DNA of 64,000 bases from Mesostigma viride (taxonomy: Eukaryota > Streptophyta > Mesostigmatophyceae > Mesostigmatales > Mesostigmataceae). Of the stretch, positions 1 through 64,000 are shown one piece after another; the first letter of the stretch is position 1; every line of letters starts with the position of its first letter. The DNA lies in NCBI GenBank assembly GCA_009746045.1, contig RPFO01000667.1:5496719-5560718 (forward strand), written 5' to 3'. Below the pieces are notes generated by a model. The model ran no database searches. It saw only the letters and a list, made by a program, of their open reading frames with translations, and was not told the DNA's origin. A program made the translations under genes and the position numbers.

Positions 1-3000
1 GCAGCTCCGGCGCGAGAAGGAGGAGACGCTCCGCAAGATCTCTGCCAAGATGAAGGAGGAGGAGGAGGCCCGGGCGGCGGGTGCCGCCGATGGCAGCCGG
101 CCCACCAAGGCGTCGGGGGTGGGGCTAGCGGGGCCATCGGGGGATGGGGCGGGCGCGGCGGGCGCGGCTCGCCCGACGAAGAAACGGAACCGATGGGACC
201 AGCCGGTGGAGCCGACGTGCGTGGGTCGCTCCAGCTCGATTTGTTCTGTGTTTTGGTGTGTTGTTCTGTGCCGTCATGTGTTGTTTTCTGCTGTATTGAG
301 TTGTTTTGTGCCGTTATATGCTGGTCCTGTAAATCAACGTGGGTGGGCTTGTTTGTTTTTTTTCCTTGGTCGGGTCCGTTCTTTTTCTCTTTTAGGGGCA
401 CAATCACTTCTGGAGTTGTATGGACTGAATGGAATTTGAGACCACCGTCCACAGCCGTGGGTCAGTAGACGCTGATAGCAGTGGGTGTAGGCTCTCTGAT
501 CATGATCGCGGTGTCATCAGGCGCGTGCGCATGTATTCAGTTATGCTCGAGACAGCCAGCGCAGGCATGACATTACTATACCATAGTGACCATAGTTATG
601 ATCGAGACAACCAGCGCAGGCATGACATTACTATACCATAGCGACCATGGTAGCAATAAGACAACCAGCGCAGGCCAGAAGTCTGGATAATCCTGACCAT
701 GGTAGCTCGAGCCGGCTCTAGTCTCATCCGCGTTTGTTGAGTCTAATCATGTTTGTTTGGACCATGGGCCCCTTGGGTAGCTTACGGAGCCGAGCAGCTG
801 CTCCCCATGTGTTTGGGGACTTTCTCGGCTGACACGCTCATGCGTCTACAACGACACGCTTGCGGTGTGATGACTGACACGCTCGCATCTGACATTGTCT
901 TTGTGTGTGGTATGTGCATGTTGTCCCCGCTTCTTCTCTTGTATGGGAACTGCGTTTTCTACGTGCTTATAATTTGGGCGTCCCAGCGTGGCGGCGGCGG
1001 CGGCTCCTTTGCCAGAGAAACCTGCAAAGTCAGCGCCGGGCTCTGAGTGGGAGGGCGTTGAGAGCACACCGGCCATCAGGTACGGTCGCATGTATTGCCA
1101 CGCCGGCGATCAGGTGCGGTCGCATGTCATGTCACGCCGGCCATCAGGTACGGTGCAGCAGACTGTGTGAGGCTCGTCATGTCTGCGTATCCAGCTACTT
1201 TCAGATTGAAAATAATTGTGGCATCATTTCATTTGTATGACCGTGTGTTTCATAAACTAGTATCTGGTTGCTGTGCATTCTTCATGGATGAATTAATTAA
1301 TGAATTTATTAGTCAGTCACGCAGTCCCCTTGATTCATCAGCCGCGGAGCATCAGCCCTCAGTGTTCTTGATCGGGCAGTGGCATGCCAAGCGTCCTTGA
1401 TCGGGTGTGATTGCAACGCCGGTTCGTCTGCATGTGAGGCAGCAGAAAGCAGTGTCACCACCGGTTGTCGATGCCCTGGGTGACCTCCCGCGCTGAAAAT
1501 GCTTCCCTTGAGTTCGCCCCCTGCAGCCAGGACGGAAACTTGCTTGTCGTGCCTGACACAAATGACCTCCACAAATGAATGATGTCCCTTCCTAATGAAT
1601 GACGATGATGCCATCCCTTTTTCTCCCCCATCCTTCCAGCCGCTGGGACGCGACACCGGGCCGCTGGGACGCGACACCTGGCCGGCTGGACGGCACCGAT
1701 GCCACCCCCGGCCCCCGCCGCAACCGCTGGGATGCCACCCCCACCCACGACGCCGGCGGGGCCACCCCGGGGCCCGGGATGACCCCCGCGGGGGCCGCCT
1801 GGGACGCAACCCCCCTGGCCGCTGGCGTGACCCCCACCCCCAAGCGCTCCAGGTCCCGCTGGGATGAGACCCCGGGGGGGCAGACGCCGGGCGGGCAGAC
1901 ACCTGGCGCGACGCCGTCGGTCGGTTTCGGGGTCACCCCCGCGGGTGGGGCGGATCTCATGACGCCCACGCCGGGCCACATCAAGGTCCCAATGACGCCC
2001 GACCAGCATAACCAGGCGCGGTGGGAGCGGGAGGTGGAGGAGCGGAACCGGCCGCTCTCGGATGAGGAGCTGGACGCGATGTTCCCGGCGGAGGGCTACA
2101 AGGTGGGTGCGGTGGGAAGTAGATAGCCCGGAAGTAGACGGGCTATCTGTTTGGTTCTATGTCGATATTCTCCACTAGGCGATATTCCCAGCAGAGGTGT
2201 GCGCGGTGGGGAGTGGTGCGGGGGGAAGTAGGTAGCCCGGGAGTGGGCTAGCTATTTGTTAGCGATACGTTGATAATCTCCAGAAGTCCATTCCCCTGAC
2301 GAAAGCTTCCAGGAATTCCGTCAATCATACATAGACTGAAGTGAACGCCTTCCTCCTTTTTGTCCTGCCCCTGCCTTCCCCCGTTCCCCCCCTTTCTCAC
2401 CGGCCCTGTCCCCCTATTTCTCCCCTTCCTCCCCGGCCCTTTCTCCCCGGGCCTTTGCGCCCCCCTTCCACCTCGCCCGGCCCCTTCCCTGTCCTCAGAT
2501 CCTGGAGCCTCCATCGACCTACGTGCCCATCCGCACGCCCGCGCGCAAGCTCATGGCGACGCCGACCCCCATCGGGGGCACCCCCCTGTACCAGATCCCT
2601 GAGGAGGACCGCGGCCAGACATTTGACCTGCCGCCCGAGCTGCCCGGCGGCCTTCCGTCGATGAAGCAGGAGGACATGCAGTACTTCGGCGCGCTGCTGA
2701 ATGAGGTGGACGAGGAGGCGTTGTCGCCCGAGGAGGCGGCCGAGCGCAAGATCATGAAGCTGCTGCTCAAGGTGGGTGGGCTCGTTAGATATGCTCTGGT
2801 TATATGTATGTCCTAGTTGTTTATATAAGAGTTGCCGAGCGCAAGATCATGAAGCTGCTGCTAAAGGCGGGGGGAGTCGCCCTGGGATGATGTGACTAGG
2901 GGAAATGGGGGATGTATAGGGGGACCACGGCTCCCCAACGGGACTGGTTGATCAATTCATGATAGGGGGACTACGAAGCTGGTGAGCAAGTTGGGGGGAG

Positions 3001-6000
3001 TGGCCATGGGTAAATTTGATCACGGGAATAGGTGGATGTATAAGGGGACCGGGACCAAGAAGCTGTTGGTAAAGCTGTAAGGGGCACGAACAAGATGCAG
3101 CTCATGTCATAACATGGATAGGAGTTCTGCATTTCGTCATTATTCTGCAGGTAGTTTCGTCCTCCCCCCCTTGCCTGATGGCGCGCCCTTAAACCATTCA
3201 CCCACCCGTACCTTTTCCTCCCTCGCCCCTTTCCTCGCCCCGTTCTGCTCCCCCCGCCGTTCTCCCCCTCTGTGCACCTCGTTGCACCCCCCCCATCCTC
3301 CTTTTGCCCCTTTTGCCTCCCCCCGCCTGCCCCCCCCCCCCCCCCTTGACCCCCCGCAGGTCAAGAACGGTACCCCGCCCCAGCGCAAGGCGGCGCTCCG
3401 CCAGCTGACGGACAAGGCGCGCGAGTTTGGCGCGGGACCACTGTTCAACCAGATCCTGCCGCTGCTCATGTCGCCGACGCTCGAGGACCAGGAGCGGCAC
3501 CTGCTGGTCAAGGTGGGTGGGGGTGCACAGGAGCAGGTGGTGAGGGGCAGTAGGTAGGCATGTGACCTATGTTCATAGGATGGGGCGACATGTGCTGTTC
3601 AAGGTGGGTGCCTGAATGTATCGTGCACCACGTCATGAGTGTAGGTGCTTTGCATCGAGGGAATATTAGGGAGTGGGGAATAGGGGATATCGAGGGAGTA
3701 TGGACCAGGGAATAGGATTAGGGAATAAGGAATAGGGAATAGGGAATAGGGAATAGGGAATAGGGAACATTGAGGGAATATTCAGGGTATATTGTGGGAT
3801 TAGGGAAGCAGCATTGCCGCGTCAAGGTGGGTGGGTGCTTTGCATTTGTGGTCATTTTTGCTTTTTATGTAAGGGAACAGGAGCTCATGGAATGCTGCTC
3901 AAGGTGGGTCATTGACCGCGTGCTATGCTGGCTTTTTTGTCCTTTCTTCCTACTCTATCTGCTATGCATGTACTAAATTTAACATACATTTGTATGAAAT
4001 ATTCATATGCTATGGTATAACTAAAGTAAAGCCCCGCCGAATATATCTAGTGGTTGTGCTGGGCCATTGACCGCGTGCCTTGAAGCTGTTTCTGATCCCA
4101 CTATTTTGCGGTATCTCTCGCGGTGTCGCTTTTATTACATCACGCCAGGTCATTGACCGCGTCCTCTACCGCCCCTTGAAGCTGTATCTGATTCCCCTAT
4201 GGTGCTTTATCTGTTGCTTGGTTGCCTTTATGACATCGCGCCAGGTGATCGACCGCGTGCTCTACCGGCTGGACGAGCTGGTGCGCCCGTATGTGCACAA
4301 GATCCTGGTCGTCATCGAGCCGCTGCTGATCGACGAGGACTACTACGCGCGCGTGGAGGGGCGCGAGATTATCTCCAACCTGGCCAAGGCCGCTGGGCTG
4401 GCCACCATGATCGCAGGTGAGGAGGGGAATGGGTGTAAAGTAAAGTCAGATTAATGCACATAGGTAGCACACTCCCTGTAGTTTCTTCATAGGTCTAGGC
4501 CGTGGGGCTCATCATCGTGATTGCGGGTAAGTCTGCTCACACTAATGCTTATACTGAGTATACTCATACTAGTGCTTATACTGAGTATGCTCATACTAGT
4601 GCTGGTACTGAGTATACTCATACTAATGCTTATTTGTAAGCAAGTGCCTATTTCTTCCGACCTGGCCAGGGCCGCGGGGCGGGCCACCATTATCGCGAGT
4701 ATCATGGCTGGCTTGATGATGATTGCCCGCGATGTGAGAGTTCTGTGAGTCACATTTCAGTTGATATGTTTGTTATAACGGATGAAGACCTTCACGAGGA
4801 CCTTTCAAGCCTCACTGGAGGAGAGGACAGGAGTGACACTTTTGTTCCCGTTTAGATTGTATGCCCCCATGCTGGCCCGGCGATGCCTTGTTGTATGCTA
4901 TCACCCGCATGCCATGCGCACCGACATTGACGTGTTTGGTTGCCCTCGTGCTTTGTTTATGCCCCGTGATGGTTCGCCTGGTTCATGGTGTGGCTTGTTT
5001 ATGCCCCTTTGGTAATTCCTTGTGCCGTCACCCATGCGCCCTTGCATTACTTGTTGTTCCTGTGGTCGCGCCTATGCTTGCTCATGCCCCGTGATGGTGT
5101 GGCTTGTTTATGCCCCTTTGGTAATTCCTTGTGCCGTCAGCCATGCGCCCTTGCATTACTTGTTGTTCCTGTGGTCGCGCCTATGCTTGCTCATGCCCGG
5201 TGACTCTGTTATCATTTCCATTACGGTCATGGTCATTTGTATTAGTATTATAATGGCTTCTATAATGACTTTGTTACTGAGCCTATCCCTGCGCCCCGAC
5301 ATTGCCCTGACATTCCATGGCGCTTTTGTCTTGCTGATGGCAACTTTGCTCGTGCCCCTCCACGGCTCATCGACACGCCCAGCCATGCGCCCCGACATTG
5401 ACAATGTGGACGAGTACGTGCGCAACACGACCGCGCGCGCCTTCAGCGTGGTGGCCTCCTCCCTGGGCATCCCTGCGCTCATGCCCTTCCTCAAGGCCGT
5501 CTGCCAGTCTAAGAAGTCATGGCAGGCGCGCCACACGGGCATCAAGGTGGGTCCACTCGTTTGCTTGTCCCTTCTCTTTTTTTTTGGCTGTCCTTGCTTC
5601 ATGGCTGTTAGATGGGCCATGACACACAGGCACCAGGGTGGGTCAACCTGTTTGGGTAATGCTCCGCCGCTCCCTAACGGGACTGCGTGACTAATTTATT
5701 GATTTGTTGACTTGTTTTGGCGTCCTTGCTTCATGGAAGTAAAATGGGTCATGGCGCACGGACATAAAGGGTGGGTGGATGGTCTCGTTGTCATGGCTAT
5801 TTGCCAGGTCTCTTTTTTTTTGGGGGGGGGGTGGCTATTTGCCAGTGCAACAGGCGTGGCGACAAGGAGGGCTCCTCGCGCAGTCCCTGGTTGCTTTGGT
5901 ACATGCTCACCCTCTGTTCAACGTGCTTCATTCTTTTGAATTTCCTTTATTATTTCTTTTCCTTTGACACGTGGGATCCCCGCGTGACACACGTGTCATG

Positions 6001-9000
6001 CTCACAACGTGCCAAATCGTTTACCTCATCGCCGTGGCTATCGCCACACGCCTCCCTTAATAACCACGTGTAACACACACTATTCGCTTCCCCATACTCT
6101 GCCCCCCCGAATCAACCCCCCTCCCACCTCCCCCACCCCCACCCCCACCCCCACCCCACCCAAGGCCCCCAACCCCAGATCATGCAACAAGTGCTTTGCC
6201 ATTTTCCCTTTAATGATTTAATTAGTCTCGTGTCCCCGTACTTTCCCCTTACTCACTCCCCATCCCCCCCTTCATTCTTCCTTTCATTTCCTCATGACTA
6301 TAGTATGAATATTGTATTAGATTATTTTAGATTATATTGTATTACGACTACATAAATTTCCCATCTTTGGCCTGTCCGCGTACTTTTCCCACCCCCCGCC
6401 TCCGCCAACCCCAGATCGTGCAACAAGTCGCCATCCTCATGGGCTGCGCGGTCCTCCCCCACCTGCGCGGGCTGGTCGAGATCGTGGAGCACGGGCTCAA
6501 CGACGAGAACCAGAAGGTCCGCACAATCACCGCTCTCTCGCTGGCCGCGCTGGCCGAGTCCTCCGCGCCCTACGGCATCGAGTCCTTTGATACCGTGCTC
6601 AAGCCACTGTGGAAGGGCATCCGGTCGCACCGCGGGAAAGTCCTCGCCGCGTTCCTCAAGGCGATTGGGTTCATCATCCCGCTCATGGACGCCATGTATG
6701 CTAGCTACTACACCAAGGAGGTCATGGTCATCCTCATCCGCGAGTTTGCGACGCCGGACGAGGAGATGAAGAAGATCGTGCTGCGCGTCGTCAAACAGTG
6801 CGTGGGCACCGACGGCGTGGAGCCTGAGTACATCAAGGCCGAGATCCTGCCCGAGTTCTTCAAGGCGTTCTGGGTGCGCAAGATGGCGCTGGACCGACGC
6901 AATTACCGGCAGGTAAGGCCAACGCGCCCGAAAAAGCACCCTTATGCTTTATGACACCTAATAATTCTAATACCAGCAACATGCTCTATGACACCTAATA
7001 ATACTATTACCAGCAACATGCTCTATGACACCTAATAATACTAATACCAGCAACATGCTTTATGACACATAATACTACCATTACCAGCAACATGCTTTAT
7101 GACACCTGATAATACTAATAGTAGCACAATAATTCTTATTTGTAGTAATATTACTTAGTTATGCGTTCTATCTCAGCGCTTCATCTCGGAACCATCTGGT
7201 GCACCGTATGATGCCTAATAGCACGTTCTAGTATAGGCTTTAAGCTCAGACCATTCGGTGCACAGCTACTTGGGCGTGTTGTACGCTTCTTACCTTTTTT
7301 ACCCCTATGCTTTAGACCCTACACTCCAACCTTTGAGCCCTGAACCATCTGATGTGCAACACGGCGCTCCGCCGCCGCCAAGTATCGGCAGGTAATGGCA
7401 GGTACACAACCATGGGAAAACCGGAGCCCTTCACCCGGAGCCCTACACCTTAGACCCTACCACCCGGCACCCTATGTCCTCGTTATGGTAGCTTACTGTG
7501 CTCTGGTGCAGCCTATCTTTCGCAACCTGGCGCAACAGTTTGGCAATTGAAGGGGGTATGGCAACCAAGGGGTGAGAAAGGGTGCTCCTATTGCTCGTGC
7601 GTAGGGTCTTCTATCTTAACCGTCTTATCTAGGTTTTGCCTTGCAATCCCCCCCCCCCCCCCCTGCGGGTCTCATCACTTGCCCGCTGTCTAATCTTTAT
7701 TCTGATCCCTGGTCTATTTTTTCTTTCACTTTTCTAGCAAGTATTTTCCTTGGTCCCCAACTCCTCTCCCCCATTCCCCCCAGATAAGTGTAATCCTCTC
7801 CTCAGATTTATCTCCCCTGCAATTGTAATCCTGCTCACACCCCCCCCCCATAAAGTCTTCAACTCCCCCTCAACTTTAGTTCCCTCCCAAATCTAACTCC
7901 CCCCCAACTGAAGTCCTTGTCTTCCCTTTCATCCCCCATCTGCCCCCCCCAGGTGGAGGGACAGTCCCCCTGCCCGAAATCCCTTGCCAATTCTAACAAC
8001 GGAATTCACCCAACTCGCATTCCCGTCCCCCTCCTTCCCCCCCCAGGTGGTGGACACCACGGTGGAGCTGGCCAACAAGGTCGGCTGCTCCACCATTCTG
8101 GGCCGCATCGTGGAGGACCTCAAGGACGAGAGTGAACCGTATCGCCGCATGGTCATGGAGACGATCGAGAAGATCGTCTCCAACCTGGGCACCTCAGACA
8201 TCGATGCCCGCCTGGAGGAGCTGCTCATCGATGGCATTCTCTACGCTTTCCAGGTGGGTGCTTCCGATAGTAGTACCACTACTGCGAATAATAACAAAGC
8301 AACAGTAATAGTAATTCTAGTAATAATAATACTGATATATTATTGTATTGATATTAGTACAAATGATACATTTTCTTCTGATAACAATAGTAGCAATATT
8401 GAGGTCCTGTGTGCTTTCCCGTATACTTAACTGTTTTGAGACCCGATCTTCTTTCCGCATTTGCTGGGGCAAGCGCGTTATGCTGTACCCTTTCTTGTGT
8501 TTTGTTTTGCTTTGCTTTGGAACCCTGGGGCTTGGCTGATTCCCTCGAACCCGCTCCTTTTCTCTCCATTCCTTGGTCAAGCACAGCATGCGGCACTATC
8601 CTCCTCGCTGTGTACAGGGGTTGAGGGTTTTCTTTTTGGTACCCATGTGACACAGTCTACGTGCTTTGCATTAATTCATTCATCTGGCACTATCTGCAAC
8701 ACCTTCCAGGTAGCGTCCTGGGCGTACCCTATTCTCTCACGGTTTATCATCATATTTAAAATAGAACTAATGACAAAATGTCTAAAGCGAGTAGTCTTTG
8801 CCTTGACGCAACTCCGGCTCCACCTTTACCTCCACCCACACTCACACCCACCCGACGCCTACTGTCCCTTAGCCCCCTACCCAACCCCTATACCTAATAT
8901 GTGTAGGAGTGGTGAAGCCCCCTACCCACCCCCCACCATTCACCCCCTGCCACCCATCACCCATCCACCCACCCTATAAAACAGTTACTACCTCCAACCC

Positions 9001-12000
9001 CTCAACCCCCCCCCCCCCTTGCATATCACTCCCCACCGCCGCCACCACCATAACCCTCCAACCAGCCGCGTTTGTGAACCCTCAGTTCAGCAGGAGCAAG
9101 CGGGCAAGCAGGCGTGGGGTGGCTAACCCTCATTGTCTTGTACATTACAATACTCCCCCCCTCCTGCCTCTTTTCACTTTAATTATTCTTCCAACAGGAG
9201 ACCTACGCGATTCTATTCGGTTTTGTTATTGAGGCTGTTTCGGTACTGTGGGTAACCCTATGTATGATCTCATCCCGCCCCCTCCCCCCTCCCCCTCCCC
9301 CCTCCCCCCTCCCCCTCCCCCCTCCCCCCCCCTCCCCCCTCCCCCTCCCCTCCCCCTCCCCCCTCCCCCTCCCCCCTCCCCCTCCCCCCTCCCCCTCCCC
9401 CTCCCCCTCCCCCCTCCCCTCCCCCCCCTCCCCCTCCCCCCTCCCCCCTCCCCCCTCCCCCTCAACAGGAGCAAGCGGGCGAGGAGACCTACGTGATGCT
9501 CAACGGGTTCGGCACCGTCGTCAACTCGCTCAAGGGCCGCGTGAAGCCCTACCTGCCCCAGATCGCGGGCACCATCAAGTGGCGGCTCAACAACAAGAGC
9601 GCCAAAGTGCGCCAGCAGGCCGCCGACCTCATCGCGCGCATCGCCGTCGTGATGCAGACCTGCAACGAAGAGCAGCTCATGGGCCATCTCGGGGTGGTTC
9701 TGTACGAGTACCTCGGAGAGGAGTACCCCGAGGTGCTCGGGTCGATCCTCGGCGCGCTCAAAGCGATCGTGAACGTGATCGGGATGACCAAGATGACGCC
9801 CCCGATCAAGGACCTGCTCCCCCGGCTGACGCCGATCCTCAAGAACCGCCACGAGAAGGTCCAGGAGAACTGCATCGACCTGGTCGGCCGCATCGCGGAT
9901 CGCGGCGCCGAGTTTGTACCCGCGCGCGAGTGGATGCGCATCTGCTTCGAGCTGCTCGAGATGCTCAAGGCGCACAAGAAGGGCATCCGGCGCGCCACCG
10001 TGAACACGTTCGGCTACATCGCCAAGGCGATCGGGCCCCAGGACGTGCTGGCCACGCTCCTGAACAACCTCAAGGTGCAGGAGCGCCAGAACCGCGTCTG
10101 CACCACCGTTGCCATCGCCATCGTCGCCGAGACGTGCCTCCCATTCACCGTCCTCCCCGCGCTCATGAACGAGTACCGCGTCCCGGAGCTCAACGTCCAG
10201 AACGGCGTGCTCAAGTCGCTCTCGTTCCTGTTCGAGTACATCGGCGAGATGGGCAAGGACTACATCTACGCCGTCACCCCGCTGCTTGAGGACGCCCTCA
10301 TGGACCGCGACCTGGTGCACCGGCAGGTGAGGCCGGAACTGACGCCCCGCAGGTAAAGATGGAACGGGTTATTAGTTTTACGATGTGCCCTCTTGGTTCG
10401 TGCTGTCGCATGGGTATTCCACTGGCTGACCTTGTAGACCTTGTAGACCTTGCAGACCCTGTAGACCTTGTAGACCTTGCAGACCTAGTAGACCTTGTAG
10501 ACCTTGTAGACCTTGTAGACCTTGTAGACCTTGTAGACCTTGTAGACCTTGTAGACTTCGCCTCTCACCTGCTCCCCTTCCCCCTGCCCCTTGTCTCTCC
10601 CCCGTGCCTCCCCGCAGACTGCCTCCTCTGCCGTCAAGCACATGGCGCTGGGCGTGGCCGGGCTGGGCTGCGAGGACGCGCTGGTACGTGTAATGCCTGC
10701 CCTATTGGAAGCATCCTCCCTCGTTTAGGGGTTGAAGCTTCCTTTATTGGTACCCACGTGAGGCAGTGCAAGAGAAGCTAGAGCGCCCTCCCTCCTCGTT
10801 GTGTATAGGGGTTGAAGCTTTCTTTATTGGTACCCACGTGACGCAGTCCACGTGCTGTTAATTGATGAATAGGCAGCATCTACTATGATAGTTGATGAAT
10901 AGGCAGCATCTACTATGATAGTTGATGAATAGGCAGCATCTACTATGATAGTTGATGAATAGGCAGCATCTACTATGATAGTTGATGAATAGGCAGCATC
11001 TATCTTATGGATGGATCCCGCGACGCGTGTCATGCGGCAGACAACATTTTGGTAATCCAACCCATTTTTAGAAGGGGGTTGACTTGCCAAGCCGTAGGAT
11101 GCGCGCCGATCCAGGCTTGTGTGGTACCAAGACGTTATGGGCGGCCGGGCCTAGAAGGGGGTTGTAGAGATGCTCAAGGATAGCTGCTCAAGCATTGCTG
11201 CTCAAGCATACCTGCTCGAAAAGCTCAAACATACCTGCGTGCCTGTTCAATTTATCAGTTAACTTTCAAACCCCCTTCTCCTGCATGCATGCTGCGCAGA
11301 TCCACCGGCTCCAGTGCGCGTGGTCCAACCCGCCTGGCCCTTACACCACACTTTTATGTCTGTTCAATTATTGTACAACTGATCACACAACCCCTGCTGC
11401 ATGCAATCCGCGCAGGTCCACCTGCTCAACTACGTGTGGCCGAACATCTTCGAGACGTCGCCGCACGTGATCAACGCGGTCATGGATGCCGTCGACGGCA
11501 TGCGCGTCGCGTTGGGCCCCTGCCGCGTGCTGCTCTACACCCTACAGGTGTGTTCATTCGCACTTGCTTCCTCCATCCCGCCCCCTGTTACCCAGAGCCC
11601 GGGCCACATCAGTTTTATTAATCAATCAATCGTCATGACTGGGGCTTGAAATTCTTGACATCGTAAGAGTGCAGAGGAGGAATGCTTGTGTCACGGCTCA
11701 AGTTCCCTGCTGTGGTAGTTGGGCACTTGGGTAATGCTCGACATCACTTGAAGTCATTTTTGTTGCTTGTAGTCGTCTTCGTTGCTTGTAGGCGTTGTAA
11801 GATGGGTGTTCTGGGCATGTCGGCAACGAGATTTGGTGAAGTTTTCTTGGAATTTATTTTGTGTGACTCTGGCCCTTGCAATTACGTGTATGTTGTAGCT
11901 TCGGGGGCTGTTTTGTGGGAGCCTGCACAGCATTCGGTACGAAGCCACGGTGGTGGGTCCCCTCAGCCCTCTCATAGCTGACACTTGAGCTTACTTAGTA

Positions 12001-12381
12001 ATGGGGGTTGGTTACTGGGTCCAATACCTGGCTACTGCCTGGTTAGACAGACCAAGGCTCCGTGACGGTGAGCCCCGGAGAGGGTTGGGGTCCTTTTGCC
12101 AAATAGTAACGTTCTCATCGCTGACATCGACTTTGCGTTGCTTTGCTGTTTCGAATCTCCCATTTTCTCGCCTCGTTTTCTCGTCTCTTTTTCCTTTGCC
12201 GCTGCCCTCCCCCCCTTGCCAGGGTCTCTTCCACCCGGCGCGCAAGGTGCGCGAGGTGTACTGGCGGATCTACAACAACTTGTACATCGGGTCGCAGGAC
12301 GCGCTGGTGGCGTTCTACCCGACCATCGAGGATGAGGGCCCGAACACGTTCAAGCGCCACGAGCTGTGCATGGTCATCTAG
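1..12381 (+). CDS. SF3B1: SF3B1, splicing factor 3B subunit 1 (5'-partial, 12 exons)
   Basis: Core HEAT-repeat protein of the U2 snRNP SF3b complex, which grips the branch-point/U2 duplex in the nucleus. Exons inferred from protein similarity and phase: 1-216, 1640-2102, 2499-2771, 3360-3512, 4245-4416, 5383-5546, 6415-6912, 8047-8253, 9469-10326, 10618-10683, 11416-11547, 12223-12381 (stop TAG). They encode about 1119 residues, so roughly 180 N-terminal residues lie upstream, judged against the human protein of about 1300. The first exons hold the disordered region with repeated RWDATP/RWDETP motifs, known ligands of UHM splicing factors. The HEAT region is highly conserved: QKVRT in exon 7 keeps the lysine equivalent to human K700, and the K666-equivalent lysine is the last codon of exon 6. 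All introns are GT-AG, often GTGGGT donors, and are unusually full of decayed copies of neighbouring exon edges. The identity is very secure; exon ends may shift by a few bases. Confidence 0.96.
3700..3776. repeat. 7-bp tandem repeat in SF3B1 intron 4
   Basis: Short run of agggaat-type heptamers in an intron between two decayed copies of the exon 4 end. Confidence 0.8.
4985..5206. repeat. Two ~110-bp direct repeats in SF3B1 intron 5
   Basis: Two nearly identical consecutive units (about 4985-5092 and 5096-5206) differ at a few bases. Each contains ccatgcgccc, resembling the start of exon 6 (5383), so the array looks derived from the downstream exon edge. Confidence 0.8.
6942..7125. repeat. 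37-bp minisatellite in SF3B1 intron 7
   Basis: About five units of roughly 37 bp (tatgacacctaataatacta core followed by accagcaacatg) just after the exon 7 donor. The rest of the intron, 7126-8046, holds a degenerate copy of the exon 7 end at about 7366-7400 and C-rich tracts before exon 8. Confidence 0.85.
8567..8680 (+). mobile_element. SINE-like short interspersed element, copy 1 (SF3B1 intron 8)
   Basis: Shares with copies at 10728-10865, 22680-22830 (-), 46865-47010 (-) and 53766-53875 a core reading roughly GTGTATAGGGGTTGAAG, then GGTACCCACGTGACGCAGT, then an AATT-rich end. The CACGTGA/TCACGTG halves can pair as a 3' hairpin. No coding capacity. The family is unnamed; SINE or LINE 3'-end fragment are both possible. 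Confidence 0.6.
9279..9466. repeat. (CCCCTCC)n low-complexity tract before SF3B1 exon 9
   Basis: Nearly pure C/T tract of about 190 bp. It ends at the exon 9 acceptor and may serve as an extreme polypyrimidine tract. Confidence 0.9.
10432..10556. repeat. 9-bp tandem repeat (TTGTAGACC)n in SF3B1 intron 9
   Basis: About thirteen nonamers in the short intron between exons 9 and 10. The open frame across it (LVDLVDL) is a repeat artefact. Confidence 0.9.
10728..10865 (+). mobile_element. SINE-like element, two tandem partial copies (SF3B1 intron 10)
   Basis: Two copies of the GGGGTTGAAGCTT...GGTACCCACGTGA segment at about 10728-10775 and 10805-10865; the second has the fuller CACGTG hairpin and an AATT-type tail. 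Confidence 0.6.
10862..11001. repeat. 30-bp minisatellite in SF3B1 intron 10
   Basis: About 4.7 units of a 30-bp repeat (ttgatgaataggcagcatct core). It starts exactly at the tail of the SINE-like copy, so it probably grew from that tail. Confidence 0.9.
11073..11218 (+). repeat. ~145-bp dispersed repeat, copy 1 (SF3B1 intron 10)
   Basis: Nearly identical to 34685-34832 in an intron of the PKA gene (I see a single base difference, tta-t/c-ggg). No ORF and no clear terminal inverted repeats. The internal motif tgctcaagcat is itself repeated. Confidence 0.85.
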
Positions 12382-12978
12382 GCGCAAAGGAGGGCACCGA
12401 GCGCGTTGCTATTTGTGGCTACCGCCTTGTGATATGGTCATCTAGGAACGATGAAGGAATGCTTGGAGCGCATTGTGAAACAGTTGTCATGTGCTATGCC
12501 TCAGAAAGCTGGCCCCGACGTTGAGGCCAAACCTCGTGGAGTGTGCCTGCCGCTCGTAATGTGGCGGCCTGGCGGGCATTGCTGAAGTTCCCTGTAGTAG
12601 ACGCACCTTGCACGGATGCTATTCCATGGGGCAACAATCTTGACTGGTATTTTCTCATGACGTGCATCTAGCGTCTAGCAAGGAGGGGATATGCAAGGGA
12701 ATGCTGCTGCTTTGAGGTTGAAGATGCCATGGCATGCGGCTTGGATGGTGTGCATGCCTGGTTACCTAATTAATTGATTAGTTCAGCTTCAGCCCCGTGC
12801 GTCCAGGAATGGTTGCCGCTCCTATCGGACCAAGGCCAGCCCAGATGAGCATGGAGACAACAGTTGCTGGACTAAGCATGCCTGAAATGAATGAGATTCT
12901 CTACGCATGCAGAATGCCAGCAGTGAGCGCAATTCGTCATGGATTAAACTCGACACCCTTTTCAATATAATGTAGTAG
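12382..12978. other. SF3B1 3' flank, no gene seen
   Basis: Presumed 3' UTR and spacer. A decayed copy of the SF3B1 terminal coding segment (atggtcatctaggaac) recurs at about 12432, some 60 bp after the true stop. Nothing else recognisable. Confidence 0.5.
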
Positions 12979-13078
12979 GAATCCTGAACGACTCGAAAAC
13001 GCGGAAAAGATAACGGCAGGCTCGAGCTACCATGGTCCGGATTCTCCCGATTTTTGGCCTGCGCTGGTTGTCTCCTTG
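12979..13078 (-). mobile_element. 100-bp SINE-like insertion with 12-bp target duplication
   Basis: Flanked by identical 12-mers ataatgtagtag at 12967-12978 and 13079-13090. The minus strand starts CAAGGAGACAACCAGCGCAG and contains GGTAGCTCGAG and a B-box-like TTTTCGAGTC (GTTCGAGTC in the related sequence near 23008). Related sequences lie at about 604-735, 13190, 22926-23020, 23505-23580, 43198 and 49518. A tRNA-derived promoter is an inference. Confidence 0.65.
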
Positions 13079-13589
13079 ATAATGTAGTAGTAAGCAATAT
13101 CATCTTAGATCAGAATATCATCTTAGAGACAAGTATTCAGGACTGGGCGCTCAGACTACGGACTCCTGACCCTACGTCCAACATCAAGGAGACAACCAGC
13201 GCAGGAGACAACCAACATCGACTGCATCACCATATCCCGGCCAGCATGTGACCTCATACATCTTATTTTTTTGCATTTCCTTTTCTTCGATTTCCTTGTT
13301 TATTCTATAAGCATCATGTTCATGTGAGACAATTGTCTTTCATATATTAGTTCAAGTTTTTTATTCCTTATCACTCTATCCCTTTCCATCTATCCAACAC
13401 ACGGTCGATCAGCCCCCTTTGTTCTATTAAGTGAGACAACTATGCCTGGACAGCGTCCTCTTTCCATGTGCACAGGTCTTCCTACCAATTGACAGCGCTG
13501 CGCTTCTGCGGATCTTCGTGCCTTTCCTCTCAGACGGCTACTGTAGTCCTTCATTATACGACGAGTTAATTTACACGGAGACTGCATCC

Positions 13590-13728
13590 ACGTCATTGGA
13601 ATTAAATTAAAATTAAAATAAATTATAACATGCCTCCGTTGGGAGATCATGTAGCACATATTCCTTGATGGGTGGTGGAGTGGGGAGATCGAACTAACCT
13701 AACGCTAATCTAGCTAGTCTAGAAAAAT
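13590..13728 (-). mobile_element. 5'-truncated RTE-like LINE, KRRRRFDE family, 3' end only
   Basis: Reverse complement of the 3' UTR seen at 49010-49130: AT-rich tail at 13590-13630, then the CTCC-GTT-GGAG hairpin and the TAGCACAT box. It breaks off at about 13728, next to the oppositely oriented LINE A. Confidence 0.75.
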
Positions 13729-15955
13729 CTTCGTGGATTACACCAAGGCATTCGATACGGTTACCTGGGACGCCCTGTGGGTGGTCCTTCACCTGTTCCG
13801 TGTCCCATCGTACATCGTTGAGATCATCCGCCAGTTCTATGAAGGGTCCCAAGCCCAGGTCCGTACCGCCGACGGCGTCACTCCGGCGTTCCCCCTGCAC
13901 ACCGGGGTGTGGCAGGGCTGTGTGCTCTCCCCATATCTATTCATCATTATGGTGGACTATATTATGCGGCGTGCACAAGCCCGCTTCGCCTGGGTGGAGG
14001 GGCGCCCGCCGGGGATCGAGATCACGGAGTACGCCAGCTACGGCGGGGTTGACCCACCCTACCGCCTGAGCGATCTGATCTACGCTGATGACACGACACT
14101 CGTGGAAACCCCAGAGTCAGCCCAACTGTGGCTAGACAGCTTATCACTGGAAGCGCGGGCGGTGGGGCTTATGATCAGCAAGAAAACGGAGGTCATGGCC
14201 ATCGGCTTCCCTGCTGGGATAGCCCCACCCACCCTCCTCTTGCTGGACGGCAGCCCCGTCCCCCCGGCGACTCGCTTCAAGCTCCTTGGCAGCTGGCTTC
14301 CCTCCACGGCCGACGACATCAACACCCGCATTGGCCAGGCCTGGGCGGCCCTCCGCCGCCTCGACAGGTTCTGGACCTGTCGCTACCTGAGTGAGCGACG
14401 CAAGCGCATTCTGTTCAAGGCCCTTGTCCTCAGCATCCTCCTTTATGGCTGCGAGGCGTGGACCCTGGACCAGGCGCTGAGCCAGCAGCTTGACGGCACC
14501 GTCACTCGAATGCTCCGTCATATCCTCGGCGTCCGCTACCAAGAACGCCGCACCCGGGCCGAGCTCTACTGCGAGCTCCCTCTTGTCACCCATACCATCC
14601 GACACCTTTACGCCAGTACCGGGCCCTGTGGCGCAAGCCCCTGGGCAAGATCGAGAAACAGGACCTGTTCAAGGTCCTCGTCCTTCCTGTTCTCACGTAT
14701 GGCGCCGAGACGTGGACCCTCACCGCCGACCTGGCCCGCAAGCTGGACGGCGCGGTCACCAGCATGCTGCGTTCCATTTTCAGAGTAGGATATGCTGCTC
14801 ATGTCCGCAATGAGGACCTGTACCAGGGCATGCCCTATATCACCAGCACAATTAAGCAACGCCGCCTGCAGCTAGTAGGGCACCTAGCTCGCACCAACCA
14901 GGTAGACACCTCACGTGGCCCCCCCGCAGGACTGCGACCAGCCCAGCCTGGCCGGCACCTCCTGACGTGGGCTGGGCCCAGTAATGTTAGACGCCGCAAG
15001 GCCCGCACCTTCAAGGAACAGCTAGTAGAGGACATGGGGGGCCTAGGCCTCTCCGTGATTTGGAAGAAGATGATGGACAAGGCCAAGTGGGCCCAGGTCA
15101 TAGAGGACAACGAGCCCCCCCCAGTGGGGAAGCGCCCGCGTGTGCAATCCCGCGGGAGGCACGCTAGATAGCTCCCCCTAGGGCAGCGTGCGGCTGCCTA
15201 GATAGATGTTGTAGTTAGAATGTTGTTAGATAGATGTAGTATGTAGCCAATGTAGATAGATTAGACCGGTAGGAATGTGTGCACCCATCCATCCATCCAT
15301 CGGGGTTAATGCTCCGTGACTCCCCAACGGGAGCACGAGTCTAATTAATTAATTAATTAATCCGACACCGCCGCCTCCTCTTTGCCGGCCATCTTGCCCG
15401 CACAGACCAGGTGAATACCGATGTGGGCCCTGCCGGGGGGCTTAAGACGGGCCAACCAGGTAGACACCTCCTCCTATGGCAGGGTCCCCTTGTCCCATCG
15501 CAACCCACTGGCAAACGTGCGCGTGCCGGGCACCGGCGCGGCGCGACCCGGACCTATGTGACACAACTGCTTGAAGATGCAGGGCTTCTGGGACTATCCG
15601 TACTCCGCGCCCGCATGATTGACAAGGAGAAATGGGCTGCCATCTGCGATAAGCACCTTCCCGAGGGGTATATGCTCCTGTTTTCTCCCCACGGGCCCCG
15701 CGGCCCGTTGCTAGCCAGGGTAGAAGTCCGCAGGTGGAGGTTATTGGTCCTGAGGATAGCCGCTACACTACCGCCTTGTCTGCCATTACAGTAGAGGACA
15801 GCTCGGATGAGGATTACATCCCCATCTAGTGCTTAACGGTTGGGGGATGATGCAGACGATATTTGTTTAAACTTTTGTGTAATTATTTTTCTAATGAGAT
15901 TAGCATAGTACTCCGTGGCATGCCTTTGCGCATGACACGCAATTACTTACTTACT
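13729..15955 (+). pseudogene. LINE A: RTE-like reverse transcriptase, interrupted by LINE B
   Basis: 5'-truncated non-LTR retrotransposon. RT motifs in order: FVDYTKAFDT (palm, Asp), GVWQGCVLSPYLF, YADDTTL (catalytic DD), KTEVMAIG, FKLLGSWL, then the C-terminal RTE-type LYGCEAWTL and RRLLFAGHLART. The frame runs from 13733 to 14606, is broken by a 753-bp insertion, and resumes in the same frame at 15370, ending at 15794. The 3' UTR ends in a (TTAC)n tail near 15940-15955. The RTE affiliation rests on C-terminal motifs and the microsatellite-like tail. It lacks the endonuclease domain, so it is dead. Confidence 0.85.
14607..15359 (+). mobile_element. LINE B: 5'-truncated LINE inserted in LINE A
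   Basis: Flanked by the 10-mer atccgacacc at 14597-14606 and 15360-15369, an exact target-site duplication within the LINE A ORF. It carries the RT C-terminus of a second family (GKIEKQDLFKVLVLPVLTYG ... SMLRSIFRVGY, stop at 15171), a short 3' UTR, a GTGCTCC/GGAGCAC-type 3' hairpin at about 15310-15338 and an AATT tail. The 3' hairpin matches sequence at 28717-28752 (-). Confidence 0.9.
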
Positions 15956-15957
15956 AC

Positions 15958-16195
15958 TAGAAAAATCCCAACTACCCTACTCATCAAAACGCCGCCTCCT
16001 CTTGGGGGGAGGTGGCTTGCCCACAGGGTCGGGCGTGCGAGCCTTGACAATCTTCTTCCACCGTGTCTGGTTCTGCATGGCAGTCCAAAGAAGGGAGAGA
16101 GAGTGGATGTGGTATTCAAACTGGGCTGGAATGCGTCCAGGAATATTAATAAAATTAGTCTTTTGTCCCCGTTGGGGGACCACGGAGCACTACAC
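15958..16195 (-). mobile_element. LINE fragments, antisense
   Basis: The minus strand at 15977-16130 encodes the C-terminal KTRWKKIVKARTPDPVGKPP tail of the KRRRRFDE family, then stops being recognisable. At 16148-16190 lies a separate antisense 3' end with the LINE B-type hairpin (gttgggggaccacggagcac) and an ATT-rich tail. These are two stacked remnants. Confidence 0.65.
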
Positions 16196-16207
16196 CCATG
16201 CGTAGTT

Positions 16208-17199
16208 GTCTCACGTGGAAGTCCGACCAGGCACGAACCCGTTTTCATGAAAACGAGATGGAGCTCTTTTCATGCATGCAATCAAGCTTACCTTTCTGCA
16301 ACAATCAGCTCCATCAGGACCTATATACCATAAAGATAACAAATTAGTTCGAAACAATCGGCCTAGATCCACAACACGCTTGCTGCATAAACAACAGTTG
16401 CCAGATAACTCCAGCATGCAACGCAGCCTGAAAACTGCTCAGGTGACCAAAAAAATTTTGAACCCAGGAACCAGGCTTCAAGGCAGCATCAAGTATGACA
16501 ACCATATTCATTCAGCTCAAGTTATTATTCAAAGAAAGTAGGCTTTCACTCATAACCTCAAGAAAACTTTGCATTAGAAGTTCTGCACACTTAAGGACAT
16601 CGTCTATTGGTCAATGGATCAATGAGACAACCAGCTCTGTTTGGCAACAAATCCCCCCCGCTTCCAAGGATCGTTCCAGCGCAAACAACCCTGCAATGCA
16701 CCTTTTCGGTGCCGGATTCATTCTGCGCCCTCAACACCTCGCAAGCCATCCAAGGCTTCAGAGAACCAACGTACCAGCGTCTCCTGATTCCAATATCGAC
16801 TTTATACAGGTATGATCTTCGTACAGATGCACTTGCAGTGGTGTTCATACCACGTACAGCAGCTTTCAAGCGCTGAAATCCTAGCCAGGACTGACAGAGA
16901 AGGAATGGAGCGCATGCCCATCACTCTACTCATCTTTGTGGCATGATAACAATGGTCTGATGGTGCCGCACAGAGTAAGGCGATCCCCTTTGCCAACCAT
17001 TTCCCGTGACGATTTTTTCCCAGCTCTGTCTTCATCCTCACCCCTCAACAACCAGCTGTGCTTGCTCCACAAACGCAAAAGGACAGGTACATGGCTTCAA
17101 GGCTCCATCAAGCCCGAGGACGTAACAGGACGAAGCATCCGTGGCCACAAGCGGCAGTGCCACGGGCTCTGGTGAAACACGAAGAGTAGGCAGTCCAGA
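16208..17199. other. RAB1 downstream region, no gene seen
   Basis: Presumed RAB1 3' UTR and spacer. cttcaaggcagcatcaag at about 16480 is echoed by cttcaaggctccatcaag at about 17095. No coding region is recognised. Confidence 0.4.
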
Positions 17200-17808
17200 T
17201 TAAGAACAGCATCCACTTTTCTGTGGCAAGGGCCGCCCCTCGCCAGGACGAACAGTGGTACCTGGTTTGTTCATCACAGGCTGGCTTGCCATCCTGTTCT
17301 TAATCTCAGCCGCCATCGTCATGAACGCCTGCTCGACGTTGGTTGCGTTTTTGGCACTAGTCTCCAAGAAAGGAATACCGAATTCGTCAGCGAACGACTT
17401 TGCAGTTTGATAGTCCACAACCTTCTTGGCCGTGAGATCGCTCTTGTTTCCCACCAAGAGCTTGTTGACGTTCTCGTTCGCATAACGATCGATTTCGTTC
17501 AGCCACTGCTTCACGTTGTTGAAACTTTCTTGATCCGTCACGTCATACACAACAATAATCCCATGGGCTCCACGGTAGTAGCTGCTCGTGATCGTGCGGA
17601 AACGCTCTTGCCCGGCGGTATCCCAGATCTGCAGCTTGATCGTTTTGCCATCAAGCTCAACCGTGCGAATTTTGAAATCCACGCCAATCGTGCTGATGTA
17701 GCTTTCCGTGTAGGTATCATCGGCGAATCGAAGGAGGAGGCAGGATTTCCCGACGCCAGAATCGCCGATGAGCAGGAGCTTGAACAGGTAATCGTATTCG
17801 GGATTCAT
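17200..17808 (-). CDS. RAB1: RAB1/YPT1-type small GTPase (RabD), single exon
   Basis: Rab GTPase of ER-to-Golgi vesicle traffic, 202 residues. All boxes are present: G1 GDSGVGKS, switch [15 protein letters not shown]3 WDTAGQE, the Rab family motif [16 protein letters not shown]4 NKSD and G5 ETSAK. It ends in GCCS, a di-cysteine that fits double geranylgeranylation. The start was chosen at [12 protein letters not shown] because YPT1/RAB1 proteins begin there; an in-frame ATG 14 codons upstream (17850) would add [18 protein letters not shown] instead of the commoner NKCD is a mild variant. The lack of introns contrasts with the intron-rich genes around it and allows, but does not prove, a retrocopy. 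The frame is intact and strongly conserved, so it is probably functional. Confidence 0.96.
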
Positions 17809-19699
17809 CTTTGGCGGACTCTGATTTAAAAGGGCGGCGCCCCCGTTCACCTCTTACAAGATCAGTGCAGTTCGAACATTCCACTAAGCTTACAGCGTTT
17901 CAACACTCTTGTCTCTCTCGCCTGCTCGCTTTCCTTGAAGGTTTGCACAAGCCGCGTGTGCTTGGGCGAGCTGTTTTAGCGTGGCCGTGGACGTGGTGTC
18001 CCGTCGCCCTCCAGCCGGCTTCTTCCTTGCTTCGCTTCGTTGGCGCTTCACTGTGGAAGGCTCCAGCTTCGCTGTGATGGTGCAGTGGCAAAAATCGGTA
18101 ACCGCCACCCCAAACCGCGTTGGAGGATCGGTTCGGCCCGGCCCTGGGCCGGGAATTTGGAAATGTACGTTGACCACGTTGCAGTTTCAGTTGGCACGCG
18201 GTCTTGCGTGGTTGTACTGCGCGAGGCTTGACAGATACTAGCGGGCATTCGTACGGATGAAAAACGGATTCTCCTGGCAGGGCCTCGCTCCTTCCAGCTT
18301 GACAACGTATCCCCGCGCTTCAGAACCATGGAGCTGTGTGGCCACGCACGTTCCGCCGTCAATCTCTCACGGTATGCGCGGTATCATCCTATCAGAACAA
18401 GGACGGTGCACATTTAACTTTAACCCTGGTCTAATAACGCGCCCTATTAGCCTTTCACCTGTCACCGCCACACGTGTGTGTGCCCACCTTCATTAGGATT
18501 CGCTGATACTCATTTCCCCTCTCACCTCTTTGGTCCATAATTGGCTAATAAAATATACCCATTTCCCCGAAAAAAAAAAAATCCTTTAACTTTTATCCCT
18601 GGCTTGCCACTTGCATTCTCCGGCAATGTGCCAGCACCTTCCAGCGGCCGGCCAATAGGCATTAGTCACGTGATAAGTGGTGGACATGAGCGCTCAGGCA
18701 TGATCTGCTGCTTGTCTGCGAGCATCGATTGACAAGACGGAAGTCTGAAGGTCCGTTGAAAACTAAACAGGTGGCTCATGCCGGTTTCCTAGTTGCATGG
18801 GTGCATAGCTGCAAAGAATCCTGTAGCGACCTGGTCTGGTAGCGAGGAGAAACAGTCTTTTATAATTCCAGGTAAAAATGCATGGCAATTATGCCTGCGC
18901 GAACTGAGCCTTTTGTCTATACATATTGCGTAACCTCCTCGCTCTAGGTGGTCGCTAAGAACGACAGACGACGCCAGGTCCCCTGCAGCATATTTTCAAT
19001 CATTACTGGTGCCCGTCTTCCAGTCTTCAGCTCAACCGGCCGCCGTTGCATGACCTTGTGGCACATTGGCGTCCGGTTCACACGGCACGCGCAGTCGTAC
19101 CGTGGTTTCCTTATTGCGAGCAGGACCGGGCACACGCTCAGCGCTTCTGCTGCACGGGTGCCGTCCCAATCAATCATGGACCGAACTGCGACCATAGGTT
19201 TGAAACCCAACGTTGAACCTTGACAGTACTATTTCTAGCAAAAGAGCTACTACTTTGGGGCAGTGTATGAGCCAAGTTCTCTCTTTCAAATTTGCCAAGT
19301 TCGTTGGCCTCTCGGAAGGTTTGCTCTCTAGCTGATAACATGTCCCCCCGCGCTGATTTCTGTGGGGTGACCTGGCGTGGACGGCCGGCGACCCTCGTTG
19401 GACAGGCCTTCAAGGCAGACTGGCAGAGAAGCGTGGGACAAGCTCGCCGTCTGCAAACGTGCACGTCTCGTGCTTTTGTCCCTTAACAGCAATCGTGGTA
19501 AAACTGAATCTGTTAATGCCGTCATGTCTCTCCCTCTCTCTATATATATACTGTAGAAGATTATCAGAAGTCGCCTCGTGTCTTTTGTCGATTGTCGGTG
19601 TTCAAGGATTCCACTACTGTCTTTCGGCTGGGCACATCTGCCCTTGCTTGCTTGAAAGCCCAGTAAGCACGCATGCAGTGTGCTGGGCAGCTGCCCATC
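17809..19699. other. RAB1 upstream spacer, no gene recognised
   Basis: About 1.9 kb with short ORFs in many frames and none resembling a known family. The stretch next to 17808 should contain the RAB1 promoter and 5' UTR; no clear core elements are seen. Confidence 0.4.
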
Positions 19700-19717
19700 A
19701 TCCCATGCTTGACCCCA

Positions 19718-19860
19718 CTACATACATGGGGTGCACCCCTGGGGAGGGGTCCACGTCTGGCATGGTTGACGTAGAGGTGAACAGTGGGCCCACCCCGCCA
19801 GTAAAACAGTGGGCTTCTCAGCCGACTGCCGGTGGCGAAGGTAACGGGGCAGTAGGCCGC

Positions 19861-19904
<44 letters not shown>

Positions 19905-20212
19905 ATAGCTACTGCACGTTAGGTCGACGCCCAGCCCCCATATAGTATATCCTTGAGCAGCCGGTGCTGTTTTAGAACCAAAGCCCGCTCCGCAGCTGGG
20001 ACCGAAGGAAAGACGCATTAGGGGAGGGCCGGCCTTATTCCGCTTGTTGGGGAGGCGGCAGCTCTCCAAGGCAACCTCGCCCTTGAGCCCCGACAGAGGG
20101 AGGAATTTGGTGTTGAGCGCTTCAGCAAGGGAGCGGACCATCTCGCCGAGTTTCGTTTCGTAGTTCCCGAGGATGAGGCAGATGCTGCGATTCTCCCTGT
20201 CCTGGTTAGCAA
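19718..20212 (-). pseudogene. Decayed LINE ORF1-like copy with CAG expansion
   Basis: The minus strand, in more than one frame, resembles the C-terminal half of the ORF at 25228-26622: LKGEVALESCRLPNKRNKAGPPL matches LNGEIELAAHRLPRARGKAGPPPL, and QQQRRGLLPRYLRHRQSAEKP matches QQQRRRELWPTYLELRQTKAGQP. The QQQ codons are expanded to a (CAG)n run at 19862-19905. Frameshifts make it non-functional. Confidence 0.65.
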
Positions 20213-20659
20213 GCTCGCGCTGCTCGATGGCTGAAGGATCGAGATGGTGATCGAATATTCTTTGCTAGCTGGAGGTGCTCCTTGATGGAAGTGGTGGTGT
20301 AGCGGCTTTGGGTTCTTAGAGTAGTGGCTCAGCCTTTGGTGGGTGAGAGCATTGCCAGCTGGGCTAGGACCTGTGCTGGCTTTTCAGCAATGTCCAGTTG
20401 TGTTAAGTTAACCGCTCGGGCGGTCCATTCCACAGTGCCCTGCAGTTCTTGCAAGGCCATGGAAGCATCTACCCTGTCCTGCATGCAGTTCACTCATCCC
20501 GTGAGCTGTTCTTGTGTGAGGCGGGCTTGCAGCTGCATGCGCTTGAACCAGCTAGCATCGTCCCATCGGTCATGCAGTGCATGCACTTTCAATCCTCCTT
20601 TTGAAAGCCCTTGACCATCAATGGCCGGCACATATGCACGGCCGAGGTATCGATCATGC

Positions 20660-20734
20660 ATTGCCGGGGACACGGGTTACATATCCTCCCCACGGAGGTA
20701 TACCGTATAATTATATATGATCAAATATATGTTC
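20660..20734 (+). mobile_element. Short LINE 3'-end-like remnant
   Basis: Contains acatatcctccccacggagg followed by an AT-rich tail, resembling the KRRRRFDE-family 3' end. The 15-mer attgccggggacacg at 20662-20676 recurs at 22656-22670, on the other side of the TTAA element. Confidence 0.45.
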
Positions 20735-20738
20735 TTAA

Positions 20739-22640
20739 GGGGATGGGACATATCTAAAGTGCACTTTTCTGGAAAACAGACCTGTGCATGGGATTAAAAT
20801 CCAGTGATGCTTGGGAACCATAAATATGTGAAAAAAAAAATTTTCCAGCCACTTGGGGGTGGTACTACCCCCTAGCATGACCCAGTTATGAGCTAAAAAT
20901 AGAAAAAGACGCTATTTTTGGCCGATTTTTCTTAGGAGACTGGGCAAACAAAATGTGACCAAACCACATATTTTCCTGAAATCCCCACCCTTGCAAATAA
21001 ATCTGGCTACTCAGGACCACAAAATAAGCACGTTTAGACTATTTGATGGGGTTTAGCCCAAAACACGTATTTTTTTGGTCCTAAAAAAATAAATCAAATA
21101 GTAGACACATGCAACTGGGTCAGTGATGATATTTATACTAGGCCTAGGGTGGGAATTTCACTCTCACAAAGTTTGAGCTCATTCTGAGCACGTTTACTCA
21201 TGTTGATGGTTGTAAACATGCAAAAAAAAAATGACAGAAAATCCCGGTTATGAGCACAAACAACAGACCTATTACACCCTAGCCCACCACCAACTGGGCC
21301 AAACCAAGTCAAATTAATTCATTTATGATGTTAAAAAGCTTGCCACAAAATCCCAGGTCATTCTGAGCTAGTTTGTCCTTAGTACATCATGTTATAGCTG
21401 CCACCCTGCATGCTTGGTACACCGTGGCATGAGGGACACCATAAGCACATTCCTAAGCTTGCCCCCTGCAAATTGGGCAGAAGCACGTAAAGCAAATGCT
21501 AGATGCTTGAAGAAGACATCCACCGACTCTTAAATCATTACGCAAGCAGACATGACCACTTGCGGGAATCACCTCATAGCTAATACCCAGTCATGATGCT
21601 AAAGGATAAAAGGGCCATCCTTTAATATTGTCATAATAAGCACCTGATCCTTATCATCTAGGAAGCCCCAGCCATGTTTAATGGAAGCAAAACATATAGG
21701 AAGGAGATAACTATATCACACATGCTCACCTTCCCTACAACTTCACACCTTGCTTTCCAGCAGGCTGAAGAGCCAAGACAAGCGTTTATGAGCTCGCCAG
21801 CTCCTTGCAACGTTGATGCCGCTCCCAGGCAGCTAGGGTCCTTGACTACGCAATATACAATGTCAACCATATGAAAAACTCCATAAAACAAAGTGTAGCA
21901 GCGCCGCAAAACTGCCCAATAAACTCTTGCTAGCTTTAAGAAGCATGGCATACGCAGCATAAGGCAAAACATTGAAACCTGCCGAAAATCAGATAGCGCA
22001 ACTGCAACAAGTGGCGAACAAAATAGCAAGAACACCCGGAATCGGCGCCAAAGCTTCATGCCAGGAACATTTAGAGCGCAAACAGACTGGGCGGTGACAT
22101 GCGGCAAATGAACGTACCACGGCCGGCTTTATTTCCTACCCAGGCGCGCGAGACAGCCAGCCAGCCATGGATGGCTTGACCGCGGATCGCACAGGCCTGA
22201 ACGATATCATTTCAGAAATGACGGGAAATGGCCGCAGATCGAAGCCGCTTAGGATGTTTTCACGGTTTCCATTACTAAACGCTTCTTCCTGCATCAATAT
22301 AACCCACAAATCTTAAATTCTACCGTCGCAGGCACGCATTCTAAATTAATATATGCGGCCAGATTTTCGGATTAGACCCCCGTGCAAATCTGGATTAAGA
22401 AAGGCACCGACTTTTCAAATTGTGCATATCTGGCTATGAAACATCATACTAGTACACCGTTTAAAACCACCGGCGTACATTTTTTGCTTGTCGCCTGGCC
22501 GATTAGGCAAATTTTTACGAAACGCACGTCGCCATGGCCACCTCCGCACGAGGTGGGCGCATTGTGCACCACAATTTCACGGTCCGTGGGTACCGGCGCG
22601 AATTTTTTGGCGCCAAAAAATTCCGATATGTCCCGTCCCC
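20739..22640. mobile_element. TTAA-flanked TIR element, 1.9 kb, piggyBac-like by structure
   Basis: Terminal inverted repeats GGGGATGGGACATATC (20739-20754) and its complement with one mismatch (22625-22640), each abutting TTAA (20735-20738, 22641-22644). TTAA target duplication is the hallmark of piggyBac-type transposons, but no transposase is recognised. The longest internal ORF, on the minus strand at 21658-22107, has no clear family. A perfect 24-bp palindrome centred on GGCGCC lies at 22600-22623, just inside the right end. AT-rich interior. Probably non-autonomous. Confidence 0.75.
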
Positions 22641-22679
22641 TTAATTAATTAATTAATTGCCGGGGACACGAGGCTAACT

Positions 22680-22830
22680 AATTCATTAATTATGCCTTGC
22701 CATGTTAAAAAAAAATCATGTGACTGCGTCACGTGGGTGCCAATACAAACACATGTGATCGAAGCAGAGGAACCTTCAACCCCTGTATACACAATGATAA
22801 GGAGGGAGGGAGCCCTAGCTTCTCTCACTG
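22680..22830 (-). mobile_element. SINE-like element, antisense copy
   Basis: Reverse complement of the 10805-10865 type: gactgcgtcacgtgggtgcc then ccttcaacccctgtatacac. The AATT-type tail lies at 22676-22692. Confidence 0.6.
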
Positions 22831-22925
22831 CCACTAGTCGGTGGACAGGCCACAGAGCGCTCTATCGATCCACAGCACGGGGCTGGGGCGCATCGCTGTG
22901 GGTGCAATTCAAATGTAAGGCATAT

Positions 22926-24787
22926 CAAGGAGACAACCAGCCGCCGGGCCAGAAATCGGGAGAGTCCGGACCATGGTAGCTCGAGCCTGCCGTTATCTTG
23001 TCGATCCGCGTGTTCGAGTCGTTCAGGACGGGATGATGACGAAGATGAATGGTGATGGAATGTGTAGCCTTGAGCATTGAAATTACGGCTGGCTTACGTG
23101 TAGAGCGACTAGATGACCTAGACGGTGGGGCCGGAAACAGCTTGCTTGATCAGGGGCCAGGTTGGCAAATACGTGCGTATTGTCAAAATAAATACGGCAA
23201 TACGCGTTTTTTTGGCCCCGACGTACTATACGCGTATTTTGTCAGGAATACGTGATTTGGACTTGGAAATTTTCGAGGTTCGAGCTGGGGCAGCGCTTGG
23301 CGCCAGGCCAACCGGACCGTGGCGCGGCGCCTACCTTTACCAAGATTTTCTACTATGAGCTAGGCTTTTCGCAAGTCCAGTAATAATGACTTGGCAGTTG
23401 GCAAGCTAGCTGAAGCTATACACGGAGAGACCGAGAGAGTGCCAGCACGATGAAAATGCCAGCTGTGCTGGGAACGTGGTACTTGTAACACAGCCTGTAT
23501 CCGCAGGCCAGAAATCGGGAGAATCCGGACCATGGTAGCTCGAGCCTGCCGTTATCTTGTCCGCGTTTTCGAGTCGTTCAGGATGATGAAGATGAATGGT
23601 GTTGGAAATGTGTAGCCTTGTGTATTGAAATTATGGCTGGCTTACGTGTAGAGCGACTAGATGACCTAGACGGTGGGGCCGGAAACAGCATGCTTGATCA
23701 GGGCGTGTGTTTCGAGCCTAACTGGCCGGGAGTGTCTAGTGGTGAGCACCATTGCTGCGATCGCTCTCCCACCATTTACGAGGAAATACCCGCAAATGGA
23801 AAACCACTGAAAAGGCCTAGCTAGTCAGTCATCACGTTAGCCATGCCATGATTCCAGACGGCCAAGAACTGCACACATTGCAAAGGCAAAAAGCCGGAGG
23901 ACAGCACTTTCAAATGTGCGGCGGGGACCAAAAGCGTATGCCAGAAAACATCGTGTTGCTGCAGCGACGCGACGATGTGGACAACGAATCCAGCGCCAAG
24001 CTCGGAACGGCCGCAAAGGAGATCTGGCATCGCAGGGTTCAGATGTGCGGAGATACTATGCGATCCAGCCGGTCCACGACCTGTTTGTAGAGCTTGCAAG
24101 GAATGTGCACATGCAGTAATGGATACGTAAATTATGGTGGCAGGTTGGTAGGGAATAAGTGCAAGGAATGTGCACATATTGCATTAAAAAATTATGGAAG
24201 GCTGGTGGGGAATAAGTGCAAGGAATGGTGCAGATTAAATTATGCCTTCCACCATAATTTACTGATCTCCATGCATAACAATGCCCCCTTAACCTTAAAG
24301 GCCCATTCATAACCATGCTGCACACTGCCACGTATTCTGCTGACGTATTCTGCCATGCTCGACGTATAATACTCGTATTTTGAGGCCGACGTATTTGACG
24401 TACCGAAGTATTGGCCAACCTGGAATTCAGGGCGTGTGTTTCGAGCCTAACTGGCCGGGAGTGTCTGGGAGTAAGCACCATTGCTGCGATCGCTTTCCCA
24501 CCATTTACGAGGAAATAACCGCACATGGGAAACCACTGAAAAGGTCTAGCTAGTCAGTCATTACGTTAGCCATGCCATGCTTTCAAACGTCCAAGAACTG
24601 CACACTGTGCAAAGGCAAAAATCCGGAGGACAGCACGTACTTTCAAATGTGCGGCGGGAACCAAAAGCCCGTGTATGCCAGAAAACATCGTGTTGCTGCT
24701 GCGACGCGACGATGTGGAAAACGAATCCATGCAGTTCCAAGCTCGGAACGGCCGCAAAGGAGATCTGGCATCACAGGGGCATATTGC
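22926..24787. repeat. Two-part direct repeat around a TIR element
   Basis: Segment a (22945-23156) is repeated at 23505-23700; segment b (24427-24787) is repeated at 23701-24060. In the inner copy a and b are contiguous; in the outer copy they are separated by the element 23157-24423. b encodes a short cysteine-containing peptide in one copy (KNCTLCKGKNPEDSTYFQ) with no known family, and it is frameshifted between copies. Confidence 0.75.
23157..24423. mobile_element. TIR element carrying a copy of its own target
   Basis: Ends CCAGGTTGGC at 23157 and GCCAACCTGG at 24414-24423, with clustered ACGTATT-type subterminal motifs at both ends. Flanks tcaggg (23150-23155 and 24427-24432) suggest a 6-8 bp target duplication; the uninterrupted site exists inside the element at about 23693-23705. 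No transposase. It is hAT-like only by general structure. Confidence 0.6.
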
Positions 24788-24797
24788 CATGTGATAA

Positions 24798-26622
24798 TTA
24801 ATTAATTAATTAATTAGGAACATAACTCCGTTGGGAGTATATGTAGCACATAGCCCTGAGAAGGGGCATATGGGCCTATAATACATTCTAAGCTACTTCC
24901 TGCAAGGGTGGGAATGTAAACAACACTTGCTCTAGGTGCACCAGGGCACCCGCACCCTCATGGTCTATCACGCTATGCCCGGGTAAGGGGGGAGCATGCC
25001 TGTGAGGGGGAAGATCATCATGGCTATACAAGAGCTATGGCATGGCTTCTCAGCAGAGAGTGACTCCCTGCATGGGCACAACATTACTAAATAAGGCTAT
25101 GCATCGTCTGGAGTGTGGCACATCATAGGCACACATGTACATGATTAAATAAAGCGCGGGGCTTAGCTGGGATAGTGCCTCTAGGAGGCGTACATGTACA
25201 TGGCCACGGTCTATCTATTCTGCACTACTACTGCTGTATTCCCCTAAGCTGGGGCGTCTGGAGTCGCTGGGGCCGCGGGGGGGGGGGGGTCGCCTGCCAG
25301 GGCTTGTGGCCGACGTAGATGGCCGCCCCCTTCCAGTACACCGGCTGCCCCGCCTTGGTCTGCCGGAGCTCGAGGTAGGTCGGCCATAGCTCCCGTCGCC
25401 GTTGTTGCTGCGCCAGGGTCAAGTCGTCATCAAGGGTGAAGAGAGTCTTCTCGAGCCGCTTGCGGCGTCTGAGAAAAGAAATCTTGTCCGCCGGGGTCTT
25501 AAAGGTGAGGAGGAGCGGGGGCGGCCCTGCCTTACCCCGCGCGCGGGGAAGGCGGTGGGCAGCCAGCTCTATCTCACCGTTAAGGCCCATGCGACCAAGG
25601 ATTTCTCTCTCAAACGCACGCAAAAGCTTCTCGGAATTCTCACCTTCCTCCATCTTGAAGTTCTTGACAATGACGTTGAGGCTGCGCTTGGCGAGCTCGG
25701 CCTCCTCGCGGAGGTCAAGCGTCTGCCGTTGAAGCTGGGCTGCGACGGCGGAGGTGGTGGAGGTGGTATGTTGCTTAAGCATGTCCGCCCAGGTGGTGAT
25801 GGGAGGAGCATCGCCGGCCAGGCCAGCCGAGGCTGGCTTGGCGGCAATGTCCTTCACCGCCTGGGCGGTGAGGCCTGCGGTATTCTGCAGAACCTCGATA
25901 GCAATGGCGTTGTCCTTAAGACGCTGGTCGATGTCACGGAGCTGGGCGGTGATGGCGTCGGAGGTGGAGGTGGTGGCGGTGGAGGAGGCGAGGAGGGTGG
26001 AGGTGGCGGTGGAGATGGTGGAGGTGGCGGTGGAGAGGAGGGGGAGCTCGGCAGCCAACGTGCTGCCCATGACCGCCACATCTGCTGCGATGGGGGCCAC
26101 GTGCTGCTCGAGGGCCTCCTTGAGGAGTGAGCGGATGGAGGATTCGGTTAAGGTGGTGGTGAGGGGCTTTGGGGGCCAAAGCTCCTCGAGGGAGCGGCCG
26201 AGGAGGGAGAAAAGGACGCGAATCTGAAGGTGGGGGCGGCGGCATTTGAGGATTTGGTCGAAGTTGTGGGTGCGTCTCTGGAAAGCATCGGTGAGGCGGC
26301 CCTGATGGAAGAGTTGCTTGCACATCTCGAGAAGCGAGGCATACGATCCGAAAAACACGTAGCTCAGGATCTTGTCGGGGTTGAGCTTGTCAAAAAAGCC
26401 GGGCTGGCTGGCGTCAAAGTCGAACTCCTCCCAGGTCGGCTCGGCAGGGCGACTGCGCTTGGGTTCAGGCGACGCTGCTGGCGAGGCGGCCAGCGGGGGC
26501 TGGGCGACCACTAGAGCTTGGCTAGTGGCGCCGCTGCCTTCTGGACCGGTTGGCGAAGCTGCAGCCGGGGCTGCAGACGTATTTTCATTGCTAAGCGCAG
26601 CCGCCAGGCTGCGTTGCGTCGA
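24798..26622 (-). mobile_element. ORF1-only non-LTR element (half-LINE)
   Basis: Exact 10-bp flanks catgtgataa at 24788-24797 and 26623-26632. On the minus strand the order is ORF1, about 430 bp of 3' UTR, a 3' box (TGTGCTACAT-like, then CTCCCAACGGAG hairpin) and an AATT tail. No reverse transcriptase is present between ORF1 and the tail. The 3' UTR matches 49457-49742 (+). Confidence 0.8.
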
Positions 26623-26625
26623 CAT
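25228..26625 (-). CDS. Retrotransposon ORF1-type RNA-binding protein, 465 aa
   Basis: Intact 465-codon frame. The N-terminus is Ala/Pro-rich, then a region LRDIDQRLKDNAIAIEVLQNT within a serine/threonine-rich stretch that may form a coiled coil. The C-terminal half, LNVIVKNFKMEEGENSEKLL ... RAFEREILGRMGLNGEIE ... RLPRARGKAGPPPLLLTFKTPADKISFLRRRKRL, resembles the RRM plus C-terminal domain layout of L1-type ORF1 proteins, which coat the element RNA. The apparent ATG lies inside the target-site duplication, so the element itself supplies codon 2 onward; the native start may be lost. Paralogous decayed copies lie at 19718-20212 and 29180-30322. The intact frame suggests recent insertion. Function is by analogy. 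Confidence 0.75.
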   Translation of the reverse strand: MSTQRSLAAALSNENTSAAPAAASPTGPEGSGATSQALVVAQPPLAASPAASPEPKRSRPAEPTWEEFDFDASQPGFFDKLNPDKILSYVFFGSYASLLEMCKQLFHQGRLTDAFQRRTHNFDQILKCRRPHLQIRVLFSLLGRSLEELWPPKPLTTTLTESSIRSLLKEALEQHVAPIAADVAVMGSTLAAELPLLSTATSTISTATSTLLASSTATTSTSDAITAQLRDIDQRLKDNAIAIEVLQNTAGLTAQAVKDIAAKPASAGLAGDAPPITTWADMLKQHTTSTTSAVAAQLQRQTLDLREEAELAKRSLNVIVKNFKMEEGENSEKLLRAFEREILGRMGLNGEIELAAHRLPRARGKAGPPPLLLTFKTPADKISFLRRRKRLEKTLFTLDDDLTLAQQQRRRELWPTYLELRQTKAGQPVYWKGAAIYVGHKPWQATPPPPRPQRLQTPQLRGIQQ

Positions 26626-26680
26626 GTGATAAGGTAGACCATATTAGAGTTTGCTGTAAGGCGGCCCACACGTATGATCG

Positions 26681-28667
26681 AAGTGAGACAGCTATGCCTG
26701 GACGCATGAATGCACATGTATACGCAATGACCTTCCTTTATTCCATTTTTGTTTTTGTTATTATTATTACTCTTTACTTTGTTTTTATTAATTTTTGTTC
26801 GTATTATTACCTATTACATTTTCTTTTCTTTTTTCTTTCTTTCTTTCTCTTTATTCTTTTTCCCTTTGTAATGTATTAAATTAAATTAAATTAAATTATA
26901 ACATGCCTCCGTTGGGAGATCATGTAGCACATATTCCTTGATGGGGGTGGAGGTGGAGGAAGCCGCGTAAAATCGAACTAACCTAACTCTAAGCTATCTA
27001 GTCTATAAAATCCCAACTACACTACTCAGCAAAACGCCCCTTCCTCTTGGGGGGGGGTGGCTTGCCCACAGGGGCTGGCGTGTGAGCCTGGACAATCTTC
27101 TGCCACCGCTTCTTAATTGTTCTGCATGGCAGTCCAAAGAAGGGAGAGGGAGTGGATGCGGTGTTCAAACTGAGCTGGAACCACGAGGTCGGCCAGCAAC
27201 ATCTGGGTGTAGTTCATGGCAGGTTTACCTAGCTTCCTGGGAATGTCCTTGGGGCCAGGCCAGGTCAAAATATGCCGCCCTGGCTGGCCAAGCCGCTGGG
27301 CGCCGGCCAGACCAAGGGCGGTGTCGACCTGGCTGGTGCGAACAAGATGTCCTACACATGCTACCCTATGCTGCCTAATCTCGTCCGAAATACGAGGCAT
27401 GCCCTGATACAAAGACTCTAATGACCTACGCTGGGAAAACCCTACATTCAGGACCTGTCGGAGCATCCTGTAAACTGTGCCCGGTCTAGCTTAGCTGCCA
27501 GTGTGTCCGTGAGTGTCCACGCTTCGGCGCGCCATATAACGTGAGCACCGTGAGGACGAGGACCTTGAAGAGCATGCGCTTGCGGTGCTCGCCCAGGCCC
27601 CTCGAGCACCAGTAGGTGTTGAGCGAGCGGAGCCTGGCCCAGGCCAGGCCGATGCGGATGTCCACAATGTCGTCGGCGGTGTCAGGGAGCATGCTCCCCA
27701 ACAGTTTGAAGCGGTCACGGAATGGGACCTCCATCCCGTCGAGCAGGCGCGGCAGCGGTGGGCGACTGGAGGCCCCAATCACCAGCGCCTCAGTTTTGAC
27801 ACTAAGGCTCCAACCCCACCGCCCTCGCCTCCAAGCCCAGACAGTCCTGCCAGGTCTGAATGTGCTCGGGGCGCGCGATCAGGGTGGCCGGTGTCGTCTG
27901 CATAAATAAGGTCAGCCAGGCGGTAGCCAGTGCCAAACCCGCCGTGTCCGCGCTCGTTTAAAAGGATGTCCAAGCCGGGCTCGAACCCCGAGCAGTAATT
28001 AAGCGCGCACGTGCCCAGCGCATGACGTGATCCACGACAATAATGAACAGGTATGGGGATAGGACAAAACCTTGCCACACCCCGTGGTGAAGGGGGAATG
28101 GTGGGGTGCTGCCTTCCGCAGTCCGCACTACTGCCTGTGAGCCCTCATACAGTCAACGAATGGCAGCAATAAACGCTGGTGGTACCCGATCCAGAGCTAG
28201 GATGGCCCAAAGAGCCTCCCAGAGGTCCGTGTCAAAGGCCTTGATATAGTCGACAAAAATGAAGCCCAGCGGCAGACCATCAGGGCAAAGGCGACGCACC
28301 TCCTCCATCAACCGGAGCGTGACAAGTACAGCAATGTATTGTATACTCCTTACTTATTCTTTTAGCCCCTTCGTGTATGTGTGTATGCGTTCCCTCTTTT
28401 CCTTCTTAGTTTCGGTTGTTTGTGTTGGTCGTGGTGGTGGTGGTCGTGGTGTGTGTATGTCACGTGTGTGTGCATGTGTATGTGTGTATGTGTGTTTTCC
28501 CTATCAACCTTTCTTGTAACCGGCCCCCTGTCTCCCTCCATGCAGGTCTGGCCTAGAGATATAGCCACGCGGCTCCCGCAGCCTTCGCGTCTTTCCTCTC
28601 AGACAACTGCCGTATAGTCCTTCCACGGCGCTGGATCGCCATGCGTCCAGGCATAGTTGTCTCACTT
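26681..28667. mobile_element. TIR element copy split by a LINE
   Basis: 28-bp inverted termini: AAGTGAGACAGCTATGCCTG... at 26681-26708 and its complement at 28640-28667, one mismatch. Removing the LINE at 26878-28332 leaves about 0.5 kb with no transposase. The same termini occur at 13430 and 16207. Confidence 0.65.
26878..28332 (-). pseudogene. RTE-like LINE, KRRRRFDE family, degenerate, antisense
   Basis: 8-bp flanks aatgtatt at 26870-26877 and 28333-28340. On the minus strand: a 5'-truncated RT (FIFVDYIKAFDT near 28240, GVWQGFVLSPYLFIIVVDHV near 28060), frameshifted across the palm and fingers, then RSLNTYWCSRGLGEHRKRML and the C-terminal block with PVGKPPPP, then the 3' UTR, CTCC-GTT-GGAG hairpin and (AATTT)n tail. 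Non-functional. Confidence 0.85.
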
Positions 28668-28699
28668 CATGTATATACGCATCCTCATCGACACTGTAC

Positions 28700-28752
28700 A
28701 TTTATTAATTAATTAAACTCGTGCTCCCGTTGGGGAGTCACGGAGCACCAGA
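28700..28752 (-). mobile_element. LINE B-type 3' end, antisense
   Basis: AATT tail at 28700-28716, then ctcgtgctcccgttggggag and tcacggagcac, i.e. the GTGCTCC/GGAGCAC hairpin. The body further right (to about 28970) has no recognised ORF. Confidence 0.65.
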
Positions 28753-29099
28753 GTGCTTTTAATCCCTCAGCCGTTTTAAATTGTGTGCATGCGCACAACT
28801 GAGGAAGACGGGCAGAGACCCCCTTTCTCCTTGATGCCTGAGGCATGCCACCGCAGCAATCGGACACGATCGATAGACGATCCGGCAAGTTCTGTGGGTG
28901 CAATAAGACCCATGTGAGCATATCATAACAAGGAGGCGTGGGCAAGTAATCTGATCATAGCCAGGACGTAGCATGGCTGTACAAAGGCTAAGCTAAGTTG
29001 GCTATCTATGGCTGGTTGTGTACCGTGCGTTAGCGGGGCACGTGACTAGGTATGGTGGCTCGGCTAGGCAAACATTCTAGGCATGGCTGCCATGGCGGC

Positions 29100-29180
29100 A
29101 GTGCATGACTACCAATGATTCAAGCTAGGGCTATTCTAGCCCTAGCTGGAATAGCCCTAGTCACGTGTCTATTAATTAAG
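29100..29180 (+). mobile_element. Short LINE/SINE 3' end with hairpin and AATT tail
   Basis: AGGGCTATTC ... GAATAGCCCT forms a 10-bp hairpin just before tcacgtgtctattaattaag, the 3' signature of the NSGRGAHNP LINE family at 31575 and 49144. Confidence 0.55.
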
Positions 29181-30322
29181 TAATTAGCTATTCTACTAGC
29201 CCGCAGGGGGCGACCACATATCTTGTGGTTGATCATCATCAGGTCCCCGCCCCGGCCTTCAGTACACCTTGGGCTTCTGGGGGTCCTGCACTTGTGGCGG
29301 AGGTATTCAGGCCACAGGTCGCGTCGCTGCTGCTGCTGAGTGGGGGTCACTCAGGTCGTCGTCCAGCGTCCAGGTGAGGTCGTGCAACCTCTTGCCGCGA
29401 CGAGAGAGGAACCGCTGCTTGTCCTCAGGGGAGGGGAAGGTGAGCAGGACTGGTGGGGGAGCCGCCTTGTCCCGTGAGTGGGGAAGGCGGTGGCACCCGC
29501 GCAGTTCTACCTCACCTACCAGGCCCATGAGGGTAAGAATTAAGCTGGTTCTTGAGCTCGTCGGCAAGTGTGGTTGACGTCTGACACCTGGCAAGCTTCT
29601 GGGGGAAACGACGCAGCACCACTCGGCACTCGCGGCGAACGCGGTCGGTGGCCTCCCGTTGTTCGGCCTGGCGGTGGTCCTCCATGCAGCTCCTGGAGTT
29701 TCGTGGCGATGGCGTCAGTGGTTGAGGCGGTCACTGACCGGAGCAGGTCCGCGTATAGGAGAGCGAGGTGGGAGGTCGCCAGCATCCTGCCGGGGTGGCT
29801 GGGATGCGATGGTGGCCGTCTGCTCCGCTATCTTTGGGACCTGTGTGGCCAGGGCCTCTATGTGGGCGGTGATGGCTTCAAGCTTCTTCATGAGCACGTC
29901 GCACTTGCCCTCCACCTAGCTGGTTAAGGCGAGAGAAAAGTGAAGCGTGCGTCTCAGATGCCTGCGCCGCGGTGTGCAGCGCCGTGAACTGAGGTTTGGA
30001 GCTTGTGGACGACCTTGGTTTCGACATTGGAGACCCGGGCCTCCACCGTGTTGAGTGTCGTGTTCAGCGAGGTCAGCTTCTCAGCCAACGGCCAGGTCAC
30101 GTGCTCCTCCAGCGCTGCTCGGATGTCATCCTTGCAGAGGGAGAGAGCCGATCGATGTGGCTGCTGGCTGCGCAGGCCGGGCTGGGTTGCCGAGCTTAGC
30201 GACGAGGTCGTCGCCAGTTAGCTTGAAGAAGCTGAAAAGGATCTAGCGAGGTTGGAAAAGGATGGCGCGATGGTTGAATTCTAGCAGGGCGAGGAACTCC
30301 TCCACACTGTACATGGTGCAGG
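29181..30322 (-). pseudogene. Decayed ORF1-type copy, antisense
   Basis: The minus strand has MGLVGEVELRGCHRLPHSRD, KAAPPPVLLTFPSPEDKQRF, LTWTLDDDL and QQQQRRDLWPEYLRHK, colinear with the C-terminus of the 25228-26625 ORF but in shifted frames with stops. Upstream blocks resemble the N-terminal half (FSFFKLTGDDL region near 30200). Confidence 0.7.
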
Positions 30323-30326
30323 TGTA

Positions 30327-30475
30327 GCTTGTATCACTGGACCCGAGTGGGACCAGCGCTATAGTGGTCACGAGGGCCGACTTGTAGTCACGAGGGCCGC
30401 ATGGCCCGAGTGACTACAAGTCGTCCCGAGTGGCCACTAGAGCGCTGCGTCCCACGAGTGTCCAGTGATACAAGC
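30327..30475. repeat. Long hairpin: 72-nt inverted repeat with 4-nt loop
   Basis: Arms 30327-30398 and 30403-30475 pair with few mismatches around the loop GCAT. No ORF. It could be a foldback transposon end or a hairpin-RNA source. Confidence 0.85.
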
Positions 30476-30476
30476 A

Positions 30477-31461
30477 GCTTGTCCACAAGTGGGACAAGTG
30501 CGGAACTTGTACCACTGCAGTGGGACAAGTACGAACTGGTAGATTTGTCCCCGAGATTTGGTCAGAATCGGTCCAAAGCAATGAATTTTTCATTTCTCGG
30601 ACCATCGTGTCCGTAGATGGACATGAAATAAAGACGTTACGGAATCTACACCCTACACGTGCCCCGACTGCGTCGGGGGTTCAGTTTCCAGGGAGGCGGG
30701 GAAGTTGCTTTTGAACCAGATTGCAGTACCTACCTGTTGTTTGTCCGCGTGAAAAGTTCAGTGATCCGCTTGAATAATAACCGCCTCGCGGAAATAAAAA
30801 AGGGAGAATCCACCATCTTCCGGAGCAGTCCGGAGCCATGATTGAATCTTCAGGCCTTGTTCAGGCTGCCATTTTAGTAGAGATTGTCTCCCGGAACCAG
30901 AGTGGGCCAGACAATACAGATTCCGATCTAGAAAGTGTCCAGGCCCGGACAAAGAAGCAGGCTGCCGGCAGAATATTCTTGTTGACCAGTTCCAGGCTGA
31001 CAAGTCCAGTGCGCGCCGTCATGGCGCCTTTTGTAACTGCCGTGGTTTCTTGGCCTCTTGGCCACCCCTCCACAACGGTTCAGCGCGCCCGTAGTCTGGC
31101 TTCTTGGGGCCACCTCCCGCCCCGCCACCCCCGCCCTTCCACCAACGATTTTCGCCGCTGATTTAATTGATCCTGACGACAGACCTCTCGTTCTGGGTTT
31201 CCGCTCATCCAGTTGAACCGTCCGATGATTGATCTACGGCCACGCATACGACCGCGCCAGGGCGCCACCTTTTCCATAGTTTCCCCAAAACCACCAACAT
31301 TTTAAAAGTGTCATACTTTTATTTCGAACCCAAGATCCGACAGTTCAGACTGGCGGGCCGAATATCTGACGGTCAAATCTGCGAGTGGTACCAGGCAAAA
31401 AGGAATCACAGTGATCGCAGGGAATTTGGCTGTGCACTTGTCCCACGCCGTGGACAAGCTT
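30477..31461. mobile_element. Possible TIR element, ~1 kb
   Basis: AGCTTGTCCACAAGTGGGAC at 30477 faces GCACTTGTCCCACGCCGTGG ending near 31461; the arms are about 26 bp with a small indel. Together with the hairpin it is bracketed by atggtgcagg at 30313-30322 and 31472-31481. No transposase recognised. Confidence 0.45.
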
Positions 31462-31574
31462 TCTGAGGACAATGGTGCAGGCCGCCCCATGTTGGCTATT
31501 ATCTTAGCTCAGGTACTTCAATCAAAGTCCAAGTTCTGCATTCCAAAACTAGGTTCAGACTGTGACAAGGCGCA

Positions 31575-31760
31575 TATGTGGGGGCTCCGCGTGCATGTGA
31601 CCGCGTATGGCATTCATAGCAATTCGGGCCGTGGTGCCCACAACCCTGCAACTAGGACCTAGATAGCTTACATTATCCATTCCATCCCATGTTCCCCTCC
31701 CACTGAGGACTTATGCTCACATGACGCAGTCACGCGTCTATCAATTAGGGCGCATATATG
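31575..31760 (+). mobile_element. LINE 3' end, NSGRGAHNP family, 5'-truncated
   Basis: Encodes YGIHSNSGRGAHNPATRT then stop, matching the LINE E C-terminus at 49200-49265. Followed by cactgaggacttatgctcac, a CACATGA-TCACG hairpin and an AATT end. Confidence 0.8.
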
Positions 31761-32550
31761 ACTGTCAGACTGATAATTCGAAAATTTGTACTTGCATGGA
31801 AGTGTACAAATCCTGCCCCCGGCACCTTCCATTGAATCGAACAATAGCAGATGGTAGTGAACGCATCCAAATTGATGTTTGTGCCTTTTCCAGCATCTCT
31901 CATGGGTAGCAAATGAATTTCGATCGATTGGAGGGCATATGCATGATCCATGCATCAAAATATGCTAACTAGGCAATCGCTGATGCACGGTGATGTGTTT
32001 TACATGGCCTGCATGTACGGCAATAAATCATAATGTGCAGGTTCAAATCTGCATGCAGGCCGAGCATGCACGTAACAAAACGCAGCTAATCTGACGTCCG
32101 CAGCACACTTTATATACCATTTACACGCCATCACACAACAATTACATGGGCCATAGTACAGCGATCAATATGCCCAGCAACTGCAATCTAAGCTATGCCA
32201 AGCTGTTTCCTGACTTACCCAAAAAAGTAGAACCACGTACCCGTCAATGGCAGAAAAAACTGCCGCCGTAAATTAAAAGCATTCCACTGTGTCTACAAGC
32301 TACGAGCCTGCCGCAGTACACAATTTGCCCGGGAGGCTACGTATTGCGTTAATTAAGGACCATAATGTGGCCAAGACCTCTTAAGCATTAGCAAGCCAAT
32401 GTGACTTGAAGCCAAACCAGAAACTTATGGACCTATGACTTCAGCAGCCGGAAAATGAGTTTTAGAAGCCAGCAAGGAGCTTGTGCACGGTCAATACTCT
32501 GCCAGCTACGAGCAAGCAGTTGAGAATAGAGATTCCAGTCTGCTGCCAGT
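31761..32550. other. PKA downstream spacer, no gene seen
   Basis: AT-rich sequence, presumably the PKA 3' UTR near 32550 and spacer. An inverted repeat ggcctgcatg/catgcaggcc lies at 32008-32062. Nothing coding recognised. Confidence 0.4.
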
Positions 32551-42361
<9,811 letters not shown>

Positions 42362-42377
42362 CTGGTGGATAGATACA

Positions 42378-42428
42378 AGCCACAAGCCACAAGCCACAAG
42401 CCACAAGCCACAAGCCACAAGCCACATG
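42378..42428. repeat. 7-bp repeat (GCCACAA)n
   Basis: Six or seven heptamers just upstream (in gene orientation) of the first recognised PKA exon; open on the minus strand as repeated ACGLWLV. Confidence 0.9.
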
Positions 42429-42732
42429 CCACGTGCCACGTGCCACGTGCCATGTGCCGATCGATGCAGAGAAATGTTTGGTACGATACACCGATGAGCG
42501 ACCATTGCGAGTACCTCGCTTGCTAATGAGGGCTGACACAGTCAAAAGGACCAGAAAGGTGAGGCAATCTGTAGGGTATTATGACATGGGCATGGTTCAG
42601 AGGCTCGGACGAGGGCGGATGGTTGTATGTGGGCTTGCGAGGAGGCACCCTGTATGGTGACAGGTTGCAGACGCAAGCTCGACAGCTTGGCAAGGCAAGC
42701 ATGCTGCAGGGCCTCGGGAAACCCCCCTGCAG

Positions 42733-42780
42733 CACCCTAAACCCTAAACCCTAACGCCTAACCCCAAAACCCTAGACCCC
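42733..42780. repeat. Interstitial CCCTAAA telomere-like repeat
   Basis: ccctaaaccctaaaccctaa plus degenerate units, opposite in orientation to the run at 37266. Confidence 0.8.
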
Positions 42781-42799
42781 AAACCAAACACGCTACAAG

Positions 42800-43859
42800 G
42801 GTGATGAGCCACCTCAAAGGGGGATGGGCATCCAGGATGGAAGGTGTGCCTGGATCGGTGGGTCAGATGCCCAAGTATGAGCTTTCATCCGTGCCACTAC
42901 CTAGGCGAAACATAGAGTGAGACCAGGGTAGTTCGATAGCGCACGTAGATGCCTCATCGGAAGACCAGACCACGGACAGCGAGGCCTCTAGAGAATCAGG
43001 GGCGTCAGCAGGGGTGGCCCCTGCCTATACAGCTTACAGCTGCCACGCCCCGATGCATCGAAAAGCAAGCCAAGGGTACTCTAGCACCCACCCACCCCAC
43101 AGGGAAAGCAAGATTAAGAAGAGAGTAGATAGATAGAGAGGCTAGAAGGTGATATCTGAATATCCGACTACCCCCAGAGCCTTAACCCCAGTGTTATATC
43201 AAGGAGAAAACCAGCCTATCTATGTATAACCTATACCGGACAACGCCGCGTGGATAACGCTGTGGATAAGGCTGCACCGGTCCTTTCTTAATGGTCGCGG
43301 AAATACCCTCATGCCTTCGTACCATCGCACATAATCTCATTTACGGCTCTCCTCAGACAAGGCTCCGTTAAGAATCTCCTCAGCTGCAGCGAGTGGCACT
43401 TGGGACCGCTTAAATGACTGTTAACAAGACAAGGACCGCGGGGGAGGCAAAAGACAGGATGGATTGGGGGGGGGCGGGGGGGGGGGGGGGCGGATAGACT
43501 AGGGGTAACCGAAAGGGGGGGGAGATTCGCAGCATGGTGACGACACTGGGAAAGCTATCCGGCTGGTTCCAATACCTCAGCGGTTTCGAAACCGTGTAAA
43601 AGCTAACCACGCCGACGTGCCACGACAGCTGTGGCACAGCTGTCTCTGCGTGAGCTCAATAGAAGGAAACTCCAGGGGCAGAAGCGCACTTCTGGGCTGA
43701 ACAAGATGCTTCATCGGTCACACATGCTGAACGGGTGTTGGGTTCAGTCAGACTCTTTACCACAGTCACACAGCGAAAGCGCTTACTTTGCAGTTGGGCG
43801 CATAAGCTCCTTTTTCGTTGACGGGCTTGACCTTTGGGGAATCCGATTTAAATAGCGTC
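42800..43859. other. Spacer upstream of PKA, no gene seen
   Basis: Should hold the PKA 5' exon or promoter, but I cannot pick either. G-rich tracts lie at 43466-43492. Confidence 0.3.
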
Positions 43860-44729
43860 TTAAACATTTTGCCGTCCCTTGGACACACCGCCCGTGGCCG
43901 ATGCGCTGTCCGCTGCGTAGTTGTCTTGCTCGACCGAAGACTGGAGGTCCCGTGCTGCCTGGGCTTTGCTCAATGTTCCTTCGTCAGTAGGACCCTGCGG
44001 GAGAACAGAGATCAGGGAAAATAGAGGAAATGCAGTGGTCAGTGTTGATGGTCGTGTCACAATTATTAAAAGCGATACGAGATGTGGTAGCACCAACATG
44101 TTGATCAGTGTGCTGGCAGACCGATACCGATATACCGAACTCTCAACGTGTTGAACCAGCAAACATCAAGCCTTGAGATTCACGAAAATCCTATCATTGT
44201 GGAGAGTTGTCTGTATCTTCTCGGCATTCGACAAGCGAAATGCGCCTCATCTCGATACTCGATGCGCTGTTCGCTACGCATGCCTGCTGGCAAGGTACGA
44301 TACCGTCGACCACGGGGCTTACCTGACTGCAGTGCCGAGCATACAAAGGCGGCGAGAGTATAGCTGGTTGAGCTACTGCAATTGCAAGCTCAACACTGGG
44401 AAGACGACAAATTGCAGCCCATGTCGATGCCTTAAATTGTCGAGTATGCCGGTAGCCCCACGAAAGGTTATGATGTTGACGTGCGGCTACCCCACGAGGC
44501 TGGCAGATTATCGCGCCCCGGCCTCGACTGACGCCCTGTATCCAACGTAGGAACTCGCAGGGGCCTTCCATAATCACAAAGCTCGCGTTTCTTACTGGGA
44601 ACGCTCGCTGCTGCCAGTGTATAACGCAGGTGCGAAAGGTCACGAAGGTCACGAGTCCCGGGAAGATTGTCTTCGTTGATGAAGTCTTGCTGTATCTTTT
44701 TGCTCCACGCTCGCGTTGTTGGTGGCACG
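43860..44729 (-). CDS. Possible spliced gene, unknown function
   Basis: Three exon-like blocks on the minus strand with matching phases. First, about 44729-44596: PPTTRAWSKKIQQDFINEDN ... LRDLSHLRYTLAAASVP, donor GTAAGA, one base left over. Second, 44375-44323: acceptor TTGCAG, supplying two bases, IAQPAILSPPLYARHCSQ, donor GTAAGC. Third, 43994-43860: acceptor CCCGCAG, GPTDEGTLSKAQAARDLQSS ... GGVSKGRQNV, TAA stop. The upstream start is not identified; the first block could be preceded by another exon, with an acceptor-like AG at 44731. I recognise no family. It is head-to-head with the gene at 45855. The call rests on splice-site quality and phase, and is unproven. Confidence 0.35.
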
Positions 44730-45854
44730 CTGCTACGTGGCGAGCGGTGGCACCTGCACCCATAATACGCGCCCCAACGGGCGCCTGGACACCTGGACGA
44801 TTCCTGAACGAGATAACCGTACGCAAGTGGAATCTGTACTAGGTGGTTTAATATGCTGGTGACGCGGCGCTGGCTGCTAGCAATCCTGCATTGGTTATCG
44901 CAGTGTTATCGCTGGCGAAGAAACAGCGTTGCAGAAGCAAGTGCACGAAATCTCGGCGAGAATGACTGCCACTAACAATTATCTGGTTGCGAGGCTACGA
45001 CTTCCCTAGGTGATTTTACCTTAATTACCGTCAAGTTGTCAACTATCCGCGAGGCTATTCCCGCGGAAGTGCTGCTAAGCCTTTTTTAGCCATAATATCA
45101 AAATGCCAAGCGCCGTAGCTTGCAGTGGAGCACTTCAGGTCCGTCGCCTTTTGTTGCTGCTGTCCCCTAGCTGGATTGCTTGACAACTTGGCAGTTTATC
45201 GCCGTCCGTGATTAGTGAGCCCTTGGCCTTACACACCGCTCATACGTTTCGATGTTGAATGGCATTGTTTTTCTAGTGGTTACCAGTCGTTGTGCGAGCA
45301 TTTATCAGTGAGGGAGCTTGGGTTTTGCAGTGCCCAAGTTTACGCAGTTTCTGTGCATTTATTGTTGCCATCACGTGGTTGTAGGGCAGACTGCCAATAT
45401 GCCGGATGCTCTTTTGTACACGGTTTGAGTTCTGTACACAAGTTCTGTACACAAGTTTGGGAAGTTCTGTAACTACGCTCAGAGCAATTACCTAAGTGAT
45501 GTTTTTGGTTAACGTTTAGGCATCGAGCTGCTGGTGGTACATCTGTCAGAGCAATTTCCTGACTGAGCAGTCAGAATGGCCGTATATAAGTTCACGTTGT
45601 AATCAATGCTGAAGGAGTATGCTATCTAGTTGTTAAATCGAGGAGGCTGCAACTTTCGAGCTGTTGCTGAGTTTGCTTTACACTTCACCGCTGAATTACC
45701 TGTACTCCTCCGTTACGTTTTGCAGGCGGCACTTCTCGTAAAGAGCAGCGTCCAATCCGGGGCGCTCTCAGGTAATGGCTCCCAATCCTTGCGGAAGCGC
45801 TTATCGGGCCCAGCACCAGCATGCTGGTCCCAGAGGTTAACCCGAGTTCGGGCG

Positions 45855-46286
45855 ATGGCCGATGAACCCAGCTCAAAGCCACCATCGGAGCCTGCTGCGA
45901 AATCACCCTTTTCTGATGGCGCCAAATCCCCATTCTCTGATGGCGCGATCAAGCGTCCACCAAAAGCCGTCAATCCTTTTGAAAAAGACGTCGACATCGT
46001 CGGTGGAGTTATACTAACTCCCGGGAAGCGGCTGCCGAGCGATTTCGGCGATTCCGGCGGTGGCAAAATGAACAAGGGAAAGCCGATGATGAGCCCGTTT
46101 GCAGATGACCCCAAGCTGGAGATGCCAGCAGAAACGTCCATCTTCCAGAACATTTTCAACATGCTCAAGTCGGCGACCCTCGACCAGTTCGCGATCGTGC
46201 TCAGCTTTGTCATGATTGTCTGCCTTATGCTGGTGACCGTGTTCATCGTCGTCAAGGCCGGCGGGGTGCACTTCAACGACTCTTGA
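45855..46286 (+). CDS. Small single-pass membrane protein, unknown family, 143 aa
   Basis: Begins MADEPSSKPPSEPAAKSPFS. The start was chosen because it opens a disordered, Ser/Pro-rich leader; the frame is open upstream to 45630, where an acceptor-like ttttgcag at 45717-45724 hints at a 5' UTR intron. Residues 1-50 hold two copies of KSPFSDGA, and MSPFADDP occurs near residue 80; NPFEKD (near residue 40) is an NPF motif of the type that binds EH domains in vesicle traffic. Residues about 110-135 form one hydrophobic helix (LDQFAIVLSFVMIVCLMLVT VFIVV), followed by only a dozen residues, so it looks tail-anchored or C-terminally short. TGTAA at 46478, 192 bp past the stop, could be a green-algal-type polyadenylation signal. 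I do not recognise the family. Confidence 0.65.
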   Translation: MADEPSSKPPSEPAAKSPFSDGAKSPFSDGAIKRPPKAVNPFEKDVDIVGGVILTPGKRLPSDFGDSGGGKMNKGKPMMSPFADDPKLEMPAETSIFQNIFNMLKSATLDQFAIVLSFVMIVCLMLVTVFIVVKAGGVHFNDS

Positions 46287-46289
46287 GGC

Positions 46290-46864
46290 TTGTCAACATT
46301 CAACGCCAGGACACGACGAGTCAAGTTCCAACAACGCACGATGACGAGTTCAACCTTTCATTGGGAGACCATGACTCCAAGCTTTTCCATGAGACAAACG
46401 GGACAGGCTGGACATTCGGGGCATTTGTTCTGCACCTTGGTCTGCCTGCCCTGGGTATTGATGAACCCGTTAAAACATGTAAAACAGCTTATGGTGGCCA
46501 TTGTGGCCTGGCTTGATGAATAATTTAATAAGATGGATAGAGTAGGCACACGTAGTTTCGCCTTTCCGCATGAATAAACAATGCTTCTTTTATTTGTCAT
46601 GGGGTTTCATAGTTCGCTTTGTCATTGGAGTCATGACTGTATATGCTCTTGCCTCTCCGTTCTGCCATTATCATCGGCATAGGCGCCTGGCCGACAATCA
46701 CATTAGTTGCCCCATGCTCAGTTCAGTTATAGAGCTCTAAGATTTTGCATGTGACATGTTAGCTCCATTCAACGTACCCCTTTCAATTGGGCACCAGCTG
46801 ATTTGTTTATATGGATTGGTCGAAGTCAAGTTATCCATGCATGAGGCAACCACAGCTAGTTGGC
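46290..46864. other. 3' flank, no gene seen
   Basis: Presumed 3' UTR of the gene before it, then spacer. Nothing recognisable. Confidence 0.4.
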
Positions 46865-47015
46865 AACCAAAGCATGTAGACTGCTTCACGTGGGTACCAA
46901 TAAAGCGACCTTCAACCCCTAAACACAACGAGGAGAAGGAAGGGCGCCTGTCCCGGCTAGCTAGTCTCTGACGTACTGCCTCAAGCGGGCAGGCCACAGA
47001 GGACTCTCTCTGCAT
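46865..47015 (-). mobile_element. SINE-like element, antisense copy
   Basis: gactgcttcacgtgggtacc and ccttcaacccctaaacacaa match the 22680-22830 copy. Confidence 0.6.
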
Positions 47016-47135
47016 CATGGCCTAGTTAACTAGAAAAACCCAATTAATTAATTATAGGACCGCTGCAGACCGGCGTCTGGCAGGGTTGCGTCCTGTCGCC
47101 GTACCTGTTTATTATTGTAGTGGATTATGTTATGC

Positions 47136-47317
47136 CCACCCCAAGAGGAAGGGGCGTTTTGCTGAGTAATGTAGTTAGGAATTTCTAGACTAGCTAGCTT
47201 AGAGTTAGGTAGTTCGATTACGCGGCTTCTCCCACCTCCACCCACCCCGCATGGAAAATGTGCTACATGCATGATCTCCCAACGGAGGCATGTTGTAATT
47301 TAATTTAATTTTTACTT
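47136..47317 (+). mobile_element. LINE F: 182-bp 5'-truncated insertion in LINE E
   Basis: Flanked by ttatgttatgc at 47125-47135 and 47318-47328 (11 bp, exact). The body is the last codons and 3' UTR of the KRRRRFDE family, with the CTCCCAACGGAG hairpin and (AATTT)n tail. Confidence 0.92.
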
Positions 47318-48280
47318 TTATGTTATGCGCCAGGCACGCGCTCGCTTTGCTAGCATTGCAGGCCGTGCCCCTGGCCTAGCGATCACGAACGAGCTTGAAG
47401 AAGGGGGCCGACTATAACAAGGTTGGCTCCTTGATAACAAGCTAGCAGAATTTACTAGCTGACCTCATTTATGCCGACGACATCACGCTCATCGAGAAGC
47501 CGGAGTCTGCCCAACTTTGGCTCGAGGCTTGGGTGGTTGGTCTAGAAATCAGCCCCAAAACAGAGGCCCTGGCCGGCCCTCGGCATGGCAGGGCCCCCAC
47601 CCACACTTCGCTTGTTAGACGACACCGAGGTCAACTACCCTACTTCAGGCCGCTTCAAGCTGTTCGGCAGTTGGACAGCTCGATCCCGACTGCGAGGACG
47701 ACCTGACGACATGCACGGATCGGCATGGCGTGGGCGCAACTCCATGACCAGTGACCGCCGCTGGTGGAGCAACCCCGCCCCACCCCGGATCGTCAAGCGT
47801 CACCTCTTCAAGGTCGTCATTCTGACGATCGTGACCTACGGCGCCGAGACCTGGACACTTACGCAGGAGCTGCAGCAACGACTCGACGGCAACGTCACCA
47901 AGATGCTGCGCAAGGCCCTTAACATCCCCTTTGGTTTGCACATTAGTAATGAGGATTTGTACGCTGATTTCGGCCCTATGTTTCCCACATTCTTAGGCAC
48001 AGGCGCCTGGGCCTAGCCGGGCACCTGGCCCGCACAGATCAGGTAGACACATCAGATAGACTAGCTGGCACCAAGCCCGCCCAGCCTGGGCGTTATGTCC
48101 TCCGTCACCTGGCGTGCCCCAGGCCGCGCGCGGCACTAGGGCCGCCACCCGTGGACTAGTTTCGTGATTGACTCGGCATGGACATGTGCTAGGTACCCTA
48201 GACGTGACGAGCTCACACCTGGGCAGCCTCCGGCCTGGTTTGTCCGTAATATGGAGGCCTGCAGATGCATGGTGCGCAAG

Positions 48281-49131
48281 CTAGATTAGCTACCATCGGA
48301 GGTCCCGTTCCGCAACCGCTTCAAGCTGTTGGGGAGTTGGCTTCCTGACACTGCCGACGATGTGGACACACGCATCGGCCTTGCCTGGGCCAGGCTCCGT
48401 TCGCTCAACACCTACTGGCGCTCGAAGGGCCTGGGCGAGCACCGCAAGCGCATGCTCTTCAAGGTCCTCACGAGTCCTCACGGTGCTCACGTATGGCGCC
48501 GAGGCGTGGACCATCCCACCCAAACTGGCAGCTAGGCTAGACGGCACGGTTTACAGGATGCTCCGACAGGTCCTTAACGTAGGGTTTTCCGAGCGTCCGT
48601 CATCAGAGTCTTTGTATCATGGCATGCCTCGTATTTCGGACGAGATTAGGCAGCGTAGGATAGCATTTGTAGGACACCTTGCTCGCACCAGCCAGGTCGA
48701 CACCGCCCTTGGCCTGGCCGGCCCCCAGCGGCTTGGCCAGCCAGGGCGGCACATTCTGACCTGGCCTGGCCCCGAGGGCATTCCCAAAAGGGTAGGGAAA
48801 CCTGTCACGAACTACATCCAGATGCTGCTGGACGACCTAGTGGTCCCAGCCCAGTTTGAGCACCGCATCCACTCTCTCTCCCGTCTTTGGACTGCCATGC
48901 AGGACAAGACGCGGTGGAAGAAGATTGTCAAGGCGCACACGCCCGACCCTGTGGGCAAGCCCCCTCCCCCCAAGCGGAGGAGGCGTTTTGATGAGTAGTG
49001 TAGTTAGGATTTTCTAGATAGCTTAGAGTTAGGATAGTTCGATCACGCGGCTTCCTCCACCCCATCCATCATGGAATATGTGCTACATGATCTCCCCACG
49101 GAGGCATGTTATAATTTAATTTTAATTTTTA
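48281..49131 (+). mobile_element. LINE G: 851-bp 5'-truncated insertion in LINE E
   Basis: Flanked by atggtgcgcaag at 48269-48280 and 49132-49143 (12 bp, exact). Carries the RT C-terminus of the KRRRRFDE family (FKLLGSWLPDTADDVDTRIG ... HTPDPVGKPPPPKRRRRFDE, stop at 48996), with one frameshift near 48470, then 3' UTR, hairpin and (AATTT)n tail. Confidence 0.92.
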
Positions 49132-49366
49132 ATGGTGCGCAAGGATATTTGGCAAGTAGTGATGAAGGAGACCACCCCCAAGTCTGTGGGGGCTCCGCGT
49201 GTGACCGCATATGGCATTCATAGCAATTCGGGCCGCGGTGCCCACAACCCTGTAACTAGGACCTAGATAGCTTACACCATCGATCCATTCCATCCCATGT
49301 TCCCCTCCCACTGAGGACTTATGCTCACGTGTACACAGTCGCGTGTCTATTAACTAATTGATTAAC

Positions 49367-49455
49367 CCATTCCATTCCATGTTCCCCTCCCACTGAGGAC
49401 TTATGCTCACGTGATGCAGTCACGTGTCTATTAAATAATTAATTAATTAATTGCC
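49367..49455 (+). mobile_element. Short second copy of NSGRGAHNP-family 3' end
   Basis: Repeats cactgaggacttatgctcac, the hairpin CACGTGA-tgca-GTCACGTG and an AATT tail directly after the LINE E tail. Confidence 0.75.
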
Positions 49456-49456
49456 G

Positions 49457-49742
49457 ATGCAGAGAGCTACTCTCTGCTGAGACGCCATGCCCTATCCATT
49501 GTTTAGTCATGATCTGAGCTGGTTGTCTCCTTGATGATGATCTTCCCCCCTATGTCCGCACCTTAGTTGCTGGAATACGAAGTGGTGCAGGTGCACTTTG
49601 TGCACCCAGAGCAGGTGTAGTTTACACCCCACCCTTGCAGGAAGTAGCCCAGAATGTATTAAAAGCCATGTGCCCCTTCTCAGGGATATGTGCTACATGT
49701 ACTCCCAATGGAGATATGTTCCAATTTAATATAATTTAATTT
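49457..49742 (+). mobile_element. 3' end of the ORF1-only element family
   Basis: Matches the minus strand of 24798-25085 (gcccttgcaggaagtag-type block, gccccttctcaggg, tgtgctacatgtactcccaa). Ends in an ATTTAAT tail directly against the DHAR stop codon. Confidence 0.75.
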
Positions 49743-57742
<8,000 letters not shown>

Positions 57743-58820
57743 CTCGCCATTGCTATCAAGTCAGGGAGCTGCCGTGAATCTGTAGGCACAGCTTACTTTA
57801 ACTTCGCATGCTCTGCTGCTCAACTAGGTTCACCTGGCAATAAAACCACTTGTTTATCATAGATGAATCGTCCATTTGCGAACGAAGCTTGCCCTTACAC
57901 TGAGGATGGTGCCTTTATTGATCAACGTGGACACAGAGGAAACTGTCTGGCTAGAGCTGAGGATATGAGGACGGGTCGCCGACGAAATTCTCAGGGCCAT
58001 TGTTGACGCATGTGCTTGCGAGCTATTCTCGACGACGAAGATATTGCCTAGAGGTAATGCCTTTTCTCTTGACCAATGTATCTGAATCTTTGCCTTTCTG
58101 CACGCCAGTGTACACAGGAGCCTGCAACGCTGAGGTCGCCATCAAATACCAGGAAATTGGGGGCTGCTGCGTTGTACCACGTCGTTTCTTGCCAAGTGGC
58201 GGAGTCCGGGATTATATATGGTTGTTGTTGTTGTTGTTGTTGACTTGTTGTTTTTGTTGTTGTTGCCCACGGGACGACACACCTGACAGGACCAGCAATA
58301 ATTTTACGACGTTATCATAGGCATGTACTCAATAGTCCAAGTTCCAAATTCTTTATTTATGTTTTCAATGCAACGGTCAAACGGTCAAACAAGTACAGGA
58401 CCTTGCGTCCGTTTTAGTTCGAATACTTCCGTGTAGGTGCCTGACTAGTGGCCGTCATGAACATTGAACGGGCACAATCAAGCGAGATTCGGAGACTTTC
58501 GGCGCACCCTCGGGTCGCGTGGCCCCGGACATGGCAGAACAAAAATACCACCAGTCCTGCCCGCATGACATGCCATGATGGGGACTGGGGAGAGGATTCG
58601 GGCGCAATGAACAAACGGCAGCATCGGAAGTCCGAAGGTTAAAAAACGTGCTACCTAATTTCCGCGCGTCTCGACGAAACCGCAGGCCGCTTGTGCGTCA
58701 CGACGTAGCGAGTTTTACAAACCTCCTGCTTGATAGACCGGCGTGCTGCCGCGCGCAGCTGCTGTGATCCGGGCGACTATATTTGTTAGGCTAGTTCAAC
58801 TAAGCAGCTTTTGTACCATC
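57743..58820. promoter_or_regulatory. Shared head-to-head promoter region of DHAR and ARL3
   Basis: About 1.08 kb between the DHAR start (minus) and the ARL3 start codon (plus), with no other gene seen. It must hold both 5' ends; no TATA box or defined element can be assigned. A (TTG)n run lies at 58220-58265. Confidence 0.4.
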
Positions 58821-61800
58821 ATGGTAATGTACCAGAAAGTGTTGATTTTGCCGCCCTGTCCTCCAGGATCGTTTTGTGAATGTAGTCTTTGGTAGTCCGG
58901 TTTATGCATAGATTACAGCACCATGATTCTCCATCGCTCGTTGTAGCTCAAGCATTGTCCGAAAGGTCTGACTTTGTGCATGTGTTTCATCCGCGCACAA
59001 TATCTTGCAGGGTCTCCTGTCTCTTCTGCGCAGCATAAAAAACAAGGAGGGCGAGGTAATCCCATTATCTTTTCATCATTCGTGTACATCATAGTTTGCC
59101 GGAGGCTTCCTGTTTGTACCGATGCAAAACTTTTTCCAGTTTTGTACTCATCCATGGGCGCCATACCGATTATTTTTGCTTGTTTGACGTTTTTGGACGC
59201 GCAGTCCCGCATTTTGATGCTTGGTCTTGACAACGCCGGAAAGACAACAATCCTGAAGCAACTGTCCGGAGAGGACATCTCGTCAATTACGCCCACGCAG
59301 GTAAAGATGCCTTGTATTCCTGGCAGTGTGGCTCATGGGACAGAAATAGTCTGTCAGCCGGCTGGATGGCCGGTGTGATCGTTCTATCGTTTCTTCCGTC
59401 CGTTGAGTTGGTTGGTCTACCAGTCAATCAGGCATGTATTTTATTAGTTGGCACATACATCGTTTAGGCACTGATTACATGAGTTAGTTTCACTACTTCC
59501 CTGAATTTAGCTTTTGCCATTGGTGTTGAGCGGTATCTCTCCAACGCTTCGCTATGGCGAAACAGAGATCAGGGATTGAGCATTTGATGCATGATTGAAG
59601 GCCTTTATTGTTTACAGAGCACATGAAGTGCGTGGTCTTTTTGGGTGCATTGTTGCGGTTTAGGGATTGGTGCATGCGTCATTGTGCTTAGCTTGTTTCA
59701 TGTTCTCAGGTTCACATTATTTGCCAAGAAAGAATGAGTTTTCTGTCGATCGTTTTATGTCGAAGCCAAAGGAATGCGCTGCGTCTTGCACATGCTACAT
59801 GCCATTGTTTGCATGCTGGAACTGACACAGGGAGGTCAGTTGATGCGCATGGACCCATTGCATTTGCCGTCGCGTTATCGCCATCTCTCATCTTCCCAAA
59901 ATTTTCCGTTTTGTTCCTTGGAATTATCTTATTGTGTGTGCGAAACAATCCAGGGTTTCAACATCAAGTCGATGATGCATGAAGGCTTCAAGCTCAACGT
60001 GTGGGATATTGGAGGTGTGCAATGGCGCTAAAAATAGATTTAAAACTTTGGATGATGCCATTATGATATTGGAGGTATGCAACCCCGTTTCTCTTCTGCT
60101 CCATAGTTTTGTGCATACAAGGACCCTCCAGGGGTTGTGCTGGAATTTTTATCCCTGTTTTATTGCTGGGAAAGCATGGTTTGCATGGTGTTGAGCTTGG
60201 TTCAGTGAGAAGTATTTCACGTAACCGCTCGGCTACCATCTTACGTTACAGGCCCTTCCATGGACTGCAGTTGTTTCCCTCTTTTTTTTTTTGCACTGCT
60301 CATCGCGATCATGCTGGATCAAACTTTGGTGCCTGGATTGATAAGGTTCTTGAAGTTGCTCAGCTCAGTGGCCCAAAATCTCTCCATTCTTTCAGGGCCA
60401 TTGGTTTGGTAGCGGAGTATTTTGCCCACCCATGGTTGTGTGTATATGACACCTGTCTCACCTGGGTGTATTGCCCCTGTGCATTGGTGGTCAAATTGAC
60501 TTGCAGTCCATTGCTGTAAGCGAAGCGGATCGTTGCTTGCGCCACATCTGCTGCCTGCTACATACTCATTGGTCCCTCAGGTCAGAAGACCATTCGCCCA
60601 TACTGGAGAAACTACTATGACTCCACGGATGGACTGGTATGTGCGCCATGCGGCTTTTGCTGGCTTGCAGTTTCTGTATGCTTGTCTGGGCTTGGGAGCA
60701 GGGAGTTGGGAGGAGTGGAAGTTGGGCTTTAACTTCAAAATACCTTTTTTCTGGCCTCGATGGGTCCTGCGTGGTAGAGGCGTCCTGCACATGTGCCCTG
60801 TTTTTGTTTGGTCATGTGCGGTGCCATAGGTTGGCTTGCCTTCCCATCAAGGTCACTAGGGCAGGGGATAGTCAGTCAAACCAGGCGTGCTCTTGGGAAC
60901 GTACATCTTTGCGATGCTCTCATGTATAGTGGTGGCTTTGGCAACTGGCGCCATCGAGGACATGCTGGTCTGAAAAAGGGTTAGTCACTTTGGAGCCTTC
61001 TTGCGCTACAGGACGTATTGCTTGGAATCGTTATTTGTGTGATGTGACCTGTGGGTGCGATAGCAAGAGGGACAGTGTCGCTCGTATGATGTTGTCAAAC
61101 GAAGGGAAGGTTCCAAAAGCCTTAGAAAGGAAACATGGTGTTGTGGCATTGCTTTACACTGCATTTTGTAGGGGCAGCCTCTCTTGGCTCCATAAATCCC
61201 CGCTCGATTTGTATGGCCTTGTCAATGCATTCGCTGGGTGTGCTCCCGCTGTCTCTGCTGACCCTTTGGTGATATCCCCATTCTGGTTCCATCTCTGTGC
61301 AGATCTACGTCATTGACAGTGCGGACAGGCGGCCAGAGAGGCTTGAGGAGACTGGTACGGCCCTGCTCTTTCTTTCTCTGTGCATTGATTATATGCGTCC
61401 ATGGGCCGGATTTTCCAGATCTCAGGCCTGCGTTGGTCATTGTTTTGATGTCATCTGGGGTGATTGGTTGTCAGATCGCAGCAGTGTCTTTTAATAGTGT
61501 CGGATCGGGGCATGCGTATACTAGGCGTGTGTCTGTTGGTCGTGCTTGGTTACCGCTTATGCAGTGTGTCGAGATGTTTTACATTTGATCCCCCGATATG
61601 GGAACGCGCCTGATCCACGTTTGATGATACATTCAAATTATCTACTGCATTCAAACTATCTACTACATTCAAATTATCTACTGCATTCAAATTATCTACT
61701 GCATTTAAATTATCTACTGCATTCAAATTATCTACTGCATTCAAATTATCTACTGCATTCAAATTATCTACTGCCTAGTTGATCGCTTTTATGGCTTGGC

Positions 61801-62627
61801 GGAACGGGCAGAGTAGGGGAAGTGTGAGTTTGAGCACGGTGGAAGTGTGGGACAAGTGAGGGAAGCAAAGGGTAAACTGTGCTGTTTTGGGAAGTGGGGT
61901 TTTCAATTAGAGTTATCCTTGAATTGCAGCCTTTTTCGGCTGTGTCCCGGTAGGCCCAGGAGATGTTACCCAGGAATTGGCTGTGTCCCAACCCAGACTA
62001 GGTCTGGTTGGCTTGGGGCGACAGTTTGCAAGTGGCCAGTCCCTTGCAGCCCTGGGAGAGAATCCATGGTTGTAATAAGTCGTTTCCTGTTAGCCATGGT
62101 GCTGTGCTTTGGTCAATTGTGCGCGCAGCATTGCTCCCTCTGCTGCGCCGCCTTCAAATGTTGGTTTACATTATCATGCCTTAACATGGCTGCGCCTTCC
62201 TGTTGAATCACCTTCAGATTCTGCCTGCGCACTCACCTTCACAATCAACTAACCACCAATACCCCTTGCCCAATAAACCACCAAAACCTCTTACCCAACG
62301 AACTGCCAAAACCCCGTGCCCAATGAACCACCTAAACCTCTTGCCCAACAAACCACCGAACACCCGTGCCCGACAAACCACCAAAACCCTGTGTCCGACG
62401 AACCACCAAGACCCCTTGCTTGACGAACCACCAAATCCCCGTGCCCAACGAACCGCAAAACCCCGGTTGCAACGAACCACCAAACCTGTTGCCCACCGTG
62501 CCTCCCCTGCCCCTTGGCGGTAGGCGTGGAGCTCGCCGAGTTGCTGCAGGAGGACAAGCTGGCAGGCGTGCCGCTGCTGGTGCTGGCCAACAAGAAGGAC
62601 CTAATGCATGCCATTCCGCCAAACGAG
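58821..62627 (+). CDS. ARL3: ARL3, Arf-like GTPase of cilia (3'-partial, 7 exons seen)
   Basis: GTPase that releases lipidated cargo inside cilia. Exons: 58821-58823 (ATG only), 59011-59055, 59205-59300, 59954-60014, 60581-60636, 61303-61354, 62524-62627; phases agree and give 139 of about 180 residues. Sequence in order: M then [16 protein letters not shown]-loop [26 protein letters not shown] (switch I), NVWDIGGQ (switch II), [42 protein letters not shown] and NKKD (guanine specificity; NKQD in most family members). SSITPTQGFNIKS and the GLLSxLR start separate ARL3 from ARL2 and ARF. The SAL motif and C-terminus are not found before 64000 and should lie beyond. The RRPERLEE stretch is slightly longer than the usual RKRFEE. 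Confidence 0.93.
61624..61776. repeat. 18-bp minisatellite in ARL3 intron 6
   Basis: Nine units of attcaaattatctactgc. Confidence 0.95.
62240..62500. repeat. ~30-bp degenerate repeat before ARL3 exon 7
   Basis: About nine C/A-rich units containing aaaccaccaaaaccc and ttgccca; immediately upstream of the exon 7 acceptor. Confidence 0.8.
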
Positions 62628-63212
62628 GTAGGCTGGCGCGCTGCGCGTTAAATGCAGGCCTTGTATTTTCATAAGTGTGAAAAATGGTGCTGCTGTTTCA
62701 AGGTGCAAGCATGTTGGTTCGCCTAGGGGGGAAGCGTCAGTTGACAATCGAGGGTTTGACATTGTTGTTCCAGATCCGGCTTGGATTGAGCTTTAGAGTG
62801 CCTTTGACCAGTATTTTTTGCCTTTGGGCTTTAGGTTGCCTTTTACTAGCATTATTCGCCAAGGCAATAGCCCTGAAGGCCAATAGGAGAAGGGAATGGG
62901 TGGTGTGAGCAGTAGGTCAGGGGAACCGGCTTCCACCCACGAGAAATTTCCACAGGCTTTGTCGTTGTTGGTTAATATCATAGCGGCTGTCTGCCCAGAG
63001 TCCCAGCCTTCACTTGATCTCACCGCTGCTGTTGGTGTCCAGTCCAGATGATTAGTCCAGGCTCGATTTTCCATAACCGGAATCCCTGTTCAAGGCAGGT
63101 CTGGCTTTTCCTTGATGAGTCTTTCCACTCTTGCCTCGCCTTGGGGGTACCAAAACAAAGCATAATTGCTTTTGCCACTGTAGGCTTGCTTGCCCAAGCA
63201 GCCAACATGCTA

Positions 63213-63659
63213 CCGTAGTGGTCAAAATCACTTTGCGACTAACTACTTTGTGACCCAAAATGAAGGTGAAATTGAAAGTTTGAAACCCAAAATGAAAATT
63301 TGCGACCCAAAATGAAGGCAAAGTTTTAGGTTTGCGAGCCGGTCGACTTGTTTAGGGCCAGGCGAGTCACTTGGCCTGCGTTGTCTCTTTCTGTTCATCT
63401 AGCAGTAATGGTATATTACTTCAATAAGGATGTATTAGATAAGGATGTTTTTTAAATAAGGATTTATTACCTAACTCACGCGAAAATTGTGGCGCGACGC
63501 GTTCGCTAGCCAAGCTTGAGCGGGCTCTAAAGGCCCGGCGCGGCGCGGGCGCGGCGCGGTAACTTTTGAACTTTGCGACCCAAAATGAAGCCCATTAATA
63601 GCAGTTTGCGAGGTCGATTCGCAAAGTAGTTAGACGCAAAGTGATTTTGACCACTACGG
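63213..63659. mobile_element. 447-bp MITE with TA target duplication
   Basis: 41-bp inverted termini starting CCGTAGTGGTCAAAATCACT (two mismatches between arms), flanked by TA at 63211-63212 and 63660-63661, as in Tc1/mariner-type MITEs. Inside, gacccaaaatgaa recurs four times. No coding capacity. Confidence 0.88.
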
Positions 63660-63719
63660 TACACCGTCCGCATTGGTAGTTTTAATTATAAATATTAATT
63701 ATTTTAGTTCGCCACCTGA

Positions 63720-63990
63720 AAGTGCTAAATAAAACAAACAATTTGTAAATAATTAATTCACGAGTGTGCTCGTCTGTCTGTTTTCGGGCTGCCAAACAAA
63801 CAAAGAAGTTGTAAATAATTATTATTTTCCTGTCACGTGTGCAGCTTTCTCGCTAACAAACAAAGAAATATTAAGTCTCTGCCTGAAAAATGTGCTTTTC
63901 CTAACCGTAAGAGCAGTGCATCCGGCTGGGTTATACAGAACAAAGTCAACAAACAAAGAATTATTAAATTTCGCAGCCAGTTCAACGGTT
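63720..63990. repeat. Degenerate ~75-bp repeat
   Basis: aaacaaacaa(agaa) followed by taattatta-like sequence occurs four times. Nothing else is seen between 62628 and 64000 apart from the MITE. Confidence 0.6.
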
Positions 63991-64000
63991 GTTCGGTAAC

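Follow-up and report, generated by a model that had tools for sequence, protein, structure and literature searches.

The window analysed here is a 64,000-nucleotide stretch of the Mesostigma viride genome (GCA_009746045.1, contig RPFO01000667.1, positions 5,496,719 to 5,560,718, forward strand), which carries genes for SF3B1, PKA, DHAR and ARL3. SF3B1 is recognised by its exon at 9469-10326, which matches the solved human SF3B1 structure (PDB) with an E value of 3.9e-172. Its exons were placed on the basis of translation, splice sites, this match and a gene model, the frame being open between the splice sites. The donor at 3512 and the last exon were set by hand, the gene model having given 3539 and 12223-12306. 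One earlier exon ends at about 216, and an exon repeat with a 21-bp unit lies at 1639-1689. Rfam and tRNA scans of the whole window gave no matches.

According to the preliminary description, the introns of SF3B1 contain partly decayed, direct-orientation copies of the neighbouring exon-intron junctions, here called echoes. The 13 pairs listed there were re-aligned against a background of 2000 windows drawn at random from the introns of other genes. The copies proved real: 11 of the pairs beat nearly all of the random windows, and two are weak (4066-4078 and 5757-5776, reached by 15/2000 and 18/2000 random windows, respectively). The features of SF3B1, with one duplication in PKA, are as follows.

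1640..12381 (+), SF3B1 gene
1640-2102, 2499-2771, 3360-3512, 4245-4416, 5383-5546 and 6415-6912, first six SF3B1 exons
8047-8253, 9469-10326, 10618-10683, 11416-11547 and 12222-12381, last five SF3B1 exons
2834..2879 (+), echo of the exon end 2739-2771 with 13 intron bases, at offset 95; 32/33 identical in the exon part, donor GT changed to GC; reached by 0/2000 random windows
3582..3610 (+), first copy of the exon end at 3512, at offset 91; 0/2000 random windows
3807..3835 (+), second copy of the exon end at 3512; 0/2000 random windows
3875..3909 (+), third copy of the exon end at 3512, followed at once by copied sequence from the start of the next exon (as far as about 3924); 0/2000 random windows
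4078..4171 (+), tandem copy of 4174-4267, unit 96 bp, with 71 intron bases (55/71 identical), the acceptor CAG and 23 exon bases (20/23 identical); its pair 4134-4171 reached by 0/2000 random windows
4492..4531 (+), first copy of the exon end at 4416, at offset 110; 3/2000 random windows
4657..4696 (+), second copy of the exon end at 4416; 0/2000 random windows
4911-4931, more distant echo of the start of the exon at about 5383, at offset 471
4985..5203 (+), 109-bp tandem duplication lying wholly within the intron, 98% matches; an event like the others but clear of exon edges
5281..5304 (+), copy of the start of the exon at about 5383, at offset 96
5623..5654 (+), copy of the exon end at 5546, at offset 91; 0/2000 random windows
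6166..6192 (+), copy of the junction at 6415 (acceptor and exon start); 0/2000 random windows
9087..9111 (+), copy of the junction at 9469 (acceptor and exon start); 0/2000 random windows
9196..9223 (+), copy of bases 9482-9509 of the exon, at offset 286; 0/2000 random windows
11278..11340 (+), tandem copy of 11394-11456, new to this analysis; offset 116; spans the acceptor at 11416 with GCGCAG kept
41523..41637 (-), PKA duplication across the donor at 41610; offset 93; GTAGGT kept in the copy

A comparison with shuffled introns, proposed along with the original observation, was made for SF3B1, in which exon-only queries of 60 nt beat all 200 dinucleotide shuffles of the own intron at 7 of 20 edges, some of these edges being a few bases off. 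At the strict threshold (score >=15), 5 of the 11 SF3B1 introns bear an echo, and more do when splice-site sequence is counted.

Frequency and geometry of the echoes

The wider sample consists of 21 partial predicted gene models, namely SF3B1, PKA, DHAR and 18 further stretches taken from 40 listed helicase stretches and chosen for a helicase domain. It provides 144 introns and 285 exon edges, 3 of 288 edges having been dropped for a short exon. Introns shorter than 60 or longer than 6000 bp were left out of the counts. Nine retroelement-like or doubtful exons, models with fewer than three exons, and the tails chained behind the SF3B1, PKA and DHAR models were removed by hand, while the doubtful L039 8492 and matches with offsets above 1000 (L046, L047) were kept. 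Loci L002-L031 served for training and for a pooled histogram (8 loci were left out of the gene-model run) and do not enter the intron counts. An echo was called when a copy of an exon edge scored at least 15 in its own intron, with reversed and reverse-complemented introns as controls.

By this measure 37/285 edges have an own-intron echo, against 0/285 in reversed and 1/285 in reverse-complemented introns. Echoes occur in 15 of the 21 gene models, including 13 of the 18 helicase-gene stretches, and in 32/144 introns, so that "nearly every intron" was an overstatement. Beyond SF3B1, the extension to other genes of the window holds for PKA (2 of 8 introns) and fails for DHAR, where 0/4 edges have an own-intron echo at score >=15; for ARL3 an echo at about 60062 was seen by eye only.

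The nearest echoes lie at offsets of 28-1718 bp (median 112; 28/37 at no more than 150). As claimed, the splice site is included, the homology running at least 10 bases past the junction into the intron in 43/57 echo matches, which indicates that genomic DNA was copied. Of these matches, 29/32 donor echoes fall in the first half of the intron and 23/25 acceptor echoes in the second, the pattern required by tandem duplication. The homology equals or exceeds the unit length in young cases and falls below half of the offset in many decayed echoes. Several echoes have an intron-side match of fewer than 15 bases despite a long exon side, which counts against tandem duplication as their origin.

Introner-like mobile elements or another dispersed repeat might carry copies of splice sites, and some intron segments are in fact common to different genes (17 intron pairs). 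However, only 16/144 introns have any segment in common with an intron from a different gene, and among the 13 pairs listed of the 17, none fills an intron, one reaching the predicted intron end in L046. The echoes also match the coding sequence of their own exon, so that a dispersed-repeat origin, already contradicted for the introns examined, has a next to negligible probability.

Pseudo-splice sites are indeed left behind. Where homology reaches the site, GT is kept in 15/30 and AG in 19/23, copies within one array being counted once. Such retention, together with the prediction that use of a preserved site often leads to a stop (24/34) as at poison sites, would suit regulated alternative or poison splice sites under selection. 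Against this, the echo lengths fall into the three residue classes without clear frame preference (24, 18 and 15 of 57), the copies decay by substitution, and similar intron-only duplications adjoin them. The reading frame would be kept as an open in-frame extension in only 3/34 preserved sites, the remaining 7/34 giving a frameshift, although poison sites need no frame. Selected regulation therefore seems very improbable as the general explanation, and since use of an echo site would mostly cause a stop or a frameshift, normal splicing can be expected at the outer site.

Copies of spliced exon-exon junctions were also sought; 5/142 queries passed a loose test, four of which by eye are an exon-end copy with a chance match or noise. 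The fifth (SF3B1 3875-3924), where a donor echo meets an acceptor echo, is best explained by a deletion at a shared GGT.

Local duplication in introns and at exon edges

Local tandem duplication is not confined to exon edges. A diagonal scan of the window with mirror and inverted controls gave 953 direct local match pairs versus 19 mirror and 101 inverted ones, arrays being counted many times. Local direct repeats cover 18,655 of the 121,372 intron bases of the sample. In 11.2 kb of intergenic sequence in the window, local copies cover 0.6-1.4% at scores of 16-25 and 0.0% at 30, compared with 12-16% of introns. The share taken up by TRF arrays with units of at least 10 bp is 14.5% in introns, 2.7% in exons and 5.5% outside the gene models, where introns may have escaped prediction; it is 6.2% in one arbitrarily placed 7-kb stretch. 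Because the intergenic control is small, the excess of local repeats in introns over other sequence is claimed tentatively. Duplications wholly within exons, counted for 25-200-bp units and a score >=20, numbered 0 in each of six settings; three arrays with units of at least 10 bp lie wholly within exons, none with units of at least 40.

The proposal that introns grow chiefly at exon edges is not upheld, and it goes too far to describe the introns as built of decayed exon-edge copies. Strong local copies (score >=25) are commoner for deep-intron 45-mers (221/1037, introns of at least 1100 bp) than for exon edges (8/145, introns of at least 700 bp). Young duplications (60-200 bp, >=90% identity) cross edges in 6/36 cases with 7.4 expected, which is the rate of random placement. 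Short units (25-60 bp, >=90% identity) are depleted at edges (1/38 versus 7.5 expected). Serial tandem duplication as such does lengthen introns, as seen in near-identical arrays across splice sites in two of the helicase-gene loci, L038 (three 51-bp units across a donor) and L040 (seven 89-bp units across an acceptor, three 70-bp units across a donor).

Older events behave differently from young ones. Edges are crossed by 19/38 duplications of 60-200 bp with less than 90% identity, about a 3-fold excess over the 6.3 expected (10/20 versus 3.2 at 80-90% identity, 9/18 versus 3.1 at 60-80%). For all ages of this size the figure is 25/74 versus 13.7, for all events at score >=18 it is 36/114 versus 22.0, and for two-copy events 17/39 versus 6.3. 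Exon edges might thus be preferred sites of duplication with units of about 100 bp (through pausing, R-loops, nicks or the AG|GT context), or edge-crossing copies might be retained longer. A simulation of the detection bias due to a frozen exon parent gave edge/deep ratios of 1.5, 1.2 and 1.2 for >=90, 80-90 and 60-80% identity (about 1.3-fold overall), against observed/expected ratios of about 0.8, 3.1 and 2.9. The simulated bias is smaller than the excess at 60-90% identity, and hence the frozen parent alone does not reproduce the pattern. On the other hand, the excess is missing from the youngest band, although the simulation puts its largest bias there, strict tandem two-copy events cross edges at 2/10 versus 1.8 expected, and the greater frequency of strong deep-intron copies speaks against edge preference as well. 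We regard such a preference as unlikely, if still worth weighing. The paralogue pair L044/L050, tried for copy differences, was uninformative, its exons aligning and its introns mostly not, with few repeats.

Origin of the echoes and its significance

The duplication structure, direct orientation, typical distance, homology through the junction and random-like placement of young events are all observed, and the source of the echoes is probably general local tandem duplication in gene introns, comprising two-copy events and minisatellite-like arrays. Duplications of tens of bases would usually damage the protein and be lost when they fall within an exon; within an intron they would be tolerated. 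Those straddling an edge would be tolerated too, provided that splicing continues to use the outermost donor or acceptor, since the added piece of exon, its splice site and the intron bases next to it then fall within the intron and are spliced out along with it. Each straddling event would add one unit to the intron (typically 50-150 bp) and leave a decaying exon-edge echo, and repeated events would give serial echoes. These should remain recognisable longer than intron-only copies, because the parent coding exon is held by selection. The DNA-level mutation is presumably replication slippage or staggered-break repair, the duplications were probably fixed by drift, and the outer splice sites appear to be the ones used. 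The excess of old copies at edges is covered only in part by intronic duplication.

Intron gain by tandem duplication has been described for vertebrate ATP2A1 and potato RdRp, where short exon or exon-intron segments were doubled with their splice signals (PMC4974935). The present duplications are likewise short, tandem and accompanied by copied splice signals. In contrast to those cases, it is existing introns that lengthen here, with copies that are intronic and beside their source edge, and the mark of a new intron is absent. If, as in the classical route of intron gain (Rogers), an exonic AGGT segment had been doubled and one copy turned into the intron, the intron start should resemble the downstream exon and the intron end the upstream exon; at score >=15 this was found in 1/143 and 0/142 cases (controls 1/715 and 0/710). 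The type of mutation is the same, and in SF3B1 intron 3513-4244 an exon-end echo abuts an exon-start echo at about 3875-3924, as that route might leave, but its probability as the origin of these introns is extremely low. The potato report also contains an 83-bp intron-internal tandem duplication that leaves the gene structure unchanged (PMC4974935). In Drosophila, tandem duplication accounts for 5 probable cases among 31 novel intron positions (PMC2891723). There too exon-intron structure is reshaped by local tandem duplication, whereas the echoes here lie at existing intron positions (37/285 sampled edges).

Intronic minisatellites share head-to-tail arrays with units from about 10 bases up, but in some arrays here each unit comprises a splice site as well as coding sequence. 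Internal gene duplication, reportedly described by Gao and Lynch in 2009 (cited in PMC4974935), resembles the present case in the frequent occurrence of short duplications within genes.

It is conceivable, if rather doubtful, that units of about 100 bp spanning a splice junction are favoured in this genome, in duplication or in persistence, which would make intron lengthening a splice-site-directed ratchet and echo introns a graded series of competing near-identical sites among which the correct intron-distal site must win. With general local duplication as the probable source, short tandem duplications across exon ends still form a decaying record of how introns lengthen. Intron lengthening that does not involve transposons can seldom be seen, since both copies of an intronic duplication decay; in an echo one copy is held by selection, and echoes can therefore date duplications and allow the rate to be measured. 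Echo introns are also natural competitions among near-identical splice sites, as in L038, where three donors are spaced 51 bp apart and use of the second is computed to add an in-frame stop. Introns of this type may provide a model for how the spliceosome ignores a near-perfect decoy site.

Exon-edge copies in SF3B1 and the other genes sampled

The identity of SF3B1 is well supported, and its exons are in frame between their splice sites. In a preliminary description its introns were said to be built from decayed direct copies of their own exon edges (here called echoes), and the 13 pairs listed there have been compared with 2000 random windows from introns of other genes. The copies are real: 10 of the 13 pairs outscore all random windows, and one is equalled by 3 of the 2000, making 11 strong cases, while the other two are weak, being matched by 15 and 18 windows. 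The stricter comparison with shuffled introns, run for SF3B1 on exon sequence alone, places 7 of 20 edges above all 200 shuffles. One clear echo was absent from that list:

11278-11340, + strand, echo in SF3B1

Two echoes meet directly at 3875-3924, one donor-side, from the exon that ends at 3512, and one acceptor-side, from the exon that starts at 4245; GGT is common to both at the joint, as if two echo arrays had been fused by deletion.

Gene models were made with our own small predictor, trained on SF3B1 and applied to the window and to 18 of 40 listed stretches of 10 kb, which were chosen for a helicase domain and not for echoes; most helicase matches with very long open frames were left aside. 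At a score of at least 15, a copy in the own intron is found for 37 of 285 exon edges (144 introns), against 0/285 with reversed introns and 1/285 with reverse complements. At least one copy is present in 32 of the 144 introns and in 15 of the 21 gene models, although DHAR, for which echoes had also been claimed, has none at this score. The sequence pattern is genuine and present in most genes sampled, very young cases included.

The nearest copy lies at a median of 112 bp from the edge (150 bp or less in 28/37). Copies of upstream exon ends, near the intron start, are in the expected half in 29/32, and those of downstream exon starts, near the intron end, in 23/25. Homology continues beyond the exon edge into the intron in 43 of 57 matches, so the copies were made from genomic DNA rather than from spliced mRNA.

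Several other repeats are found in the window. A 190-base stretch of C-rich CCCCCTC repeats (9274-9463) lies directly 5' of the acceptor for the exon that begins at 9469, and C runs precede some other SF3B1 acceptors. A 150-bp segment in an SF3B1 intron (11073-11222) is 99.3% identical to one in a PKA intron (about 34683-34832); the two are oppositely oriented with respect to transcription of their genes, and are far closer than other shared pieces. Large minisatellite arrays with units of 45, 26 and 29 bp and up to about 52 copies occupy PKA and DHAR introns (38273-40182 and 51524-53010), and a nearly pure AGG run of about 480 bases spans 56473-56949. Several-copy fragments at 13727-15144, 25228-30217 and 47077-48977 resemble coding sequence of retroelements or other dispersed repeats, presumably with reverse-transcriptase-like peptides among them.

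Young arrays in helicase genes

Two of the helicase-gene stretches, L038 and L040, carry young arrays:

L038, three 51-bp units, head to tail, each with 36 exon bases and the donor
L040, acceptor side, about seven 89-bp units, each including 29 exon bases plus the acceptor
L040, donor side, three 70-bp units, the donor within the unit

The first exon of L038 matches Pfam Helicase_C. With the outer donor it ends in ...PMNSK and the next exon resumes with DYIHR..., a join that we take to be the usual helicase sequence. The second donor, if used, would add VR and then a stop. The predicted reading frame thus shows the outer donor to be the true one.

L044 and L050, two helicase paralogues in inverted orientation, lie about 59 kb from each other on contig C2; their exons are similar and their intron lengths differ, one predicted intron being about 1.4 kb in one and about 0.4 kb in the other.

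Are exon edges preferred?

Evidence on whether exon edges are special is mixed. Local direct repeats make up 18,655 of 121,372 intron bases, and a strong nearby copy (score 25) is found for 221 of 1037 deep-intron 45-mers but for only 8 of 145 exon edges. Probably, tandem duplication is general within introns, and copies crossing an edge are tolerated subject to a filter. That exon edges are favoured as duplication sites is unlikely, although some counts exceed the expectation from random placement of each event along its own gene.

Table. Events with 60-200-bp units, by identity
Identity; crossing an edge; expected; intron-only; simulated edge detection ratio
at least 90%; 6/36; 7.4; 30; 1.5
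80-90%; 10/20; 3.2; 10; 1.2
60-80%; 9/18; 3.1; 9; 1.2
all ages; 25/74; 13.7; –; 1.3

Among all events scoring at least 18, 36 of 114 cross edges (expected 22.0), and among two-copy events alone 17 of 39 (expected 6.3). Units of 25-60 bp are depleted at edges (young ones 1/38, expected 7.5). Detection must favour edges, because the parent exon is under selection and only one copy decays. In simulation (11 ages, 60 trials per age and kind), this bias is greatest in the most identical band, and it does not give the observed pattern, in which the young band shows no excess while the old bands exceed expectation about threefold. Most intron-only events are young, a sign that arrays deep in introns are fresh or have been homogenised. 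The rest of the edge excess could come from the disappearance of old repeats confined to introns, from constraint close to splice sites, or from a real but modest preference for edges. That units of about 100 bp preferentially duplicate or persist across splice junctions, in a splice-site-directed lengthening of introns, is likewise unlikely. The earlier proposal of exon-edge duplication as an intron-building route holds in part: short tandem duplications do cross splice sites, young cases included, and the edge counts neither establish nor contradict splice-site direction.

Possible mechanism, splicing cost and known intron gain

In general intronic duplication, short tandem duplications would arise at many intron sites and then pass a selective filter; those wholly inside an intron would survive freely, and an edge-crossing copy would survive while the outer splice site stays in use. 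No event with 25-200-bp units and a score of at least 20 was found wholly within exons of the gene models, although short coding repeats do occur, such as a 21-bp unit in SF3B1, and three arrays with units of at least 10 bp are wholly exonic. Fill-in repair of staggered nicks has been described for plants, and as the mutational step it would yield units of this size.

Among identical duplicated donors the intron-proximal copy tends to be favoured, and acceptor choice tends toward the first AG. Both preferences would select the wrong site here, for donors and acceptors alike, and use of the 34 preserved echo sites would lead to a stop in 24 and a frameshift in 7. Judged from these predictions, a cost to splicing would be expected for young arrays, except where exon definition shields the complete exon.

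The M. viride assembly comprises 441.8 Mb in 2363 scaffolds, with a mean intron of 1142 bp and repetitive elements as 30.1% of intron space, and the accessible part of the same report has no mention of exon-edge copies (PMC6947507). According to the accessible parts of two other papers, new introns from tandem duplication are already known (PMC4974935, PMC2891723), as is an 83-bp duplication within an intron (PMC4974935). The signature of that route of intron gain was not found in the sampled introns, nor were introner-like families seen there. The present pattern was not found, among the titles and abstract openings listed, in partly covered literature on duplicated splice sites or junctions, on intron growth by tandem duplication, or on tandem repeats within the introns of Mesostigma or of algae; this silence is weak evidence of novelty. 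What the introns of M. viride show is a known type of mutation that is unusually easy to see here.
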